Assembly (NCBI GenBank): GCA_022616275.1
Contig: JAKEFB010000033.1
Coordinates: 25,455 to 89,454 of the forward strand
DNA from: Chloroflexota bacterium
GTDB lineage: Bacteria; Chloroflexota; Anaerolineae; Promineifilales; Promineifilaceae
Direction of reading: 5' to 3'
DNA: 64,000 nucleotides
Below, piece by piece: positions 1 to 64,000 of the stretch. The position numbers were made by a program, and so were the translations under genes. The notes beneath the pieces were generated by a model, which did not search any database, was not told the origin of the DNA, and saw only the letters and a list, made by a program, of their open reading frames with translations. How positions within the stretch are numbered: the stretch's first letter is position 1; every line of letters starts with the position of its first letter.

Positions 1-1
1 A

Positions 2-307
2 ATTGTCAGCGTGGCCGCCCGGGCCGCCCTGGCCGGCGGGGCCAACATGTCCGTTTACACCGCCTCCAAAGCGGCCGTCATTCGCCTGACGGAAAGCATG
101 GCCGCCGAGTTGAAAGATAAGGGTATTAACGTCAACTGCATCTTGCCCGGCACCATTGACACCCCCCAGAACCGCAAGGCCACCCCCACCGCCGATTTTA
201 GCCGTTGGGTCGCCCCGGAGGCCCTGGCCGACGTCATCCTCTTCCTAGCCTCTCCGCACGCCCGTGCCGTCCACGGCGCGGCCATACCCGTCTATGGCCT
301 TAGCTAA
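2..307 (+). CDS. SDR-family oxidoreductase, C-terminal part
   Basis: The frame is open to the left edge, so the N-terminus with the NAD(P)-binding GxxxGxG motif lies outside the window. The visible ~100 residues carry the classical short-chain dehydrogenase active site Y-T-A-S-K (YxxxK), followed by the conserved '[13 protein letters not shown]' strand and a C-terminal stretch ending in a GxxIPVYG-like motif. Such enzymes oxidise or reduce alcohol/ketone substrates with NAD(P)H; the substrate cannot be told from this fragment. The stop is followed at once by a 7-bp repeat array. Confidence 0.85.
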
Positions 308-380
308 TGTCAGGTGTCAAGTGCCAAGTGTCAAGTGCCAAGTAAGAAACGGCACCTGGCACATGACACGTGGCACGGAA
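308..380. repeat. Heptamer array with inverted partner (hairpin)
   Basis: The left arm is a period-7 array of CAAGTGC/CAAGTGT units. The right arm holds units such as GGCACCT, GGCACAT, GACACGT and GGCACGG, whose reverse complement matches the left arm with a few mismatches. The two arms would fold into a long imperfect hairpin between the SDR gene and the convergent PRC-barrel gene. It could act as a bidirectional terminator or an mRNA-stabilising structure, but no clear T tract is present. Confidence 0.6.
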
Positions 381-382
381 CC

Positions 383-1126
383 CTACATCCAATAACCACG
401 CCGGCCGTAATAGTCATGCAACTTTTTCTCATAGGCGCGATTTACTTCGGCCGAGGGGTCGTATTCGGGGCTGTTTTTGATCGTCTCGCGTTTCAGGTCT
501 ACTACCACCTCCGACTCGCTCCAGCGAATCGCTTTCACCCAGCTTGGCGAGACCAACACTTTCCGGCCGGGTAGCCAGTTACTGGTGTCCACAACCATGT
601 AGCGAATAAACCAGTTGTCGTCCTCGGCCAGGAAATCTTCGACGTGGCCGATTTCCCCGTCCGTTGCCTGGATGTGATAACCGCTCACCTCGGCCACACT
701 CTGCAGGTGCGGGTCCCCCTCTTGCCTTTTCGGCTCTTCTTGCACCAGTGGGGCAGCCGGATAAGCGCCGAGGGCGCTGGGGGCAATTGGGCTGCCATAA
801 CCGGCCCAATAGGGCAGCCAGCCATAGTAGGTGTGTAGTTCCATCTCGTACTGGCGAGAGACCGGTTTCGCCAGGTCGGCCGCCGGGCTCTTTTCAACCT
901 GTTCCCTGGTCAAGGCCACCGGGAGTACCCGTTCGGCCCAACCCGGTTCGCCCAGGGCAGTGGGAGAGAGAAGGACACGGCGGCCGAAAAGCCAGCCGCC
1001 AGTATTGACGACCAGGTAGCGGACAGTCCAATATTGGTCGTCGAAGTAAAAGTCGTCTACCTGGCCAATTTCGTCGTCCGTGGCCAGGACCTTGTAACCG
1101 CGTAACTCGTCAAGACCTCGTAACAT
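383..1126 (-). CDS. Protein with two PRC-barrel domains
   Basis: The 247-residue protein contains two similar PRC-barrel units: about residues 1-80 (starting 'MLRGLDELRGYKVLATDDEI', with IGQVDDFYFD) and about 140-220 (starting 'VSGYHIQATDGEI', with IGHVEDFLAED). They are joined by a Pro/Ala/Tyr-rich linker. PRC barrels occur in photosynthetic reaction-centre H subunits, RimM and many stress-related soluble proteins; the ligand here is unknown. The start at 1126 is chosen because AGGAG lies about 8 nt upstream; a longer frame to 1156 has no such site. There is no signal peptide, so it is probably cytosolic. Confidence 0.85.
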   Translation of the reverse strand: MLRGLDELRGYKVLATDDEIGQVDDFYFDDQYWTVRYLVVNTGGWLFGRRVLLSPTALGEPGWAERVLPVALTREQVEKSPAADLAKPVSRQYEMELHTYYGWLPYWAGYGSPIAPSALGAYPAAPLVQEEPKRQEGDPHLQSVAEVSGYHIQATDGEIGHVEDFLAEDDNWFIRYMVVDTSNWLPGRKVLVSPSWVKAIRWSESEVVVDLKRETIKNSPEYDPSAEVNRAYEKKLHDYYGRRGYWM

Positions 1127-1326
1127 CACGTGATACTCCTTTTGCTGCCAGAGCACCTCGCCTTTACCTTATGCTTTCCCTGATTACCATACCTGATACG
1201 CCCGTACTGATTTCAGTAGTACTACGGCACTATCTCCTTTAGGAGAGGTACATCGTGGTTTTTGGACGTACGGCCGGGTTCAAGATATAGTCTGGAGCAA
1301 CAAAACGGCGTCAGGAGACGTTGTTG

Positions 1327-2091
1327 ATGGATGACTTACGCAAGCCTCTCTTTTTAGTCGCGCTGGTTCTGATTGTCTTAGTCGTGCTCTTGGAATTAGG
1401 TTCTTTAGGCGTGCTTGGCGGAAAGAACGCCGATGCTCTGGCTGTTGAAGACCTCCTTCCGGCCGGCGAGACAGAGGAACTGTTTAGAAGCCTTGAGCCG
1501 GACGAGCAAGAAGAACTGGCTGCCCGGGATAAACCGCCGGGGATGGGCATCCCTTACCTGGTCTTCCTGGACGGAACAGTGCTGTTTACCGTGGCCCTGG
1601 TAGGCGCCGGCCTGCTGCTCCCGGAGACAATTCAAGCCAAAACCCAGGGAATTGTTACCCTTCTCTTTTCTGCCTTGCTCATTGTGACCGCCCTGGCCTT
1701 TATCTTCGTCGCCGTGGCGGCCGTCAGCCTGATGGTCTCGCTACTGGTGGCCGCCCCGTTTGGTACCCTCATCTACCTGGCCATCTATGGCTTCTTCAAT
1801 CGCGGCGGGGCCAACGTCGCCCTGACCTTGCTGATGATGCTCAAGCTCGGCTTCGTCGCCTGCCTGGTCCTGGCCCAACAGCGCTTTCTTCAGAACAAAG
1901 GGCTAGTTTTGCTCATCCTGACCTCGTTACTGGGCAACGTGATCGTTAGTTTCCTCCACGGCTTTGTCCCTGGCTTTTTGGTCAGTATTACCGACGCCAT
2001 TGCCGCCATCGTCGTCGCCGCCCTGGCTATCCTGTGGGCGATCTTTTTACTCATTGGCTCCCTGGTATCGGTCTTCAAGGCTGTAAGCTAA
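1327..2091 (+). CDS. Polytopic membrane protein, unknown function
   Basis: The 254-residue protein begins with a hydrophobic segment (about residues 8-28). A charged, Glu-rich loop follows (roughly 29-75, ending near 'KPPGMGIPYLVFLDG'), then several more transmembrane segments to the C-terminus. No enzymatic motif is recognisable. The ATG at 1327 is preferred because AGGAG at 1313-1317 is 9 nt upstream; the two TTG codons just before it are too close to that site. It is transcribed away from the PRC-barrel gene across a ~200-bp divergent gap in which I see no strong promoter. Confidence 0.75.
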   Translation: MDDLRKPLFLVALVLIVLVVLLELGSLGVLGGKNADALAVEDLLPAGETEELFRSLEPDEQEELAARDKPPGMGIPYLVFLDGTVLFTVALVGAGLLLPETIQAKTQGIVTLLFSALLIVTALAFIFVAVAAVSLMVSLLVAAPFGTLIYLAIYGFFNRGGANVALTLLMMLKLGFVACLVLAQQRFLQNKGLVLLILTSLLGNVIVSFLHGFVPGFLVSITDAIAAIVVAALAILWAIFLLIGSLVSVFKAVS

Positions 2092-2129
2092 CCCGAACCT
2101 GGCTGGTTCGTAGTAGCGCTTTAGCCGTT

Positions 2130-2615
2130 TCACCGCTCCAGGGCAACCTGGCAGGCGGCCGCTGTACCACTATCAGCGCAACTGATTTGCGCCGCTCCTC
2201 CCTCCTCAGGAAACTGCAGGTCTAGCTCCGGCCGGCTGCCCTGTAGAAACTGCTCGGCCGCGATGCCGTTTTCCCCGTTTTGAACCAGCAAAATCCTGAC
2301 AGACCGCCCCTGCCTGAGCTGGAGGGAGAGGGTGCGAATATTGGCCGAAGAGTCGCCAATAATTAACGTGCAGGCGTTCCCGGATGGCAACAGAAAGAGT
2401 GCCTGTTCAAATTGCTGGCGGCAGACGGCCGGCGTGTCCGGGTCAAGGTCTTCCGCTTCGACCCCCTGGCCCTTGCCTAGCAAATTGCCCAAATTCTCGA
2501 CCAACGCGTTCAAATCAGTCGCTGATTCATCGTCCTGGGCCAGGCCCAGGCCAGTCCCAACGCAAAAGAAGACGACAATCAGGACGACCAGAGCCACCAG
2601 CAGCTTGGGGTTCAT
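2130..2615 (-). CDS. Small N-terminally anchored secreted protein, unknown
   Basis: The 161-residue protein starts with 'MNPKLLVALVVLIVVFFCV', a signal peptide or membrane anchor containing a Cys at residue 18. The rest is a soluble extracytoplasmic domain with several Cys residues that could form disulfides. No family is recognised. It lies 14 bp downstream of the membrane protein gene at 2630-3535 in the same direction, so the two are probably one operon with a linked envelope role. Confidence 0.7.
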   Translation of the reverse strand: MNPKLLVALVVLIVVFFCVGTGLGLAQDDESATDLNALVENLGNLLGKGQGVEAEDLDPDTPAVCRQQFEQALFLLPSGNACTLIIGDSSANIRTLSLQLRQGRSVRILLVQNGENGIAAEQFLQGSRPELDLQFPEEGGAAQISCADSGTAAACQVALER

Positions 2616-2629
2616 CTTTCTTACCGGCT

Positions 2630-3535
2630 CTACCGGACCTCAAACTCGACGCTGGCCTCGTCAAGCACTTCATCTGAGTCCAGCGCCTTATATTCGACGG
2701 TGATCCGGTAACGGCCGGGGGCAAAGCCGGTTGAATTCAGGCCCTCAGTAAAGGAGATGGCCTGCCCTGGGGCCACTTCTTCGTCCACCGGGATAATGGA
2801 GCCGCCAATAGCAAACCGGTCCCCGTCCCTGGCTGCGCCGGCCAGGGCGGGTATGTCCGTGTCAGCCTCTAACCGTTCAATCCACTGCTGGCGAATACCG
2901 ATGAGAAAGAAGGGTTGGGAAAAATCATTGTTCAACGGCACAATCAACGTATCCCTGGTCTGGTTAACCAGGCTATAGGTAAAGACGACTTTTTCACCGG
3001 CGATATAAGTTGCTTTGTCTGTCTGCAGATCTTCAAGGCCGATGGCCTCGAAAATCCCCTCCAGGTCGGTGATTTCGCCACCACCACCTCGCAGCAACAG
3101 AGAAATTCCGGCCACGCCGGCCACGCAGACGACCAGGCCGGCCAGGATCAGCAGCAGGATCCACCACGGGAAAGGTTTTTTCGTGGGTGTGGGCGTTGCC
3201 ACGTCAAAGGCCACCGTCGGCCCTTCGGCAAACTCCTCGTCGGGATTGGCGATGCCAACCATGTCCAGCCGGAAGAGATAGCGGCCGGCCGGCGCGTCGG
3301 GCGGCACAGCAATATTCACCGTATATTGCTGCGTGCCGTTGACGGCAAAGCTCCGTTGCGCCTCGTCGGCCAGCGTGAACCAGTTGAGTGGAGTACCAGC
3401 CTGGGGGACAATTCTGGCCCGGCCGTCCAGCGCCCGGCCGCTGGTGTTGGAAACTGTAAACGAGACTTCCCCTTGCTTCTTGCCGTCCAGCTTGACGTTG
3501 CTGGTGGCGACTGTAACCGCAAAAACGTTGACCAT
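2630..3535 (-). CDS. Membrane-anchored protein with two beta-sandwich domains
   Basis: In the 301-residue protein, residues ~1-110 look like an immunoglobulin-like/NEW3-type sandwich ('FTVSNTSGRALDG', 'VPPDAPAGRYLFRLDM'). A Thr/Pro linker and one transmembrane helix (~125-147) follow. The C-terminal domain (~165-300, 'GEKVVFTYSLVNQT', 'FAPGRYRITVEYKAL') resembles the BsuPI-type proteinase-inhibitor fold. There is no N-terminal signal peptide, so the first domain is probably cytosolic and the second outside, or the reverse. The family assignment is from pattern only. It is co-directional with the small secreted protein downstream. Confidence 0.65.
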   Translation of the reverse strand: MVNVFAVTVATSNVKLDGKKQGEVSFTVSNTSGRALDGRARIVPQAGTPLNWFTLADEAQRSFAVNGTQQYTVNIAVPPDAPAGRYLFRLDMVGIANPDEEFAEGPTVAFDVATPTPTKKPFPWWILLLILAGLVVCVAGVAGISLLLRGGGGEITDLEGIFEAIGLEDLQTDKATYIAGEKVVFTYSLVNQTRDTLIVPLNNDFSQPFFLIGIRQQWIERLEADTDIPALAGAARDGDRFAIGGSIIPVDEEVAPGQAISFTEGLNSTGFAPGRYRITVEYKALDSDEVLDEASVEFEVR

Positions 3536-3725
3536 TCTACCCTCTTATCGTCGTTCTCTTTTGGGTGTCGTTCCAGTTTGTAAGTTGATAGTGGTAGATT
3601 GAACTGGCTGATTAGTATACATCCTGTCCAACAAAAACGCCGCAAATTACCGCGCCCGGCGAGTGTTAGGCCCGGTACTAATCGGGCATGACTCAAAAAA
3701 TAATGTCGGTTAAAATGTAACCCTA

Positions 3726-3785
3726 AAACTGCCAGACACTTTGCGGCTGCCAGGCATCGCTCAAAGTTGTCAAGTGCCTGGCGCT
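3726..3785. repeat. Imperfect inverted repeat upstream of desaturase gene
   Basis: GCCAGACACTT near 3731 and AAGTGCCTGGC near 3773 are inverted copies with one mismatch; a third related copy (TGCCAGGCA) lies between them. The same AAGTGCCTGGC core returns at 54219-54279 and, in variant form, at 308-380, so this is a member of the intergenic repeat family of this genome. The rest of the 282-bp gap 3536-3817 shows no gene. Confidence 0.45.
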
Positions 3786-3817
3786 TCTCACATAAGACAC
3801 AAACAAGGAGATGTAGA

Positions 3818-4840
3818 TTGAATACGACGAATACCCTCGCCAGACCAGGCAAACCGGCCTGGACCTCTATCGTAGCCAAATACCAGACCCCGGATCAGTG
3901 GAAAAGTAACAGACAGCTTGCCAACAGCTTCTTACCCTTCATATTCCTCTGGTATTTGACCTATCGCAGCCTCGCCTATAGTTACTGGTTGGCGCTGGTC
4001 CTGGCCTTACTCAGCGCCGGCTTTCTGATGCGCATTTTCATCATCCAGCACGATTGTGGCCACGGCTCCTTCTTCAAGACCCGGAGGGCCAACGATACCG
4101 TCGGCTTTATCTGTGGAATTTTTACCCTGACCCCGTACTTTCAGTGGCGCCGCCGCCACGCCATTCACCATGCCACTTCCAGTAACCTGGACGAGCGCGG
4201 CGTCGGCGACGTGCCCACGATGACCGTCGAGGAGTATCTCCAGGCTCCTTATTGGCGACGGATAGCCTACCGCCTGTTCCGGCATCCGTTGATTTTGTTT
4301 ACATTGGTGCCGGCGGCCGTCTTTTTTGTCATCAACCGTTTCCCAGCGCCCGGATCCCCTAAACGAGAGCGCGCCAGTGTTTATTGGACGGATCTGGCGC
4401 TGGCGACCGTGTTGCTGGCCGCCCACCTGACGATTGGCCTCAAAGCTTTTTTCCTGGTAGCCGTGCCTATCATGTGGCTGGCCGCAAGCGTTGGCACCTG
4501 GCTGTTCTTTGTGCAGCACCAGTTTGAGGATACTTACTGGGACGAAGCCAGGCATTGGGATTTCACGCTCGCCGGGCTGCAAGGCAGTTCTTACTACAAG
4601 CTGCCCAGGCTGTTGCAATGGTTTACCGGCAACATCGGCTTTCACCACATCCACCACCTCAGTCCCCGGATTCCTAACTACTCGCTGCAGAAATGCCACG
4701 AAGAGAACCCACTCTTCCAGCAGGTGGTCGTTTTAACCCTGGCGGCGAGCCTGAAGACGATGACTTTAAGTTTATGGGATGAGAAACAACGTAAGCTCGT
4801 CCGCTTTCGTGATCTCAAGCCCATTCGGGCCGTGCGTTAA
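3818..4840 (+). CDS. Fatty-acid desaturase (membrane di-iron, Delta12/omega-6 type)
   Basis: The 340-residue membrane protein has the three histidine boxes of acyl-lipid desaturases: H78-D-C-G-H82, H114-A-I-H117-H118 and H276-H277-I-H279-H280. These bind the two irons. Paired hydrophobic segments lie between them. It should introduce a cis double bond into membrane-lipid acyl chains using O2 and reduced ferredoxin, adjusting membrane fluidity. Box spacing and 'HDCGHGSFF' resemble plant and cyanobacterial omega-6 enzymes; the exact position of the double bond is not deducible. A TTG start at 3818 is chosen because AAGGAG lies 7 nt upstream. Confidence 0.9.
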   Translation: MNTTNTLARPGKPAWTSIVAKYQTPDQWKSNRQLANSFLPFIFLWYLTYRSLAYSYWLALVLALLSAGFLMRIFIIQHDCGHGSFFKTRRANDTVGFICGIFTLTPYFQWRRRHAIHHATSSNLDERGVGDVPTMTVEEYLQAPYWRRIAYRLFRHPLILFTLVPAAVFFVINRFPAPGSPKRERASVYWTDLALATVLLAAHLTIGLKAFFLVAVPIMWLAASVGTWLFFVQHQFEDTYWDEARHWDFTLAGLQGSSYYKLPRLLQWFTGNIGFHHIHHLSPRIPNYSLQKCHEENPLFQQVVVLTLAASLKTMTLSLWDEKQRKLVRFRDLKPIRAVR

Positions 4841-4857
4841 CAACCGGAGAAAATGGT

Positions 4858-5358
4858 ATGGCTTCGCGATTTGCTCAACTCCAGGGCGCCGTCGAGCGCT
4901 ATTCACAGTTGTGGCTGGCCTACCAGGAAGAGTGCCTGCGCTTAGGCGCTAATTTAAGAACAGAGCTGGCCAGCTTTCTTGAATGCCCCTCCGAAAACAT
5001 CTCCTGGCTCGGCTTTGCCGAAAATGAAGTGCCGGCCGCCTCGGCCGTCAAATATGATCCCGATTGGCAAATCTGGCTTGACGACGTTGCCTTCTGGCAT
5101 TTCCGATTTGGTATCGAGCTGGGTGACAAACTGCTGCAGTTTAACTTTTCCGTCAAGCGGCCGGAGATATCCGATAGGATGTTCCTGGTGAAACTGAGGG
5201 ATAAGGAAGTCGAAGTCCGCAATGGTGATTTTAGCAAACTGTTCGAGGAGTTGTACCACCAGATGACCGAATTCCTGGTAACCGATTTCGAGAACTTCAT
5301 CCACCGGAGGACCAGGCAGAGGGGGTTTAAGGTAACCGACAAAAATCCCTCCAGTTAG
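4858..5358 (+). CDS. Conserved-looking hypothetical protein
   Basis: The 166-residue soluble protein starts 17 bp after the desaturase stop with GGAGAA upstream of its ATG, so it is likely cotranscribed. It is rich in aromatic residues and mixed alpha/beta in appearance ('WLDDVAFWHFRFGIELGD', 'LEELYHQMTEFL'). No known domain is recognised and there is no signal peptide. A terminator hairpin follows at 5390-5419, marking the end of the desaturase operon. Confidence 0.7.
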   Translation: MASRFAQLQGAVERYSQLWLAYQEECLRLGANLRTELASFLECPSENISWLGFAENEVPAASAVKYDPDWQIWLDDVAFWHFRFGIELGDKLLQFNFSVKRPEISDRMFLVKLRDKEVEVRNGDFSKLFEELYHQMTEFLVTDFENFIHRRTRQRGFKVTDKNPSS

Positions 5359-5389
5359 TTGCTGCACCTGAAGTTTTTCTGAAACAGAA

Positions 5390-5419
5390 AACCCCCTAAT
5401 GCTGCTCAACTAGGGGGTT
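5390..5419 (+). terminator. Hairpin terminator after desaturase operon
   Basis: AACCCCCTA (5390-5398) pairs exactly with TAGGGGGTT (5411-5419) around a 12-nt loop. It lies 30 bp past the stop at 5358 and just beyond the 3' end of the opposite-strand tRNA-Lys, so it may serve both directions; A/T runs flank it only weakly. Confidence 0.6.
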
Positions 5420-5429
5420 CCGCTTGTAG

Positions 5430-5502
5430 TGGGCCATACACGACTCGAACGTGTGACCAAGTGATTAAAAGTCACCTGCTCTGCCAACTGAGCTAATGGC
5501 CC
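5430..5502 (-). tRNA. tRNA-Lys (anticodon TTT)
   Basis: The reverse complement folds into a complete 73-nt cloverleaf. The acceptor stem is GGGCCAT/ATGGCCC with discriminator A, the D arm is GCTC...GAGC, and the anticodon stem GGTGA/TCACT encloses loop CTTTTAA with anticodon TTT. The T arm is ACACG/CGTGT with TTCGAGT. CCA is not encoded. A promoter-like sequence lies just upstream on the minus strand. Confidence 0.97.
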
Positions 5503-5515
5503 AAGATTAGACGCC

Positions 5516-5544
5516 ATTATAGCCCCGAAAACGATAGGCGTAAA
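5516..5544 (-). promoter_or_regulatory. Promoter for tRNA-Lys
   Basis: On the minus strand TTTACG (5539-5544) and a perfect TATAAT (5516-5521) are separated by 17 nt, ending about 14 nt before the tRNA 5' end at 5502. This matches sigma70-type spacing. Confidence 0.6.
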
Positions 5545-5616
5545 GTAGGGGCGAGGCAGCCGAGGCAGCCAGGCAGCCGGGACAATTACCGGGCTGGAGA
5601 ATCAGTTCGTTGTCGG

Positions 5617-5646
5617 TTGCCTTGCCCCTACCTTCTAGACTATAAT
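5617..5646 (+). promoter_or_regulatory. Promoter for lepB (possibly the BMC operon too)
   Basis: TTGCCT (5617-5622), an 18-nt spacer and TATAAT (5641-5646) form a plausible sigma70-type promoter 23 nt before the lepB start codon. No other equally good promoter was seen before the RpiB-like gene, which begins 18 nt after lepB, so transcription may continue into the microcompartment genes. That read-through is an inference. Confidence 0.55.
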
Positions 5647-5668
5647 TCGCCCGACGATTGGGAGTACT

Positions 5669-6283
5669 ATGGAGACAGATATCAAGGATTTGGAACAACC
5701 TCAGCCACGACCGGCGCCTGACTGGAGCGAGACTGAGCTTGTGCCCGAACAGCGGCAACCGGCCGAACTCTTCGCCCGCGAAATCATCGAGACGCTGCTG
5801 TTAACGTTATTCATCTTTTGGATTGTCAACTCAGCTACCGGCCGCTTCCGCATCGAAGGCCAGAGTATGCTGCCGACGCTTGAAGAGGGGGAGTATATTA
5901 TCATTAACAAGCTTAGTTACGCCTTTGACGAGCCGCAGCGCGGCGATATTATTGTTCTTCGCTTTCCCAACGACCGCAGCCGTGACTTTATCAAGCGCGT
6001 CATTGGCCTGCCCGGCGACGTGATCGAAGTCAGCGACAAAGAGGTCAGGGTCAATGGCGTTGTGCTGAACGAACCGTACATTCGAGCAGCGCCCACTTAC
6101 GACGGCCGTTGGACTGTGCCAGAGGGACATTATTTTGTCATGGGTGACAACCGCAATAATTCCAGTGATTCGCATAATTGGTCTTTCCTGCCGCGTGACG
6201 ACATTGTAGGCAAAGCCTGGATCATTTACTGGAGCCCCGAACACTGGGGCCTGGTGCCGCACCACCAACACAACCTGGGCTGA
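5669..6283 (+). CDS. lepB: Signal peptidase I
   Basis: The 204-residue type I signal peptidase removes signal peptides from exported proteins at the outer face of the cytoplasmic membrane. After a charged N-terminus there is one transmembrane helix (~residues 40-56). The catalytic Ser66 follows in 'EGQSMLPTL' and the general-base Lys109 in 'RDFIKRVIGLPGD'; the conserved box 'GDNRNNSSDSH' follows. The length is normal for a one-TM bacterial/Gram-positive-like enzyme. GGGAG precedes the ATG. It sits just ahead of the microcompartment genes, but this is probably positional only. Confidence 0.97.
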   Translation: METDIKDLEQPQPRPAPDWSETELVPEQRQPAELFAREIIETLLLTLFIFWIVNSATGRFRIEGQSMLPTLEEGEYIIINKLSYAFDEPQRGDIIVLRFPNDRSRDFIKRVIGLPGDVIEVSDKEVRVNGVVLNEPYIRAAPTYDGRWTVPEGHYFVMGDNRNNSSDSHNWSFLPRDDIVGKAWIIYWSPEHWGLVPHHQHNLG

Positions 6284-6301
6284 TCCTACGCCGGGCTGGC
6301 T

Positions 6302-7048
6302 ATGAGCTATCAACAGGATGAGATTGCTGCGCTGGTGCGCCGGGTGGTGACCCGCACGTTGGGCCAGGCAGCCGCCCGGTCCGTGCTGGATGAAGAAGCC
6401 GTGCGCCAGATACCGGTTGGCTCGGTGCAGCCGGTCTCGCCCGGAACCATCATCACACCCCTGGCCCGGCAGGTTGCCCTGGAACGGCGCGTGAAGCTGG
6501 TCGAAGACGACCCCTCCCAGGCAGGGCCGGCCGCCGGCCCTGCCCCAGGCGAGACAGCCGCCGGCCAGCGCCTGGTCGCCCTGGGCGCCGATCATGGCGG
6601 CTACCAGTTAAAAGAGCAATTAAAAGCGGCCGTCGCCGAAGCCGGTTATGGCGTCGTTGACTGCGGCACACACAGCGCCGAGGCGGTGGACTACCCCGAT
6701 TTTGCCTACGCCGTGGCCCGCCTGGTGGCCGATGGCCGCGCCTGGCGGGGCATTATCGTAGACGGAGCCGGCATCGGCAGTTGTATGGCCGCCAACAAAG
6801 TCCCAGGCGTGCGAGCGGCCATGTGTTACGACCAGGCCACGGCCGTGAACAGCCGTGAACACAACAATGCCAACGTCCTGACGCTGGGCGCGGGCCTCAT
6901 TGGCCCCCACCTGGCCCGGCAAATTGTCCAGACCTGGCTGGCCACCGAATTTGGCGGCGGCCGGCATGCCCGTCGCGTCGCCAAAATTGACGCGATTGGC
7001 GAGCGATTTATGAGACGAGATGGCCAGATACGACCAGGCAACGATTGA
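6302..7048 (+). CDS. RpiB/LacAB-type sugar-phosphate isomerase homologue, BMC-associated
   Basis: In this 248-residue protein, residues ~1-22 form an amphipathic helix of encapsulation-peptide type ('[15 protein letters not shown]'). A linker with '[17 protein letters not shown]' follows, then an RpiB domain (~90-236): '[12 protein letters not shown]', '[10 protein letters not shown]', '[11 protein letters not shown]', '[10 protein letters not shown]'. RpiB interconverts ribose-5-phosphate and ribulose-5-phosphate. The usual catalytic Cys of the CGTGIG motif is replaced by Asp154 (DGAGIG); a Cys occurs at 161 instead. Activity or substrate may therefore differ. It overlaps deoC by 29 bp, and shell genes follow, which points to function in the compartment lumen. 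Confidence 0.88.
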
Positions 7049-7886
7049 GCGCATTATCGAGGAAGTGACCCGCGAGGTCCTGCTGCGCCTGAACCGGCCG
7101 GAACCGACCCCGGCCGGCTGCAATTGCACGGACGGCTCCTGCGCCCAACACTGCGCCGACAAGGTCGAAAAAGTCGTCCAGGCCGGCGCAGCCCGCCTCT
7201 CGGCCACCCTGGGGACCCGGCCGCATAATGACAGCGTGGCCCGCCTGATAGACCACACCTTGCTCAAGCCGGACGCCAGCCAGGACCAGATTGCCCAACT
7301 GTGCTATGAAGCCCGTACTCACCACTTTGCCTCGGTCTGCGTCAACCCGGCCCACGTCAAGCTGTGCGCCCAGTTGCTCAAAGGCTCTGACGTGGCCGTT
7401 TGCACCGTCGTCGGCTTTCCCCTGGGGGCAACCCCGGCCACCGTCAAAGCCTACGAAACGCAGCAGGCCATTCGCGACGGGGCCAGCGAAATTGACATGG
7501 TCATCAACATTGGCGCTCTCAAGTCCAAGGAGTATAAAACCGTTTACGAGGATATTGCCGCCGTCGTCCGGGCAGCGGATGCCGGCAACGCCCTGGTCAA
7601 GGTCATCATCGAGGCGGCGCTGCTGAACGACGAGGAAAAAGTCATTGCCTGCCAACTGGCCAAGGCGGCTGGGGCGGAATTTGTTAAGACTTCTACCGGC
7701 TTCGGGCCGGGCGGGGCGACTGCGGCCGACGTGGCTCTGATGCGCCGGGTGGTTGGCCCGGCGATGGGCGTCAAGGCCGCCGGTGGCGTCCGCAACTACG
7801 CAGACGCCCAGGCCCTGATCGCCGCCGGGGCAACCCGCCTTGGCGCCAGCGCCGGCGTCCGCATCGTCAAAGAGGCCAATCAATGA
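7020..7886 (+). CDS. deoC: Deoxyribose-phosphate aldolase, BMC-targeted
   Basis: The 288-residue enzyme cleaves 2-deoxyribose-5-phosphate to acetaldehyde and glyceraldehyde-3-phosphate. The catalytic domain spans ~70-286: Asp159 in 'EIDMVINIG', Schiff-base Lys223 in '[14 protein letters not shown]' and Lys252 in 'GVKAAGG'. An extra ~65-residue N-terminal part starts with an amphipathic helix ('[18 protein letters not shown]'), typical of microcompartment encapsulation peptides. Four clustered Cys (34, 36, 41, 45) follow and could bind a metal. The gene overlaps the RpiB-like gene upstream and precedes the first shell gene. It is likely the signature enzyme of the compartment. Confidence 0.96.
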
Positions 7887-7908
7887 AGTACCAAAGGAGC
7901 AATTAATT

Positions 7909-8550
7909 GTGACCGTAGAGCTTCGCAGTTACGTCTTTCTGGACAGTTTGCAACCGCAGCACGCCGCCTTCCTGGGCACAGTGGCCCGGGGCTTCCTGCC
8001 TCTGCCGGGCGACGCCTCGCTCTGGATTGAGATTTCGCCCGGTATTGAAATCAACCGGATTACCGATATTGCCCTCAAGGCCACGGCCGTCCGGCCGGGC
8101 ATGCAGATTGTGGAGCGGCTCTACGGCCTGTTGGAGGTCCACTCCGAGAGCCAGGCTGAGGTCCGGGCGGCCGGGGCGGCCATCTTGCGCGCCCTGGAAG
8201 TCCAGGAAGAAGACCGGCTCAAGCCGCGCGTCGTCTCCAGCCAGATCATTCGCAACATTGATGCTCACCAGGTCCAATTGATAAACCGGATGCGCCACGG
8301 CCATATGATCCTGGCCGGCCAGACGATGTACGTTATGGAAGTCCAGCCGGCCGCCTACGCTGCCCTGGCCGCCAACGAAGCCGAAAAGGCCGCCGACCTG
8401 AATATCCTGGAAGTCATTGCCTTCGGCAGCTTCGGCCGTGTCTACCTGGGCGGCGAAGAACGGGACATCATGGCCGGCTACCAGGCCGCGGTAGACGCCG
8501 TCGAAAGCGTCGCCGGCCGCGAAGTGGGAGGACCAAAGAGTAACGAGTAA
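7909..8550 (+). CDS. BMC-T shell protein (tandem BMC domains)
   Basis: The 213-residue protein is read as two BMC-fold halves, ~1-100 and ~105-205. The second contains the typical '[22 protein letters not shown]...[11 protein letters not shown]' helix-strand pattern. Trimers of such tandem proteins make pseudohexameric shell tiles, sometimes with gated pores. The GTG start at 7909 is chosen for AAAGGAG 10 nt upstream; an upstream in-frame extension overlaps deoC and has no such site. Sequence similarity to canonical BMC domains is weak in the first half, so the assignment leans on context as well. Confidence 0.82.
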
Positions 8551-8613
8551 TGAGGACTGAGGACTGAGGACTGAGTGAAGAATCTACTACACTCAGCCCT
8601 CAGTCCTCATCAC
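8551..8613. repeat. Heptamer array hairpin between BMC-T and BMC-H
   Basis: Three tandem GAGGACT units (left arm) are followed after ~20 nt by CTCAGCC, CTCAGTC and CTCATCA units, which pair with them. It lies within the shell operon immediately before the strong AAGGAGG ribosome site of the BMC-H gene. Confidence 0.7.
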
Positions 8614-8629
8614 TATTAAGGAGGAATTT

Positions 8630-8917
8630 ATGACGGAAGCATTGGGAATGATTGAGTGCCGCAGTTTTGCGGCGATGGTCGAGGCCTCGGATGCGATGGT
8701 CAAGGCCGCCCGCGTTGAGCTGGTAGGCTACGAAAAGACCGGCGGCGGTTTCGTCACGGCCATTGTCCGGGGGGACGTGGCCGCCGTCAAGGCCGCCGTC
8801 GAAGCCGGCATGCGCGGCGCCGAAAAGGTGGGCGAAGTGGTTTCTGTCCATGTCATCCCGCGCCCGCACGCCAACGTAGACCAGGCCCTGCCTCTCGGCC
8901 GGCAAAGCAGCGAATAA
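8630..8917 (+). CDS. BMC-H shell protein (hexamer)
   Basis: The 95-residue single-BMC-domain protein of PduA/EutM type has '[21 protein letters not shown]', '[15 protein letters not shown]' and a C-terminal '[14 protein letters not shown]' that are all diagnostic. Hexamers tile the facets of the shell and form the small-molecule pores. It is the only BMC-H in the locus, so it should be the main facet protein. It has the strongest ribosome site of the operon (AAGGAGGAATTT before ATG). Hairpin-forming arrays flank the gene on both sides, which would suit separate control of its mRNA level. Confidence 0.97.
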
Positions 8918-8996
8918 ATTTGGATTTTAGATTGCCGGTTTTGGATTTGCGTTCAATCCAAAATCTAAAATCTAAAATCTAAAATCCGAAATCGCC
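8918..8996. repeat. Heptamer array hairpin between BMC-H and BMC-P
   Basis: The left arm has TTGGATT/TTAGATT units. The right arm is a run of AAAATCT (three times) and related units (AAAATCC, GAAATCG). The arms are inverted relative to each other. The array ends directly at the ATG of the next gene, leaving no Shine-Dalgarno sequence there. Confidence 0.7.
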
Positions 8997-9320
8997 ATGT
9001 TTTTGGGTAAAGTTGTTGGCACGCTGGTTGCTTCCCGCAAAGAAGCCTCACTGGAAGGGCTGAAGTTCCTCGTCGTCCGCCGCCTGACCATTGACAACGA
9101 AGAGACCCCCGGCTACGTGGTCGCGGCCGACGCCGTTGGCGCAGGTTTGGGTGAGGTCGTTATGGTGGCCACCGGCAGCTCGGCCCGCCAGACCCGGCTC
9201 ACCGACAAGCGCCCCGCCGACGCCGTGATTATGGCTATCGTGGACACGTGGGAAGTCAACGGCGAGGAGAAATACCGGAAGGAATCCCTGCCCGAAGAGT
9301 CCTTCCCTGACGAGAGATGA
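8997..9320 (+). CDS. BMC-P shell vertex protein (EutN/CcmL family)
   Basis: The 107-residue protein starts with the family signature '[15 protein letters not shown]' and continues '[12 protein letters not shown]', '[23 protein letters not shown]' and '[12 protein letters not shown]'. Pentamers cap the vertices of the microcompartment shell. Its C-terminus has a charged extension beyond the core fold. The start is fixed by this signature, although no ribosome site is visible because a repeat array abuts it. The end overlaps the nucleotidyltransferase gene by 4 bp. Confidence 0.95.
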
Positions 9321-10213
9321 CACCGGCTACCAAACTGAAGCGAAAAGAGTTAGAACTCTTTGTCGAACGGGTCCTGTCCCACGAGTCAACAGTCGAGGGC
9401 GTGGTCGGTATTGGCAGTATAGCTACCGGCCGGATGCGCCCCGATTCGGACATAGACGCCGTCGTCTTCCTGGACCCGTTGGACTGGTACGTTGTCCCGG
9501 CCGAATTTATCTGGCGGCCGTCGGACAGCACTTTTCACAGCATTTTTACCGGCGACCCCGAGGTGCGAAGTGAAGGCATCCAGCTCAACTGTATTCGCCT
9601 GGGGCTGCGGCAATGGGCCAACCGTCTCTTTGATTGGCCGGAGCCACGCCGGGCCGAGTTGAGCGCCGGCTGGATCGTATTCGACCGTAAAGGCGTGATT
9701 GCCCCCATGATCGCCGAGCGGACGGCCTACTCGGAAATACTGCGCCAGGAGCGGCTGGACGAGGCCATTACCTGGCTGGACCAACACCTGGGTGGCGACA
9801 GGCCGGCCGTGCGCTGGGATACGTTGGGGCCGGCCGTGGCTCATGATCGGTTGGAGGCGGCCTACCATTACCTGGTCCAGGCCCTCTTTGCCTATAACCG
9901 CCACTGGCTGCCCTGGCGCAACCGGCAAATGGACAGCCTGCTGCAACTGCCCTGGCTGCCGGAAAACTTTGCCGCGCGCATGCTGCTGGCCGCTAATGCG
10001 CCCTCGGTGGATCAGAAAGGCTACCTGGCCCGCGCCGAAGAGCTGCGCAGCCTTTTTAACGACTTGCTGGAACGGTTAACCGCCGGCGGCGACTATTCGG
10101 CCGCCCCTATTGACCAGGCCTTCATCCGCGGCCACAGCGAACCGGGCTACGCCTGGAATATGGACGACTGGAACACCGAAAAGCTGCGCCGCTTCCTGGA
10201 GGATCATCTTTAA
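9317..10213 (+). CDS. Nucleotidyltransferase-fold protein within the BMC operon
   Basis: In the 298-residue protein, residues ~25-60 show the polymerase-beta-like nucleotidyltransferase motif: G33-S34 followed by D45-I-D47 ('[20 protein letters not shown]'). A helical C-terminal half ('[25 protein letters not shown]') resembles the substrate-binding part of aminoglycoside-nucleotidyltransferase-like proteins. It would transfer a nucleoside monophosphate to an unknown acceptor. The ATGA overlap with the BMC-P gene and tight packing before the aldehyde dehydrogenase show it belongs to the operon. A role in the pathway, for example nucleotidylation of a sugar phosphate or protein, is only a guess. 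Confidence 0.8.
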
Positions 10214-10238
10214 GAGGTAATTGGGTAATTGGGTAACT

Positions 10239-11708
10239 ATGTTAGACGACACCCAAATACAAGCCATCATTGACCGGGTGATGCGGGAAGTGGGCCAGAA
10301 TGCCCCACCCCCACCGCCCCCCGAGCCGGCGCGGCGTAAAAGCAACCCAGGTTACGGCGCGCCGGAGCCGGAAACGCCTGGCCAGCACGGCGTCTTTGCC
10401 ACCCTGGACGAAGCCGTGGCCGCGGCCGAGGCTGCCTTCCGCCGTCTGGATGCCCTGCCTCTGACCATTCGCAAAGACATGGTCGCCCACATGCGCCAGG
10501 CTGCCCGGGAATACGCTACCGTTCTGGCCGAAATGGCCCACAGCGAAACGGGCATGGGCCGGGTAGAGGACAAGACCTTAAAAAATATCCTCAACGCCGA
10601 TAAGACCCAGGGACCGGAGGCGCTAGAAACGGAAGCCTGGAGCGGCGACCACGGCCTGACCATCACCGAGTACGCTCCCTACGGCGTTATTGGCGCGTTG
10701 ACGCCCAGTACCAACCCCACCAGCACTGTCATTTGCAATGCCATTGCCATGGTCTCGGCCGGGAACGCCGTCGTTTTTAACGCCCACCCCAGCGCCAAGG
10801 GTTGCGCCAACACTGTTGTCCAGATTTTAAATCAGGCTATTCAGAAGGCGGGCGGCCCACCCAATCTGCTCGCCTGTGTCGCTGACCCGACCCTGGAATC
10901 GGCTACCGCTCTGATGCATCACGCCGGCATTCGCCTGCTGGTCGTCACTGGCGGCATTGGCGTCGTCCGGGCGGCCATGCAGAGCGGCAAGCGCGCCGTT
11001 TGCGCCGGGCCGGGCAACCCGCCGGTGGTGGTGGACGAAACGGCCGACGTTGAGCAAGCCGGCCGGGACGTCGTCGTCGGCGGCTCTTTTGACAACAACA
11101 TCGTCTGCACCACCGAAAAAGAGACTTTTGCCGTAGACGCCATCTGCGACCAGCTCATCGAAGTCATGACCCGCCACGGAGCGGTGAAAATCAACAGTTG
11201 GCAGTTTGAGCGGCTGTGGAAGATCGTGACCGTCAAGAGCCGGGGGCCGGGTAAGCCGGCCGACATGAACAAAGAGTTTATCGGCAAAAATGCCGGCGTC
11301 TTGCTCCGCGAGATTGGCATTTCGGCCGGGCCGGAAGCGCGCCAGATTGTTGTCGAGGTAGACCGCGACCACCCGGTGGTCTGGTCCGAGCAGATGATGC
11401 CTATTATGCCTGTGGTCCGGGTCCGCAGCGCCGACGAGGGCATTGACCTGGCTGTGGCCGCCGAGCATGGCTTTCGCCACACGGCGGTTATGCACTCCAA
11501 AAATCTGGACAATCTTAGCCGGATGGCCCGGGTCATAAATTGCAGTATCTTTGTCAAGAACGGTCCCAACCTGGCCGGTTTAGGGTATGGCGGTGAAGGC
11601 TACTGTTCTTTCACCATTGCCAGCCCGACCGGCGAGGGGCTGACCGGGCCGCGCAGCTTCAGCCGGTTGCGGCGCTGCGCCCTGATTGACGCTTTCCGCA
11701 TTGTTTAA
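10239..11708 (+). CDS. BMC-associated aldehyde dehydrogenase (PduP/EutE-like, CoA-acylating)
   Basis: The 489-residue protein begins with an encapsulation-type helix ('DTQIQAIIDRVMREVGQ') and a poly-Pro linker, then an aldehyde-dehydrogenase domain from ~50. The nucleophile is Cys290 in 'DNNIVCTTEKE'; 'ALTPSTNPTSTVICNAIAMVSAGNAVV' marks the acylating PduP/EutE/AdhE-like branch. It should convert the acetaldehyde made by DeoC to acetyl-CoA with NAD+ and CoA. ATG 10239 is chosen because the targeting helix starts there; upstream is a short TAATTGGG repeat and no clear ribosome site. Confidence 0.94.
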   Translation: MLDDTQIQAIIDRVMREVGQNAPPPPPPEPARRKSNPGYGAPEPETPGQHGVFATLDEAVAAAEAAFRRLDALPLTIRKDMVAHMRQAAREYATVLAEMAHSETGMGRVEDKTLKNILNADKTQGPEALETEAWSGDHGLTITEYAPYGVIGALTPSTNPTSTVICNAIAMVSAGNAVVFNAHPSAKGCANTVVQILNQAIQKAGGPPNLLACVADPTLESATALMHHAGIRLLVVTGGIGVVRAAMQSGKRAVCAGPGNPPVVVDETADVEQAGRDVVVGGSFDNNIVCTTEKETFAVDAICDQLIEVMTRHGAVKINSWQFERLWKIVTVKSRGPGKPADMNKEFIGKNAGVLLREIGISAGPEARQIVVEVDRDHPVVWSEQMMPIMPVVRVRSADEGIDLAVAAEHGFRHTAVMHSKNLDNLSRMARVINCSIFVKNGPNLAGLGYGGEGYCSFTIASPTGEGLTGPRSFSRLRRCALIDAFRIV

Positions 11709-11770
11709 GGGGTTGTCAGGCGCAGGACGCGCAAGATGGAACGCGGCGTCCTATTTCTTGAGGAGACAGG

Positions 11771-12298
11771 ATGGCTTATAGTCGCTTGATAAATATGGAT
11801 ATTTTTACCGACGCCTACCGGGTCACCGGCCGGGCCGAGGTGGGGGCTGGTGGCATTCATGCCGAGCTGGGCAATCCCAACACCGATTTCCTTGAGTTGC
11901 ACGAAGCCTATATCTCCCGTATCCACCAGCCAGGCGAAATTATTTCCAGTTATAAGCAAGGTTCTTTCCGCAAGGAAAACATTAACTTTATCGTTTTACA
12001 GGACAGGCGCGATGGCATTCCCGTGGGCAGCAGCCACGGCCGTTCCGTTTTCACCCGGGGGCGCTCGGCCGGCATCTTTCTGACCGTGCCCTCGTTTGAG
12101 ATCCACGGTGAGGTCATGCACGAAGGCAAGATGACCCCTGGCGCTATCCTGGTCCAGTCTATTGGCCGGTTCCAGCCCATTTTTGCGGCCAAGGCCCTGG
12201 CTTCGCTGTATCCTGACATTTCTTATAGCGGTGATTTGATCCTGGTCCACAAAGACCGGATCGGTATTTTCTGTCTCAGCAGCGGCGGAGAATTGTAA
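11771..12298 (+). CDS. Unknown 175-aa protein with internal duplication, BMC operon
   Basis: No family is firmly recognised. Two halves look alike: residues ~8-80 ('YRVTGRAEVGAGGIHAELG', 'FIVLQDRRDG') and ~105-175 ('FEIHGEVMHEGKMTPGAIL', 'LILVHKDRIGIF'). Each reads as beta strands, a helical middle and a closing 'xIxVxxDRxGI' strand. The protein is soluble and lacks a signal peptide. AGGAG precedes the ATG. It sits between the aldehyde dehydrogenase and the CpaE-like ATPase (18 bp gap), so it may work with that ATPase. Confidence 0.75.
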   Translation: MAYSRLINMDIFTDAYRVTGRAEVGAGGIHAELGNPNTDFLELHEAYISRIHQPGEIISSYKQGSFRKENINFIVLQDRRDGIPVGSSHGRSVFTRGRSAGIFLTVPSFEIHGEVMHEGKMTPGAILVQSIGRFQPIFAAKALASLYPDISYSGDLILVHKDRIGIFCLSSGGEL

Positions 12299-12316
12299 CA
12301 AAGGGAGAGTACGCGA

Positions 12317-13444
12317 GTGGCCAATATTTTCGTGATTGACGACGACGATCAGCTTCTGCGCATGGTCGGCCTTATGCTGGAACGAGGCGGCCATACGCCA
12401 ACGTTGATCAGTAATCCCGCCAAAGGGATGGAGCGAATCAAAGAAGAAAAGCCGGATTTGCTGGTCCTGGACGTGATGATGCCCGGGATGAGTGGGCACG
12501 ACGTCTGCCGACAAATCCGGGCCGACAAAGAGCTAGGCAACCTACCCATTCTGATCCTGACGGCCCGCTCTCAGGAAGTAGACCGGGTGGCTGCCCTCAA
12601 GAGCGGGGCCAATGATTACCTGAGCAAGCCGGTCACCTCCCAGGAATTAATCGAGCGGGTGGACGACCTTCTGGCGCACGGCAAATCCGGCAAGGGCGCG
12701 CCGCAAGAGGGCACTATCGTCTGCCTGATGAGCATGCGCGGCGGCGTCGGCCGGACAACGCTGGCCGTTAACCTGGCCGCCGCCCTGCGCCGCATCAGCC
12801 AGGCCGAGGTCTGCCTGGTGGACTTATCCCCTTCGGGCGGCCAGGCGGTCATGCACCTCCGGCTGCAGGCCAGGAACAACTGGGCCAACCTGCTGTCGCC
12901 TGACGGCCTGGACTGGGAAGAGCTGAAGAAAAATCTCACCATTCACCAGTCCGGGTTGCGGCTGCTGGCAGCACCCAACCTGCCCCAATCTTCTCTGACG
13001 CCCCCGGCCGACGTGACCACCGAGTTCCTGAAGCTGCTGCGGGAGAACATGGCTGCGGTGGTCATTGATTTACCGCCGATGTTGAGCCCGGCAGTGCGCG
13101 CCGCCCTGGCCGCCTCGGACATGGTCCTGCACGTGGTCACGCCGGAGGTTATTTCGGTCCAAATGGCCGTCCAGGCCAACCGGGCCTTGACGACGACCGG
13201 TATCAACTTGAAGCAGCGCTCCCACATTCTGAACCAGGTCTGGGCTGAAGCCCAATTGCCCCAGGCGGCCGTCGAGCGCGGCCTGGGCGCGCGTCTGGCT
13301 TTCCAGATTAGTTACGACGCCAACCAGCCCCGCGCTCTGGCCCAGGGTGTGCCCCTTACCTTGACCTCGGCCCAGTCGCCGCTGCCGGTCGTCATGCGGC
13401 GCATGGCCGAGGCCATCTGGCAGCGTGTTGCCCAGAGCACCTGA
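12317..13444 (+). CDS. Receiver domain fused to ParA/MinD-like ATPase (CpaE-like)
   Basis: The 375-residue protein has a response-regulator receiver domain at residues 1-~120 (acidic pocket D8-D10, phospho-acceptor D52, K104). A SIMIBI-class ATPase of CpaE/MinD type follows from ~132. Its deviant Walker A is 141-RGGVGRTT-148, in which both usual Lys positions are Arg; 'VCLVDLSPSGG' and 'AAVVIDLPPML' are the following strands. CpaE-type proteins localise machinery such as pili. Inside a BMC operon it could position or regulate compartments as McdA does for carboxysomes, which is inference. GTG start with GGGAG 9 nt upstream. Confidence 0.88.
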   Translation: MANIFVIDDDDQLLRMVGLMLERGGHTPTLISNPAKGMERIKEEKPDLLVLDVMMPGMSGHDVCRQIRADKELGNLPILILTARSQEVDRVAALKSGANDYLSKPVTSQELIERVDDLLAHGKSGKGAPQEGTIVCLMSMRGGVGRTTLAVNLAAALRRISQAEVCLVDLSPSGGQAVMHLRLQARNNWANLLSPDGLDWEELKKNLTIHQSGLRLLAAPNLPQSSLTPPADVTTEFLKLLRENMAAVVIDLPPMLSPAVRAALAASDMVLHVVTPEVISVQMAVQANRALTTTGINLKQRSHILNQVWAEAQLPQAAVERGLGARLAFQISYDANQPRALAQGVPLTLTSAQSPLPVVMRRMAEAIWQRVAQST

Positions 13445-13461
13445 ACGATCACCCTGCCCAT

Positions 13462-14049
13462 ATGGCCTATCCTGCGCTTGCCCTGCTCGAATTTAACAGC
13501 ATCGCCGCCGGCATTCAGGCTGGCGACGCCATGGTCAAGCGCGCCCCGATTGAGCAAATTCAGGCCGGAACCGTCCAGCCAGGCCATTACCTGGTCCTGG
13601 TCACCGGGGACGTGGCCTCGGTCGAGGAGGCGGTCGCCATTGGCCGGGAAGTGGGCCAGGCGACGTTACTGGACGTGGTCTTCCTGCCGGACGTCCATCC
13701 TGGGGTAGTTTCCGGCCTGGCTGGCGGCCGCGAACCGGCCGAAGCGGACGCCCTGGGTGTGGTCGAAACGCAGAGCGTGGCCGCCGCCATCCGGGCCGCC
13801 GACGCCGGCCTGAAAGGGGCTGAAGTCACCCTATGGCAGTTGCGTCTGGCCGACGGGCTGGGCGGCAAGGGGCTGGCTCTCTTTGCCGGCCTGGTAGCCA
13901 ACGTCGAGGCGGCCGTGGAAATTGGCGTCGGCCGGGTCGGCGAGCAACTGGTGCGGCAGGTAATCATTCCCCAGTTGCACGCCGAGATGCGCCAGAACGT
14001 CGCCCACAGCACCCGCTTCGGCGACCATTTTGACTGGCGCCCGGCATAA
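13462..14049 (+). CDS. BMC-T shell protein (tandem BMC domains)
   Basis: The 195-residue protein has two clear BMC domains: ~4-85 ('ALALLEFNSIAAGIQAGDAMVKRAP', 'LVTGDVASVEEAVAIG') and ~98-180 ('ALGVVETQSVAAAIRAADAGLKGA', 'FAGLVANVEAAVEIGV'). Trimers form pseudohexameric facet tiles. It differs strongly from the other BMC-T at 7909. It starts 17 bp after the CpaE-like gene with no strong ribosome site, suggesting translational coupling. A repeat array follows its stop. Confidence 0.96.
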   Translation: MAYPALALLEFNSIAAGIQAGDAMVKRAPIEQIQAGTVQPGHYLVLVTGDVASVEEAVAIGREVGQATLLDVVFLPDVHPGVVSGLAGGREPAEADALGVVETQSVAAAIRAADAGLKGAEVTLWQLRLADGLGGKGLALFAGLVANVEAAVEIGVGRVGEQLVRQVIIPQLHAEMRQNVAHSTRFGDHFDWRPA

Positions 14050-14150
14050 GGTCAGAGATTAGAGATTGGAGATTGGAGATTAGAGTTAGAGTGGTCAAGC
14101 GACTCGCAAACTTGCAAACTCGCAGACTCGCCACTCAGTCCTCAGCACTT
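14050..14150. repeat. Heptamer/octamer arrays between BMC-T and BMC-P
   Basis: GAGATTA/GAGATTG units occur four times in tandem (about 14056-14084), followed by a second array of ACTCGC-type units (period 7-8) up to the start of the next gene. Unlike the other sites the two arrays are not clear inverted copies of each other. No ribosome site remains in front of the ATG at 14154. Confidence 0.6.
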
Positions 14151-14153
14151 CTT

Positions 14154-14429
14154 ATGCAACTCGCACGCGTCATTGGTACGGTCGTCGCCACCCAAAAATA
14201 CGAGGGCCTGGAAGGAATCAAATTCCTCGTCGTCCAGCCCTTAACCCGGCAGCAGCAGCCGCTGGGCGAGCCGGTGATAGCGGCCGACGGCACGGCCCAG
14301 GCCGGGCCGGGCGAGCTGGTCTTCATCGTCGGCAGCCGCGAGGCGGCCCAGGCCATGCCCATCAAATTTGTCCCGGTGGACCACGCCATCGTCGGCATTG
14401 TGGACGACGTCCACCAGGTGGAGGAATAA
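14154..14429 (+). CDS. BMC-P shell vertex protein (EutN/CcmL family)
   Basis: The 91-residue protein starts 'MQLARVIGTVVATQKYEGLEG' and has 'KFLVVQPL', 'VIAADGTAQAGPGELVFIVGSREA' and 'VDHAIVGIVDDV', all family hallmarks. It is a pentameric vertex protein. ATG 14154 is chosen because the family signature begins there; the upstream in-frame extension is repeat-array sequence. The stop overlaps the next start by one base (TAATG). Confidence 0.94.
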   Translation: MQLARVIGTVVATQKYEGLEGIKFLVVQPLTRQQQPLGEPVIAADGTAQAGPGELVFIVGSREAAQAMPIKFVPVDHAIVGIVDDVHQVEE

Positions 14430-14698
14430 TGTACATCGGCCGGGTCGTCGGCACGGTCGTGGCCACGATCAAAGACGAAGCCTTTCGCGGCCACAAGCTG
14501 CTTCTGGTAGACCGGCTGAGGCTGGACGGCACGGCCAGCGAGGAGTACGACATTGCTATAGACGTAGTCCAGGCCGGCGTCGGCGACCGGGTGCTGGTCA
14601 TTGACGAGGGCAACGGGGCCCGGCAAATCCTCAAGCGCGACCCGGCCCCGGTCCGGGCCGTCATCGTCGGCATTGTGGACGACGTGGAAATTGCTTGA
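14429..14698 (+). CDS. BMC-P shell vertex protein (EutN/CcmL family)
   Basis: The 89-residue third vertex protein starts 'MYIGRVVGTVVATIKDEAFRG' and continues 'KLLLVDRL', 'DIAIDVVQAGVGDRVLVIDEGNGAR' and 'VRAVIVGIVDDV'. GGAGG precedes the ATG. Three BMC-P paralogues in one locus are common in larger metabolosome loci and may form mixed or alternative vertices. This is the last BMC gene; the tRNA-Glu promoter overlaps its 3' end. Confidence 0.95.
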   Translation: MYIGRVVGTVVATIKDEAFRGHKLLLVDRLRLDGTASEEYDIAIDVVQAGVGDRVLVIDEGNGARQILKRDPAPVRAVIVGIVDDVEIA

Positions 14699-14724
14699 CC
14701 AACCGGCCGGGGGTATGGTAGAAT
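14695..14724 (+). promoter_or_regulatory. Promoter for tRNA-Glu
   Basis: TTGACC (14695-14700), an 18-nt spacer and TAGAAT (14719-14724) lie 32 nt upstream of the tRNA 5' end. The -35 box overlaps the stop codon region of the last shell gene. Confidence 0.65.
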
Positions 14725-14756
14725 GCGACCTGTTGTCTCCAAGACACTTTGTCTCC

Positions 14757-14829
14757 GCCTCCATCGTCTAGGGGACCAGGACGTAGCCCTTTCAAGGCTA
14801 AGACCGGGGTTCGAATCCCCGTGGAGGCA
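14757..14829 (+). tRNA. tRNA-Glu (anticodon TTC)
   Basis: The 73-nt cloverleaf has acceptor stem GCCTCCA/TGGAGGC with discriminator A. Anticodon stem TAGCC/GGCTA encloses loop CTTTCAA (anticodon TTC at 14791-14793), and the T arm is GGGGT/CCCGT-type pairing around TTCGAATC. It is followed by a Rho-independent terminator. Confidence 0.97.
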
Positions 14830-14833
14830 CAGG

Positions 14834-14861
14834 GCCACACCGCTGGCTGGTGTGGCTTTTT
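14834..14861 (+). terminator. Rho-independent terminator of tRNA-Glu
   Basis: GCCACACC (14834-14841) pairs with GGTGTGGC (14849-14856) around a 7-nt loop and is followed at once by a run of T. Confidence 0.88.
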
Positions 14862-14866
14862 GCTTT

Positions 14867-14942
14867 GCAATCGTTGATGGTTGATAGTTGATGGTTGGTA
14901 GAACGCTGCTATCAACTGCCAACTATTAACCATCAACTGCTC
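14867..14942. repeat. Heptamer array hairpin
   Basis: TGATGGT/TGATAGT units (left) and TATCAAC, TGCCAAC, TATTAAC, CATCAAC units (right) form inverted period-7 arrays between the tRNA terminator and the LLM oxidoreductase gene. The same unit sequence is used at 49387-49460. Confidence 0.65.
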
Positions 14943-14958
14943 CTACAGGAGTGACGTT

Positions 14959-15993
14959 ATGCGTCTAGGAATCATGTTAGGCTACGCCGCCGGCCGCATT
15001 GAGCTGCCGGTGGAGTTGGTGCAGGAAGCGGACCGGCTGGGGGTGTACGCGGTCTGGGCGGCCGAGGCCTATGGCTCGGACGCGGTGACACCAGTGGCCT
15101 GGCTCGGCCCGCTGACCCGCAACATCAAGCTGGGCACGGCCATCATGCAGATGCCCGGCCGGACGCCGGCCAACGCCGCCATGACGGCTATGACGCTCCA
15201 CCAGTTGTCTGGTGGTCGTTTCCTGATGGGACTGGGCCTCTCCGGCCCCCAGGTGGTGGAGGGCTGGCACGGCGCCAGCTACGCCCGGCCGCTGACCCGC
15301 ACCCGCGAATACGTGGACATCATCCGCCGCGTTTTCCAGCGCCGCGAGCCGCTGACCTATGACGGCCAGGTCTACCAGCTCCCCTACGACGGGCCGGACG
15401 CCACCGGGCTGGGCAAGCCGCTCAAAAGCACCCTGGGGGCCACGCCGGACATTCCCATTTACCTGGCGGCCATCGGCCCGAAAAACGTGGAGCTGGCCGC
15501 CGAAATTGCCGATGGCTGGCTGCCCATCTTCTTCTCGCCCCAGCAGTACGAGGCCAGCTACAAAGCCCATGTCGAGGCCGGCCTGGCCCGGGCCGGTAAG
15601 AGCCTGGCTAACTTTGACATTGCTCCCAGCGTCTCGGTGGTTATGGACGACAACCTGGAGGTCTGCTACAACATGCTCCGGCCGCTGCTGGCCCTCTACA
15701 TCGGCGGCATGGGCGCCAAAGGCCGCAACTTCTACAACGACCTGGCCGCCCGCTACGGTTACGAAGCGGCCGCTGCCGAGATCCAGGACCTCTACCTCTC
15801 CGGCCGGAAAGGCGAAGCGATGATGGCTGTTCCGGCCGGGCTGATTGACGACGTCGCCCTGGTTGGTCCCCGCGAACGCATCAAGGAGCGTCTGTCCCTC
15901 TGGCTGGGCGGCCCGGTGACGACGCTGAATCTGATGATCCACAACGTCGAAACGCTACGGACCGTGATCGAGCTGGTAGGCGAACTGGGGTAA
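14959..15993 (+). CDS. LLM-class (luciferase-like) F420-type oxidoreductase
   Basis: The 344-residue TIM-barrel flavin/F420 oxidoreductase shows '[26 protein letters not shown]', '[21 protein letters not shown]', '[20 protein letters not shown]' and '[19 protein letters not shown]', typical of F420-dependent LLM enzymes. The length is normal for the family. Substrates in this family range from sugar phosphates to xenobiotics and cannot be assigned here. 'TACAGGAG' lies upstream of the ATG. It stands alone between tRNA-Glu and Elp3. Confidence 0.9.
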
Positions 15994-16022
15994 GGGATTT
16001 TGGATTTTGGATTTTAGATTGA
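15992..16022. repeat. Single heptamer array
   Basis: Three GGATTTT units followed by AGATTGA overlap or directly follow the stop of the LLM oxidoreductase gene. There is no inverted partner nearby; unit type is like the array at 8918-8996. Confidence 0.5.
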
Positions 16023-16049
16023 GGGGTGGCGTGTTACAATGGGGGTGAG

Positions 16050-17702
16050 ATGATGGAAGCAATTCCTATAGACGACGTCCGGCTGGCGCGCTGGCGGGCC
16101 AATCACCGGCCGGTCGCTATTGCCGGCCGAGAGCGTGAACTGGTTGGGCTCATTGAAGAGTTGCTGGCCCACCGGCCGCTAAAAGGGGCCATTTACAACC
16201 GGATCATGCACCAATACGTCCGGGGCGGCCTGCCCTGGCTGTCCAAAAGCCAGCTCGTCCAGGCCTACCAGGAGTTGTGCCACCAGGGCTGGCTGGCCTT
16301 CGACCCCGACACCGTCACCGCCCTGCAAATGAAGCCTACCCGCAGCCAGGCCGGCGTGACCGTCGTCACCGTCCTGACCAAGCCCTACCCCTGCCCCGGC
16401 AAGTGCATCTTTTGCCCGACCGACGTCCGTATGCCCAAGAGCTACCTGCACGACGAGCCGGGGGCGATGCGGGCCGAACGCCACGCCTTTGACCCCTACG
16501 CCCAGACCCTGGCCCGCATCCAGGCTTTGGAAAGCATCGGCCACCCGGCCGACAAGATTGAGCTACTCATCCTGGGCGGCACCTGGTCCAGCTACCGCCG
16601 CGACTACCAGGAATGGTTCGTCAAGCGTTGCCTGGACGCCCTCAACGGTGTCGAGGCCGGCTCGCTGGCCGAGGCCCAGGCCATCAACGCCGTCGGGACG
16701 CGGCGCAACGTCGGCCTGGTCGTCGAGACCCGGCCGGATCACGTGGACGCCGAAGAGTTGCGCTGGTTCCGCACCCTGGGCGTGACCAAGGTCCAGATCG
16801 GCCTCCAGAGCCTGGACGACCGCATCCTGGCCCTGAACCGGCGTGGCGAAACGGTCCAGGACGGCCGCGACGCCATCCGCCTGCTGCGCCTGGCCGGCTT
16901 TAAGATTCACGCCCACTGGATGCCCAACCTGCTGGGGGCCACCCCGGACAGCGACGTGGCCGACTTTGGCCGGTTGTGGCGCGACCCCGCCTTCCGGCCG
17001 GACGAGTTGAAAATCTACCCCTGTATGCTCCTGGAAAACGCCGAGTTGTACGGTTACTGGCAGCGCGGCGAATACCGGCCCTACACCGAGGAGGAAGTTA
17101 TCGAGGTCCTGGTCGCCTGCAAAGCCCAGGTGCCGGCCTATGTCCGCATTAACCGCGTCATTCGCGACATCCCCACCACTAACGTCGTGGAAGGGTTCAA
17201 GAAGGCCAACCTGCGCCAGGTGGCCCAGCAACGCCTGCGGGAGCGCGGCCTGCAGTGTCGCTGTATCCGGTGCCGGGAGGTGCGCCGCCAGCCGGTGAAC
17301 CCGGCCAACCTCTGCCTGCTGGCCGAGACGTACGAGACCGACGCCACTACCGAGCATTTCCTGAGCTTCGAGACCGCGCCGGACCACGACCAGGGCCGCC
17401 TGGCCGGCTTTTTGCGCCTGTCGCTGCCCCACCCGGACGCAGCTTTACCCATTCCTGAATTGGCCGGCCAGGCCATGATCCGCGAGGTCCACGTCTACGG
17501 CCCGGCCGTGCCCATCGGCGAGGAGAGTGACGGCGAGGTCCAGCACAGCGGCCTGGGCTCGCGGCTGGTGCAGGAGGCCAGGTGCATTGCCCGCGCCGCC
17601 GGTTACGAACGCATTGCCGTCATTAGCGCCATTGGCACCAGGGAATATTACGCCCGGCACGGTTTTCAAGTGGACGGGCTGTACATGACGGCCGAGGTAT
17701 AG
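16050..17702 (+). CDS. Elp3-family radical SAM/GNAT protein
   Basis: The 550-residue protein carries the radical-SAM cluster motif C115-x3-C119-x2-C122 ('YPCPGKCIFCPTD'), strands typical of Elp3 ('ILGGTWSSYRRDYQEWFVKRC', 'VETRPDHV', 'QIGLQSLDD') and a C-terminal GNAT acetyltransferase domain (~410-550, 'LGSRLVQEARCIARAAGY', 'YYARHGF'). Eukaryotic and archaeal Elp3 adds carboxymethyl-type groups to U34 of tRNAs using acetyl-CoA. Chloroflexota have a stand-alone version (Dehalococcoides Elp3 has been studied structurally). ATG 16050 follows a GGGGGTGAG site; a 24-nt longer frame exists. TPR and Nudix genes follow in an apparent operon. Confidence 0.93.
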   Translation: MMEAIPIDDVRLARWRANHRPVAIAGRERELVGLIEELLAHRPLKGAIYNRIMHQYVRGGLPWLSKSQLVQAYQELCHQGWLAFDPDTVTALQMKPTRSQAGVTVVTVLTKPYPCPGKCIFCPTDVRMPKSYLHDEPGAMRAERHAFDPYAQTLARIQALESIGHPADKIELLILGGTWSSYRRDYQEWFVKRCLDALNGVEAGSLAEAQAINAVGTRRNVGLVVETRPDHVDAEELRWFRTLGVTKVQIGLQSLDDRILALNRRGETVQDGRDAIRLLRLAGFKIHAHWMPNLLGATPDSDVADFGRLWRDPAFRPDELKIYPCMLLENAELYGYWQRGEYRPYTEEEVIEVLVACKAQVPAYVRINRVIRDIPTTNVVEGFKKANLRQVAQQRLRERGLQCRCIRCREVRRQPVNPANLCLLAETYETDATTEHFLSFETAPDHDQGRLAGFLRLSLPHPDAALPIPELAGQAMIREVHVYGPAVPIGEESDGEVQHSGLGSRLVQEARCIARAAGYERIAVISAIGTREYYARHGFQVDGLYMTAEV

Positions 17703-17704
17703 AG

Positions 17705-18976
17705 ATGACTGTTTTGTCGCCCGGCCGGGCGCTGGACCAGGCCCGGACCATGACCACCAACGGCGAATATCTGGCGGCGTCCCAGGTTTACGAAGAGCTG
17801 CTGGCCCAATCTGAGGCAACGGCGGCCGATCCGGCGGCTCGGGACATACGGCTGGAGGCCCTGGCCGAGAGCGGCCGGGTGCTCCACCTGCTGGGCCGGT
17901 CCCAGGAAGCAATGGCCCGTTATAAGCAATATTACATGGAAGCGGGCTCCAGCGGGCACGCTGTCCGCGCCCTGAACCTGATCGGCGAGGAGCACAATCA
18001 CCTGGGAAACTACGAGGAGGCGCTGGAAGCCTACCGGGAAGCGTTACAACTGGCCGAGGCGCTCAACTACACCCCCGGCCGGGCGGCCGCGCTGGGGGGG
18101 ATGGGCAGCATCCTGCAAGACCTGGGCCGCATGGAAGAGGCGCTAATTACTCTGAACAAGGCCCTCTCTCTGGCCAGGCAGTTAAACGACCTGCGCGAGC
18201 AAATCCAAAGCCTGCTCCGCATTTCCTTCTCGCGCTATTACCTGGGCGAGGTTGACAAAGCCATTGCGGCCTTGAAGGATGCGCTGGAGGTGGCCCGGCA
18301 GTTTAGCCTCCCGGATCGCTACGTGGTGATCATTAACAACCTGGGCGAATGCCACCAGGTACTCTTCGACGTGGACCGGGCGCTGGCCTATCACCGCGAG
18401 GGCCTGGCTCTGGCCGAAAGTTTAAGCATCCGCTACATTCAGGCCGACCTCTGCCGCAATCTGGGGATTGATTTACTCCGCGCCGGGCAGGTCCAGCCGG
18501 GGATTGAGTCCCTGTACCGGGCGCTGGCTATTGGCGAAGAAACAGAAAATTTAAACGTCCGCTTGCAAACGCTGTATGCCCTGGCCCTGGCCGAGATCGA
18601 GCACGGCGATGCCGCCAGGGGGCTACAACACACCCAGGCGCTGCAGAAATTGGCCAGGGAAAATAATGCTCGTGGCTACCAGGCCGACGCCCTGTACGCT
18701 TTAGGTTTTTACCACGAACGGCAGAGAGACGTAGTGACGGCCGAGCAGTGGTGGCAGCAGGCCATTTTCCTGGCCCACGAGACGAACCGCCGCCAACTGT
18801 TATGGCGGCTGCACGCCGGCCTGGCCCGAATTTCAGCCAACCCGGCCCTGATCCAGGTTCACCGCCGCATTGCCGCCGAGGTCATCCAGCAGATTGCCTA
18901 CCCCATCGAAGACGAAACGCTGCGGCAGATATTCTTGCGCGCCCCCACCGTGAAAGTGATCCTGGAAAATGTCTGA
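17705..18976 (+). CDS. TPR-repeat protein
   Basis: The 423-residue, all-helical protein is built of about nine tetratricopeptide repeats ('LNLIGEEHNHLGNYEEALEA', 'LGGMGSILQDLGRMEEALIT', 'LNNLGECHQVLFDVDRAL-like' units). There is no signal peptide or enzymatic domain, so it is likely a cytosolic protein-interaction scaffold. It starts 2 bp after the Elp3 stop and overlaps the Nudix gene by 8 bp, implying cotranscription with both. No specific partner can be named. Confidence 0.85.
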   Translation: MTVLSPGRALDQARTMTTNGEYLAASQVYEELLAQSEATAADPAARDIRLEALAESGRVLHLLGRSQEAMARYKQYYMEAGSSGHAVRALNLIGEEHNHLGNYEEALEAYREALQLAEALNYTPGRAAALGGMGSILQDLGRMEEALITLNKALSLARQLNDLREQIQSLLRISFSRYYLGEVDKAIAALKDALEVARQFSLPDRYVVIINNLGECHQVLFDVDRALAYHREGLALAESLSIRYIQADLCRNLGIDLLRAGQVQPGIESLYRALAIGEETENLNVRLQTLYALALAEIEHGDAARGLQHTQALQKLARENNARGYQADALYALGFYHERQRDVVTAEQWWQQAIFLAHETNRRQLLWRLHAGLARISANPALIQVHRRIAAEVIQQIAYPIEDETLRQIFLRAPTVKVILENV

Positions 18977-19559
18977 CCTGGCCCGGCCGGAGACCCCGAA
19001 TGTCCAGCCCTGGCCCAAGATAGAAAGCCGGCCGTTAGGCAGCTACCGCGTTTTTACGCTGCGCCAGGACACCAGCCGCTCACCGCGCACCGGCCGGGAG
19101 CACCACTTCTACGTCCTGGACTCAACCGACTGGATTAACGTCATTCCCCTGACGCCGGAGGGCCAGATCGTCCTCATCCGCCAGTACCGCCACGGTACGG
19201 AAGAAGTCACGCTGGAAATCCCCGGCGGCATGGTGGATCTGGAAGACGGCTCTCCGGCCGTCTCCGCCGCCCGCGAGCTATTGGAAGAGACCGGCTACGC
19301 CGCCGAAGAGATGGTTCCCCTGGGCTCCGTCTCCCCCAACCCGGCCATCCTCAGCAACCGCTGCCACACCTTCCTGGCCCGCCAGGCCCGGCCGGTGGCC
19401 ACCCCCCTCATGGACGGCGCCGAAGATATCCAGTTTGAACTGGTCGAGCAATCGGCCATTCCCCACCTCATCACCTCCGGCCAGATCACTCACGCCCTCG
19501 TCATCGCCGCCTTTTACTTCTACGAGCAGCATCAAAAGAGATTAGAGATTGGAGATTAG
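18969..19559 (+). CDS. Nudix hydrolase (ADP-ribose pyrophosphatase-like)
   Basis: The 196-residue protein has a Nudix box around residues 85-110 ('GGMVDLEDGSPAVSAARELL' then EETGY), preceded by 'VLIRQYRHG' and 'TLEIPGG', as in ADP-ribose/ADP-sugar pyrophosphatases (NudF type). The spacing before the REhxEE core is slightly longer than the textbook motif but occurs in this subfamily. It would hydrolyse a nucleoside-diphosphate-linked metabolite. The last residues (RLEIGD) and the stop are encoded by the heptamer array that starts at 19540. Confidence 0.9.
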   Translation: MSDLARPETPNVQPWPKIESRPLGSYRVFTLRQDTSRSPRTGREHHFYVLDSTDWINVIPLTPEGQIVLIRQYRHGTEEVTLEIPGGMVDLEDGSPAVSAARELLEETGYAAEEMVPLGSVSPNPAILSNRCHTFLARQARPVATPLMDGAEDIQFELVEQSAIPHLITSGQITHALVIAAFYFYEQHQKRLEIGD

Positions 19560-19607
19560 AGATTGGCAACCGAGGGTTGCGCACAATCTCTAATCTCCAA
19601 TCTCCCC
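19540..19607. repeat. Heptamer array hairpin shared by two convergent gene ends
   Basis: GAGATTA/GAGATTG units on the left and AATCTCT/AATCTCC units on the right pair with each other. A small inner hairpin GGCAACC...GGGTTGC forms the tip. The array provides the last codons and stops of both flanking genes. It may act as a bidirectional terminator. Confidence 0.7.
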
Positions 19608-20861
19608 TCCCTTCTCCATCTCCTTCAACGCATCAAACGCCGGCCGCGGCGTCCCATCCGGTAGCGTAATCGCCCACCACCACTGCTCGTGCTCTTCCGG
19701 CGTCCAGTCGTAATCGGCAATGTAGACCGTGACTATCAGGCCAATCCACGGCCGCCAATTATCGGCCGCGTAGCGGTAAGCCCGCACCAGGTAGTCGGCC
19801 TGCTCTGCCTCGCTGACGGCGTGCCAGGCGTACGACGAGCCCGGCCGTGTGTCCGTCGTCCAGCCCATTTCCAGGATAGCAACCTGCTTCCCTCCGTCGC
19901 CGTTGTCCACCATCACCTGGCGCATATCCTCCACGTGGCGGAAGACGAACCACCGGCCGCCGCCGTAGTCCGGGTTGCTGGTGCCCTCTTCCGGGGACGT
20001 TTCCGGCGGGGCTTTGTAGCCGGGCGCGTTCAGCCCCAGCACGTCAAAGTAGGCCGCTGCCCCGGCGTCGTACATCCCTTGCAGGAATTCCGGGTCGGGA
20101 ATGGCATCGGGCAGCCCCGTCCCCGTGGGGGCCAGCCCGGCCGAAATGACGATCGCCTCCGGGTCGGCCGCCTTAATCGCCTGGTAGCAGACCTTGAGCA
20201 GCTCTGTGTACTCGGCCGGGTCGGGTGGCCGGTCGCCCCATTCCCGGTTCAGGTTCGGCTCGTTCCACACCTGGTAAGCGCCAATCCGCCCCCGGTATCG
20301 CCCGGCCAGCACGCCGCAAAAATCGGCAAAATCTTGCAAATTGTCGGGCGGCCGGTTTTCCCGCAATTCGTCGTTGGGCTGCGTCCAGAACGGCTGGCGG
20401 TCAATTCGCACCAGTAGCTTCAACCCCGCTTTCTCCACCGCCTCGACAATGAGGTCCGGCCGCCACCAGTCATACTTGCCCTTCTCCAGCGTTTCAATAT
20501 CCCGCCAGGCAAAAGCCTGCTTCACCCAGCCAAATTCCATCTCTTGCACCAACCCCAGGTCTCGCTCGGCAATTTCCGGCCGCCACCACAGAAACGCCTG
20601 TACCCCGTATTCCGGCGAGGCGAAGAGTCGGCTGGCGGTCTCTGAGGTGGTTGCCGTCGGCGAGGGTAGGGGTGTCGCCCGGCGTGTAGGCGTGGTTGCC
20701 GGAGAAACCGGGGACGCGGTGGCGGTCGCAGTGGCCGCCGCAGTAGGGGTCGCAGGTGTGGGGGTGACCACGAGTGCGGTGGAGGTGGACCGGCCGTAGC
20801 AGTTAGCCAGCAGCAAGAGTAGTAGGAAGAGACTCAGGCGAAAGGCAGCCGGCCGGCGCAT
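19590..20861 (-). CDS. Secreted glycoside-hydrolase-like protein (clan A type)
   Basis: The 423-residue protein has an N-terminal signal segment with Cys21 (LLANC; the Asn before Cys is unusual for a lipobox), a Thr/Pro/Ala linker (~28-75) and a TIM-barrel domain (~84-415). A likely acid/base Glu201 lies in 'YQVWNEPNL' and a nucleophile Glu331 in 'AILEMGWTT', the arrangement of clan-A families such as GH39/GH5. It probably acts on extracellular polysaccharide; substrate unknown. Two paralogues follow upstream in the same direction. Its C-terminal 'GEIGD' and stop are within the repeat array. Confidence 0.82.
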   Translation of the reverse strand: MRRPAAFRLSLFLLLLLLANCYGRSTSTALVVTPTPATPTAAATATATASPVSPATTPTRRATPLPSPTATTSETASRLFASPEYGVQAFLWWRPEIAERDLGLVQEMEFGWVKQAFAWRDIETLEKGKYDWWRPDLIVEAVEKAGLKLLVRIDRQPFWTQPNDELRENRPPDNLQDFADFCGVLAGRYRGRIGAYQVWNEPNLNREWGDRPPDPAEYTELLKVCYQAIKAADPEAIVISAGLAPTGTGLPDAIPDPEFLQGMYDAGAAAYFDVLGLNAPGYKAPPETSPEEGTSNPDYGGGRWFVFRHVEDMRQVMVDNGDGGKQVAILEMGWTTDTRPGSSYAWHAVSEAEQADYLVRAYRYAADNWRPWIGLIVTVYIADYDWTPEEHEQWWWAITLPDGTPRPAFDALKEMEKGGEIGD

Positions 20862-20865
20862 AGGA

Positions 20866-20936
20866 GGAGATTGGAGATTAGAGATTAGAGATTATGCGCA
20901 ACCTTTGGTTGCCAATCTCCAATCTCCAATCTCTTT
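20866..20936. repeat. Heptamer array hairpin between glycosidase genes
   Basis: GAGATTG/GAGATTA units (left) and AATCTCC units (right) surround an inner hairpin GCGCAACC...GGTTGCC. It has the same unit and tip sequence as the array at 19540-19607, so the two flank the glycosidase gene 19590-20861 almost symmetrically. Confidence 0.7.
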
Positions 20937-20940
20937 TTTA

Positions 20941-22233
20941 TCATTGCGGTTTTGGCATCTCAGCCAGGGCGGCAAAGGCCGGCCGGGGAATACCGTTGGT
21001 ATCTACGATGCTGTAAGGCACCGGGTCGTCCGTGGGGCCGTTGCTCTTGTTGCCGAAGTCAAAGTTGAAGAGAAAGGCCAGCCACACGCGGCCGGAATCG
21101 TGCATTTGCTGGAAGGCCTGGACGATAAACGTGGCCTGCTCTTCCAGGGTATTATCCTGGACAAAGCCAAAGCCCTCGGGGAAGGCGCCGTACCCTTCGC
21201 TGCTGCCCCAGCCAAATTCGGTCACGCACAACTTCTTATTGGGGTCCGCCGCCTGCACCTTCTGGGCATACGTATCTATCGTCGTCTTAAAGCTCCAACT
21301 ATGGTGGAGGTTGTCAAACGGGCCTCGGAAAGTGGCCGTGGCCGCGTTGGGGTCGGCGCTGGTCTGGTCAAACGGAACGTTGGGGCCGATGTTATAGCCG
21401 TTGTGGTGTACACCCACGCAGTCAGCGTACTTCAACAGGCCGGCCGCCAAGGCCTCGTCCAGGTAAACAAAGTCGTCGTAGGAGGTCACTCCATCGTGTA
21501 CTCCGGTCGGCGCCAGCGCCCCGCTAATGACGACAATGTTTGGGTCTACGGCTTTAATGGCCGCGTGAGCCCGCGAGAGAAAGTCCACGTAATTGGCTGC
21601 GCTCAATCCCTGAGGCGTCGCCCACTCGCGATCCAGGTTTTGCTCGTTCCAGACCTCGATGCCGTGGATCTGGCCCGGGTAACGCCGCAGCAGTTCGGTC
21701 AGAAAGTTGGCGTAGAGGCTGTAATCGTCCGGCGGGCCGTTTTCGCCGCCGGCCGCCCGGGTCCAAGCCGGCGCGCCAACCACACTAAACATCAGCCGCA
21801 GGCCAAAGTCGTTGGCCTCGTCCACCACGTCGTCGTAAAAGAACCACTGATAGGCAGCCGGATCAGGCTCGACCAGTGGCCATTCCAATTGCACTTTGAC
21901 CCAATTCATGTGCAGTTGGTTGGCAATCACGTCCATTGCCACTTCCGCGTCGCCTACCGTAGCGTGGGACTGGATGCCGTAGCCGAAGGCATTGGTTGGC
22001 CAGGGGGTAATGGGGCCGGGTGTCGGTTCCGCTGCCCCGGGCGGGGGCGGGGCGGGCGTGGGGCCTCCCTCAACCACCACCGGCGGGGGCAGCAGTGTCG
22101 GAGTCGCCCCTGAACCGGGGAACGTGGCCTGGAGGGCCGGCGTGGCCGGCGTTGCTGCGCCCGGCGCTGGCCCCCCGCAAGCCACCAGGGCCATAACCAG
22201 AGCCAGCCAGAGGATAAGGGTTGTCTTTTTCAT
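20941..22233 (-). CDS. Glycoside-hydrolase-like lipoprotein (clan A type)
   Basis: The 430-residue lipoprotein has a signal peptide ending in lipobox LVAC19 and a long Pro/Ala/Thr/Gly linker (~22-80). A TIM-barrel domain follows with Glu197 in 'IEVWNEQNLDREW' (Gln in place of the usual Pro after the Glu) and Glu339 in 'LCVTEFGWG'. It is paralogous to the neighbours on both sides. It is predicted to be anchored outside the membrane and to hydrolyse or bind a glycan. Gene order and direction suggest one transcription unit with the adjacent glycosidase genes, although hairpins separate them. Confidence 0.84.
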   Translation of the reverse strand: MKKTTLILWLALVMALVACGGPAPGAATPATPALQATFPGSGATPTLLPPPVVVEGGPTPAPPPPGAAEPTPGPITPWPTNAFGYGIQSHATVGDAEVAMDVIANQLHMNWVKVQLEWPLVEPDPAAYQWFFYDDVVDEANDFGLRLMFSVVGAPAWTRAAGGENGPPDDYSLYANFLTELLRRYPGQIHGIEVWNEQNLDREWATPQGLSAANYVDFLSRAHAAIKAVDPNIVVISGALAPTGVHDGVTSYDDFVYLDEALAAGLLKYADCVGVHHNGYNIGPNVPFDQTSADPNAATATFRGPFDNLHHSWSFKTTIDTYAQKVQAADPNKKLCVTEFGWGSSEGYGAFPEGFGFVQDNTLEEQATFIVQAFQQMHDSGRVWLAFLFNFDFGNKSNGPTDDPVPYSIVDTNGIPRPAFAALAEMPKPQ

Positions 22234-22257
22234 ACTTCCTTTACCTTGTTATAGAAA

Positions 22258-22325
22258 CAACCTCCCGGAGGCTGGTGGTTGCGTCGGGCGGCCCGACGAC
22301 CACCACTTGAGCCTCCGGGAGGTTG
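22258..22325. repeat. Large two-part palindrome between glycosidase genes
   Basis: CAACCTCCCGGAGGC (22258-22272) and GCCTCCGGGAGGTTG (22311-22325) are perfect inverted copies. Between them GTGGTTGCGTCGGGC pairs with GCCCGACGACCACCAC, giving a long GC-rich hairpin. No T tract follows on the minus strand. It lies between the stop of the 1057-aa gene and the start of the next glycosidase, so it could attenuate or protect transcript ends. Confidence 0.7.
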
Positions 22326-22337
22326 GAAAGAAGTGAA

Positions 22338-25300
22338 TTAACCGCCCATCACCTGCCTCAACAGGTCACAGGCCGGGCAGCTACCGTTCGGCCGCAGCAT
22401 GGCGTAGCCGGCCTGCGGATCGCCGTTTGGATCGAAATAGGTGAAGTCCACGTTGAAGACGATCAGCAGGCGGACCTTGCCGCTGTTGGACGCCAGGCTG
22501 ACAGCTTCGGCCAGCCATTGGGCGTGTTGCTGGACGGTAGTGTTAGCCGCCCAGGAGAAGCGCGGCGGTACACCGCCAAAGTCCTCGCCGGACAGATAAC
22601 CCAGTTCAGTGAAGCATACCTGCCGGGCCCCGCCAAAGCTGTTGTAATACATATTCAGAGTCGGAAAGAAGTACCAGCTATAGTGGGCGCTGCCGCTTGG
22701 GTGGCCGGAGGTGGCGCTGGGCGAGGTAGCGCCGGCGTTGTGGTGAACGCCAATGCAGTCCATGTAACTGGCCCCGCCGGCCGCAGCCATGCCGGCCATG
22801 TAGCGGTTGTCGGCCCAGGCGTTGGTGCCGTTGTCGAAACCGGTGGGGGCCGGCGCCCCGCTGATAACCATGACGTTGGAATTGGCCGCCTTGATAGCGT
22901 TGTAAGCCGGAGCCAGCATGTTGTTGACATAAGAAGCCGGGTCAATCTGGCCGGCCGGCCACTCAAAGTCAATGTTCATTTCGTTCCAGACCTCAATGGC
23001 GTTGGGGCCGAGAGCGGCCACGCCACCCAGGAACTGGACGTAGGCGTTGAAGTCAATGCTGCCGGGGTAAGTGCTCGCGCCGGGGATGCTCAACAGCACC
23101 TTGAAACCATTGGCCTGGGCCTGCTGGATGCGGCCGGCCACCGCGCTGGGCGAATCACCCGGCCCCCACTTATGCTGAAACTTCACCCACCTCATGCCTG
23201 ACATAGACATGAGCGTGGGATTAGCCAGGGTATGGGTCTGGCCGCCCAGCTCAAAGTTGCCGCCGCCGGCCGGGGGGATAATGGGTGGCGGCGCGCCCCC
23301 ACTGCCGCCGCCACCACCACCGCCACCACCGGCCGTGGTCGGTGGCGGCACGTCAACCACCGCCAGGGCGCCAACGTCCACGGAACTATTGACCGTCAGC
23401 AATGTAGCGAAGACCCAGCCTTGCTTGCCGTCTGACTTTTCAATCTGGAGCCAGCTCCTGTCTTCATTACGGCCGATGAGGGAAACTCGCTCACCCGTTT
23501 GCAGGCTGGCCACAGTGCCGTAGCTCAGGCCAGGGCCGCTGCGAACGTTGGCCGCCGTGTTGGCCGCCGCGTCGGCGTCACCCGGGTCTACCGGCGAGGG
23601 TTGCTGCACGGCGCCCGCGCCGCCTACCGACGCCACGGTCGTGGGCGTGGCCGCGGCCGCGGTTGGTTCCGGCGTCGGGGTCGGCGTCGGGGTGGGCGGG
23701 GCCAGCACGTTCAGCGCCAGCGAGCCGAGGCTGGCCACGTTATTGCCCTGAGCGAAGTCGGCGCGGATGGTATAGACCCCCGGCTCTTCGACCGCCTGCC
23801 AGGCGTAGCTCAACGAATCGCCAGTGTTGGTCGCAATGACACCGCCTGACTCATCTTCCACGGCCCAGACGATGGCGGCGCTGGCCGGCTGCGGCCCTTC
23901 GGCCGTGCCCAGGTAACTTTCAATCGCTGCCGCATATCCCTCGCCGGTTGTCACCTGGCCCAGGCCGCGGATGGCGATGCCCCGCAAGTGGTAGCGGCCG
24001 GCAAAACGCACCCGATGGCTGAGCACAGCCTCGCTGCCCAACCAGACGTTGTGCGGCTGGTCGGCCTGTTCGTAGCTGTATTTGTAGGTCAGGCTGGCGG
24101 CGTCCCACTCCAGCGCGCTGGCGGAACCGGAGAGCACCACCTCGATGTCCGTGCCTGGCTCGATCTCGCTGCTGCCCTTAACCAGACTGACCTGACCAAA
24201 GTTAGCCAGGGCCTGTTCGTTGGACAATTCGCGGTACGTCTCGCCTACCTGGTCAACGGCGCTGATGCTCACTAATAAGGAGAGCTTATAGCGGTCTACC
24301 TGGCGGGTGGCCCAGCCAATAAGTTGTTCCGCCTGGTCACTGTCGTCGTAAACGGTCGGGCTGGCGGGCATTTGGCTATAGACCGCGTCGGCTGCCTGGC
24401 CGATAGCGGTCCAGTCCTGGCCGGCCGTATCCCATTGGTCGCCATCTGTAAGCGGCGTTTCCAACGTGACTACCAGGAGTGATCCCTGGCCGTGCAAGGC
24501 CTGGGCCAGGTTATTGACGAAAGCGGTGAAGGCGTCGCGCTGTTCGGCCGGCGGCCCCTGGTAATCCAGGTTCAAACCAGCGTAGCCACCCGACTGCACC
24601 CGCTCTAGAAGCGTTTGGATGTGCTGCTCCTGGATGGCGGCGTCATTTAACACCTGGAGCAGCGAAGCCGTGTCTACCACCACGCCGGTGTTCGTCACTC
24701 GCAGTAGCTGGCGGTAGCCCCCGGAGGGAACGGTGACTGCTTCGCCAGCCAGAGAGCCGCCCTGGCCCAAGGTGATTGTGCCGGCGGTGACTTCGGTTAT
24801 CAGCGGCAGCACCGCCGTTGGCAGGCTCTGCGTCGGCAACACCTCTGCCCCTACCTCGGCCTGCACCGGGACGGCCGTCTGCATCAGGGCGTAGGCCTGG
24901 GGAAGCGGGCCTTCAACCGAGGTAAGCTGGCCGCCGTCGTCGTTGACCGTACTGGCGATAAAGCGCCATTGCTGGCCATTCCAGCCGTAAAGGTCGAGCG
25001 TCTGATATGGTTGGGCCGCGCTGGGAATGGAGAAAGTGGCGCTGCCCTGGGGCACGCTGCCTTCATACTCGACGGCGTAGACGTTGCCGGCCAGCGCCAG
25101 GTGGGCCGGAATGGCCGCGGCGGCGGCCGCCCACTCCTCGCCAGCGCTCTGGCTCAAAAAGCTGTCGCGGGCCAGGCGGCTGACGCTGGCCTTGTCGGCC
25201 GCGTTGCTCAGGGCCAGAGACATTTCGCCGGCGATGGCAAGCTGGCCTTCGTCTGGCCGCTCAATAACAAGCGCATTCTCTGTTCCCTCACTGCCGGAAC

Positions 25301-25511
25301 TGAAGACGAGAAAGCCACCAATGGCCAGGAGGATGACGACCACCACCACGCCGGCAATGATCAGCCTGATTGGGGCGCCGGTGCGGCCGGCGGGCGGGGG
25401 CGGTTCGTCACCACCAATCGTCGCTTCGGTATTGCTGGTAACGGCCGGCTCTTCTTCAGGGGTCTGGCTAAGAGCTGCCCGTGCTTCCCTCAAAACACGA
25501 TCTTCATCCAT
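22338..25511 (-). CDS. Large membrane-anchored protein: GH18-like, SH3b and clan-A glycosidase-like domains
   Basis: The 1057-residue protein has a cytosolic tail (1-48) and one transmembrane helix (~49-71). A domain at ~230-430 resembles GH18 barrels but has 'GLNLDYQGP' where GH18 needs DxxDxDxE: the catalytic Glu is Gln318. A beta-rich part, a Thr/Pro linker, a bacterial SH3 domain ('NVRSGPGLSYGTVASLQTGE') and a Gly-rich linker follow. The C-terminal glycosidase-like domain is similar to the two proteins downstream ('IEVWNEMNIDFEW', 'VCFTELGYLS'). It is probably a cell-surface glycan-binding or remodelling protein. It starts the three-gene cluster. Confidence 0.84.
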   Translation of the reverse strand: MDEDRVLREARAALSQTPEEEPAVTSNTEATIGGDEPPPPAGRTGAPIRLIIAGVVVVVILLAIGGFLVFSSGSEGTENALVIERPDEGQLAIAGEMSLALSNAADKASVSRLARDSFLSQSAGEEWAAAAAAIPAHLALAGNVYAVEYEGSVPQGSATFSIPSAAQPYQTLDLYGWNGQQWRFIASTVNDDGGQLTSVEGPLPQAYALMQTAVPVQAEVGAEVLPTQSLPTAVLPLITEVTAGTITLGQGGSLAGEAVTVPSGGYRQLLRVTNTGVVVDTASLLQVLNDAAIQEQHIQTLLERVQSGGYAGLNLDYQGPPAEQRDAFTAFVNNLAQALHGQGSLLVVTLETPLTDGDQWDTAGQDWTAIGQAADAVYSQMPASPTVYDDSDQAEQLIGWATRQVDRYKLSLLVSISAVDQVGETYRELSNEQALANFGQVSLVKGSSEIEPGTDIEVVLSGSASALEWDAASLTYKYSYEQADQPHNVWLGSEAVLSHRVRFAGRYHLRGIAIRGLGQVTTGEGYAAAIESYLGTAEGPQPASAAIVWAVEDESGGVIATNTGDSLSYAWQAVEEPGVYTIRADFAQGNNVASLGSLALNVLAPPTPTPTPTPEPTAAAATPTTVASVGGAGAVQQPSPVDPGDADAAANTAANVRSGPGLSYGTVASLQTGERVSLIGRNEDRSWLQIEKSDGKQGWVFATLLTVNSSVDVGALAVVDVPPPTTAGGGGGGGGGSGGAPPPIIPPAGGGNFELGGQTHTLANPTLMSMSGMRWVKFQHKWGPGDSPSAVAGRIQQAQANGFKVLLSIPGASTYPGSIDFNAYVQFLGGVAALGPNAIEVWNEMNIDFEWPAGQIDPASYVNNMLAPAYNAIKAANSNVMVISGAPAPTGFDNGTNAWADNRYMAGMAAAGGASYMDCIGVHHNAGATSPSATSGHPSGSAHYSWYFFPTLNMYYNSFGGARQVCFTELGYLSGEDFGGVPPRFSWAANTTVQQHAQWLAEAVSLASNSGKVRLLIVFNVDFTYFDPNGDPQAGYAMLRPNGSCPACDLLRQVMGG

Positions 25512-25710
25512 CGTCTGTTACCTCCTCCGAGAAGACTGGATTGTGTTGATTCCCTAACAACGAAATGGCGGCTAACTTAGCCGCCGCCATCACGATGCTA
25601 GACTAGAACTATCAACGGAACGCGATTCTAGCACAAGGAGTATCCAGTGCCAAACTTGATACAACAGTTATGTAAAGCGTAGGGTAATCAGTGGGTAGTC
25701 GTTTGGAGAT

Positions 25711-25739
25711 TTGGAAAGCATTCCGGCCGCTGTTATACT
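25711..25739 (+). promoter_or_regulatory. Promoter of SCP2 gene
   Basis: TTGGAA (25711-25716), a 17-nt spacer and TATACT (25734-25739), about 48 nt before the start codon. The remainder of the divergent gap 25512-25786 shows no gene. Confidence 0.5.
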
Positions 25740-25786
25740 CCCTGAGCAGAAATCAAAGTTGCCACCTGACACAAAAGGAGTAATCA

Positions 25787-26104
25787 ATGGCCTCTGTAGC
25801 TGAATTATTTGAACGCATGCCCGAAGCTTTTAAAGCCGACAAAGCCGGTGATATGAACGCCACGGTCCAATTTGACCTTTCCGGCGAGGGCGGCGGCCAG
25901 TGGTACGTGGTTGTGGCCAACGGCGACGCCACCGTCGAGCAAGGCACGGCCGCCAACGCCACCGCCACCATTCGCATGGCCGCCTCCGACTACCACGACA
26001 TGGTCACCGGCAAGCTCAACCCTATGACCGCTTTCATCCAGCAAAAAGTCAAAGTCGAAGGCGATCTGAACACGGTCATGAAGTTTCAGACGTTGTTCAG
26101 TTAG
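25787..26104 (+). CDS. SCP2 sterol-binding-domain protein
   Basis: The 105-residue, single-domain SCP2 protein shows 'MNATVQFDLSGEGGGQWYVVVANGD', 'ATIRMAASDYHDMVTGKLNPMTAF' and 'KVKVEGDLNTVMKFQTLF', which are typical. SCP2 domains bind lipids or acyl-CoA in a hydrophobic tunnel; bacterial single-domain members have unclear roles. It is soluble, with AAAGGAG upstream of the ATG. It forms a monocistronic unit ended by a strong terminator. Confidence 0.92.
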   Translation: MASVAELFERMPEAFKADKAGDMNATVQFDLSGEGGGQWYVVVANGDATVEQGTAANATATIRMAASDYHDMVTGKLNPMTAFIQQKVKVEGDLNTVMKFQTLFS

Positions 26105-26136
26105 CCGGAGATTAGAGATTAGAGATTGGAGATTAC
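26105..26136. repeat. Single heptamer array after SCP2
   Basis: GAGATTA/GAGATTG units repeat four times between the SCP2 stop and its terminator. The unit is identical to those at 14050 and 19540; no inverted partner is present. Confidence 0.55.
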
Positions 26137-26146
26137 CTCTAAAGTG

Positions 26147-26179
26147 AGGCCCGCTTTGCGTTAGCAAAGCGGGCCTTTT
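26147..26179 (+). terminator. Rho-independent terminator of SCP2 gene
   Basis: AGGCCCGCTTTGC (26147-26159) and GCAAAGCGGGCCT (26164-26176) form a perfect 13-bp stem with a 4-nt loop, followed by TTTTA. A tract on the other side is absent, so it acts mainly on the plus strand. Confidence 0.9.
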
Positions 26180-26236
26180 AATGCCACAAACAGACTCAGT
26201 GGAAACCAGGAGCAACTCAAGCCCACCACCCCGACA

Positions 26237-26641
26237 TCATTCAATCACCGCGATTGGCTCGATCTCAATCAAAAACCCCTCGTTGGCCAGCGACTGGACA
26301 CCGATCCAGGTCGTGGTTGGCGGCGTTTCCCCAGGGAAAAACGCCTGCAGCGCCTCGCGGACCACGCTGCTTTCATCCAGTTTGTTGGCGACGATGTAGA
26401 TACGCATGGAGACGATGTCGGCCAGCGTCCCCCCGGCCGCTTTGATGGCCTTCTCCACGTTCCGAAACGCCTGCCACGTCTGGGCTCGAAAATCATGCCC
26501 CCCAACCAACTCCTGCCCCTCATCCCAGGCCACCTGCCCGGACATAAAAACCAACCTTCCCCCCTGAGCAATCACGAGCTGTGAAAAGCCATACTGGCGG
26601 CTGGGAAACAATTCGCTTGGATTCAGATACTCTTTTGGCAT
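26237..26641 (-). CDS. RidA-family (YjgF/YER057c/UK114) protein
   Basis: The 134-residue protein contains 'YLNPSELFPSRQYGFSQLV', 'VFMSGQVAWDEGQELVGG', 'AFRNVEKAIKAAGGTLADIV' and 'PPTTTWIGVQSLANEGFLIEIE'. RidA members deaminate reactive enamines/imines; the Arg of the classical active site is not evident near the end, where the motif reads 'IEIEPIAV', so it may belong to another subfamily. The start at 26641 has GTGGGG 6 nt upstream; an alternative ATG at 26677 overlaps the upstream gene's stop. It is cotranscribed with the amidohydrolase gene, whose deaminase chemistry could link the two. Confidence 0.88.
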   Translation of the reverse strand: MPKEYLNPSELFPSRQYGFSQLVIAQGGRLVFMSGQVAWDEGQELVGGHDFRAQTWQAFRNVEKAIKAAGGTLADIVSMRIYIVANKLDESSVVREALQAFFPGETPPTTTWIGVQSLANEGFLIEIEPIAVIE

Positions 26642-26666
26642 GACATACCCCACAGTAGAAAACGTT

Positions 26667-28661
26667 TCATTGGGCATCCTCCCCCAAAGCTAATTCTAGA
26701 TATTCTTTAGCCACGGCCGTCGCCGGGTCCACCCCAAACAGCGTTAGCAATTCGGTAATTAACGCCGCCTTCCGCTCGGCGTCGCTGCGAGACCAGGTCC
26801 GCGACTTGATTTCCAGGAAATAGCCAGGCAGGGCCGGCTTCGTCACCCGATCCAGGTTAATGGCGAAGTCTGTTTCCCGGTAGAGAATACGCCAGCGGCG
26901 GCGGTCCTTGTGGACTTCCACCTCCGTGGCCGGGGCGAAATATTCCCGGTAAAAGCGCAGGCTCTGCGCCGCCGGGGCCAGGTAGCGGGAGCGAGACAAC
27001 ATCACGGCGTTGGGGTAGACCTGTTCGTGGACCTTGCCCAGCAGCGTCAGCCGCGAGCGGGCCTGGTAGACCTTGCCCTCGTCGTCCACGTATTCGTCCT
27101 CCCGGAAGCGCAGCCGGGCTGCGTCCGGGTCGTCGCCCTCAAAGACGAAGTAACTATCGTACTGCTTGTAGTGCGAACGTTTGAGAATCTCCACCTGCTT
27201 GCCGGCCAGGACGGCCAGCACCTGGCTGTCGTCGGCCAGGGGAACCTTCACCTGGACCTCAAAGCTCTCCTGGCGCTGTACGCCGGCCAGGATGACCAGC
27301 TTGTTGTAGGGGCTCGACTCCCGCCGGGTGACAAAGGCATCAATCTCGGCCGCCAACCGGGCCGCTTCTTCTTTTGACCTGGCCACGTCCACCGTCAACA
27401 AATTCTGGTCGCGCATCAGCCACCGGCCGTGGCACAGCACGTGAACGACGTCCGTGCTCTTGGCCGCGTACACCAGCCGGGAATAAACGGCGTCGGCGTT
27501 ATTTTCAAACGGCGGCCAGTTGTGGACCTCACTCATGTTGACCACCGCCAGGTCGGCCCGCTTGCCCGGCTCCAGGCTGCCGGTCACGCCAGCCATGTGC
27601 AGCGCCCGCGCCCCGCGAATCGTCGCCACTTCCAGCGCCTGCCGGGCCGGCAGCACCGTCGGGTCGTTGCTGACCGTCTTGGCCAGCAACGCCGCCAGCC
27701 GCATCTCCTCAAACATGTCCAGGTCGTTGTTGCTGGCCGGGCCGTCGGTGCCCACGCCGACGTTCAACCCCATGGCCAGCATCTCGCCCACCCGGGCCAG
27801 GCCGCTGGCCAGCTTCAAATTGCTCGACGGGCAATGGGCAATACCGACGCCGGCTTTTTTGAGGTCGTACATCTCCCCCCGGTCCAGATGGACGCAGTGG
27901 GCGGCCAGCAGCCTGGTCTGCAAGATGCCGTGCTTGGCGTTCCAGGGCACGGCCGGCATATTATGTTGCTCCCGGCAATTCTTCACTTCCAGGGCTGTTT
28001 CGGCAATGTGGGTGTGAATGGGCACGTCAAAGGCCCGGGCCAGGTCGGCGCAGGCCCGCAGCAATTCCGGGGTGGCCGTGTACCAGGCGTGGGGGGCCAC
28101 GGCCGGCTGGATGAGCGGGTGGCCATTCCACTTCTCGATGAAGCGGCGGCACAAAATCAACGCGTCTTCGTAGGTGGCTGCGTCCGGCGCGGGGAAGACC
28201 AGCACCGTCTGGCCCAGCAAGGCCCGCATCCCGATCTCGGCCGTCGTCTCGGCAATCGTCTCCTCAAAATAATACATGTCGGCGAAGGTAGTCACGCCGG
28301 AACGGATCATCTCGGCGCAGGCCAGTTGGGTGCCCAGCCGGACAAATTCCGGGGTGACAAACTCCCGTTCCAGCGGCATCAGGTAGCCCAGCCAGACATC
28401 CAGTCGCAAATCATCGTTCAGGCCGCGCAGCAGCGTCATGGGGACGTGGGTGTGAGCGTTCACCAGGCCGGGAATGATCGCCTGGCCGGCGCAATCTACC
28501 GTCTCGGCCGCCTCATAGCGGCCGGCCAGCTCCCCGGCCGGCCCCACGGCCACAATACTCTCCCCCCGCACAGCGACTGCCCCAACCGGGTACACCTCGT
28601 AACCGGCGTTCATCGTCACCACCGTTCCCCCGGCCAACAGCAAGTCCACTTTTTCGGCCAT
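26667..28661 (-). CDS. Amidohydrolase (MTA/SAH-deaminase-like) fused to a CYTH domain
   Basis: The 664-residue protein has an amidohydrolase at residues ~1-445 of the 5-methylthioadenosine/S-adenosylhomocysteine deaminase family. It has 'PGLVNAHTHVPMTLLRGLND' (metal-binding HxH), His in 'IHTHIAE', 'HCVHLDRGE' and Asp in 'VGTDGPASNNDLDMF'. It should hydrolytically deaminate adenosine-like or related rings. Residues ~470-660 look like a CYTH (triphosphate tunnel) domain: 'SFEVQVKVPL', 'YDSYFVFEG', 'RLRFREDEYVD', 'YFLEIKSRTWS'. The fusion is unusual and could couple ring deamination with handling of a phosphorylated product. It lies upstream of ridA. Confidence 0.88.
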   Translation of the reverse strand: MAEKVDLLLAGGTVVTMNAGYEVYPVGAVAVRGESIVAVGPAGELAGRYEAAETVDCAGQAIIPGLVNAHTHVPMTLLRGLNDDLRLDVWLGYLMPLEREFVTPEFVRLGTQLACAEMIRSGVTTFADMYYFEETIAETTAEIGMRALLGQTVLVFPAPDAATYEDALILCRRFIEKWNGHPLIQPAVAPHAWYTATPELLRACADLARAFDVPIHTHIAETALEVKNCREQHNMPAVPWNAKHGILQTRLLAAHCVHLDRGEMYDLKKAGVGIAHCPSSNLKLASGLARVGEMLAMGLNVGVGTDGPASNNDLDMFEEMRLAALLAKTVSNDPTVLPARQALEVATIRGARALHMAGVTGSLEPGKRADLAVVNMSEVHNWPPFENNADAVYSRLVYAAKSTDVVHVLCHGRWLMRDQNLLTVDVARSKEEAARLAAEIDAFVTRRESSPYNKLVILAGVQRQESFEVQVKVPLADDSQVLAVLAGKQVEILKRSHYKQYDSYFVFEGDDPDAARLRFREDEYVDDEGKVYQARSRLTLLGKVHEQVYPNAVMLSRSRYLAPAAQSLRFYREYFAPATEVEVHKDRRRWRILYRETDFAINLDRVTKPALPGYFLEIKSRTWSRSDAERKAALITELLTLFGVDPATAVAKEYLELALGEDAQ

Positions 28662-28679
28662 TCCACCTTCTCCCGGTGC

Positions 28680-28710
28680 GGTGACTGTCGCTTCTCAAGT
28701 GACAGTCACC
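28680..28710. repeat. Perfect 10-bp inverted repeat upstream of amidohydrolase
   Basis: GGTGACTGTC (28680-28689) and GACAGTCACC (28701-28710) with an 11-nt spacer, 19 bp before the amidohydrolase start codon on the minus strand. It could be a repressor operator or a 5'-leader hairpin. A TATAAT at 28760-28765 reads the other way but lacks a good -35. Confidence 0.55.
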
Positions 28711-28860
28711 TGATGATATTCCAGGCATTATACCGGTTTCGGTTGCCGGCCGTAAATGCTATAATCCGAGATCCATTAATGGCCAGCGACTCTGTTCTTA
28801 CCAATTTATGTTACAATAGCAAAGTGACAACGATTACCCTGGAAAACCTGGGAGCAACTA

Positions 28861-29073
28861 ATGATGGGTGGTGATGAACCGTCTTTGATTCTTAGCCAAA
28901 AGCGACTAGTTTGGCGAGTGCCCATTTTGCTAACGACCCCAAAACGTAGCCTCTTGGGAGTAGTCGGCCATCTAGACGTTGACGCTCGTACCGGGCAGCT
29001 ATTGATCCCCTCAGGCTTTACTGAACAAATTCAACGCCGTGCCCAAACAGTCATTAGCGGTTCCCCATTATAA
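28861..29073 (+). CDS. Small protein of unknown function upstream of nucleoside phosphorylase
   Basis: The 70-residue frame starts with ATG 6 nt after GGGAG and ends 18 bp before the phosphorylase gene. The sequence ('RLVWRVPILLTTPKRSLLGVVGHLDVDARTG') resembles small proteins with an 'xWRVPV...G.I.VDA.TG' pattern that often precede toxin-like or regulatory genes. I do not assign a function. The spacing and ribosome site support it being real. Confidence 0.6.
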   Translation: MMGGDEPSLILSQKRLVWRVPILLTTPKRSLLGVVGHLDVDARTGQLLIPSGFTEQIQRRAQTVISGSPL

Positions 29074-29091
29074 GTAACAAGAGGTTCAATC

Positions 29092-30396
29092 ATGGCTATC
29101 ATCAACCTGATTGAGCAAAAGCGGGATGGCGGCGAGCTGACTACGGAGCAAATCGAGTGGTTTGTCCGCGCCTACACGGCCGGCGACGTGCCCGACTACC
29201 AGGCCGCGGCCCTGATGATGGCCATTTACCTGCGCGGCATGAACCGGCGAGAAATCGTGGACCTGACGCTGGCCATGGCCCGCTCCGGCGAGCAGCTTGA
29301 CCTGCACGAAGTCGCCCCCTTCATCGTAGACAAACATTCTTCCGGCGGCGTGGGCGACAAGACCACCCTGGTCGTCCAGCCCATGGTCGCCGCCTGTGGG
29401 GTGCCCGTCGGCAAGATGAGCGGCCGCGGCCTCGGCTCCAGCGGCGGCACGCTGGATAAGATGGAATCCTTCCCGGGCTGGTCGCCCGACCTGACGCTGG
29501 AGCAATTTAAGCGCCAACTGGCTGACATTGGCCTGGTGCTGGCCGGCCAGACGGGCGACCTGGCCCCGGCCGACGGCAAACTCTACGCCTTGCGCGACGT
29601 GACCGGCACGGTGGCCAGCACACCGCTCATTGCCGCCTCGATCATGTCCAAAAAGCTGGCCAGTGGGGCCGACGCCATTGTTCTGGACGTCAAGATGGGG
29701 CAGGGGGCGTTTATGCCCACCGTCGAGATGGCTCGCGAGCTGGCCCGGATTATGGTGGACATCGGCCAGGACGCCGGCCGCCAGACAGTGGCCCTCATCA
29801 CCGACATGAACCAGCCCCTCGGCCACGCCGTCGGCAACGCCCTGGAGGTGAAAGAGGCCCTGGACACGTTGACCGGTGGCGGCCCGGCCGATTTCTGGGG
29901 CCACTGCCTGGACGTGGCCGGCTATATGCTCCTGCTGGCCGGTAAGGCCGGAACGGTGGAGGAAGCCAAGGCCCTGGCCACGGCCGCACGGGACGACGGC
30001 CGGGCGCTGGACAAATTCCGCGCCCTGGTCCACGCCCAGGGCGGCGACCCCTCCACCGTGGACCACCCAGAGCGGCTGCCCCAGGCCCGGCTGGTGGAGC
30101 CCGTCCACGCCGGGCGAGACGGCTTCCTGGCCGGCATTAATGCCCGGGCCATCGGCTGGAGCTGTGTCCGCCTGGGGGCCGGCCGGCAAGTGAAGGAAGA
30201 TACCATTGACTACGGCGTCGGCATGATCATCCCGGTCAAGGTGGGCGATCACCTGGCGGCCGGCGACTTGTTGGGGACGATTCACGCCAACGACCCGGCC
30301 AGGCTGGCCCAGGCTCGCCGGGAATTTCTCGAGGCCCTCACCTGGTCGGACGAGCCGGTCGCGCCCTTGCCCCACCTGTATGAGATTGTAGAATAA
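29092..30396 (+). CDS. Pyrimidine-nucleoside/thymidine phosphorylase
   Basis: The 434-residue family member (DeoA/Pdp) shows the phosphate-site signature 'KHSSGGVGDKTTLVVQPMVAACG', 'KMSGRGLGSSGGTLDKMES' and 'LVLAGQTGDLAPADGKLYALRDVTGTV'. It phosphorolyses (deoxy)uridine/thymidine to base plus (deoxy)ribose-1-phosphate. After phosphopentomutase, the product 2-deoxyribose-5-phosphate is the substrate of the microcompartment DeoC encoded at 7020. The length is normal and all three signature regions are intact. A weak AGAGG site precedes the ATG. Confidence 0.95.
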   Translation: MAIINLIEQKRDGGELTTEQIEWFVRAYTAGDVPDYQAAALMMAIYLRGMNRREIVDLTLAMARSGEQLDLHEVAPFIVDKHSSGGVGDKTTLVVQPMVAACGVPVGKMSGRGLGSSGGTLDKMESFPGWSPDLTLEQFKRQLADIGLVLAGQTGDLAPADGKLYALRDVTGTVASTPLIAASIMSKKLASGADAIVLDVKMGQGAFMPTVEMARELARIMVDIGQDAGRQTVALITDMNQPLGHAVGNALEVKEALDTLTGGGPADFWGHCLDVAGYMLLLAGKAGTVEEAKALATAARDDGRALDKFRALVHAQGGDPSTVDHPERLPQARLVEPVHAGRDGFLAGINARAIGWSCVRLGAGRQVKEDTIDYGVGMIIPVKVGDHLAAGDLLGTIHANDPARLAQARREFLEALTWSDEPVAPLPHLYEIVE

Positions 30397-30478
30397 AGCG
30401 GGACGCAGATTTTCGCAGATAAACGCTGATTTGTTGGCCTCATATCTGCGCCAATTTATGTGCATCAGCGTCCTAATT
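30397..30478. repeat. Imperfect inverted repeat (10-bp periodic)
   Basis: GACGCAGATT, TTCGCAGATA and AACGCTGATT follow one another with a 10-bp period. The right side (ATCTGCG ... CATCAGCGTCC) is an imperfect inverted copy. It separates the phosphorylase and Nudix genes. Confidence 0.5.
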
Positions 30479-30498
30479 TTTGACGTGGAGGGTAAAAG

Positions 30499-31137
30499 GT
30501 GACAGTTGCCCGCCAGATTGCTCTCTGGGCCGACATGCTACGCGATATGTCGGCCATGGGGCTGCGTTTCAGCGACAACGTGTACGACCAGGACAATTAC
30601 CGGCGACTCCAGGATATCGCCCTGGAAATGTTTGCGCTGGCCACCGGCGAGTCGCCGGAACAACTGGAGCCACTGCGGGCCACTCTGCTCAACCGGCCAA
30701 CCCCCTTTTCTGTGGGCGACGCCGCCATTATTGACGACGCCGGCCGCATCTTACTTATCCGGCGGGCCGACAACGGCCGGTGGGCCATGCCTGGGGGCGC
30801 GATGGCCGTTGGCGAGACGCCGGCCGAAGGGGTGGCGCGCGAGGCCCTGGAGGAAACAGGTATACACTGCCGGCCGGTGGCCCTGGTTGGTCTCTTCGAT
30901 TCCCGGCGGCGCGGCTCTCCCACACCCTACCACCTCTACCACAACGTTTTTTTGTGCCGGCCTTTAGACGGCGGCCGGCCGGCGCAGGCCCCATCCCACG
31001 CCCTTGAAGTCCTGGAGACGGCTTGGTTCACCGCTGACGCCCTGCCGGCCGACCTCGACCCCAGCCACGCCAGCTCCATCCAGGAAGCGTTCCGCGTCTG
31101 GCGCGGCGACAGCCGGGCCTTCTTTGATAGCCCATGA
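30499..31137 (+). CDS. Nudix hydrolase with N-terminal helical domain
   Basis: The 212-residue protein has an N-terminal ~65-residue domain ('QIALWADMLRDMSAMGLRFSD', 'QDIALEMFALATGES') that matches the NUDIX_N_2-type extension. The Nudix domain from ~70 contains the box 'GGAMAVGETPAEGVAREALE' followed by ETGI. Such proteins hydrolyse nucleoside-diphosphate derivatives, including ADP-ribose or nucleotide sugars. GTG start with GGAGGG 6 nt upstream. The stop overlaps the patatin gene start by 4 bp. Confidence 0.92.
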   Translation: MTVARQIALWADMLRDMSAMGLRFSDNVYDQDNYRRLQDIALEMFALATGESPEQLEPLRATLLNRPTPFSVGDAAIIDDAGRILLIRRADNGRWAMPGGAMAVGETPAEGVAREALEETGIHCRPVALVGLFDSRRRGSPTPYHLYHNVFLCRPLDGGRPAQAPSHALEVLETAWFTADALPADLDPSHASSIQEAFRVWRGDSRAFFDSP

Positions 31138-31982
31138 AACTAGGTCTGGCGTTTGGTGGCGGCGGGGCGCGGGGCGCGGCCCACATCGGCGTGCTCATGG
31201 AACTGGAGCGGCTGGGGCTGTGGCCGGATATTGTCACCGGGGCCAGCATTGGCGGTTTTGTGGCTGCGTTGGTGGCGGCCGGCCTGCGGCCGCCCGACCT
31301 GGTCCACGCCTTTCAAAACCTCCGCGCCGCCCGCATCTACGCCCTGCCCGGCCGGAGACCGGCCCTGGTCAGCAACCGCCGCCTGGAAGCGTTGCTGGTC
31401 AACAAAATCGGCCGGCCAACCTTTGCCGGGCTGTCCATTCCCCTGGCTGTAACCACGGTAGACCTGGTGGCCCGCCAGGAAGTAGTTCTAGAGGAAGGCG
31501 ACGTAGTCTCGGCCGTCCTGGCTACCACTGCCTTCCCCGTCGTGCTGCCGCCGGTCGAGCGTGAAGGCCGCACCCTGATTGACGGCGGCGTGCTCAACAA
31601 CACGCCCTTTGACGTGGCCCGCCGCCTGGGCGCCGATTACGTGCTGGCCATAGACCTGTCCAACAGCGCCCCCTTTGGCACGCCCGTCGTCCTGCCGCCC
31701 GGCAGCACCTTCCTGGCTTACCTGCTCAGCCTCACCCAGCGCCAGCCGCTGTACCAGGCTTTGTCCACCGTCGCCGACATCCTGACTGCCCAGAACGTTC
31801 AGGCCCACCTGGCCCTCACCCCGCCAGAGTTGTTCCTGCAACCGGCCATAGGTACAGTGGGCTATTTTGACTTCCACCGGATGGAAGAGGGCATTGCCGC
31901 CGGCCGCGCCGCCGCTCAGGCTGTCGAAGCCACGTTGGTTGAACTGGCCAGGAGGAGAGACGAGGAGAGGGAGACAAGGTGA
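31134..31982 (+). CDS. Patatin-like phospholipase/acyl hydrolase (RssA/NTE type)
   Basis: The 282-residue protein has the oxyanion loop 'LAFGGGGARGAAHIGVLMELE', the nucleophile elbow G-A-S-I-G ('IVTGASIGGFVAALVAAG') and the catalytic Asp in 'TLIDGGVLNNTPFDVAR'. It is a Ser-Asp dyad lipid acyl hydrolase, likely acting on membrane phospholipid or lysophospholipid at the inner membrane face. There is no signal peptide. It is translationally coupled to the Nudix gene through an ATGA overlap. Confidence 0.93.
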   Translation: MKLGLAFGGGGARGAAHIGVLMELERLGLWPDIVTGASIGGFVAALVAAGLRPPDLVHAFQNLRAARIYALPGRRPALVSNRRLEALLVNKIGRPTFAGLSIPLAVTTVDLVARQEVVLEEGDVVSAVLATTAFPVVLPPVEREGRTLIDGGVLNNTPFDVARRLGADYVLAIDLSNSAPFGTPVVLPPGSTFLAYLLSLTQRQPLYQALSTVADILTAQNVQAHLALTPPELFLQPAIGTVGYFDFHRMEEGIAAGRAAAQAVEATLVELARRRDEERETR

Positions 31983-32028
31983 TAGGCTAACCGAAGCGGT
32001 TAGCTCGGTGACAAGGAGACAAGGAGAG

Positions 32029-32769
32029 ATGGAAATACTGGGTATAGACGTAGGTGGCTCCGGCATTAAAGGGGCGCTGGTTAATGTGGAGACGGGCCAG
32101 TTGGCCGGCGGGCGGCGGCGCCTGAAGACGCCGCAACCGGCGACGCCAAAAGGCGTCATTGCCACTGTTGGCAAGCTGGTCCGGAAATTTGACTACCAGG
32201 GGCCGCTGGGCGTAGGCTTTCCGGCCATCGTTCTGGATGGGGTGGTCATGTCGGCGGCCAACGTTTCTCCCAAATGGGTTGGTTACCCCGGTGCGACGGC
32301 GATGGCCGAAGCCACCGGCTGCCCTGTCACTCTGCTCAACGATGCCGACGTGGCCGGGCTGGCCGAGGCCCGTTTTGGCGCCGGCCGGGATCAGAAAGGC
32401 GTCATCGTGGTCCTGACCATTGGCACGGGTATCGGCAGCGCCCTTTTCGTAGACGGCCGGCTGGTGCCGAATACAGAGCTAGGCCACCTTTATCTGCCTG
32501 GCCACCGCGAGGACGCCGAAGAGTACGCCTCCGACCGTATCCGTACGGAGAAAAAACTGAAATGGCCGGAGTGGGCCGGCCGGCTGGACAAATACCTGCG
32601 CCACATCGAGTTCCTCTTTTCACCCAATCTCTTCATTCTCGGCGGCGGCGTCAGTAGGAAGCACGAGAAATTTATTCCCCTTTTGACGGTGCGCGCCCCC
32701 GTCGTGCCGGCCGCCTTGCGCAACGAGGCTGGTATTGTAGGGGCGGCCCTGGCTGCTGCACCACTTTGA
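32029..32769 (+). CDS. ppgK: Polyphosphate glucokinase (ROK family)
   Basis: The 246-residue protein has phosphate motif '[21 protein letters not shown]', the substrate-loop '[13 protein letters not shown]...[12 protein letters not shown]', catalytic Asp in '[18 protein letters not shown]' and '[16 protein letters not shown]'. The TP.PATPKGV segment is characteristic of polyphosphate- rather than ATP-dependent members. It phosphorylates glucose to glucose-6-phosphate with polyphosphate and/or ATP. ATG 32029 is used because AAGGAG at 32013-32018 is 10 nt upstream; longer in-frame readings run into the patatin gene. Confidence 0.92.
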
Positions 32770-32805
32770 ACCACTCCAAACTCTGCTATACTTTTCTCTA
32801 GCAGA
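32765..32805 (+). promoter_or_regulatory. Promoter with overlapping inverted repeat
   Basis: TTTGAA (32765-32770), a 16-nt spacer and TATACT (32787-32792) precede the AlbA/HATPase regulator gene. TCTGCTA (32782-32788) and TAGCAGA (32799-32805) are inverted copies that overlap the -10 box, so a bound regulator would block the promoter. Autoregulation by the downstream gene is an inference. Confidence 0.45.
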
Positions 32806-32812
32806 TAGAGAT

Positions 32813-34183
32813 ATGGCCGTGCAGTTGCCACTCAAAAACCAGAAACCTGGGCCGCGCCTGGCCTTTTTGTCTGAAGCCGAGCCGGAAGCCCTGGCTGAAT
32901 GCCTGGTAGCCTTTGCCAACGGAGACGGCGGGCTGATCGTCCTTGGCCTGGACGAGAATGGCCGGCCCAGCGAAACCATTTGGGAGGAGGAGGCCGAGGG
33001 CGCGCTGCGCGCCGCTGCTGCCCTTTGCCGGCCGCCGGTCACCAGCCGCTGGCAGCCGGTGGAAACCGCCCAGGGCAAAACCTTTGTCGGCGTCCAGGTC
33101 AACCGCAGTCCGGAACTGCACAGTTTGGAAGACGGCCGGGTGTTCATTCGCAGTGGTTCCGAGAACCGGCTTCTGAGCGGTGGCGAAATTGGCCAGCTTG
33201 CCGCCAGCAAGACGGCGGCCGACTTCGAGGCCGACCACATAGCCGGGGCTACCGCCGACGATTTTGATCAGAACGTCCTGGCCGAGTACCTGGCCAAACG
33301 GGAGGCCAGGGGCGCGTCTCCCGTCAGCTCCCTGCCTGCTCTCCTGTTTGAAATTGGCGCCATAGACGCCGAGGGCCGGCCGACGGTGGCCGGCATTCTT
33401 CTCTTCGGCAAAAATCCCCGGGCTTTCCTGCCGCAAAGCGGCGTGGTCTTTGTCAAGTTTCCCGGCCCCGAACCGCGTAGCGAGTCGGGTGAAGCGGGCT
33501 ATGGCCGGCGCGAGGAGGTGAACGGCCCCCTGGCCCGCGTCATCGAGCGCACCTGGAACATCATCTGGGAAGAAATGCACCGAGGAGCTGTCGTCAACAG
33601 CCTGCAGCGCGAAGAGCTAACCGAGTACCCCCCCTTTGCCGTACGCGAAGCCCTGGTCAACGCCGTGGCCCACCGCGATTACCGCCTGCGCGGCCGGCGA
33701 ATTGAAGTCCGTATGTACAGCGACCGTATGGAGGTCATCAGCCCTGGCGACCTGCCTGGCTACATTACTGTAGATAATATTGTCGAGGAACATTTCTCCC
33801 GCAATCCGCGCCTGGTCAATGGCCTGTTTCAATGGGGATACATTGAAGAGTTGGGACTGGGCATTGACCGGATGATTGAAGAAATGGTCCAGTCTGGCCA
33901 CCCGCCGCCGCAATTCAAGGCTACTCCTTACTCCTTTACGGTGCTCCTGGCTAACGCTCGCGAGCGCGCTTCGGTCCCCCGCTGGACGCGGAGTATGAAC
34001 GAACGGCAGGCCCGGGCCCTGACTTACGTGCGGGAGAACGGTAGTATTACCAACCGGGAATACCAGCGTCTCTGCCCCGACGTCTCGGCCGAAACACTGC
34101 GCCTGGACCTGGCCGACCTGGTCGAACGGAGTATTTTATTGAAAATTGGCTCGAAGAAGGGCACTTACTATATATTGAAATAA
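32813..34183 (+). CDS. AlbA_2 (schlafen-like)/HATPase/winged-helix regulator
   Basis: The 456-residue protein of the COG2865-type family has an N-terminal AlbA_2 divergent-AAA region (~15-120, '[22 protein letters not shown]'). A middle segment with '[19 protein letters not shown]-like' sequence ('[19 protein letters not shown]') and '[22 protein letters not shown]' forms the HATPase_c_4 domain. A C-terminal winged helix (~395-456, '[21 protein letters not shown]') completes it. These proteins are annotated as ATP-binding or DNA-binding regulators; biological targets are mostly unknown. It follows a promoter with an overlapping palindrome. Confidence 0.88.
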
Positions 34184-34248
34184 GGACACATTTATCCCAA
34201 AAATATCCCAAATTAAACTTGGGATATTTTTTGGAAACGATTCTTTTC

Positions 34249-36408
34249 ATGACCCTCACCCAGCAGTTTATTTTGGTCTCTCTCTTGCCGGCCACTTTTC
34301 TCTTCCTGGCCCTTTATTCCTGGCGGGCGCGGCTGGGCCGGCCGGCGCTCCGAAGTCGCTGGCTCCTGGCGCTGTTAACGGCCGCCGTCTGGGCCAGCAG
34401 TATCCTCAGTTACTACGGCGGCGCCACCATGCCGGCCGCCGTAGCCTATACCTGGCGCGTCGTCGGCATTTACGCCTTGAGTCTCTTGCCCGTGTGGTTG
34501 CTCGCCGCCACCTTTGTCCAATTGGTCATGGCCCCGGCACGGAACCGTCTGGCCGTCGGGCTGGCGGCTCTCTTATGGCTGGTGGCCCTCGTCTTAGATC
34601 CGGCCTGGGGCTTATATCGTCTGCCGGATTTTGTCGTTGCCGGCCAGACCGTACGCCATTTCGACCTGTGGGGAGCGGTGTGGATTACCAGTTGGTTATT
34701 GCCGGCCGTGGTTGCCTGGCTGGTGACTCAACAGGCAGCCAGCACGGCGCCCGGCTCGCTTTATCGCAACCAGGCCAACTACTGGCTGCTGGCCATTAGT
34801 CTATTGATTTTAGGGAGTAGCCTGGGCCTGACCCGCGAACTGCCTTTCCAACAGACCGGGGCGTTGATAGCTATCCTGGGTGGCCTGGTGGGCGTTATCA
34901 GCCTTGTCCGCAGCCAGTTGCCCGATTTGCAACTGGTTATGCGCCGCTTGATGAGCCGTTTCCTGGCGGCGCTACTCGTCTTTGGCCTGGCCTGGCTTTC
35001 CCTGTGGTATATGATTGAAAGTGCCCGCAGCCCGGCCGACCGGCTGGGCGTTGCCTTCCCGGCCGCTCTGTTTACGCTCTTCTTCATAACCATTTATTAC
35101 CTGGCCGACCGCCTGTTGCAGCGCCTGGCTATGCTCGGCCCGGCCCGCCGGGCGGCCGTCCACCTGGATCAGAATATGCTCACCGGCGGCCTGTGGGACC
35201 CAGTTGAGTTTGCCCAACTGGCCCTCAGACTTACCCAGTCACGCATCGCCGTGGACGACGCCTGGCTGATGGTGGTGGAAGAGGGGCCGGCCGGCAAGCT
35301 ATTGTTGCGGCCGGTGGCCAGCCTGGACGAGAACCAGCCGGAGCCGGTGGTCCTGGCCGCCAACAGCCCCTTCATGATGCACCTGCGCCGCAATACCAAC
35401 CCGCTAATCCAGTTTGACATTGATACCCTGGGCGTGTTCGACAGCCTGCCGGCCGGCGAACGGGAAACCATTAGCCGCTGGCAGCGGGCCGTCTTTGTGC
35501 CCCTTCACGCTGGCGAACGCCTGTTGGGCGTGATGGGCCTGGCCGCCAAATACTCCGGCGAACCATACGAGCGTTACGACCTGTTGTGGTTGCAAGAGCT
35601 GGCCAGCCAGCTTGGCGCAGCCCTGGTCCAGGCCGGCAACCTGAGCCAATTGCGCCGTATTAACGACTATGTCTTCCAACAAAACCAGACCCTGCTGCGT
35701 GAAAAGCGCTATTTGCACGAACTGACCACCTTTTACGCTGATTTCCTGGGCCTGCTCTCGCCAGATTTGCGCCGCCCCTTTGCCACCATTGAGCGTGAGC
35801 TGGAGCTTTTGCAGCAGCAGCTCACCGACAGCAACGGCCACCGCTCCCTGGATGAACTGCACCAACATTTCTCCACCCTCAAAGCGCTGGTCAACAACTT
35901 GATTGCCGCGGCCGGGCGCGTCCAGAAAAATGGCGAGTTTCAATTTGAGCCGGTGCATATGGACGAGGTAGCTCGCGCCGCCGTCCGCAACCTGGGCGCA
36001 ATGGCCGAGGCCCGGCGCGTCAAAGTCGAGTTGGCGGTGGTTGGCTCGCTCCGGCCGGTCTATGGCGACCAGCAGCGGTTGGTGGAAGCCGTCCAGCATT
36101 TGCTGCACAATGCCATCAAATTTAATAAGATCGGCGGCCAGGTGCGCCTTGAATGCGCCCTGGAGAACAACGAATTGTCACTGCACGTCATTGACAACGG
36201 GGTTGGCATGCCGGCCGAGCGCCTGGAGAACGTCTTAAAGGGCTTCACCGGGGTGGAAAACCTGGGCGGCGGCGTCAAGGGGTCGGGTATGGGCATTCCC
36301 TTGAGCCGCTTTATCGTTCATGCCCACGGCGGCCGGCTGGAGGCCACCAGCAAGCACGGTTCCGGCAGCACCTACTCCATCTACCTCCCGGTCGCCCTGG
36401 GAGAGTAA
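34249..36408 (+). CDS. Membrane histidine-kinase-like protein lacking the phospho-acceptor His
   Basis: The 719-residue protein has about eight transmembrane helices in residues 1-290, resembling the 7TM sensor region of Chloroflexota kinases. A GAF-like domain (~300-470), a dimerisation helix and an HATPase_c domain follow ('HLLHNAIKFNKIGG', 'VIDNGVGMPAE', 'KGSGMGIPLSRFIVHAHGG'). The H-box reads 'LLSPDLRRPFATIE': Pro505 stands where His is needed. ATP-binding boxes look intact. It may act as an allosteric partner rather than an autokinase. ATG 34249 is favoured over the TTG 30 nt earlier; no strong ribosome site for either. Confidence 0.86.
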   Translation: MTLTQQFILVSLLPATFLFLALYSWRARLGRPALRSRWLLALLTAAVWASSILSYYGGATMPAAVAYTWRVVGIYALSLLPVWLLAATFVQLVMAPARNRLAVGLAALLWLVALVLDPAWGLYRLPDFVVAGQTVRHFDLWGAVWITSWLLPAVVAWLVTQQAASTAPGSLYRNQANYWLLAISLLILGSSLGLTRELPFQQTGALIAILGGLVGVISLVRSQLPDLQLVMRRLMSRFLAALLVFGLAWLSLWYMIESARSPADRLGVAFPAALFTLFFITIYYLADRLLQRLAMLGPARRAAVHLDQNMLTGGLWDPVEFAQLALRLTQSRIAVDDAWLMVVEEGPAGKLLLRPVASLDENQPEPVVLAANSPFMMHLRRNTNPLIQFDIDTLGVFDSLPAGERETISRWQRAVFVPLHAGERLLGVMGLAAKYSGEPYERYDLLWLQELASQLGAALVQAGNLSQLRRINDYVFQQNQTLLREKRYLHELTTFYADFLGLLSPDLRRPFATIERELELLQQQLTDSNGHRSLDELHQHFSTLKALVNNLIAAAGRVQKNGEFQFEPVHMDEVARAAVRNLGAMAEARRVKVELAVVGSLRPVYGDQQRLVEAVQHLLHNAIKFNKIGGQVRLECALENNELSLHVIDNGVGMPAERLENVLKGFTGVENLGGGVKGSGMGIPLSRFIVHAHGGRLEATSKHGSGSTYSIYLPVALGE

Positions 36409-36482
36409 TGGATGGGTGATGAGTTATGGGTTACGAGTGACCTTTCTGCTCATTACTTATCACTCATTACTCATCACTTTTA
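36406..36482. repeat. Heptamer array hairpin
   Basis: GGGTGAT, GAGTTAT, GGGTTAC, GAGTGAC (left) and CTCATTA, CTTATCA, CTCATTA, CTCATCA (right) are inverted period-7 arrays. They separate the degenerate kinase gene from the VWA gene and begin at the kinase stop codon. Confidence 0.7.
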
Positions 36483-36486
36483 GGCT

Positions 36487-39438
36487 ATGAATTTCACTGC
36501 GCCACTGGCGTTGCTACTCTTACTTTTTATTCCTTACTTCGTCTGGTTGGGCCGGCCGCGGGCGGGCGCGGCACGCTGGCGTGAATGGACCAGCCTGGGC
36601 CTGCGGCTGCTCATTATCTTCGTGTTGGTTCTCAGCCTGGCCGGCGCCCAGGTCGTGCGGGCCGCCGACGACCTGGCCGTCGTCTTCCTGGTGGATGCCT
36701 CTGATTCCATCGGGCCGGAGCAGGCCGAACAGGCCGAAGCCTTTGTTCGCCAGTCTATTGAGAGCCTGGGGCCGGCCGACCAGGCGGCCGTCATCGTCTT
36801 TGGCTCCAATGCTCTGGTCGAGCGGCCGATGAGCGGCCTAGCCGAGCTGGCTCCCGTAACCTCCGTGCCCCAAACGTTGCACACCGACATTGCCGAAGCG
36901 ATTCGCCTGGGGCTGGCCCTCTTCCCGGCCGGAAGCGCCCGGCGCCTGGTGTTGTTGAGCGACGGGGTAGCCACCCTGGGCGACACCCAGGAAGCGGCCC
37001 GCCTGGCCGCCGTGACCGGCGTGCAAATTGACGTGGTCCCCCTCACCCGGCCGGCCGGAGAAGTGGAGGTGCTGCTCACCAATGTGGACGCCCCGACCCG
37101 GGTGGGCGAGGGGGAGGCCTTCACCATCGAAATTACAGCCGAGAGCACCACCAGTATGCCGGCCGGCCTGCGTATCCTGGCCGGCCCCAACGTCGTTTAC
37201 GAAGGCGCCGTGCAGTTGCGGCCGGGTGTCAACAACTTCTCTGTGCGGCTGCGGGCCACAGCCCAGGAGTTTGCCCGCTACGTAGTCCAGATGGCCCCGC
37301 TCCAGGATACCTACTACCAGAACAACCAGTTGGCCGCCTTCACCGAAATTGTCGGCCCGCCCCGCGTTCTCATTGTCGCCCACGACGGCACGATGGACGA
37401 CGAGGGCAACCCTCTGCCCGACGAATCACCCCAGTTGCAACTGGCCCTGGAGGCCACCGGCCTGCTGGTGGACCGGGTGACGCCGGCCGAATTGCCGGCC
37501 GGCCTGGCCGAGCTAAGCAACTACAGCAGCATCATCCTGGTCAACGTCAACGCTAAAAACCTCTCACCGCGCACCATGGCCGGCCTGCAAAGCTACGTCC
37601 GTGATCTGGGCGGCGGGCTGGTCGCTGTGGGTGGGCCGCAAAGCTACGGCATGGGTGGCTATTTCCGTACGCCGCTAGAGGAAACGTTGCCGGTAGACAT
37701 GCAGATCAAGGACCAGGAGCGCTTCCCTTCGGTCAGTATCGTCATCGTCATTGACCGGTCAGGCAGCATGGCCGCCCAGGAAGGGGGCGTGACCAAGATT
37801 CAACTGGCGGCCGAAGGCGCGGTGCGGGTGGTCCAATTGTTGAACGACTTCGATGAAATTACCGTCATTCCGGTAGATACCCAGCCGTCTAACCCCATTG
37901 GCCCGGCCTCGGCCGCCGATCGGGACAATGTCATCAGCCAGATACGGCAGATTGGTGCCGGCGGGGGCGGCATTTACGTGCGCACCGGCATGGAGGCAGC
38001 CGCCGACGCCCTGGCCGAAAGTGCCAACCAGGTCAAACACGTCATCCTCCTGGCCGACGGGGCCGACTCGGAAGAAAAAGAAGGGGTCCCAGAGCTGATT
38101 GAGGCCCTGGTGGCCGAAGGTGTTACGATTTCTGTCGTTAGCATTGGCAACGGGCAGGACGTGACCTGGCTGCAGCAGATGGCTGAGTTGGGCGGCGGCC
38201 GCTTCCACTTTACTGACCAGGCGGCCAACCTGCCCCAGATTTTTACCCAGGAGACCACTGCTATCCAGCGCAGCTACCTGGTGGAGGAGCGTTTCTTCCC
38301 CGACCTGGCCAATAACAGCCCGATCCTTTCCGGCATTCAGGCCGTGCCCCCCCTATACGGCTACGTCGGCACCAGTTCCAAGGAAACGGCCCAGGTCGTC
38401 CTGGAAACCCACCTGGGCGACCCCCTGTTGGCAACCTGGCAATATGGCCTGGGCCGGGCTGTGGCCTGGACCTCTGACGCCACCGGCCGCTGGGGCGTAG
38501 ATTGGGTGCGCTGGGATGGCTTCCCGACCTTCTGGTCTAACCTGGTCCGCTGGACCATTTCCCAGCGGCGGGAGAGCAACGTGGAAACGGCCGTCAACTT
38601 TAGCGGCGAAGAGGCCCGCCTGATGGTGGACGCGCGGGACAGTAACGGCGTTTATCTGAACAGCCTGGAGATGGAAGCCAACGTGGTTGCTCCAACCGGC
38701 GAGGTGGTGAATCTCATCCTGCGCCAGGTAGCCCCTGGCCGCTACGAGGGCAACTTTACACCGGCCGACGATGGCGCTTATTTCATCCGGGTGGCTGGGA
38801 CGGCCACCGGTGAGGCCGAGGCTGTGGTCGGCCAGACCAGCGGCTGGGTGCTGGGTTACTCGCCCGAATACCGCCAGTTTGAGGCTAACCCCCAACTGCT
38901 GCTGGCCCTGGCCGAAATGACCGGCGGCCGGGATTTGAGCACCGCCCTCTCGGCTGGCGACGTTTCCTCCATCTGGGCGCACAATCTGCCCGGCCAGGAA
39001 GCGGCGCGACCCATCTGGCCCTGGCTGACCCTCCTGGCCGTCTTGCTGCTGCCGCTGGACATTGCCACACGCCGCCTGGTGGTTAGCCGGCGAGACATGC
39101 AGCGGGCCTGGGCGGCCACCTTCGGCCGGCTCAGGCCGCAGGCCGCGCCGGTCGCCGGCCGCACCGAGCAGGTTTCCCGGCTGTTCCAGGCCAAACAACG
39201 CGCCGGGGTATCCCGCCCTGAGGAACCGGCCGCCACCCCACCGCCCGTGATGCGGCAAGACGCCACCCAGACCCCACCGGCCGCCCGGCCGGCGGAGACG
39301 CCCGGCCGCCCCTCTGCGCCCCCGCCGATCCCCGAAAAAACGCCACCCGCCCGCCCCACACCCGCTCCTCCTGAGGCCGGCGGCTCCCTGGCCTCTCGCC
39401 TCCTGGAAAAGAAGAGACAACAAAGAGAAGAAGAGTAA
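36487..39438 (+). CDS. Membrane protein with two VWA domains
   Basis: The 983-residue protein has two N-terminal transmembrane helices (~5-22, 37-58). VWA domain 1 follows with MIDAS D70-A-S72-D-S74, then a sandwich domain and a glutamine-amidotransferase-like domain ('VLIVAHDGTMDDEG', 'GGGLVAVGGPQSYGMGGY'). VWA domain 2 has MIDAS 'IDRSGSM'. A further sandwich, a C-terminal transmembrane helix ('WPWLTLLAVLLLPLDIA') and a Pro-rich cytosolic tail complete it. The architecture matches BatA/CglB-like stress or surface-assembly proteins. It starts after a repeat array and is 3 bp from the NarL-type kinase gene, so the two may act together. Confidence 0.88.
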   Translation: MNFTAPLALLLLLFIPYFVWLGRPRAGAARWREWTSLGLRLLIIFVLVLSLAGAQVVRAADDLAVVFLVDASDSIGPEQAEQAEAFVRQSIESLGPADQAAVIVFGSNALVERPMSGLAELAPVTSVPQTLHTDIAEAIRLGLALFPAGSARRLVLLSDGVATLGDTQEAARLAAVTGVQIDVVPLTRPAGEVEVLLTNVDAPTRVGEGEAFTIEITAESTTSMPAGLRILAGPNVVYEGAVQLRPGVNNFSVRLRATAQEFARYVVQMAPLQDTYYQNNQLAAFTEIVGPPRVLIVAHDGTMDDEGNPLPDESPQLQLALEATGLLVDRVTPAELPAGLAELSNYSSIILVNVNAKNLSPRTMAGLQSYVRDLGGGLVAVGGPQSYGMGGYFRTPLEETLPVDMQIKDQERFPSVSIVIVIDRSGSMAAQEGGVTKIQLAAEGAVRVVQLLNDFDEITVIPVDTQPSNPIGPASAADRDNVISQIRQIGAGGGGIYVRTGMEAAADALAESANQVKHVILLADGADSEEKEGVPELIEALVAEGVTISVVSIGNGQDVTWLQQMAELGGGRFHFTDQAANLPQIFTQETTAIQRSYLVEERFFPDLANNSPILSGIQAVPPLYGYVGTSSKETAQVVLETHLGDPLLATWQYGLGRAVAWTSDATGRWGVDWVRWDGFPTFWSNLVRWTISQRRESNVETAVNFSGEEARLMVDARDSNGVYLNSLEMEANVVAPTGEVVNLILRQVAPGRYEGNFTPADDGAYFIRVAGTATGEAEAVVGQTSGWVLGYSPEYRQFEANPQLLLALAEMTGGRDLSTALSAGDVSSIWAHNLPGQEAARPIWPWLTLLAVLLLPLDIATRRLVVSRRDMQRAWAATFGRLRPQAAPVAGRTEQVSRLFQAKQRAGVSRPEEPAATPPPVMRQDATQTPPAARPAETPGRPSAPPPIPEKTPPARPTPAPPEAGGSLASRLLEKKRQQREEE

Positions 39439-39441
39439 CCT

Positions 39442-41691
39442 GTGAAAGCCAGCCGCTCCATTCGCTCGGAACAGCTTACCCTCATCCTGATTATCACTCT
39501 GCCCTTTTTTGTCCTGCTGCTTTTTACCACTTACCAGGAAGTGCAGGAGGAAACCAGGCGAGCGCAGGATTCGGCCTTCTCCCTGGCACAGTTGACCGCT
39601 GCCTATACCGCCCAGGTGATACGTGACTCGGAAGAGTTGCTGGCGGAAATTGCCCAACGCCCCCTGATCCGGGCGATGGACTCCACAAACTGTGATCCTT
39701 TTATCAGAGACTTTTACGAGGTCGTTCCCACCTTTATCGGGCTTGGCGTCGTGGAAGCGTCCGGGCAGATTATTTGCTCGGCAACCGTGCCGGCCGGTGA
39801 TCCTCTCCCCTCAGTCGCTGATAGGGAATGGTTTCAAATGGTCAAGCAGACCGGGGCATTCATCGTCGGACCGGTGCAAACCGGCCGCCTTACGGGGCTG
39901 TGGGTATCCGTGCTGGCCTACCCGGTTAAAGATGAAAGCGGCCGCTTCGTTGGCGCCCTCGTTTTGCCCATAGACCTGGTCCGCTACCAGGCTGGCCTGA
40001 CCGGCGTGACCTTACCCCCGGAGGCGATTATTACCATCATAGATTCGGAAGGAACGGTCGTGGCCCGTACCCTGGAGCCGGAATTGTGGGTCGGACGCAA
40101 CACGCGCGGCAGCGAAGTGGTAGATGCCGCCCTGGCTCAGGGGCAGGGTTATGAACGGGCGCAGGGCACAGACGGCGTCGAAAGGATTTACGGCTTTACC
40201 GCTATCCCCGAAGCCAACTGGTACGTTTACGCTGGCATTCCCACGAGCTTTGCTTTTGCCCGTGTGCAGACGGCGCTTCTTCGTAACAGCTTGTTGCTGA
40301 TGGCGTTCGCCTTGTTTGTCGCCGGGCTAAACACTTACCTGCGCCGCCGTATTGAGCGGCCGATCAACGCCCTGGCCCGGGTTGCCAGGGCGGTGGCCCA
40401 GGGCCAGACCGGCGAACGCACCCCCGTGACCGGACCACAAGAGGTCGTGGAAGTAGCCACCCAGTTCAACAACATGCTCGACGTCAATGCCCGGCGCACT
40501 GAACAGTTGCAAGAACTGGCCGAGGCTGCCCTGTCCTTGAACGCTACCCTGGCCCCTAGTGAAGTTCTGCAACTGGCTACTGAAAAGGCCTGCCAGATCA
40601 TTGGCACCCAACTGGGCCTGGGTCGGCTGGCCGAAACGGCCGAGGGAGACCAGGCTATTACCGTGACCTGGTCATCCGGCGAGTACGCTGCCTGGCAGGC
40701 GCACACCGAGCGACTCGCTGCCGGCGACCTGGCCAGGGTGGTCGAGGAAGCCAACCGGCCAGTGCGTTTATCCCTGGGGGAATTGGAAGCCCATCCAGCC
40801 CGGGTTCAGTTGGGCCAGGTTGGCGGATCTCTTCCGCCTTTGCGCGGCTGGCTGGCCGCGCCGCTCAATGCCGGCAGTGGCCGGACCATTGGTTTTATTG
40901 CCCTCTCGGCGCGAGGCGAGGATGAGTTCACCGCCGAGGACGAAGCTATCCTCTTGCAAATGGCTCAGATTTCCTCGGTGGCCGTCGAAAACGCCCTGCT
41001 GTTCCTTTCCCTCAACGAGCAGCGCGAACAACTGCGGGGCCTGGCCCTCCGGCTGGCCGAGACAGAGGAGAGCGAACGGCGGCGGTTGGCCCGCGAATTG
41101 CACGACGGCGTCGGCCAGATGTTAACCGCACTCAATATAGACCTCCAACTGTTGAGCCGGAGGTTCCCGGCCGGTTCGGCGGAGGCTGCCCACCTGGAAG
41201 AGGCGCAGAATTTGGTGCAGGAGACGATAGAGCGTACCCGTAACGTCCTGGCCGAGCTGCGGCCGACAGTCCTGGAAGAGAGTGGCCTGGGCATGGCCTT
41301 GCGCTGGTACGGTGAGCAGTTTACCCAACGCACCGGGATCCCTGTTCTGGTTCAGGGCGACGAAGTAGACCGACGATTGCCAACGGATAAGGAACTGGCC
41401 CTGTTTCGCGTTGCCCAGGAAGCGTTGACCAACGTAGTCAAGCACGCCCAGGCCACCCGGGTTGCTATTACCCTCACCAAAGATCCACCCCACCTCCGCC
41501 TGACTATTGCCGATGACGGTGTTGGCTTTGATATGGTCACCTTCAGCCGTTCGCGCCAACGGCCGGACGCCGCCCCAAGTTGGGGGATAATCAATATGCG
41601 CGAACGGGCCGAAGCGGTGGGCGGCCGCCTATACGTCGAATCGCAGCTTGGCAACGGCACGAAAATTATCATCCAAACCCCCCTCAATTAA
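39442..41691 (+). CDS. NarL-type sensor histidine kinase (dCACHE-HAMP-GAF-HisKA_3)
   Basis: The 749-residue protein has an N-terminal transmembrane helix, an extracellular Cache-like sensor (~30-275), a second transmembrane helix (~282-300) and HAMP (~301-355). GAF (~370-530) and HisKA_3 with phospho-acceptor His554 ('RRLARELHDGVGQMLTALN') follow, then HATPase ('AQEALTNVVKHAQAT', 'ADDGVGFD'). It senses an external ligand and phosphorylates a LuxR/NarL-type regulator not encoded in this window, so it is an orphan here. GTG start just after the VWA stop. Confidence 0.93.
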   Translation: MKASRSIRSEQLTLILIITLPFFVLLLFTTYQEVQEETRRAQDSAFSLAQLTAAYTAQVIRDSEELLAEIAQRPLIRAMDSTNCDPFIRDFYEVVPTFIGLGVVEASGQIICSATVPAGDPLPSVADREWFQMVKQTGAFIVGPVQTGRLTGLWVSVLAYPVKDESGRFVGALVLPIDLVRYQAGLTGVTLPPEAIITIIDSEGTVVARTLEPELWVGRNTRGSEVVDAALAQGQGYERAQGTDGVERIYGFTAIPEANWYVYAGIPTSFAFARVQTALLRNSLLLMAFALFVAGLNTYLRRRIERPINALARVARAVAQGQTGERTPVTGPQEVVEVATQFNNMLDVNARRTEQLQELAEAALSLNATLAPSEVLQLATEKACQIIGTQLGLGRLAETAEGDQAITVTWSSGEYAAWQAHTERLAAGDLARVVEEANRPVRLSLGELEAHPARVQLGQVGGSLPPLRGWLAAPLNAGSGRTIGFIALSARGEDEFTAEDEAILLQMAQISSVAVENALLFLSLNEQREQLRGLALRLAETEESERRRLARELHDGVGQMLTALNIDLQLLSRRFPAGSAEAAHLEEAQNLVQETIERTRNVLAELRPTVLEESGLGMALRWYGEQFTQRTGIPVLVQGDEVDRRLPTDKELALFRVAQEALTNVVKHAQATRVAITLTKDPPHLRLTIADDGVGFDMVTFSRSRQRPDAAPSWGIINMRERAEAVGGRLYVESQLGNGTKIIIQTPLN

Positions 41692-41701
41692 CTCTAGCTC
41701 G

Positions 41702-41777
41702 CGATTGGGTCTCAATCGTCGCTCTAACCTCCGCCAACCAATAGGAAAATAGTACCTCATTACCACATTTCCTATTG
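41702..41777. repeat. Two inverted repeats between kinase and subtilase
   Basis: CGATTG...CAATCG (41702-41718) forms a small hairpin after the kinase stop. CAATAGGAAA (41739-41748) and TTTCCTATTG (41768-41777) are perfect 10-bp inverted copies with a 19-nt spacer. The second could be an operator for the subtilase gene. No T tract follows either. Confidence 0.5.
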
Positions 41778-41857
41778 AGAATTACCCCTTTTACCACTAA
41801 GCTGTAGGATAGGAATAACTTATCCACTCTAAGGAGAAGAGCACCAGGAGAAAAACA

Positions 41858-43531
41858 ATGAAGCGAGTCATATCCCTGCTCCTGCTTTCGCTATTTGTAA
41901 TAATAGCTGTATCCCTGATCAGCCGGCCGGCCGCTACGGTAGCTGTGCTGGTCCAGGCTGATAGTGTAGAGTCGGCCACCGCCATTGTCCGGGCCCACGG
42001 CGGCCGGGTACACGAGCAGTTGCCAATCATTGCCGCCGTTTCGGCCGACGTGCCGATTAACAGCATCGCAGCCATTACCTCAAACCCACAAATTCGCCAG
42101 GTTTACCATGACAAAGAGACGGCTGCGGCCGGCGGCGCACCAACGGTGTACTTCCCCCAGGTTGCCGGCGCTGACCAGGTCTGGGATCAGGGCGTAGATG
42201 GTTCTGGAATCACCGTGGCTGTGGTTGATTCCGGCATTGACTATCCTGGTGTCTTGTCCCGAGTTATCGCCCGCTACGATGCCCTGGATAACCCGTCTGC
42301 TCCTCACAAGGACCTCTATGGGCACGGATCGTTTATAGCCGGCATTATCGGCAACGACCGCCAGGACGACAACGGCGCTGTTGGCGTGGCTCCTGGCGTT
42401 TCTTTTGTAGATGTTCGCGTTCTCGACGACGAAGGGAAAGGAACGTCCACTGACGTTGTCGAAGGGCTTAACTGGATTCTGAACAACCACGCTCAATACA
42501 ACATTCGCATCGTCAACCTGTCGCTGATAAGCCAGGTAGATAGCCCCTATTGGGCGGACCCGATTAACCAGGCCGTCGAATCCCTGTGGGCGGCCGGCAT
42601 TGTCGTGGTAGCCGCTGCCGGTAACGACGGCCCCGGCCCTATGACCATTGCTGTGCCGGGCAATGATCCCTTTATCGTTACCGCTGGCGCCTTTACCGAT
42701 AATTTCACCCCCGAGAATGAGAGTGACGACTACGTCACGCCTTTTAGTGGTGCCGGTCCTACGGAAATGGGTTTCGTTAAGCCCGACGTGATCGCTCCCG
42801 GCGCGCACGTCATTTCCAGCATGAAACCCAACACGACCTGGGCCGACAGTAACCCGGACTCCCGCGTTCAGGGCACCTACTATCGGGCGGCTGGCACTTC
42901 TACGGCCGCCGCCGTCACCAGCGGCGTCGTGGCCTTGATGCTGGACAACAACCCCAGCTTGACGCCCGACCAGGTAAAATACCGGCTGATTGTTTCCTCC
43001 CGGCCGGCCGCTTATGATGATGGCGACCTGACCTGGAGCATTTTGCAGCAGGGGGCCGGCCGGGTCTGGACGCCGGATGCAGTTTTGGGCAGCTATACTG
43101 GTGAAGCCAATAGTGGTATGACCCCCGGCGGTTTGTACGTTGGCCCCGTCGTCTACCGGGATGGGATCTTCCAATTGGTAGAGGAAGACGGCGACCCCTT
43201 GCCTGGAGCAGGCGGTTACTCTTGGGGTGGCGGTTACTCCTGGGGCGGCGGTTACTCCTGGGGTGGCGGTTACTCCTGGGGCGGTGGTTACTCCTGGGGT
43301 GGCGGTTACTCCTGGGGTGGCAGCGCCGATGACTGGGAATTGCCAGGCGACGGTGGTGTCTGGCAAAGCGGCTACAGTTGGGGTGGCGGTTACTCCTGGG
43401 GCGGCGGTTATTCCTGGGGTGGCGGTTACTCCTGGGGTGGTGGTTATTCCTGGGGTGGCGGTTACTCCTGGGGTGGTGGTTACTCCTGGGGTAGCGGTTA
43501 TAGCTGGGGATCTCTCATCCCGGAGAATTAG
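41858..43531 (+). CDS. Secreted subtilisin-like (S8) protease with GYSWGG repeats
   Basis: The 557-residue protein has a signal peptide/anchor (1-~24), a propeptide-like region (~30-95) and an S8 catalytic domain with Asp124 (VVDSGID), His156 (GHGSFIAGI) and Ser348 (AGTSTAAA). All three catalytic residues are present; Thr replaces the usual Met after Ser. From ~449 there are two blocks of tandem GYSWGG units (6 and 8 copies) separated by a ~25-residue acidic spacer. The Tyr/Trp/Gly repeats may mediate surface attachment or self-association. AGGAG lies 7 nt upstream of ATG. A strong terminator follows. Confidence 0.93.
   Translation: MKRVISLLLLSLFVIIAVSLISRPAATVAVLVQADSVESATAIVRAHGGRVHEQLPIIAAVSADVPINSIAAITSNPQIRQVYHDKETAAAGGAPTVYFPQVAGADQVWDQGVDGSGITVAVVDSGIDYPGVLSRVIARYDALDNPSAPHKDLYGHGSFIAGIIGNDRQDDNGAVGVAPGVSFVDVRVLDDEGKGTSTDVVEGLNWILNNHAQYNIRIVNLSLISQVDSPYWADPINQAVESLWAAGIVVVAAAGNDGPGPMTIAVPGNDPFIVTAGAFTDNFTPENESDDYVTPFSGAGPTEMGFVKPDVIAPGAHVISSMKPNTTWADSNPDSRVQGTYYRAAGTSTAAAVTSGVVALMLDNNPSLTPDQVKYRLIVSSRPAAYDDGDLTWSILQQGAGRVWTPDAVLGSYTGEANSGMTPGGLYVGPVVYRDGIFQLVEEDGDPLPGAGGYSWGGGYSWGGGYSWGGGYSWGGGYSWGGGYSWGGSADDWELPGDGGVWQSGYSWGGGYSWGGGYSWGGGYSWGGGYSWGGGYSWGGGYSWGSGYSWGSLIPEN
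43212..43516 (+). repeat. 18-bp coding minisatellite (GYSWGG units)
   Basis: Units of the form GGTTACTCCTGGGGTGGC recur in frame, six then eight times, with mostly synonymous third-position changes. The region is likely to vary in copy number between strains. Confidence 0.9.
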
Positions 43532-43555
43532 CTTCTTTACCAAAATGAATGGATT

Positions 43556-43593
43556 AACCCCCGCGACCATCAAAACGGCCGCGGGGGTTTTTT
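43556..43593 (+). terminator. Rho-independent terminator of subtilase gene
   Basis: AACCCCCGCG (43556-43565) pairs with CGCGGGGGTT (43580-43589), followed by a T run. Confidence 0.9.
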
Positions 43594-43642
43594 GTTTTTG
43601 ACGGCCGGCTAGTCGGAATATCCTATTGCCGTTTACCGTTGC

Positions 43643-43669
43643 AATGTATATACAAGTTTGATATACATT
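43643..43669. promoter_or_regulatory. Perfect 9-bp inverted repeat, candidate operator
   Basis: AATGTATAT (43643-43651) and ATATACATT (43661-43669) flank a 9-nt spacer in an AT-rich stretch ~35 bp before the small gene and ~300 bp before the kinase gene. The size and symmetry suit a dimeric repressor site; the regulator is unknown. Confidence 0.45.
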
Positions 43670-43703
43670 CCATTAATATCCCAAACCTTTATTGACAAGC
43701 CCT

Positions 43704-43937
43704 ATGACTGGTGATATGAAGTACACAAGGATTTTGGTGCATTTAGGCACTGGCAAGGAGGGGCAGCAGCGTAAAGCTGCCCTCCTTTCCCTGGCCCGGG
43801 CTGTTGAAGCCACCGGGCGGCAGGGCGAAAGCATTGGCGTCTTGGCCTGTGAACTGGCCGATGCTTTTGCCGCCAAGCCAGAGATGGCCGCCGGCCTGGT
43901 AAAGCAACTGTTGGCGCTGGCAGAGGAAGAAGGCTAA
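43704..43937 (+). CDS. Small unknown protein upstream of histidine kinase
   Basis: The ~77-residue soluble helical protein is rich in Ala, Leu and Glu ('KAALLSLARAVEATGRQ', 'AAGLVKQLLALAEEEG'). No family is recognised. ATG 43704 is taken; 43716 is also possible and no strong ribosome site is seen for either. It ends 26 bp before the sensor kinase gene and is probably cotranscribed with it. Confidence 0.55.
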   Translation: MTGDMKYTRILVHLGTGKEGQQRKAALLSLARAVEATGRQGESIGVLACELADAFAAKPEMAAGLVKQLLALAEEEG

Positions 43938-43963
43938 CACGCTTTTAGAGGAATGAAACCACT

Positions 43964-45478
43964 GTGACGACCTCAAACCAGGCAGTTGGGCAACAAGAAG
44001 GCAAAGCCAAAAAAGAGCTTCGCCAGTCGTTGTATTCTCCTTACCTGGCGCTTGTCAGCGTCGCCGGCCTGGCGCTGGTGATTTGGGGTATTATCCTTTT
44101 CCCCACTTACGAACAACCGATCAATCTTCTCCTGCTGGCGCTGCTGGCAGTTGCTGCCCAGGCTGTGACTACACAGACGAAAGAGGGCGTGGACTTTTCG
44201 GTCACCAGCGCCATTAGCCTGGCGGCCGTGCCGCTATACGGGCCAGCGGCGGCGGTGGTCGTGGCGGCGACAGGGGAGCTGGGTTTATGGGTTGTCAGCA
44301 TCCGAACTGACCGCCCGCCCTGGAAACACGCCCTGCGGCGTCTGGCCTTCAACGTCGGCATGAACGGCCTGGCGACTTTTTGCGCCGGGCTGGTTTTCGT
44401 GTTATTGCAGAATCTGTTGGGGGGTGGCGATTCTTTTCTGGGTCAGGTGGTTCCCTGGCTGCCGGCTGCCCTGGTTGGCGACCAGCTTAACCTCTGGTTG
44501 CTCATCGGCGTGCTCTACCTTCACCAGGGTGTGCCTCCCCTGGAAATCTGGCGAGAAAGCCGGTGGGCTGTGCCTATTAACGTTCTGACGACAAGTGTCG
44601 GCGGTGGTTTTCTGGCCCTGGCTGTGGACCGGCTTGGCTTTCTGGGGCTGGCGATCTTCTTCTTGCCCATTCTCCTGTCGGCTTACGCCTTCCGCCTCTA
44701 CGTCAACCGGACCAGGGAGCAAATGACCAAGCTGGAAGAGTTGGTTGACCTGCGGACCAGGGCCTTGAGCAAGGTCAACGAAGAGCTGGCCGAGCTGCAC
44801 AAGGAAAAAGACGCCTTCCTGGCCGTTTTGACTCACGACATGCGTACCCCCCTGACCACCATTCACGGCTATATTGACCTGCTCCTCCACCGGCCGGATA
44901 TGGACCGCGCCCAGCAGGAACACATCCTGCAAATTCTCAAGCGCAGTGAGCGGACGCTGATCGAAATGGTCAACAACATTCTGGAGATCCGCCAGTTGCA
45001 GTCTGGTGCGCCGGTCATCCTGGAACGCAACAACTTTGACCTGACCCGGCTCATTGCCGACATTGTCGAGTCCATTCAACCGCTGGCCGGCGAAAAAGAG
45101 ATCTGCCTGGAGTACCAACCGGGAACAAGTCCAATTTTTCTGTCCGGGGACCAGGGCAAATTGCAACGTGTCTTTACCAATCTCATCTCCAACGCCGTCA
45201 AATATACCCCGGCTGAGGGCCGGGTGACGGTCACGCCGGTCGTCAACGACCACAGCGTCACCGTCACCGTAGCCGACACCGGCTACGGCATCCCGCCTGA
45301 AGACCTGCCCCACATCTTTGAGCATTTTCACCGCGTCCGCAAGCACCAGCACCGGGCCGTCGGCACCGGCCTGGGCTTGGCCATCGTCAAAAGCCTGGTC
45401 GAGGCCCATAACGGCACAATAGCCGTCCAGAGCGAAGAAGATAAAGGCAGCTCCTTCACCATCCAACTACCGCTTTAG
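43964..45478 (+). CDS. Membrane sensor histidine kinase
   Basis: The 504-residue protein has six to eight transmembrane helices in residues ~28-255 resembling a MASE1/7TM-type sensor, then a coiled coil (~260-285). HisKA follows with phospho-acceptor His291 ('LAVLTHDMRTPLTTIHGYID'), then HATPase_c ('FTNLISNAVKYTP', 'VADTGYGIPPED', 'GTGLGLAIVKSLVEAHNG'). No response regulator gene adjoins. GTG start with AGAGGA upstream. Confidence 0.92.
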   Translation: MTTSNQAVGQQEGKAKKELRQSLYSPYLALVSVAGLALVIWGIILFPTYEQPINLLLLALLAVAAQAVTTQTKEGVDFSVTSAISLAAVPLYGPAAAVVVAATGELGLWVVSIRTDRPPWKHALRRLAFNVGMNGLATFCAGLVFVLLQNLLGGGDSFLGQVVPWLPAALVGDQLNLWLLIGVLYLHQGVPPLEIWRESRWAVPINVLTTSVGGGFLALAVDRLGFLGLAIFFLPILLSAYAFRLYVNRTREQMTKLEELVDLRTRALSKVNEELAELHKEKDAFLAVLTHDMRTPLTTIHGYIDLLLHRPDMDRAQQEHILQILKRSERTLIEMVNNILEIRQLQSGAPVILERNNFDLTRLIADIVESIQPLAGEKEICLEYQPGTSPIFLSGDQGKLQRVFTNLISNAVKYTPAEGRVTVTPVVNDHSVTVTVADTGYGIPPEDLPHIFEHFHRVRKHQHRAVGTGLGLAIVKSLVEAHNGTIAVQSEEDKGSSFTIQLPL

Positions 45479-45480
45479 TT

Positions 45481-45512
45481 ATTGGTTGATAGTTGGTGGT
45501 TGATAGTGGTAA
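45481..45512. repeat. Single heptamer array
   Basis: TGGTTGA, TAGTTGG, TGGTTGA, TAGTGG follow the kinase stop in the gap between two convergent genes; same unit type as 14867 and 49387, no inverted partner. Confidence 0.5.
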
Positions 45513-45538
45513 GCCCACAAATTAATTATCCAATCACC

Positions 45539-47386
45539 CTATAACCCGGCCGCCCGGCTGGCAATTCGCTCCTGGACGTGGGCGATGAAAGCCCCAACCG
45601 GCACTGCCTCTTGCTGCTGGCCATCGCGCCGCCGCACGGCCACCGTCTGGCTGGCCGCCTCGCGGTCGCCGACCACCAACATATAGGGCACTTTCATCTG
45701 CTGCGCCTGGCGGATCTTGGCCCCAATCCGGCCGGCCCCCAGGTCCACTTCGGCCCGAATGCCGGCCTCCTGTAGCCGGGCCGCCACCTGGACGGCGTAG
45801 TCGTTGTGGTTGTCCGTCACCGGAATCAGCCGCGCCTGCTCCGGGGCCAGCCAGACCGGGAACGCCCCGGCATAATGCTCGATCAGAAAGCCGATCATCC
45901 GCTCGTGGCTGCCCAGCGGAGCGCGGTGAATGCACAACGGCGTCTCCAGCTCGCCCTCGGCGTTGGCAAAGACCAGGTTAAAGCGTGGCGGCTGGGCAAA
46001 GTCCACCTGGTTCGTGGCCAGCGAGAACTCCCGGCCGACGGCGCTCCAGATCTGCACGTCAATCTTCGGCCCATAAAAAGCCGCCTCATCCTCCGCCTCG
46101 TAGAAAGGCACGCCGCTCTTTTCCATAACCTGGCGGACCAATTGCTCCGTCTGCTGCCACATTTCTGGATTGTTGACGTACTTTTTGCCCAGGCCGGCCG
46201 GGCTGTGCTTGCTCAAGCGCATGGCGTACTTGTCAATGCCGAAGAGGCGGAAGTAAAACCGGTACAGCTCGATGACCTCCATAAACTCGGCCTCAAGCTG
46301 AGACCAACTGCAGTAGATGTGGCCGTCGTTTTGCTGCGCGCCGCGCACCCGCAGCAGGCCGAACAACTCGCCGCTTTTTTCGTAGCGGTAAATCATCCCG
46401 TACTCGGCCAGCCGCAACGGCAAATCCCGGTAGCTGCGCGGCTTGCTGCCAAAGATTTTGTGGTGGAAGGGGCAGTTCATCGGCCTCAGGTAATAGCGCG
46501 CCCCTTCTCTTTCCAGCGGCGGGTACATATCCTCGACGTAGTAGGGGACGTGGCCGCTGCGCCGGTATAGTTCCTCCTTGGCAATGTGCGGCGTGCGCAC
46601 CCGCTGGTAGCCCAGCCGGTCCTCTGTTTCTCGGGCCAGCCGTTCCAGCTCCTCGACGATGATCTCGCCCCGGGGCAGCCACAAGGCCAGCCCCGGCCCG
46701 ACCTCCTCGTCAAAGATGAACAGCTCCAGCTCCCGGCCGATCTGGCGATGGTCGCGCGCCTTGGCCTCTTCCAGCCGGGCCAGGTATTGCTCCAGCTCGG
46801 CCCGGCCGGGCCAGGCCGTGCCGTAGATCCGTTGCAGCATCGGCCTCTTTTCGTCACCACGCCAGTAAGCCCCGGCCACGTTCATCAACTTCAGGCCGCC
46901 GGCCGGAATTTGCCCCGTGTGTTCCACGTGCGGTCCCCGGCACAAATCCTCAAACGAATCATGGCGGTAAAGGCTGATCACCGGTTTCTCCGCCAGGGCG
47001 TTGCCGTATTCGTCCGCCTGGCCCTCGGCCAGCCCTTCGATCAGCTCCAGCTTGTATGGCTGGTCGCGGAACAGCGCCCGCGCCTCCTCAGCGCTTACCT
47101 CCCGGTACACAAATGGGTGCCAGCCGGCGATAATTTGCCGCATCCGCTCCTCAATCCGGGCCAGGTCGTCCGGCTTAAACGTCACCGTCCGGCCCGTCTC
47201 GTCTCGTCCCAGGTCGAAGTCATAATAAAAGCCATCCTCAATCGGCGGCCCAATGGCCAGCCGCGCCGCCGGGTACAGCTCCAGCACCGCCTGGGCCATC
47301 ACGTGCGCCGCCGAGTGCCGGATGCGGTACAACTCTGATTCTTCGTAAGCCACCTGCTCTATTGATAAACTATTTTCTGCTGACAT
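45539..47386 (-). CDS. Threonine--tRNA ligase, divergent second copy
   Basis: The 615-residue class II synthetase attaches Thr to tRNA-Thr. It lacks the N-terminal TGS domain. The editing domain has 'HSAAHVMAQAV' and 'CRGPHVEHTG'. The catalytic core has 'RPMNCPFHHKIF', 'LRVRGAQQNDGHIYC' and 'CIHRAPLGSHER', so the Cys-His-His zinc ligands are kept, while the surrounding residues deviate from the usual VRGF-D motif. Anticodon-binding domain at ~520-615. GGAGG 7 nt before ATG. A terminator separates it from the other thrS, suggesting separate expression. Confidence 0.93.
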   Translation of the reverse strand: MSAENSLSIEQVAYEESELYRIRHSAAHVMAQAVLELYPAARLAIGPPIEDGFYYDFDLGRDETGRTVTFKPDDLARIEERMRQIIAGWHPFVYREVSAEEARALFRDQPYKLELIEGLAEGQADEYGNALAEKPVISLYRHDSFEDLCRGPHVEHTGQIPAGGLKLMNVAGAYWRGDEKRPMLQRIYGTAWPGRAELEQYLARLEEAKARDHRQIGRELELFIFDEEVGPGLALWLPRGEIIVEELERLARETEDRLGYQRVRTPHIAKEELYRRSGHVPYYVEDMYPPLEREGARYYLRPMNCPFHHKIFGSKPRSYRDLPLRLAEYGMIYRYEKSGELFGLLRVRGAQQNDGHIYCSWSQLEAEFMEVIELYRFYFRLFGIDKYAMRLSKHSPAGLGKKYVNNPEMWQQTEQLVRQVMEKSGVPFYEAEDEAAFYGPKIDVQIWSAVGREFSLATNQVDFAQPPRFNLVFANAEGELETPLCIHRAPLGSHERMIGFLIEHYAGAFPVWLAPEQARLIPVTDNHNDYAVQVAARLQEAGIRAEVDLGAGRIGAKIRQAQQMKVPYMLVVGDREAASQTVAVRRRDGQQQEAVPVGAFIAHVQERIASRAAGL

Positions 47387-47450
47387 TTCATCGCCTCCAA
47401 TTCATAATAAATTCGTGAGATTCGTGGAATTCGTGTCGAAAAAAGAAAAC

Positions 47451-47478
47451 AAAAAAGCCGCTCCTGGAGTGGAGCGGC
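47451..47478 (-). terminator. Rho-independent terminator after upstream thrS
   Basis: On the minus strand GCCGCTCC (47471-47478) pairs with GGAGCGGC (47457-47464) and is followed by a T run (47451-47456). A further long palindrome (AGTTCGGC/GCCGAACT inside GGGGCACG/CGTGCCCC) lies at 47505-47543, right after the thrS stop. Three 9-bp CACGAATTC-like repeats lie at 47410-47436. Confidence 0.85.
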
Positions 47479-47543
47479 CTCTTTGCCGTTGCGTGCCCAG
47501 GAGTGGGGCACGTGAGTTCGGCTGCCGAACTCCCATCGTGCCC

Positions 47544-49373
47544 CTACAGGTCCATAGACTTGGTAGTGACGAGGTGCAGCGCTCGCTCCTTAAACTCAGC
47601 TACCGGCGTAGCGCCACGGTCCTCGTTGTTGCGAGTTCGCACCGCCACCTGGCCACCTTCCATTTCCCGGTCGCCAATCACCAGCATGTACGGGACTTTC
47701 TGCAGTTGAGCCTGGCGGATCTTAGCGTTCATGCGCGTGTTGCTATCGTCCACTTCCACCCGCAGACCGTCCGTCCGTAGCTCGGCCGCCACCTGCCGGG
47801 CGTACGCCAGGTGGTTGTCTGTAATTGGGATCACCACCGCCTGTACCGGGGCCAGCCACAGCGGGAAAGCGCCATTAAAGTGCTCAATGAGAATACCCAC
47901 GAACCGCTCCATGCTGCCGAAGGGCGCCCGGTGAATCATCACCGGCCGGTGCGGCCGCCCGTCCTCGCCGGTGTACTCCAGCCCAAAGCGCTCCGGCAGC
48001 AGGAAGTCCACCTGGACCGTCCCCAACTGCCATTCCCGCTTGAGCACGTCACGGAAAATAAAGTCCAGCTTCGGCCCATAAAAGGCCGCTTCGCCCACTT
48101 CCACCGAGTAGCGCATGCCCACCCTATCGGCCGCCTGGCGGATGGCGTTAATGCCTCGCTCCCACATCTCCGGCACGCCGGCGTACTTGTCGCTGGTCGG
48201 GTCGTTCGTCCCCAGCCGGGCGCGGTAGTCGTGGAAGCCCATCGCGTCAAAAACGTGCTGGATCAAGTTGACGACGTTAATGAACTCGTCCTCCAGTTGC
48301 TCCGGCGTGACGAAGAGGTGCGAATCGTCCACTGTGAAGCCGCGCACCCGCGTCAGCCCCGTCAACTCGCCGCTTTGCTCGTAACGGTAGACCGTGCCGA
48401 ACTCGGCCAGCCGCAGCGGCAGGTCGCGGTAACTGCGCGGCGAGCTACGGTAAATCTCAATATGGTGCGGGCAATTCATCGGCTTCAGCAAGAACTTTTC
48501 CTCGTCCACGTCAATCGGCGTGTACTGGCTGGCCTTGTAATAGGGGTAGTGGCCGCTGGTAATGTACAGCTCCAGCTTGCCGATGTGGGGCGTAATCACC
48601 GGCAGGTAGCCTCGCTCTAACTGGGCCTTGCGCAGGAAATTCTCCAGCGTTTCGCGTAGGATTGCCCCTTTGGGCAGCCACAACGGCAACCCGGAGCCGA
48701 CCAGGGGCGAGATGTGGAACAGCCCCAGTTCCTTGCCCAGACGGCGATGGTCGCGGGCCCGGGCCTCGTCCAGCCGCTTCAGGTACTCGTCCAGCTCCGT
48801 CTTGTTGTGCCAGGCCGTGCCGTAAATGCGCTGCAACTGCGGCCGTTTCTCGTCCCCCCGCCAATACGCGCCACTCGTCCGCAGCAGCTTGACGGCGTTG
48901 GCCTTAATAAACCGCGTCGAAGGCACGTGCGGCCCCCGGCACAGGTCCACGAAATTGCGGTGCTGGTAAATGCCGACCTCCTGCACCGGCTCGGCCGTCG
49001 GATTGCCGTTTTCGTCCAGCCGGCCGGCGGCCAACTCCTCGATCAACTCCAGTTTATAGGGCTGGCCGGCAAAGAAGCGCCGGGCCTCCTCAACCGTCTT
49101 CGTCGAGCGCTCAAAGCGGGCTTCTTGCTTTAGCAGCTCTTTCATTCGCTGCTCAATGGCCTCCAGATCTTCGGGCGAAAACGTCCGCGGCCGGCCGGCC
49201 TCGTCCAGCCCCAGGTCAAAGTCGTAATAGAACCCGTCCTCAATCGGTGGCCCAATCGCCAGCCGGGCTTCTGGAAACAGCGCCAGCACCGCCTCGGCCA
49301 TGACGTGCGCCACCGAATGCCGGACGCGGTACAGTTCACTCTCTTGGTAGGGTAGGTTGTTTTCTTCTGCCAT
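47544..49373 (-). CDS. thrS: Threonine--tRNA ligase
   Basis: The 609-residue protein also lacks a TGS domain. It has an editing domain with 'HSVAHVMAEAV' and 'CRGPHVPSTR', a catalytic core with 'KPMNCPHHIEIY', 'TRVRGFTVDDSHLF' and 'MIHRAPFGSMERFVGILIEH', then an anticodon-binding domain. It is closer to the canonical bacterial enzyme than its tandem paralogue downstream. It is controlled by the T-box leader upstream, so it is expected to be induced when uncharged tRNA-Thr accumulates. Confidence 0.96.
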   Translation of the reverse strand: MAEENNLPYQESELYRVRHSVAHVMAEAVLALFPEARLAIGPPIEDGFYYDFDLGLDEAGRPRTFSPEDLEAIEQRMKELLKQEARFERSTKTVEEARRFFAGQPYKLELIEELAAGRLDENGNPTAEPVQEVGIYQHRNFVDLCRGPHVPSTRFIKANAVKLLRTSGAYWRGDEKRPQLQRIYGTAWHNKTELDEYLKRLDEARARDHRRLGKELGLFHISPLVGSGLPLWLPKGAILRETLENFLRKAQLERGYLPVITPHIGKLELYITSGHYPYYKASQYTPIDVDEEKFLLKPMNCPHHIEIYRSSPRSYRDLPLRLAEFGTVYRYEQSGELTGLTRVRGFTVDDSHLFVTPEQLEDEFINVVNLIQHVFDAMGFHDYRARLGTNDPTSDKYAGVPEMWERGINAIRQAADRVGMRYSVEVGEAAFYGPKLDFIFRDVLKREWQLGTVQVDFLLPERFGLEYTGEDGRPHRPVMIHRAPFGSMERFVGILIEHFNGAFPLWLAPVQAVVIPITDNHLAYARQVAAELRTDGLRVEVDDSNTRMNAKIRQAQLQKVPYMLVIGDREMEGGQVAVRTRNNEDRGATPVAEFKERALHLVTTKSMDL

Positions 49374-49386
49374 TGTTGCCTCGAAA

Positions 49387-49460
49387 AGTTGGTGGTTGAC
49401 GGTTGATAGTTGATGGTTCTACCGACTATCAACAGCCAACTACTAACTATCAACTGTTAA
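49387..49460. repeat. Heptamer array hairpin between T-box and thrS
   Basis: GGTTGAC/GGTTGAT/AGTTGAT units (left) and CTATCAA, CAGCCAA, CTACTAA, CTATCAA units (right) are inverted period-7 arrays lying in the thrS 5' leader, after the T-box terminator and before the ribosome site. Confidence 0.65.
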
Positions 49461-49462
49461 CC

Positions 49463-49735
49463 AAACAAAAACGCCACCGCCCGTTATTGGGGCGATGGCG
49501 TGTCAACATCGCGGTTCCACCCAACTTTTGAACTCATCCCCTGGATGAGTCACTCGTTGTGGCCGGTAACGGGGCCAGCCGGGTTTCCTTAATAGCCTTG
49601 CTGGCGTTCGGGAAACCACTCCCGGGGGGTTTTCGCTGCCGTCCTGGCGGTGAGGGCTTCCAGCCTCCGGCCGCTCACTCTCTGGCGCAGACCCGGCAAC
49701 TACTCGTCCCGGTCAACGTTTTCACTGATTCAAGT
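49463..49735 (-). promoter_or_regulatory. T-box riboswitch leader of thrS
   Basis: Read on the minus strand, a ~270-nt leader shows the T-box hallmarks in order: a stem I region with GGGACGAGTAG, an AGAGAG motif and a distal GCTGGAAGCC element. A candidate threonine specifier (ACC in GAAAACC) follows, then the highly conserved T-box TGGGTGGAACCGCG (49510-49523). A terminator comes next, whose stem ACGCCATCGCCC/GGGCGGTGGCGT (49471-49501) is followed by TTTTTGTTT. Uncharged tRNA-Thr would favour the antiterminator and allow thrS expression. The specifier position is inferred. Confidence 0.93.
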
Positions 49736-49741
49736 GAGTTC

Positions 49742-49769
49742 ATTATAAAGAAGTGGGAGTGTTTGTCAA
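49742..49769 (-). promoter_or_regulatory. Consensus promoter of the thrS T-box leader
   Basis: On the minus strand TTGACA (49764-49769) and TATAAT (49742-49747) are both perfect matches to the sigma70 consensus, separated by 16 nt, a few nucleotides upstream of the T-box leader. Confidence 0.88.
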
Positions 49770-49863
49770 GAGGGTTTATCAGGGAATTATACGACCCTGA
49801 CATACAGTTGTCAGGAACGGTGTGGTAGGATGGGGTATCAAACCAAACGAATGGAGGTTCAAT

Positions 49864-50229
49864 ATGGTACAGAATATGACATTTCTTGGATTGGTGGTGA
49901 AGGACGTGGCGGCCGCGACAGCGTTCTATCAACAGCAGTTGGGGTTGCCGGTCAATGAAGCCGAAAGCATCCCCAATGTCTACACCCAGTTTGACCTGAA
50001 CGGCGGGGCCATATTCGGCCTGATCAGTGGCTTCGAGCAAGAGGGGATTGGCCAATCCTTTGACGCCGCCTTACTGATCCCCGACATAGACGCCACTTAT
50101 GAACAGTGGAAGACGGCCGGGGTCGAGCTGTTGAGCGAGCCAACTGACATGCCCTTCGGCCGGACGTTCCTCTTCCGCACCCCAGACGGCCACGTGCTGC
50201 GCGCCTTCAGGCCGCCATCACGCCAATAA
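49864..50229 (+). CDS. VOC-superfamily (glyoxalase/bleomycin-resistance-fold) protein
   Basis: The 121-residue single-domain vicinal-oxygen-chelate protein shows 'TFLGLVVKDVAAATAFYQQQLG', 'FDLNGGAIFGLIS', 'LLIPDIDATYEQWKTAGVELL' and 'FGRTFLFRTPDGHVLRAF'. Members bind metals and act as isomerases, dioxygenases or antibiotic-binding proteins; the specific role is open. GGAGG is 7 nt upstream of the ATG. It converges on the WYL regulator gene. Confidence 0.9.
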   Translation: MVQNMTFLGLVVKDVAAATAFYQQQLGLPVNEAESIPNVYTQFDLNGGAIFGLISGFEQEGIGQSFDAALLIPDIDATYEQWKTAGVELLSEPTDMPFGRTFLFRTPDGHVLRAFRPPSRQ

Positions 50230-50244
50230 AAGCTCGCACGGATA

Positions 50245-50288
50245 GGAGGGAACACGGACAGTTCCTTAAATTGATCCGTGTTCCTTCC
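50245..50288. repeat. Inverted repeat between convergent genes
   Basis: GGAGGGAACACGGA (50245-50258) and TCCGTGTTCCTTCC (50275-50288) pair with one mismatch around a 16-nt loop. It likely separates transcripts from the VOC and WYL genes, though no T tract is clear. Confidence 0.6.
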
Positions 50289-51235
50289 TAACTGTGTTGG
50301 GCCAGAATGCGCCTGGCAATTTTAGCCATATGCCGGCGCAGTTCGGCCGGCTCTAAGATTTCCACCTTCTCCCCCCAACTGAATAGCCAGCCCTCGATTT
50401 GATCGAAGGAACGCGGCCGGTAAACCATGAGCGCGTCCCCCTCTTCAGAGCTGTTGTTGATAGCAGCCGTTTCTGTTTCGTCCAGGCTATAATGCTGCCG
50501 CTCCCGCACCCAACGCACGATGGAGGCGTCAAATCGGACCACGATCCGCAGCGGGCCTGGTTGGGGTATCTGCACGCCCAGGTCGCGCGGCGTAAACTGT
50601 TCCTGGCGGAGAGTGAGTTTGTCAATCCGGTCAAGGCGAAAAGCGCGCGCTCCCTGCCGCAAGCGACAATAAGCGGACAAGACCCAGGCTTTATCTATCA
50701 TTACCAACTGCATGGGTTCTACGTCTCGCTCGGTTACTTCGTTGCTGTGTTGGGCGTGGTAGCGCAGGTGAACAACCTGCCGCCGGTGAATGGCCTCCTG
50801 CAGGCGCAAGAAGCGAGGATCGTCAAAGTCGAGGGGGGAATTGGGAAAGGCAAAAAAGCGAATGATGGCCTGTAAGGCTTCGGCCTGGCGCAGGGTCGCG
50901 GCCGGCAGGACGGCCCGGATCTTTTCCAGGGCAGCCTGGGCGGCTTTTTGGGTGTCGCCGGCCGTCGTAAACCCAGACAGCATAGAGACGGCCAGGAACA
51001 GCGCCCGGGCCTCTTCGGGAGAGAAGGCAATGGGCGGCAAGTAGTAGCCTGGCATCAGCCGGTAGCCTTCGCCGGGCATGGCGGCGATAGGCACGCCGAC
51101 TTCGCCAAGCGCCTGGATGTCCCGGTAAACGGTCCGCTCGCTGATTTCAAATCGCCGGGCAAAATCCTGCGCCCGCATCAGCCCCCGGCTCTGAAAGAGG
51201 AGCAGGTAGGCCATGAGACGGTCAACGCGGTTCAT
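50288..51235 (-). CDS. HTH/WYL-domain transcriptional regulator (YafY/DeoR-like)
   Basis: The 315-residue protein has an N-terminal winged helix (~1-60, 'DFARRFEISERTVYRDIQALG') and a WYL domain (~140-235, 'VVHLRYHAQHSNEVTERDVEPMQ', 'WVLSAYCRLRQGARAFRLDRI') with a C-terminal extension. WYL regulators sense nucleic-acid or nucleotide signals and often control defence or DNA-damage genes. It sits 4 bp downstream of the gene at 51240-52556, likely in the same operon, and may regulate it. Confidence 0.92.
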   Translation of the reverse strand: MNRVDRLMAYLLLFQSRGLMRAQDFARRFEISERTVYRDIQALGEVGVPIAAMPGEGYRLMPGYYLPPIAFSPEEARALFLAVSMLSGFTTAGDTQKAAQAALEKIRAVLPAATLRQAEALQAIIRFFAFPNSPLDFDDPRFLRLQEAIHRRQVVHLRYHAQHSNEVTERDVEPMQLVMIDKAWVLSAYCRLRQGARAFRLDRIDKLTLRQEQFTPRDLGVQIPQPGPLRIVVRFDASIVRWVRERQHYSLDETETAAINNSSEEGDALMVYRPRSFDQIEGWLFSWGEKVEILEPAELRRHMAKIARRILAQHS

Positions 51236-51239
51236 TCAC

Positions 51240-52556
51240 CTAGCCGGTCATCAAACGCACCCGGCCGCCCCCTCTGCTCCGGCCGGCCATACTCCGTACC
51301 AGTTGCCGGGCCACGTCGGCGTCCAGCCCCACGGCCAGCTCAATCAACAGGTCGGCCAGCACCCGCGCCTGGCGGGGGTCGGTGCGGGCTGCCTCGGCGG
51401 CCTGCCGGGCCGGGTGATTGGCCGGCAAATCGAGGTGGGCCACCCGGGCCAGCGCCTGCTGCGGGTCCACGTTGGCCAGCGTGTCCAGCCGCTCCACTTC
51501 CAGCAAGGCCTGGTAGAGACCGGCAGCGCCTTCGGAGCTAACTACCAGGGTGTTGCCGTGTTTGCGCAGCCGGCCGCGCACGCCGGCCTGGAACTGCAGG
51601 GCCCGGCCGCCGGCAACGTAGATGGGCTGTCCCTGCTCATTCCGGACGACCAGAGCCACCCGGCCGGGGATAATTCGCCCCACCCGCCGCGCCTCCAGCA
51701 CCGGCCAACTGAGTGTTACCCGCTCGGCCGTGGCCGTGGAAATGTCGATCGTCTCCCCAAAGACGTTGCCTTCCAGCCGGACAGCGGCGCCCAACCTTTG
51801 CCAAAAGACGGTCCAGTACATGGTCAACTGGCGCAGCGGCTTCGAGCGGCCAAGCTCTGCCAGCGTCTCCTGGACGTGGGCCTGGGCCACCCCGGGCTCG
51901 GCCAGCCAGCCGGCCAGCTCCAGGAGCAGGTCTTGCCGCAGCTTGTCCGAGCGCAACTGTCCAATGGTGGCCAGCCACTTCAAGCCGTCGAAAGGGCTAC
52001 GGCGCAGCAGCTCCGCCTGGCCAGCTTCCAGCTCTTGCAGAAGCTTTTCGCTTTCCGCTTTCAACCGTTCGGGGGACCGGGCCAGGATGTTAAAGACGCG
52101 GTTCAATAAGCGCTCAGCGGTCCACATTGCCTCCAGCCGATCCTCGCCGGCGGGGTGGGCCTGGGTCTGCTGCAACGCTTCGTGGGCTTTGGGCAGCCAG
52201 CGGTCGGCAAAGGCGCTGAAATCGGCCGACGTAAAGTAGTGGGACGACCACCACATAAAAGCGTTGTAATTGTCAATTACCATCAGGTCGTCCAGCGCCG
52301 CCGGCCGCCACAGCGCCTCGGGCAGCTCCAACAGCTCTTTGCGCGACGGCCACGCGCTCAAGCGGCCGGCTTCAGGCCGGTGGCGCAACCAGGCGGTTAA
52401 CGCTTCGGCGGTGATCTCGATCAGCCCGGGCGCATCCACCGTCAGCATCTGGTTGCTGGCCGGCTGCCGGCCGGCGAAAAAGAGGCGTTCGCCGTAATAA
52501 CCCAGGCGGGCCGACACCCGGTTGCCGTAAATTTCAGTGACGACGACGAATTTCAT
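51240..52556 (-). CDS. Unknown 438-aa protein, coupled to upstream unknown gene
   Basis: No domain is recognised. An N-terminal beta-rich part ('MKFVVVTEIYGNRVSARLGYYGE'), a long helical middle and a C-terminal beta barrel-like part ('RIIPGRVALVVRNEQGQPIYVAGG') can be seen. The protein is soluble. The start codon overlaps the stop of the 550-aa gene by 4 bp, indicating that the two proteins are made together, and a WYL regulator gene follows. Confidence 0.75.
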   Translation of the reverse strand: MKFVVVTEIYGNRVSARLGYYGERLFFAGRQPASNQMLTVDAPGLIEITAEALTAWLRHRPEAGRLSAWPSRKELLELPEALWRPAALDDLMVIDNYNAFMWWSSHYFTSADFSAFADRWLPKAHEALQQTQAHPAGEDRLEAMWTAERLLNRVFNILARSPERLKAESEKLLQELEAGQAELLRRSPFDGLKWLATIGQLRSDKLRQDLLLELAGWLAEPGVAQAHVQETLAELGRSKPLRQLTMYWTVFWQRLGAAVRLEGNVFGETIDISTATAERVTLSWPVLEARRVGRIIPGRVALVVRNEQGQPIYVAGGRALQFQAGVRGRLRKHGNTLVVSSEGAAGLYQALLEVERLDTLANVDPQQALARVAHLDLPANHPARQAAEAARTDPRQARVLADLLIELAVGLDADVARQLVRSMAGRSRGGGRVRLMTG

Positions 52557-54205
52557 GCCTCGCCTCCGGGAACGCCGGCCGCCAGCGCCTGGAAGGCCCG
52601 CAGCCGGTCCAGGAACTCGGCAAAACGCTGGGCGGCCGAATCGCTGTTGCGCTGCCAGATGCCAAAGTGCCAGAACGAGGTGGCCAGGATCAGGTTGGCG
52701 TAATAGTCGTAAGCCAGGCAGACCTCGCCCGGCGCGCCAAAGACCGTGCTCAGGTTGAAGGCGCGCTCAAAGGGCAGCAGCGCGGCCAGGATTTCCATGC
52801 TCTGGGCAAAGGGCAGGTCCAGCACCAGCGGCGCCTGGGGGTCTAGCTCGGCCAGCACCCGGGCCACGGCCGCGTAGTCATAGGTGTAACTGTAATGGGT
52901 TGCCAGGCCGCCAAATTCGGAGAGCAGCCATTGCTCCAGCGCGTTGGGCGCGTCGGCCAGGTGTCTGGCCACCTCTTCCAAATCTAGCGGCGGCACTTCC
53001 TCGACACCGTCCTGGTACAGCAGAAAGAGGCGGGCCGGCATGGCGCTACTCAGCACCGTATAGAGCAGAAAGCTCATCAGGTGAATGACGTTGCCCGGCT
53101 GGACGTAGCTCAACGGCCCCGGCTCTGGCAGCAGCCCGGCCGCCTGCCGGCCGAAATGGCGCATCAAGGGAATGTACAGCGGTTCCAGCGTCAACTGCCG
53201 CACCCGGTGCGGCGCGTTGATAAAGGCCTGGGTCACTTTGTGGAAAGGAATGTCCAGGCCGCGCTCGACAATGCCGTGGCGGACCTTGTCCGCCAAGAGC
53301 CGGATGTGGCCCCCGGTCAGCCAGTCGCCCCATTCCCGCAACCGCAGCAGTGATTCCACGGCCGTGGCGCAGCGCACGGCGTAGTCGCGCAGCCCGGCCG
53401 CCTGGGGCGAATGCTGGTCGTTCAGCCGCAGCCCGGCGCTGCCCAGCAGCCCCATAAACGAAGTCAGCGGAATCTCTCGCCGGCCGTTCTCCAGGGCCCG
53501 CAAGAAAGCGCCCACGTCCCCGGCGGCCAGCGCCTGCCGGGCGCGCAAATAGGCGCCGACCGGCTCCAGGAGCTGGCTATCCTCCAGTCCCCGGCCGTTG
53601 TCGAAGCACAAGCGGTGAATGGCCTCTTCCCGTTCTCCCTCAAAGCGGTAGCGCTGCAAGGCGGCCGAAGCTTTGATGGTCTGCCGGTACTTGAGGACGG
53701 CCACGTTGGGGGCCTGGGCCAACAACTCGCGGAACAGAGCACGCAAAGCAGGGTAACGGGGGTCTTCCACCAGCCGGAAACGGAGCGCCCGCCGCCAGCC
53801 GGTAAAGATGTGGGCGGCCGGCTTGAGGACGGCAATGGGAAAGGCCAATCGCCAGTGCCAGGGCAGGGCTTCCAGGAAGGTCCGCGCCAGCCCTTCGTCG
53901 CCGCCCTGCCAGGCCTGCAGGGCCAGCAGCAGCTTGTAGTCGTTGAGCAGCGACCGGGCCTCGCCGGCCAGCGCCTGCCGCTCGGCCGGCGACGATTGCC
54001 GCACCAGGCTCCAGCCGCGGTTGAGGTGCTCGGCCTCGCTCAACGTCCGGGTGACGACCAGTTTGTCCGTCAGCGCCGCGTCGTAAAGGGGGTTGCCGGT
54101 GGACAGCGGCAGCGGCACGGCCAGGTCGTGTAGTGGCAGCGCCCGGCCGAGGGCCAGGTTCATCTTGTAGCGTCGTTTTAACTCGCGAATAGGGACAACA
54201 GCCAT
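52553..54205 (-). CDS. Unknown 550-aa protein
   Basis: The protein is predominantly helical with many Arg/Leu-rich segments; no family is recognised and no membrane segment or signal peptide is seen. The ATG at 54205 (MAVVPIRELKRRYKMN) is preferred to a GTG at 54229 that lies inside an inverted repeat. The leader upstream contains hairpins that look like an attenuator. Together with the overlapping 438-aa gene it forms a two-gene module of unknown role. Confidence 0.75.
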   Translation of the reverse strand: MAVVPIRELKRRYKMNLALGRALPLHDLAVPLPLSTGNPLYDAALTDKLVVTRTLSEAEHLNRGWSLVRQSSPAERQALAGEARSLLNDYKLLLALQAWQGGDEGLARTFLEALPWHWRLAFPIAVLKPAAHIFTGWRRALRFRLVEDPRYPALRALFRELLAQAPNVAVLKYRQTIKASAALQRYRFEGEREEAIHRLCFDNGRGLEDSQLLEPVGAYLRARQALAAGDVGAFLRALENGRREIPLTSFMGLLGSAGLRLNDQHSPQAAGLRDYAVRCATAVESLLRLREWGDWLTGGHIRLLADKVRHGIVERGLDIPFHKVTQAFINAPHRVRQLTLEPLYIPLMRHFGRQAAGLLPEPGPLSYVQPGNVIHLMSFLLYTVLSSAMPARLFLLYQDGVEEVPPLDLEEVARHLADAPNALEQWLLSEFGGLATHYSYTYDYAAVARVLAELDPQAPLVLDLPFAQSMEILAALLPFERAFNLSTVFGAPGEVCLAYDYYANLILATSFWHFGIWQRNSDSAAQRFAEFLDRLRAFQALAAGVPGGEA

Positions 54206-54218
54206 CTTGCGCTTCGTA

Positions 54219-54279
54219 GTGCCTGGCACGGGGCAAGTGATCTTGGATTATCCAGTCGTTCTGTCCCGTGCCAGGCACT
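54219..54279. repeat. Perfect 15-bp inverted repeat (GTGCCTGGCAC family)
   Basis: AGTGCCTGGCACGGG (54219-54233) and CCCGTGCCAGGCACT (54265-54279) are perfect inverted copies with a 31-nt spacer. The core is shared with repeats at 308-380 and 3726-3785. Confidence 0.7.
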
Positions 54280-54287
54280 TTGGTAGA

Positions 54288-54375
54288 GAAAAAGGGCCGC
54301 TGGGTACATAGGTCCAGCGGCTTTTGGAGGTTAACAGCCTCACTGAAAGCTCCACAATCCATCGGTCGTGGAGCG
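54288..54375 (-). terminator. Attenuator-like leader hairpins upstream of the unknown gene pair
   Basis: On the minus strand a first hairpin GCTCCACG...GTGGAGC (about 54348-54375) is followed by GCCGCTGG...CCAGCGGC (54296-54321) and a T run (54288-54293). This intrinsic-terminator shape lies before, not after, the 550-aa gene. Either it ends an unseen upstream transcript or it is an attenuator of the gene pair. The remaining 54380-54549 holds only short GTTCAT-type repeats and two copies of ACAGACGCAAGATTTTG. Confidence 0.55.
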
Positions 54376-54549
54376 CCACAACTTTAACCGGCCGCCATGC
54401 AATCGGCAAGCTTTTATGGTATCATGAGTTTGAGAAATTCTTCACTTTCAAACAAAAACAGACGCAAGATTTTGTGTAATCACGTACAGACGCAAGATTT
54501 TGCGTCTCTACCGTTCATCGTTCATTATCCATCAATCAAGGAGGTAACG

Positions 54550-55983
54550 ATGGCTCTGGCGCATGGCGGCGAACTGGTCGCCCAGGCTTTGGCTGCCCAG
54601 GGGGTAACGACCATTTATACCCTCTGCGGCGGGCACATTGCCCCCATTTACGACGGCTGCCTCAACAGTAATATCGCCGTCATTGACTTTCGTCACGAAC
54701 AGGCGGCGGCCCACGCCGCCGACGCCCACGCCCGCCTCACCCGCAACATTGGCGTGGCCGCCGTCACGGCCGGTCCCGGCGTCACCGACGCGGTTACGGC
54801 CGTGGCCAACGCTTACCAGGCCCGGAGCCCGCTGGTCTTGCTGGGCGGCGCGGCGCCCCTCAACCGGCGCGGGATGGGGGCGCTGCAGGAAATGCCCCAG
54901 GTCGGCCTCTTCCGCGAGATTAGCAAGGCCAGCTTTACGGTCGAAAAAACGGAGGAGATTTCAGCCCGGCTGCACGAGGCCTTTACCGTGGCCCTGACCG
55001 GCCGGCCGGGACCGGTCTTTGTTGAACTGCCGTTCGACGTGTTGTTCAATATCGTAGACACGTCTGGCCCGTTGCCCCGCGTCACCGCCGAACCGCCAGC
55101 TCCGGAAGTCAGCGCCGTGCAGCGCATCTTTGAGTTGCTGCGGGCCGCCCAACGGCCGCTCCTCCTGGCCGGCAGCCAGGTCTATTGGGACGAAACCCAC
55201 CAGGCGCTGCAGGCGCTGACTGAGCAGACGGGCCTGCCCGTCTTCAGCAATGGGGCCGGCCGGGGCACGTTGCCCATGACTCACCCTCACCATTTCATGC
55301 TGGCCCGCTCGGCTGCCCTGCGCCAGGCGGACCTGGTCGTCCTCGTGGGCACCCCCCTGGACTTTCGGCTGAAGTACGGCCAGGAGAACTGGCACCCCGA
55401 CGGCCGGCTGATCCAGATTGAGAATGATCCGGCCGAATTGCATCACAACCGGCCGGCCGAGGTCGCCGTCGTGGCCAACGCGCGGCTGGTGCTGGAAGCT
55501 CTCAGCGAAGGGCTGCAAGGCGTCCGTTACGACGACTGGCTGGCCCAGGTCTGCATCCTGGAAGACGAGGCCCGGGCCAAAGTGGCCGCCTGGACCGCCC
55601 TGGGCGACGTGCCCATCAACCACTTCCGCTTTGCCGCGGCGGTCAACGACTTTGCAGACGAAGAAACGATCCTCATCGGCGACGGCGGCGACATCGTCAG
55701 CGCCTGCGCCAGGGTGATAGAACTGGTCCGGCCGGGGCAATGGCTCGACCCCGGCCCGCTGGGCTGCCTGGGGGTGGGCGCGCCCTTTGCCATTGCCGCC
55801 CAACACCTCTACCCAAAGCACAAGGTCTTGATCATCAACGGCGACGGCTCCTTCGGCCTCAACGGTTTCGAGTTTGATACGGCCGTGCGCTTTAATCTGC
55901 CCATCGTCAGTATTGTCGGTAACGACGCCGGCTGGGGCCAGCACAAAGTTCGTGTTGGGGATCCATTCCAGAATGGCGTATAA
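54550..55983 (+). CDS. ThDP-dependent enzyme (acetolactate synthase-like), 3'-truncated
   Basis: The 477-residue frame has three ThDP-enzyme domains in order: a Pyr domain (~1-165) with the activating Glu in 'DFRHEQAAAHAADAHARL', a central domain (~190-320), and a PP domain with the ThDP-Mg motif 'GDGSFGLNGFEFDTAVRFNL' and 'VGNDAGWG'. It resembles acetolactate synthase large subunits and oxalyl-CoA decarboxylase-like proteins. The usual last ~70 residues after 'GNDAGWGQ' are missing; the frame ends in unrelated 'HKVRVGDPFQNGV'. AAGGAGG precedes the ATG. It is probably non-functional or a chimaera (see junction finding). Confidence 0.85.
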   Translation: MALAHGGELVAQALAAQGVTTIYTLCGGHIAPIYDGCLNSNIAVIDFRHEQAAAHAADAHARLTRNIGVAAVTAGPGVTDAVTAVANAYQARSPLVLLGGAAPLNRRGMGALQEMPQVGLFREISKASFTVEKTEEISARLHEAFTVALTGRPGPVFVELPFDVLFNIVDTSGPLPRVTAEPPAPEVSAVQRIFELLRAAQRPLLLAGSQVYWDETHQALQALTEQTGLPVFSNGAGRGTLPMTHPHHFMLARSAALRQADLVVLVGTPLDFRLKYGQENWHPDGRLIQIENDPAELHHNRPAEVAVVANARLVLEALSEGLQGVRYDDWLAQVCILEDEARAKVAAWTALGDVPINHFRFAAAVNDFADEETILIGDGGDIVSACARVIELVRPGQWLDPGPLGCLGVGAPFAIAAQHLYPKHKVLIINGDGSFGLNGFEFDTAVRFNLPIVSIVGNDAGWGQHKVRVGDPFQNGV

Positions 55984-56679
55984 TTCATCAACCCTATAGG
56001 GCTGCAAACTCCACCGCTGGGGTGGCGTGCCGTCGGCAAAATAGACTTCCAGCCAGTGCTGGCCCACTTGAACGGCCGTATGTCCTTCAGGCGACTGCAG
56101 GCCTTCACCGGGACAGGGCAACTCGCCATGCCCGTAGGGCGTTTCGGGAAATACGACGTAGGCCCCTGATAAATAAAGTGTTTCATCAGGGCTATAGTTA
56201 AACTCAAAGACGACGTTGTTCGATTGGGCCTTGTCGCCAAAATCCCAGGCGGGATACCAATCAGCCGTAAAAACCCACAGGACGGCGCTGCTTTCGTACT
56301 CCTGGTAACTATAGCTCGTACACTCAGGGGGACCTGACAGCCGGGACCTCATTTCACTGAGAAACCGCTGTTTGAGCATGGGTACTCCGCCGTCTGTCTT
56401 GTAGATTCCCACGCTGACCTGCTCCAGGGCCAGTTCTTCAAAGAGAGAAACGTTTCCGGCTTGCAGCCCGGTGCGCAGGCGGGCCAACAACTCCTCTGGC
56501 GAAGGTGGGCTTTGTAGTTGTGGAGGAGAAGTAATAGCCGGAAGCTGGGTTGGGCCGGGCGCGGCCGTGGGTAGGGGGGTAGACGAGGGCCGTATAGGAA
56601 TTGACGAGGGTGGGGAATTGATACAGGCGGCCAGAGCAGCGGCCGTAGCCAGGGCGAGAGCTAACATTATCTGTTTCAT
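54961..56679 (-). CDS. Lipoprotein gene, 3' end lost and fused to antisense sequence
   Basis: The ATG at 56679 has AAGGAGG upstream. The N-terminus is a lipoprotein signal with lipobox LAAC19, then a Pro/Thr/Ser linker and a secreted domain (~60-245, 'EELLARLRTGLQAGNVSLFEELALE', 'YELYAIL-like' end 'VDELYAILEWIPNTNFV'). This true part ends at about 55940. Beyond that, the frame runs on through the antisense strand of the ThDP gene to 54961, which is not expected to be real protein. The authentic C-terminus is absent. Function unknown. Confidence 0.6.
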   Translation of the reverse strand: MKQIMLALALATAAALAACINSPPSSIPIRPSSTPLPTAAPGPTQLPAITSPPQLQSPPSPEELLARLRTGLQAGNVSLFEELALEQVSVGIYKTDGGVPMLKQRFLSEMRSRLSGPPECTSYSYQEYESSAVLWVFTADWYPAWDFGDKAQSNNVVFEFNYSPDETLYLSGAYVVFPETPYGHGELPCPGEGLQSPEGHTAVQVGQHWLEVYFADGTPPQRWSLQPYRVDELYAILEWIPNTNFVLAPAGVVTDNTDDGQIKAHGRIKLETVEAEGAVAVDDQDLVLWVEVLGGNGKGRAHPQAAQRAGVEPLPRPDQFYHPGAGADDVAAVADEDRFFVCKVVDRRGKAEVVDGHVAQGGPGGHFGPGLVFQDADLGQPVVVTDALQPFAESFQHQPRVGHDGDLGRPVVMQFGRIILNLDQPAVGVPVLLAVLQPKVQGGAHEDDQVRLAQGSRAGQHEMVRVSHGQRAPAGPIAEDGQARLLSQRLQRLVGFVPIDLAAGQEERPLGGPQQLKDALHGADFRSWRFGGDAGQRARRVYDIEQHVERQFNKDRSRPAGQGHGKGLVQPG

Positions 56680-56780
56680 CGGGTGATGCCTCCTTTTCCT
56701 GCTAAGGGTCACCACCCATAATAAGGGAGCGGCCTGGTTGTTGCCCGACGATTAGGCGGTGGTTGGGCAACGGCCGTTAG

Positions 56781-59681
56781 TTATTTAGAGAGCGCAGCGA
56801 AATGTTCTTGCAACAGGCGGTGGATGAAGATATAGCCCCCGCCCACCCGGTAAAGGAAAACCAGGCCAACGGCGTGGTTGAGGAAGCGGGCCAGCCGCCA
56901 GGGGACGCCGCTGCTCAACCACAATAGCCAACGCAAGAGGAGGTGGCTGAGAAGGTTGAAGCCGCCATAATTGAGACCGGCGGCCAGGCCAAATTGGACC
57001 AGCCGCCGTAGCCCCCAATCCACGCCCGACGTGTAAGTGAGCAGCAAGCCATCCAGCACGCCAAAGAGCACGGCCGCCAGCAAGCCATTGCGGAGGGACA
57101 GCCGGATACCCTGGTTGGGGCCGCTACGTGTTTCCAGGCGGCCGCCCTGCAGCCCGGCGAATAAAGCTAAAACGAGAGCCAACTCCAGGGTCAGGCTCCA
57201 GCGCATCTGGAGGCTAAAGCCAAAGGCCTGCCCAGCCAACAGCCCCAGCACAAGGCCCAGGGCCAGCCCTGCCCCGCCACCCTTCAGGGCGCCCGGCCAC
57301 GACCACCTGAGCGCCTCGACGATGCGCACGTCGGTTCGGAAGCTCCGGCCGAAGACGACGTGAGTATTGACCCCAAACGCAATGCCGGTGATGAGGCCCC
57401 AGTACAGGGCGTTAGAAGAACCGGCCGCAGCCGCGCCGGCGGCGCCCTCACCCGGAAATAGAAAGAAAAACAGCGCCGTGGTCAGGCCGGCGGCCAGCGC
57501 GCCAATGAAGAGCGATTCGTACCACAGCGGCCGATCAGCCTGGCCGGCGGCCGCCAGACCCCGGTGGCGCTCATACTGCAGGCCATGATACAGCCCCAAC
57601 AACAGCCCCAGGCCCAGGCCAACGGCAATCATCTCTGGCCTGAGGCGAAACAGCCACAGGAAGACGCCCACAAAGAAGCCGGCCGACAGCCGCGACAGCA
57701 GCAGATAAAGCCACTGCCATCCCCGCGACGGCAACCAGCTTGGCTGCATTTGTTCAATGAGAAAAACACTCTGGTTGTGTTCAGTCATACGCCGGGCCAG
57801 CCAGGCCAGCAAAGCCTGGGTTTGCCCTGGTGAATAATGGCGGCCGGCCGGGCGGCGCTGGAACATACGCTCAATGTAGGCGTTGAAAAGAATTTCGCGC
57901 TGGCGGCCGCCGGTTTCAACCGGACCGGCCAGCGTCACCGCCGGATCACCTTCCCCTTCGCCGTAAGCCAGGCACATGACGCTCAACATCAGCGGCGATT
58001 GGGCCAACTCCTGCCAGGCTTCGTCGCGCTGCACGGCCGTGCGCAAACCAGCATAGGGCAGCCCGGCGCCAACCAGGTAGCGGTCTACCTGCTGCGGCGT
58101 CAGCGGCTCAATGACGACCGCGCCGCCCAACTTGAGCTGCTCGCCGTTGGCCTTGTAATCCTTCAGGCGGGCGCAAACGGCCAGGCCAACCAGGCCATGC
58201 TGTTGGCGAAAGTGGTTAATGGCCCGGATACAGTCCGCCTGATACCGGCCAGGCATCTCGTCGAGCCCATCCAGCAAAAGTATCAGGCAGCCATTTTCCA
58301 GCCAGTCACGGCCGAATTTGCGGGGAATCTGGTACTTGGCCGTCAGATCTTCGACGACCCAATCGGCAATAGCCAAGCGTCGCTCAACCCACGAGGCCAG
58401 GTTGAGGATAACGGGAACCGGCCGCGAGGGATCACGTTCGGCCACGGTAATCAGTTCACGGGCCAGGCGGATGAGCGTCGTCGTCTTACCCGCCCCTGGC
58501 GCGCCGAGAATGAGCAGGGCGTGGTCCGATTCGGCAAAGAGGCGGCCGACGGTTTCGCCGGCCGCGGGCACCGGCCGTTCGTAGAGAGCTGTGCCCATCA
58601 CCTGCTGCCAGGGATGATCAATGGCCTGGTCATCCGGTCGCAGGGCCAGATCCAGCAGTGTGGCCGTCGGCGGGGCGCCGGGGGGCGTGGCCCGCTCCAG
58701 CACGCCTTCGACCCAGAAACGCTTGACCTTGGCCAACAAAATGGCCTGGCTGTCCTGGCGCGCCGGCGCCGGCGGCGACACGAGCGACGGCCGCACCGGC
58801 CGGGCGACGGCCGGCAAGGTACCGGCCTGGTATTCCCCGGTAGCCGTCTGCCACAGCATTTCCAGGGTGGCCCCCACCTGGCGGGCGCTGGCAATGCGCT
58901 GCTCGCGGTCCCTGGCCAACATGCCGTGGACCAGGGCAACCAGTTCGGCCGGGGCATCCGGCCGGCGCTCATCCAGGTCGGGCGGCGGTTGGGAGAGGAT
59001 GGCCGCCAGGGTGTCGGCCAGATTATCGCCGGTAAAGGGGGACAGGCCGGTGAGCATCTCGTAGATGAGGACGCCAAAGGCCCAGATGTCGGCGCGGGCA
59101 TCCAATGGCTCGCCCTCGTAGGCTTCGGGGCTGATGTAGCCGAGCGTGCCGACAACGGTATCAACGTCGGTGAGGCGGGGCCGGCCAGCCACGTAGGCAA
59201 TGCCGAAATCGGACAGGCGCGGCGTGCCATCGGCGGCCAGCAGCACGTTGGCCGGTTTCAGGTCGCGGTGAATGATGCCCAGGTGGTGAGCGCGGGCCAG
59301 GGCGTCGGCCAGCTCCAGGCTGATTTGCAACACCCGGCGGAGGGGCAGCGGCGCTTGCCGGTCAAGTAAATCCTGCAACGAGCCACCGGGGACGTACTCC
59401 ATGATCAGGTAATAGCGGCCATCTTCCTCGACGGCAGCCAGCATTTTGACGATGTTGGGGTGGTTCAACTGACGCAGGCTCTCTCCTTCACGAACGAAGC
59501 GGTCAACCATCTGAGGGCGGCCGGCTACGACCTCGGGCTGGAGGACCTTGATAGCCACCGGTTCTGCTGTTTCAGTATCAATGCCGCGGTAGACGTTGCC
59601 CATGCTCCCCCGGCCGAGGAGGTCGGCCTGTAAATCCTGGATGGCGTAGCGACTGGCGATGAGCAAGGCCGGAGCGTCCAT
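56781..59681 (-). CDS. Ser/Thr protein kinase-NACHT NTPase-membrane fusion
   Basis: The 966-residue protein has a Hanks-type kinase at ~12-275 with Lys45, catalytic 'HRDLKPANV' (Asp140) and DFG (158-160). A NACHT-type NTPase (~385-560) has P-loop GAPGAGKT (393-400) and Walker B 'LILLLDGLDE'. About eight transmembrane helices (~650-930) end the protein. It would couple phosphorylation to an NTP-driven membrane response. Kinase-NTPase fusions are known from regulated cell-death and conflict systems. It is divergent from the KAP-FGE gene across ~210 bp that include a purine-rich stretch. Confidence 0.92.
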   Translation of the reverse strand: MDAPALLIASRYAIQDLQADLLGRGSMGNVYRGIDTETAEPVAIKVLQPEVVAGRPQMVDRFVREGESLRQLNHPNIVKMLAAVEEDGRYYLIMEYVPGGSLQDLLDRQAPLPLRRVLQISLELADALARAHHLGIIHRDLKPANVLLAADGTPRLSDFGIAYVAGRPRLTDVDTVVGTLGYISPEAYEGEPLDARADIWAFGVLIYEMLTGLSPFTGDNLADTLAAILSQPPPDLDERRPDAPAELVALVHGMLARDREQRIASARQVGATLEMLWQTATGEYQAGTLPAVARPVRPSLVSPPAPARQDSQAILLAKVKRFWVEGVLERATPPGAPPTATLLDLALRPDDQAIDHPWQQVMGTALYERPVPAAGETVGRLFAESDHALLILGAPGAGKTTTLIRLARELITVAERDPSRPVPVILNLASWVERRLAIADWVVEDLTAKYQIPRKFGRDWLENGCLILLLDGLDEMPGRYQADCIRAINHFRQQHGLVGLAVCARLKDYKANGEQLKLGGAVVIEPLTPQQVDRYLVGAGLPYAGLRTAVQRDEAWQELAQSPLMLSVMCLAYGEGEGDPAVTLAGPVETGGRQREILFNAYIERMFQRRPAGRHYSPGQTQALLAWLARRMTEHNQSVFLIEQMQPSWLPSRGWQWLYLLLSRLSAGFFVGVFLWLFRLRPEMIAVGLGLGLLLGLYHGLQYERHRGLAAAGQADRPLWYESLFIGALAAGLTTALFFFLFPGEGAAGAAAAGSSNALYWGLITGIAFGVNTHVVFGRSFRTDVRIVEALRWSWPGALKGGGAGLALGLVLGLLAGQAFGFSLQMRWSLTLELALVLALFAGLQGGRLETRSGPNQGIRLSLRNGLLAAVLFGVLDGLLLTYTSGVDWGLRRLVQFGLAAGLNYGGFNLLSHLLLRWLLWLSSGVPWRLARFLNHAVGLVFLYRVGGGYIFIHRLLQEHFAALSK

Positions 59682-59894
59682 GCCTCTATGCTACCTGGTT
59701 TGGGCGGAATTAAGCAAGAGCTAGAGCTAGAGCGAGAGGGGGAGAGGGGGGACAGGGGGAGGGGGAGAGAACGCGGATGGGCAGGATTGGTGGATTGGGG
59801 GAAAGGGGCAGGGGTGACCGGCCGTTTGGTTGCTCTGCCCTGGCGGCCGGCATACAATAGGTCATGTTAAATGCCAGGATGGAGGGAAGCAGCC

Positions 59895-62588
59895 ATGAGT
59901 TCTTACCTGACCGACGACGCTACGGATAGTCCGGCAAGCGATGCCCTTTACTTTTCCGATTTCCGGCCGGCGCTGAAGGAGATTCTGACGGCGGCGCAAA
60001 CGCCGTTGACGGTGGGCGTTTTTGGCACCTGGGGCAGCGGCAAGACCAGCCTGATGCGCATGTTGCGGGATGAAATCGAGGCTGAGGGCAAACCGGCGGT
60101 CCGCAGCGCCTGGTTTACGGCCTGGAAATACGACCGGCACGACGTTCTCTGGCGGGCCTTCATTTTGCGCGTCCTCGACGCCCTCTACCCGCGTGAACCG
60201 GGGTCCGGGCCGCGTGAAGCCCGCCCCGTCCTGGCTAAGCCTACGCCAAAACAGCAACAGCAAATTGAACTCTTGGAACGCCTGGAAGAGAGCGTCTACG
60301 AGACGGTCGAGTGGCAGGAAATCGGCCCGCGCCAGGTCAAGTGGTGGCAGTTGTTGAGCAACACCGGCAAGGCCGGGAGCGAGATTGCGGCCACGCTGGC
60401 CACGGCCGGCCTCTACCCCCAGCTCAAGAAGCTGATCGGCGGCGACGAGACGCCGGTTGAAGAGTTGCAAAAGGCGGCCGAAGCGATTAGCAAAGAGATG
60501 AAGACGCGGCAGCGGCGGCAACTATTCCACATGGAGCAGTTTGAGGAGAGCTTCAAGGAAGCGGTCCAGTTGTTGGGCAAAGGCGGCCGGCTGGTCGTGT
60601 TTGTGGACGACCTGGACCGCTGCCTGCCGGAAAAGGCGATTGAGGTGCTGGAAGCCATCAAGCTGTTCCTGGAAGTGCCGGGGGCGGTTTTCATCCTGGG
60701 CATGGACCAGGAAGTGGTACAACGGGGCGTCGAGGCCCGCTACGGGAGTTTCTTCCACCAGTCGCTTGGCGAGCGCAGCGAATTGCCCATCCGGGGTGAC
60801 GTCTACCTGCAAAAGATCGTCCAGATCCCGTTCCACCTGCCGGCGCTGGCCACGGAAGATATGGCCCAATTCATCGCCGCCCTGGACGGCCGGCTGGCGG
60901 AGACGACCGGACAGGTCTTTGCCCGCGGCCTGTTCCCCAACCCGCGCCAGGTGAAGCGGGCGCTAAATATTTTCCGGCTGCTGCAGCAGATTGCCCTGAC
61001 CCGCGAGGAACGGGGCGGGCTGCGGGCGGAGAGCATCGCCTGGCCGTTGCTGGCCAAGACGGTGGTCATCCAGACGCAGTACCCGGAACTGTACCAGCAG
61101 TGGCGGCAGTACCCGACGCTGGTCCAGACGCTGGAAGCGGAGTACGGCCGCCACCCGGCGAGCGAGGAAGAAACGCTACTGGGCCGCCTGCGGCCGAAAG
61201 CCCGCCCGGAAGTGGCCGAGACGGGGGCCGGGACGGTGGAAGAGCCGGCGGCCCCGGAACGCAGCGGCGGCCTCCCGTCGTCGGGGCTGCGCCACTGGCC
61301 CCCCACTGAAGTGGAAGAGCCGGCGGCCCCGGAACGCAGCGGCGGCCTGCTGGCCGCCTACCTGGAAGAGCGGCAGCGCTACACCTTGTTGGAGCAGATG
61401 CTGGCCTACCCGGTCGAGGAAGCGGCCGGCGCAGGGCGGGAACGGGCGCGCTTTGCCGGCTTGAGCCGAGAACAAATGGCGGCCTACGTGCGCCTGGCCG
61501 GGGCAGTGGAGAGTAAGCCCGCGGCCGTCCCGGTAGACGTGCCGGCCGACCTGCTGGCCGAGATGCTCAGCGGCGACGCGGTGCGGCTGCAGGACGCCAC
61601 GGCCCGCGTGACGGAGCAGGAAAAAGAGCCAGACGGCCCGCTGCATCAGGCTTTCCGGGGCGAGTTGCTAGATATCATTCGCAACCCGGAACAACCGGCG
61701 GCGGTGCGCGCCAGCGCCGGCAACGCCCTGGGCCAACTGGGCGACCTCCGCTTCCGGCCCGAGGCCTGGTATTTGCCGGACGAGCCGCTGTTGGGCTTCG
61801 TCGAAATCCCGGCCGGGCCGTTCCTGATGGGTAGCGATCAGAAAGAGGATTCGCAGGCCCAGGAGCAGGAAACACCGCAACACAAGGTCACGTTGCCGGC
61901 TTACTACATCGCCCGCTACCCGGTGACGGTGGCCCAGTTCCGGGCCTACGTCGAGGCCGGTGGCCACCCGCCGGCAAACCCGGACAGTTTGCGTGGTCCG
62001 GATAACCATCCGGTGATATGGCTGACGTGGCGCGAAGCCCTGATTTACGGCGGCTGGCTGACAGAGCAGTTGCGAACCTGGGCGGGCATGCCGGAGCCTT
62101 TGCGGACCTTGTTGCGGGAAGGCCAGAACGGTGGCCAGCCCTGGCGAATCACACTGCCCAGCGAGGCGGAGTGGGAAAAGGCGGCCCGAGGCGAGGACGG
62201 CCGCCTTTACCCCTGGGGCAACGATTTTGACCCGGAGCGGGCTAACACGACCGAGACTAACATTGGTAGCTTCAGCGCCGTGGGCTGCTTCCCCGGCGGG
62301 GCCAGCCCTTACGGGCTGCTGGACTTGAGCGGCAACGTCTGGGAATGGACGCGCAGTCTATGGGGCGAACAGTGGGACAAACCGGAGTGGCGCTACCCGT
62401 ATAAGGCCGACGACGACCGAGAGAAGTTGGAGGCGCCGGATCAGGTCGCCCGTGTTCTGCGCGGCGGCTCGTCATACCACGAAGGGCCGGTCTGCCGCTG
62501 CGCGTTTCGCTACAGGCTCAGCACGTTCGGCCGCAGTTGGAACGTCGGGTTTCGGCTGGTTGCGTCCCCGGTCACCTCTGACCTCTGA
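59895..62588 (+). CDS. KAP P-loop NTPase fused to an FGE/SUMF1-like domain
   Basis: The 897-residue protein has a KAP NTPase at ~20-390 with Walker A GTWGSGKTS (44-52) and Walker B 'LVVFVDDLDRCLP'. A linker contains a duplicated 'VEEPAAPERSGGL' segment, then helices. The C-terminal formylglycine-generating-enzyme-type domain (~630-897) has 'VEIPAGPFLMGSDQ', 'YPVTVAQFRAYVEAGG', 'RITLPSEAEWEKAARGEDGR', 'GLLDLSGNVWEWTRS' and 'RVLRGGSSYHE'. NTPase-FGE fusions are typical of predicted conflict systems. ATG 59895 has GGAGGG 8 nt upstream; a 24-nt longer frame exists. Confidence 0.92.
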   Translation: MSSYLTDDATDSPASDALYFSDFRPALKEILTAAQTPLTVGVFGTWGSGKTSLMRMLRDEIEAEGKPAVRSAWFTAWKYDRHDVLWRAFILRVLDALYPREPGSGPREARPVLAKPTPKQQQQIELLERLEESVYETVEWQEIGPRQVKWWQLLSNTGKAGSEIAATLATAGLYPQLKKLIGGDETPVEELQKAAEAISKEMKTRQRRQLFHMEQFEESFKEAVQLLGKGGRLVVFVDDLDRCLPEKAIEVLEAIKLFLEVPGAVFILGMDQEVVQRGVEARYGSFFHQSLGERSELPIRGDVYLQKIVQIPFHLPALATEDMAQFIAALDGRLAETTGQVFARGLFPNPRQVKRALNIFRLLQQIALTREERGGLRAESIAWPLLAKTVVIQTQYPELYQQWRQYPTLVQTLEAEYGRHPASEEETLLGRLRPKARPEVAETGAGTVEEPAAPERSGGLPSSGLRHWPPTEVEEPAAPERSGGLLAAYLEERQRYTLLEQMLAYPVEEAAGAGRERARFAGLSREQMAAYVRLAGAVESKPAAVPVDVPADLLAEMLSGDAVRLQDATARVTEQEKEPDGPLHQAFRGELLDIIRNPEQPAAVRASAGNALGQLGDLRFRPEAWYLPDEPLLGFVEIPAGPFLMGSDQKEDSQAQEQETPQHKVTLPAYYIARYPVTVAQFRAYVEAGGHPPANPDSLRGPDNHPVIWLTWREALIYGGWLTEQLRTWAGMPEPLRTLLREGQNGGQPWRITLPSEAEWEKAARGEDGRLYPWGNDFDPERANTTETNIGSFSAVGCFPGGASPYGLLDLSGNVWEWTRSLWGEQWDKPEWRYPYKADDDREKLEAPDQVARVLRGGSSYHEGPVCRCAFRYRLSTFGRSWNVGFRLVASPVTSDL

Positions 62589-62719
62589 ATCTCTGATCGC
62601 CGGCGCTTTGGCAATACCCGGCGGAGGGACGAAGCAACCGGGATGCATTCTGGCTGTTTACCTCTTATCTGGCCGGTTGCCTCGCCCCTTCTACGACCGT
62701 GCCATACTGTTAGCGGCCG

Positions 62720-62932
62720 GGCTATTTGGCGGCAAATGGCTTAATTATTGGGAGGCAACTTCTCTCAAAATATCTCGGCCGAACTCCGCCAAATATCCTG
62801 TCTCTGTACATTACTCGGCGGCCGGGCTGTTTGGTGGGATCTGGCGAAAACGGCCGCGCCCAATGGCGGTGGAAACGCCACACTCAACGCTATTTAATTT
62901 GGCCGAAAGTGCCGTTTTACCGCCAAATAGCC
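62720..62932. repeat. Structured intergenic element with four alternating inverted copies
   Basis: GGCTATTTGGCGG (62720-62732) and CCGCCAAATAGCC (62920-62932) are perfect inverted copies. Two variants in between, CCGCCAAATATCC (62786-62798) and GGCTGTTTGGTGG (62825-62837), alternate in orientation. Copies 1 and 3 share GCGGCCGG before the core; copies 2 and 4 share CCTGTC after it. The region 62589-63512 holds no convincing gene; this element occupies its centre and could be a structured RNA or a decayed mobile element. Confidence 0.6.
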
Positions 62933-63007
62933 TGTCCGCGTACACCCCACACGGGGGTCAGGCAACCAGAACAATGCTGACTGTAACAGGTCAGGCTTCT
63001 CGCCCGG

Positions 63008-63512
63008 TTGCCCGTCCCTGCTTTGGCGTATGCGCCGGCCTGGGTTATACTTGGCCCAATTGAGCCGTTTCTCGTTTCGTGGAGTCCGCTGATGGCCCTG
63101 GAGCTGGTCCTGAAAACAACTGACGATGGGCAAATCAATTCCCTATTGCACAACTCCCCTTGGGCCGAACGCGACTCCTTGGCTGCCTGGTTATTTAGAT
63201 GCTGTTGGTTCGTGTTTATATACTTATACATCTGGCAGAGAGGTGAAGCGGAACATCTCCAATCTGTGGTAGACAGCGGTTGTTTGTGGTTTTGGCGATC
63301 CATCTACTGCCGAACAGTTCCAACATGCTCCTTATGGGCGTGTAGATCTACCCTGAGTGACCAAGGGAGGATTTTGAGTAGAGAGGTTGGTTAGTAATTA
63401 CCGGTAAGTAGAGAGATATTTAGGACTGGTGTGGTAAATTGAAAGTATCGGTTTTAGAAAAAGATTCGCCATTTACATATGAGTAATAGAATAAAGGGGA
63501 CGAGAGGCTTAA
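63008..63512. other. Gene-poor, increasingly AT-rich stretch
   Basis: One open frame (63008-63394) exists but its Trp/Cys-rich sequence, lack of a ribosome site and changing base composition argue against a real gene. No terminator, tRNA or repeat was seen. It marks the transition from GC-rich sequence to the AT-richer ATPase gene and may be an island boundary. Confidence 0.4.
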
Positions 63513-64000
63513 ATGTCAGTACAAGCTTTAGAGCAAATAGAAAAGATTGGCGAGAAAAGGGACACTATCCATGTCAGGCTTAGTTATCGAATTATAGAAT
63601 TATTTTCTGGGGGTCTTTATTCCAGCCCTAATAAAGCAATTGAAGAACTTGTTGCCAATTCTTATGATGCATACGCCAGTCGCGTTCACATAATTCTATC
63701 CGCCAATCTTAAGGGGCCAGATGCGTTTATAGCTGTCGTTGATGATGGTGAGAGCATGAATCTTCAAGAGTTGCATGATCTCTGGTTGATCGCTGGCAGT
63801 ACGAAACGGGACAAACCCCCCAGGGGGCGGCTTCCAATTGGTAAGTTCGGTATTGGTAAATTGGCTACCTATGTTCTTGCGACGAAACTGACTCATGTTT
63901 GCAAGAAGGATGGTCGTTACCTAACTGTAACAATGGACTATGGACGGATTCCGCCGACTGGAATAGCTACCGAAGCTGAACCTATCAAGGACTTTCTTGA
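63513..64000 (+). CDS. GHKL (HSP90/MORC-like) ATPase, N-terminal part
   Basis: The frame runs off the right edge after 162 codons. Sequence features: 'SPNKAIEELVANSYDAYASRVHI' (N-box with ELxxNxxDA), 'FIAVVDDGESMN' (G1 box) and 'GRLPIGKFGIGKLATYVLA' (lid/G2 box). It is a Bergerat-fold ATP-binding domain of the HATPase_c_3/MORC-HSP90 type. Such proteins occur in restriction, DNA-repair and defence loci. AGAGG is 6 nt upstream of the ATG. Its codons are visibly AT-richer than those of the upstream genes, suggesting recent acquisition. Confidence 0.85.
   Translation, partial: MSVQALEQIEKIGEKRDTIHVRLSYRIIELFSGGLYSSPNKAIEELVANSYDAYASRVHIILSANLKGPDAFIAVVDDGESMNLQELHDLWLIAGSTKRDKPPRGRLPIGKFGIGKLATYVLATKLTHVCKKDGRYLTVTMDYGRIPPTGIATEAEPIKDFL

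Follow-up and report, generated by a model that had tools for sequence, protein, structure and literature searches.

What does a microcompartment of the sugar phosphate utilisation (SPU) class do with its substrate, and what part does an RpiB-type 'isomerase' play in it? According to the text of the 2021 catalogue, SPU loci are among the most prevalent microcompartment types (PMC8217296), comprising seven subtypes and over 280 loci from 26 phyla (Sutter 2021; the class also appears in Axen 2014). Despite this prevalence, their chemistry has so far been read from annotation. We address both questions with a locus from a Chloroflexota bacterium related to Anaerolineae, contained in a window of 64,000 nucleotides, the whole stretch of DNA analysed here.

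Gene content and class of the locus

A first-pass annotation had placed RpiB, DeoC and aldehyde dehydrogenase (ALDH) genes together with one BMC-H, two BMC-T and three BMC-P genes within 6302-14698. Profile searches recovered every one of these on the + strand, with scores that support the three enzyme assignments, and we observed three further genes in the interval that had gone unmentioned: a nucleotidyltransferase, a 175-aa protein and a receiver-MinD/ParA-like protein. The genes, with the upstream neighbour, are:

5669..6283, +, signal peptidase I (PF10502, 171.4 bits); upstream neighbour of the site with or without shell genes
6302..7048, +, RpiB-like protein with an N-terminal extension of ~90 aa; Asp154 at the Cys66 place, Ala156 at the Thr68 place
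7020..7886, +, DeoC deoxyribose-phosphate aldolase; N-terminal extension with a four-cysteine cluster
7909..8550, +, BMC-T of the CcmP type (NF053796, 381.9 bits, cut-off 340); GTG start at 7909 after AAAGGAG, picked by eye
8630..8917, +, BMC-H shell hexamer (PF00936, 105.5 bits)
8997..9320, +, BMC-P shell pentamer 1 (PF03319, 98.5 bits)
9317..10213, +, nucleotidyltransferase-domain protein (PF01909, 26 bits, cut-off 21); also at shell-less sites
10239..11708, +, acylating ALDH of the EutE/PduP type with a Pro-rich N-terminal linker (NF011927, 640.2 bits, cut-off 403; PF00171, 112.6 bits); start picked by eye, frame opens at 10221
11771..12298, +, 175-aa protein with an Sm/LSm-fold-like model; DUF6812 match in some relatives; also at shell-less sites
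12317..13444, +, fusion of receiver and MinD/ParA-like domains whose Walker A (RGGVGRTT) is degenerate; found at shell-less sites too
13462..14049, +, BMC-T with two BMC domains and zero cysteines (PF00936, 122.7 bits in two stretches; TIGR02526, 103.4 bits, below the cut-off of 250.3)
14154..14429, +, BMC-P shell pentamer 2 (PF03319, 94.6 bits); ATG picked by eye, frame opens at 14073
14429..14698, +, BMC-P shell pentamer 3 (PF03319, 91.6 bits)

All shell genes matched PF00936 or PF03319 except the BMC-T at 7909, which reached only 16.2 bits with PF00936 (cut-off 24.5) yet was caught by the NCBIfam CcmP model. Across the genome, PF00936 gave three matches, all within the locus, in a search that is blind to the CcmP-like gene. 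PduT-like BMC-T proteins carry an iron-sulfur pore and function in electron transfer; such a role was rejected for the second BMC-T, whose sequence is without cysteine.

The published definition of an SPU locus combines PF01791 and PF02502 with AldDh (PMC8217296), and the locus holds a DeoC-type PF01791, an RpiB-type PF02502 and an AldDh PF00171 gene alongside BMC-H, BMC-T and BMC-P shell genes. We observed the same order, RpiB-DeoC-BMC-T-H-P-ALDH-T-P-P, in relatives. The earlier assignment to the SPU class agrees with both the family profiles and this definition, and the locus very probably encodes an SPU metabolosome in whose shell DeoC, the RpiB homologue and the acylating ALDH are most likely housed. 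Since the class is published (PMC8217296, PMC4207490), the locus belongs to an already known kind.

A proposed route from deoxyribose 5-phosphate to acetyl-CoA

For encapsulation, substrate and flux we infer the following: DeoC, the RpiB homologue and ALDH would reside inside a shell of BMC-H, BMC-T and BMC-P proteins, and ALDH would convert acetaldehyde to acetyl-CoA within it. The compartment thus described probably degrades the sugar of DNA. A flux from deoxyribose 5-phosphate to acetaldehyde plus glyceraldehyde 3-phosphate, followed by oxidation of acetaldehyde to acetyl-CoA, had been suggested before; its DeoC-to-ALDH part fits the profiles (DeoC scores 279.2 bits with TIGR00126, cut-off 117.3) and the published SPU definition, and RpiB has no step in it and no evident substrate there. 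The genome has two PF01791 genes, and because the other one is of the tagatose-bisphosphate-aldolase type (NF009498, 295 bits, cut-off 184), the DeoC of the locus is the only one found in the genome. Downstream of the locus, at a distance of 14 kb, is a gene for pyrimidine-nucleoside/thymidine phosphorylase. The ALDH motif NxxCTxE is present in the protein of this locus and in 30 of 56 relatives, whereas 26 lack this spelling.

The description of the locus as complete has to be qualified. Profile search recognised neither a phosphotransacylase nor an alcohol dehydrogenase among the locus genes, and in the genome, which is 98.25% complete, PF06130 and PF01515 (PduL and Pta) had no match; as a control, of 14 other genomes, PF06130 matched in 2 and PF01515 in 10. 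Four PF00465 matches lie elsewhere in the genome. CoA and NAD recycling as in Pdu and Eut compartments is therefore not evident.

N-terminal extensions are present on all three putative cargo proteins (RpiB, DeoC and ALDH), which we examined for encapsulation peptides, namely an amphipathic helix followed by a linker. A DeoC tail with at least four cysteines occurs in 42 of 47 shell loci versus none of seven without shell, and the cysteine motif was found by pattern in 26/29 proteins plus the DeoC of the window. The four shell-less DeoCs of the host's family lack the long tail and begin near their catalytic domain. The predicted tail is of low confidence (pLDDT block means 34-50 over residues 1-70, with a helix at 6-24 at 43-50), and an ordered metal site in it is unsupported at about 34-50 pLDDT. 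Relatives in which a comparable site has no shell genes and its DeoC has no tail offer a natural contrast for the effect of encapsulation.

The RpiB homologue

Judged from its residues, the RpiB homologue is unlikely to be a ribose-5-phosphate isomerase of the textbook kind. In the aligned SPU-linked proteins we observed Asp at the place of the isomerisation base (Cys66 in E. coli) in 40/40 and, at Thr68, Ala in 39/40 and Val in 1/40. The ring-opening His99 is kept in 40/40, as are the phosphate-binding Arg137 (40/40) and Arg133 (39/40, with one X). The place of Glu75 in the Mycobacterium tuberculosis enzyme (MtRpiB) is taken by Ser in 40/40, the column being matched by our own count, so that neither Cys at 66 nor Glu as in MtRpiB is found in the SPU-linked rows. 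All 12 unlinked RpiB sequences that were read have Cys at place 66; they comprise the two further PF02502 genes of the same genome, both with Cys kept, and 10 from a set of 68 PF02502 matches, 36 of which (linked or not) lie outside the sequences read.

The retained residues suggest that the protein would bind a sugar phosphate and open its ring. We propose such a role because 2-deoxyribose 5-phosphate cannot undergo isomerisation of the Cys66 type. In its full form the proposal is tentative, and we hold it to be on the doubtful side: the SPU RpiB would no longer be an isomerase, its phosphate-binding and furanose-opening half being kept and its isomerisation base and O1/O2 proton shuttle replaced, and would serve as a mutarotase, opening the ring and passing the open-chain aldehyde on to DeoC within the shell. 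Loss of the base and the shuttle would follow from the missing 2-hydroxyl of 2-deoxyribose 5-phosphate. If true, this would explain an 'isomerase' in a pathway with nothing to isomerise.

The homologue might instead be a true aldose-ketose isomerase in which the Asp carboxylate replaces Cys66 as base, much like Glu75 of the M. tuberculosis enzyme; its substrate would be ribose 5-phosphate or a different sugar phosphate, and the compartment would also take ribose. We give this a little under an even chance. MtRpiB is a known case of a carboxylate base (PMC4783025, PMC3755991), the ring-opening and binding residues are retained, and the protein passes the TIGR01120 rpiB equivalog (152.5 bits, cut-off 138.65; PF02502, 182.2 bits). 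Against it, Thr68, the proposed O1/O2 proton shuttle, is lost in the same 40 rows, none of the genes recognised in the locus uses ribulose 5-phosphate, and the two other PF02502 genes of the genome carry the Cys. The variants C69S of the Leishmania enzyme, C69A of the T. cruzi enzyme and C65A of LacB are described as inactive (PMC4783025, PMC3755991), none of them being a Cys-to-Asp change. A relocated cysteine as base is disfavoured, since 2/40 rows lack the Cys that follows Ser160 and all have the Asp. The residue pattern makes the role of SPU RpiB testable with one purified protein.

The RpiB signature had no match in viral contigs. On plasmids, 218 records match the window RpiB, with coverage never >80% of the query and identity always <60%.

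Genes that also occur without a shell

LSm-like and receiver-pseudo-ParA genes occur at the same kind of site, with shell genes absent, in 12 relatives of the host's family; the nucleotidyltransferase accompanies them in 9 of these 12 loci and signal peptidase I lies near the 175-aa gene in 11. Because they are present at shell-less sites, neither the LSm-like nor the receiver-pseudo-ParA gene can be counted simply as a microcompartment part; together with the nucleotidyltransferase they are a separate resident block and not required shell parts. The 175-aa protein has no Pfam or NCBIfam match. Its predicted model resembles the Sm/LSm fold (tandem LSm-like), its family has one match by sequence to solved structures (E 0.2), and a limited literature search found no paper on DUF6812. 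We take the receiver and MinD/ParA-like layout of the 12317-13444 protein to be CpaE-like (CpaE/TadZ-like proteins); the TIGR03815 and BcsQ models match it below cut-off.

Could the receiver-ParA and LSm-like proteins form an McdA/McdB-like pair that positions the microcompartment? Positioning ATPases of the McdA type have a deviant Walker A with a signature lysine. Here the first lysine is Arg in 36/36 receiver-ParA proteins and the second is kept in 3/36. Of the 29 family genomes with the LSm-like gene, 17 do have the two genes flanked by shell genes, and certain other families (L051, L090, L091) have them adjoining shell genes; the remaining 12 family genomes carry the pair at shell-less sites, with dN/dS of 0.07-0.14 for the pair where synonymous sites are unsaturated. 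Within the host's family, there is a weak association between the LSm-like gene and PF00936 (22, 7, 11, 13; p 0.045), an association that is absent over 199 genomes (33 with both, 36 with the gene only, 52 with BMC only and 78 with neither; Fisher p 0.30). ParA genes are present in other BMC loci by the text of PMC4207490. Walker A residues and occurrence without shells disfavour a positioning function, which we regard as very unlikely, and the data caution against inferring a positioning system from the enclosed ParA-like gene.

As to how the mixed locus arose, the shell genes may have entered an older SPase-DeoC-NTase-LSm-ParA block piece by piece, as opposed to their loss from an SPU locus that was ancestral. 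In favour of such insertion, signal peptidase and LSm-like genes are linked at shell-less sites in further families of the class (L041, L044, L045, L047, L053), and counts of changes on the tree do not separate gain from loss. Since shell, RpiB and ALDH genes interleave with the resident genes, several separate insertions would be needed; moreover, the DeoC tree pairs the shell-less protein of L053 with the shell-linked one of L090 as sisters (100/97). We consider piecewise insertion an unlikely origin.

Comparison with known systems

With EUT and PDU metabolosomes the locus shares the EutE/PduP-type acylating aldehyde dehydrogenase and the shell protein types; a B12 enzyme, PduL, alcohol dehydrogenase and PduS, in contrast, were not recognised in it. 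One BMC-T exceeds the NCBIfam equivalog cut-off for CcmP of beta-carboxysomes, whereas Rubisco and carbonic anhydrase were not recognised in the locus; CcmP-like proteins are reported in several metabolosome types in the text of the 2021 catalogue (PMC8217296). The receiver-pseudo-ParA differs from McdA/ParA positioning ATPases in that both Walker A lysines are replaced and the protein is found without microcompartments. The RpiB homologue resembles ribose-5-phosphate isomerases (3PH3, 3HE8 and others) in family, phosphate-binding Arg, ring-opening His and the Asp-His pair, and departs from them in the changes of catalytic Cys to Asp and Thr to Ala.

The closest likeness is to SPU metabolosomes as the catalogue's text describes them, with RpiB-type PF02502, DeoC-type PF01791, AldDh, BMC-H, BMC-T and three BMC-P genes. 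Anaerolineae are a reported SPU host class in that text, and SPU6 is the subtype named for them (PMC8217296). The CcmP-like BMC-T found here is reported there for SPU2 and SPU3 (PMC8217296), so that by the catalogue's text its subtype may lean towards SPU2 or SPU3 more than SPU6. Compared with the same text, the locus additionally harbours genes for a nucleotidyltransferase, an LSm-like protein and a receiver-pseudo-ParA.

A sugar-phosphate-utilising microcompartment locus

The first-pass annotation had proposed a sugar-phosphate-utilising (SPU) microcompartment locus at 6302-14698. The locus is real, its class had been rightly assigned, and the genes named for it are present. Their order on one strand is RpiB, DeoC, CcmP-like BMC-T, BMC-H, BMC-P, nucleotidyltransferase and aldehyde dehydrogenase (ALDH); an unknown protein of 175 aa and a receiver-ParA-like protein come next, before the second BMC-T and two further BMC-Ps. 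In profile searches all shell and enzyme genes passed a curated profile, the CcmP-like BMC-T through NCBIfam only: it failed PF00936 at 16.2 bits and passed the NCBIfam CcmP model at 381.9 bits (cut-off 340). It probably starts with the GTG at 7909, preceded by AAAGGAG. The genes discussed below are:

6302-7048, +, RpiB-like protein
7020-7886, +, DeoC with N-terminal extension
9317-10213, +, nucleotidyltransferase
11771-12298, +, 175-aa protein, possibly LSm-like
12317-13444, +, receiver-ParA protein

RpiB has an altered active site

The RpiB catalytic loop reads DGAG in the window and CGTG or CGSG in the best four solved relatives (3PH3, 3HE8 and two putative enzymes). Aligning the window RpiB with those of 39 further SPU-linked loci (L136, L137 and L145, too short, were left out) placed Asp at Cys66 in all 40 rows, and at Thr68 Ala in 39 and Val in one. 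Every row keeps Asp9, His10, the DY pair, His99, Asn100, His134 and Arg137; Arg133 is kept in 39, the remaining row having an X there. Cys66, His99, His10, Asn100 (E. coli) and the homologous Thr and His follow published numbering, and the others are alignment labels. Among 32 RpiB loci examined for linkage, all 20 RpiBs linked to DeoC or BMC-T carry Asp-Ala (one is the window, and some others come from genomes of the 40-row alignment). The 12 unlinked RpiBs, two of them from the window's own genome, all have Cys at this place, 11 of them matching by pattern and L166 judged by eye. A nine-residue RpiB signature, searched as DNA, was present in 22 of 400 genomes of the phylum; its reversed control gave none among the matches listed. 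An RpiB match was found at 21 of the 22 loci, 20 of them with an adjoining DeoC match; L218 stops short of the DeoC point, and L210 has neither match.

Because 2-deoxyribose 5-phosphate has no 2-hydroxyl, it is not open to aldose-ketose isomerisation. We infer that the window RpiB may be a ring-opening partner of DeoC; it could also be an isomerase using Asp as base. In the available portions of PMC4783025 and PMC3755991, Leishmania C69S, Trypanosoma cruzi C69A and LacB C65A are inactive and LacB T67A is about 20-fold lower, while ring opening is tied to His99/His102 and His138, the role of His138 being partly disputed. Among the matches listed, only PMC4207490 and PMC8217296 mention both microcompartment and RpiB, and their available text contains no active-site discussion of the microcompartment RpiB.

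The DeoC tail is rich in cysteine

The part of DeoC preceding its catalytic domain contains a predicted helix, then a stretch with four cysteines (12 residues in the window) and then a second helix. At least four cysteines occur in 42 of 47 full-length extensions of shell-linked DeoCs, window excluded (fewer in L085, L137, L142, L145 and L150); two further shell-linked rows outside the 47, L086 (contig end) and L154, are short. The corresponding counts are 0/7 for shell-less DeoCs, 0/35 for the RpiB extensions measured and 0/21 for those of ALDH. Spacing among 56 DeoCs is CxCx4Cx3C in 24, CxxCx3Cx3C in nine, the ferredoxin-like CxxCxxCxxxCP in two, other in four and none in 17. In the phylum sample, 20 DeoCs beside the RpiB signature have four tail cysteines in 16 cases, three in one and two in three. 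Nine of these belong to the window's class, four of which (window included) were also in the earlier sample; the 11 outside it have four cysteines in ten cases and three in one. Since the structure model gives the tail low confidence, metal binding by it would be a guess.

A resident block with and without a shell

The nucleotidyltransferase, 175-aa and receiver-ParA genes form a block that also occurs at shell-less sites. Named relatives picked up with the 175-aa protein (27 loci) are Anaerolineae, Ardenticatenaceae and other Chloroflexota MAGs. Among 199 relatives, its gene is found in 69, PF00936 in 85 and both in 33 (p 0.30); within the family (53 genomes, taken as G000-G052), the two are weakly associated (22, 7, 11, 13; p 0.045). 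Seventeen of the 29 family genomes carrying the gene have it within an SPU locus (L070 and L071 being short contigs), and nine family genomes have an SPU locus with the 175-aa gene unmatched. In the other 12 of the 29, the gene is followed by receiver-ParA (12/12), and no shell gene is recognised in the surrounding stretch, which holds signal peptidase (11/12), nucleotidyltransferase (9/12) and a short DeoC (4/12). Seven of these genomes give no PF00936 match, and five have PF00936 genes on other contigs. The type differs in four of the five, with BMC-H no more than 65% identical and neither a DeoC nor a CcmP-like match; G023, the fifth, shows a single such BMC-H, on a contig of 5.5 kb. Loci L073, L220, L222 and L224 belong to another kind of microcompartment, in which BMC-H shares at most 65% and ALDH 47-49% identity with their counterparts in the window and DeoC has no match; the signal peptidase site in these relatives lacks SPU genes.

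In shell-less genomes, dN/dS values of 0.05-0.14 where computable suggest purifying selection on the block, in a set where many pairs are saturated at synonymous sites and several lie within one genus. Shell-less DeoCs fall in several places of the DeoC trees: L037 pairs with L063 (93/93), L038 pairs with L055 (100/100), and L053 is the sister to L090 (100/97). In total, four changes are counted, of which starred branches force at least two, in trees whose inner branches are mostly weak and which alone give no direction of change. Our reading is that the shell was lost together with the DeoC tail.

The receiver domain of receiver-ParA still has the acidic residues, the Lys and the Asp that accepts the phosphoryl group. 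Its Walker A motif is RGGVGRTT; the first lysine is Arg in 36 of 36 such proteins, and the second is kept in three (L034, L039, L058), suggesting a likely non-working or unusual ParA ATPase. One other protein of the genome aligns over most of its length (35% identity). Among shell genes of other SPU loci, receivers occur stand-alone (L075, 12668-13036) or fused to a domain cyclase-like by eye (L133, 12392-13519; L142, 7719-8771).

Possible substrate supply, cofactor recycling and neighbouring genes

Further genes of the window include:

29092-30396, +, pyrimidine-nucleoside/thymidine phosphorylase (TIGR02644, 546.7 bits, cut-off 409)
45539-47386 and 47544-49373, -, two adjacent threonyl-tRNA synthetases (TIGR00418, 620.6 and 716.4 bits, both above cut-off)
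19590-20861 and 20941-22233, -, two neighbouring lipoprotein-like proteins that look alike and by eye resemble glycoside hydrolases (the NCBIfam profile search gave no match)

Situated roughly 14 kb downstream from the locus, the phosphorylase is the genome's only PF07831 match and could supply deoxyribose 1-phosphate. The genome's second PF01791 gene is of the tagatose-bisphosphate-aldolase type (NF009498, 295 bits, cut-off 184). The locus holds no recognisable phosphotransacylase, and profile searches gave no PF06130 or PF01515 match anywhere in the 8.5 Mb, 98.25% complete genome; in 14 control genomes these families matched in two and ten, respectively. Iron alcohol dehydrogenases have four matches elsewhere in the genome and none within the locus. 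CoA and NAD must be recycled in another way than in Pdu/Eut, or by enzymes that escape the searches used.

Comparison with known microcompartments

What makes this locus of interest is the RpiB residue swap, the DeoC cysteine tail and the shell-less sister sites, for which we found no description in the literature searched, including the available portions of PMC8217296 and PMC4207490. As far as those portions go, the SPU class was named in 2014, its core then termed incomplete (PMC4207490), and now has over 280 members, spread over 26 phyla and divided into seven subtypes, with PF01791 and PF02502 common to its loci along with AldDh (PMC8217296). The window locus fits this definition and is of an already known kind. 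In the same 2021 text, SPU6 is mentioned for Anaerolineae, and CcmP-like BMC-T is assigned to HO, MIC3, SPU2 and SPU3; going by the catalogue text, the window's BMC-T therefore hints at a subtype other than SPU6.
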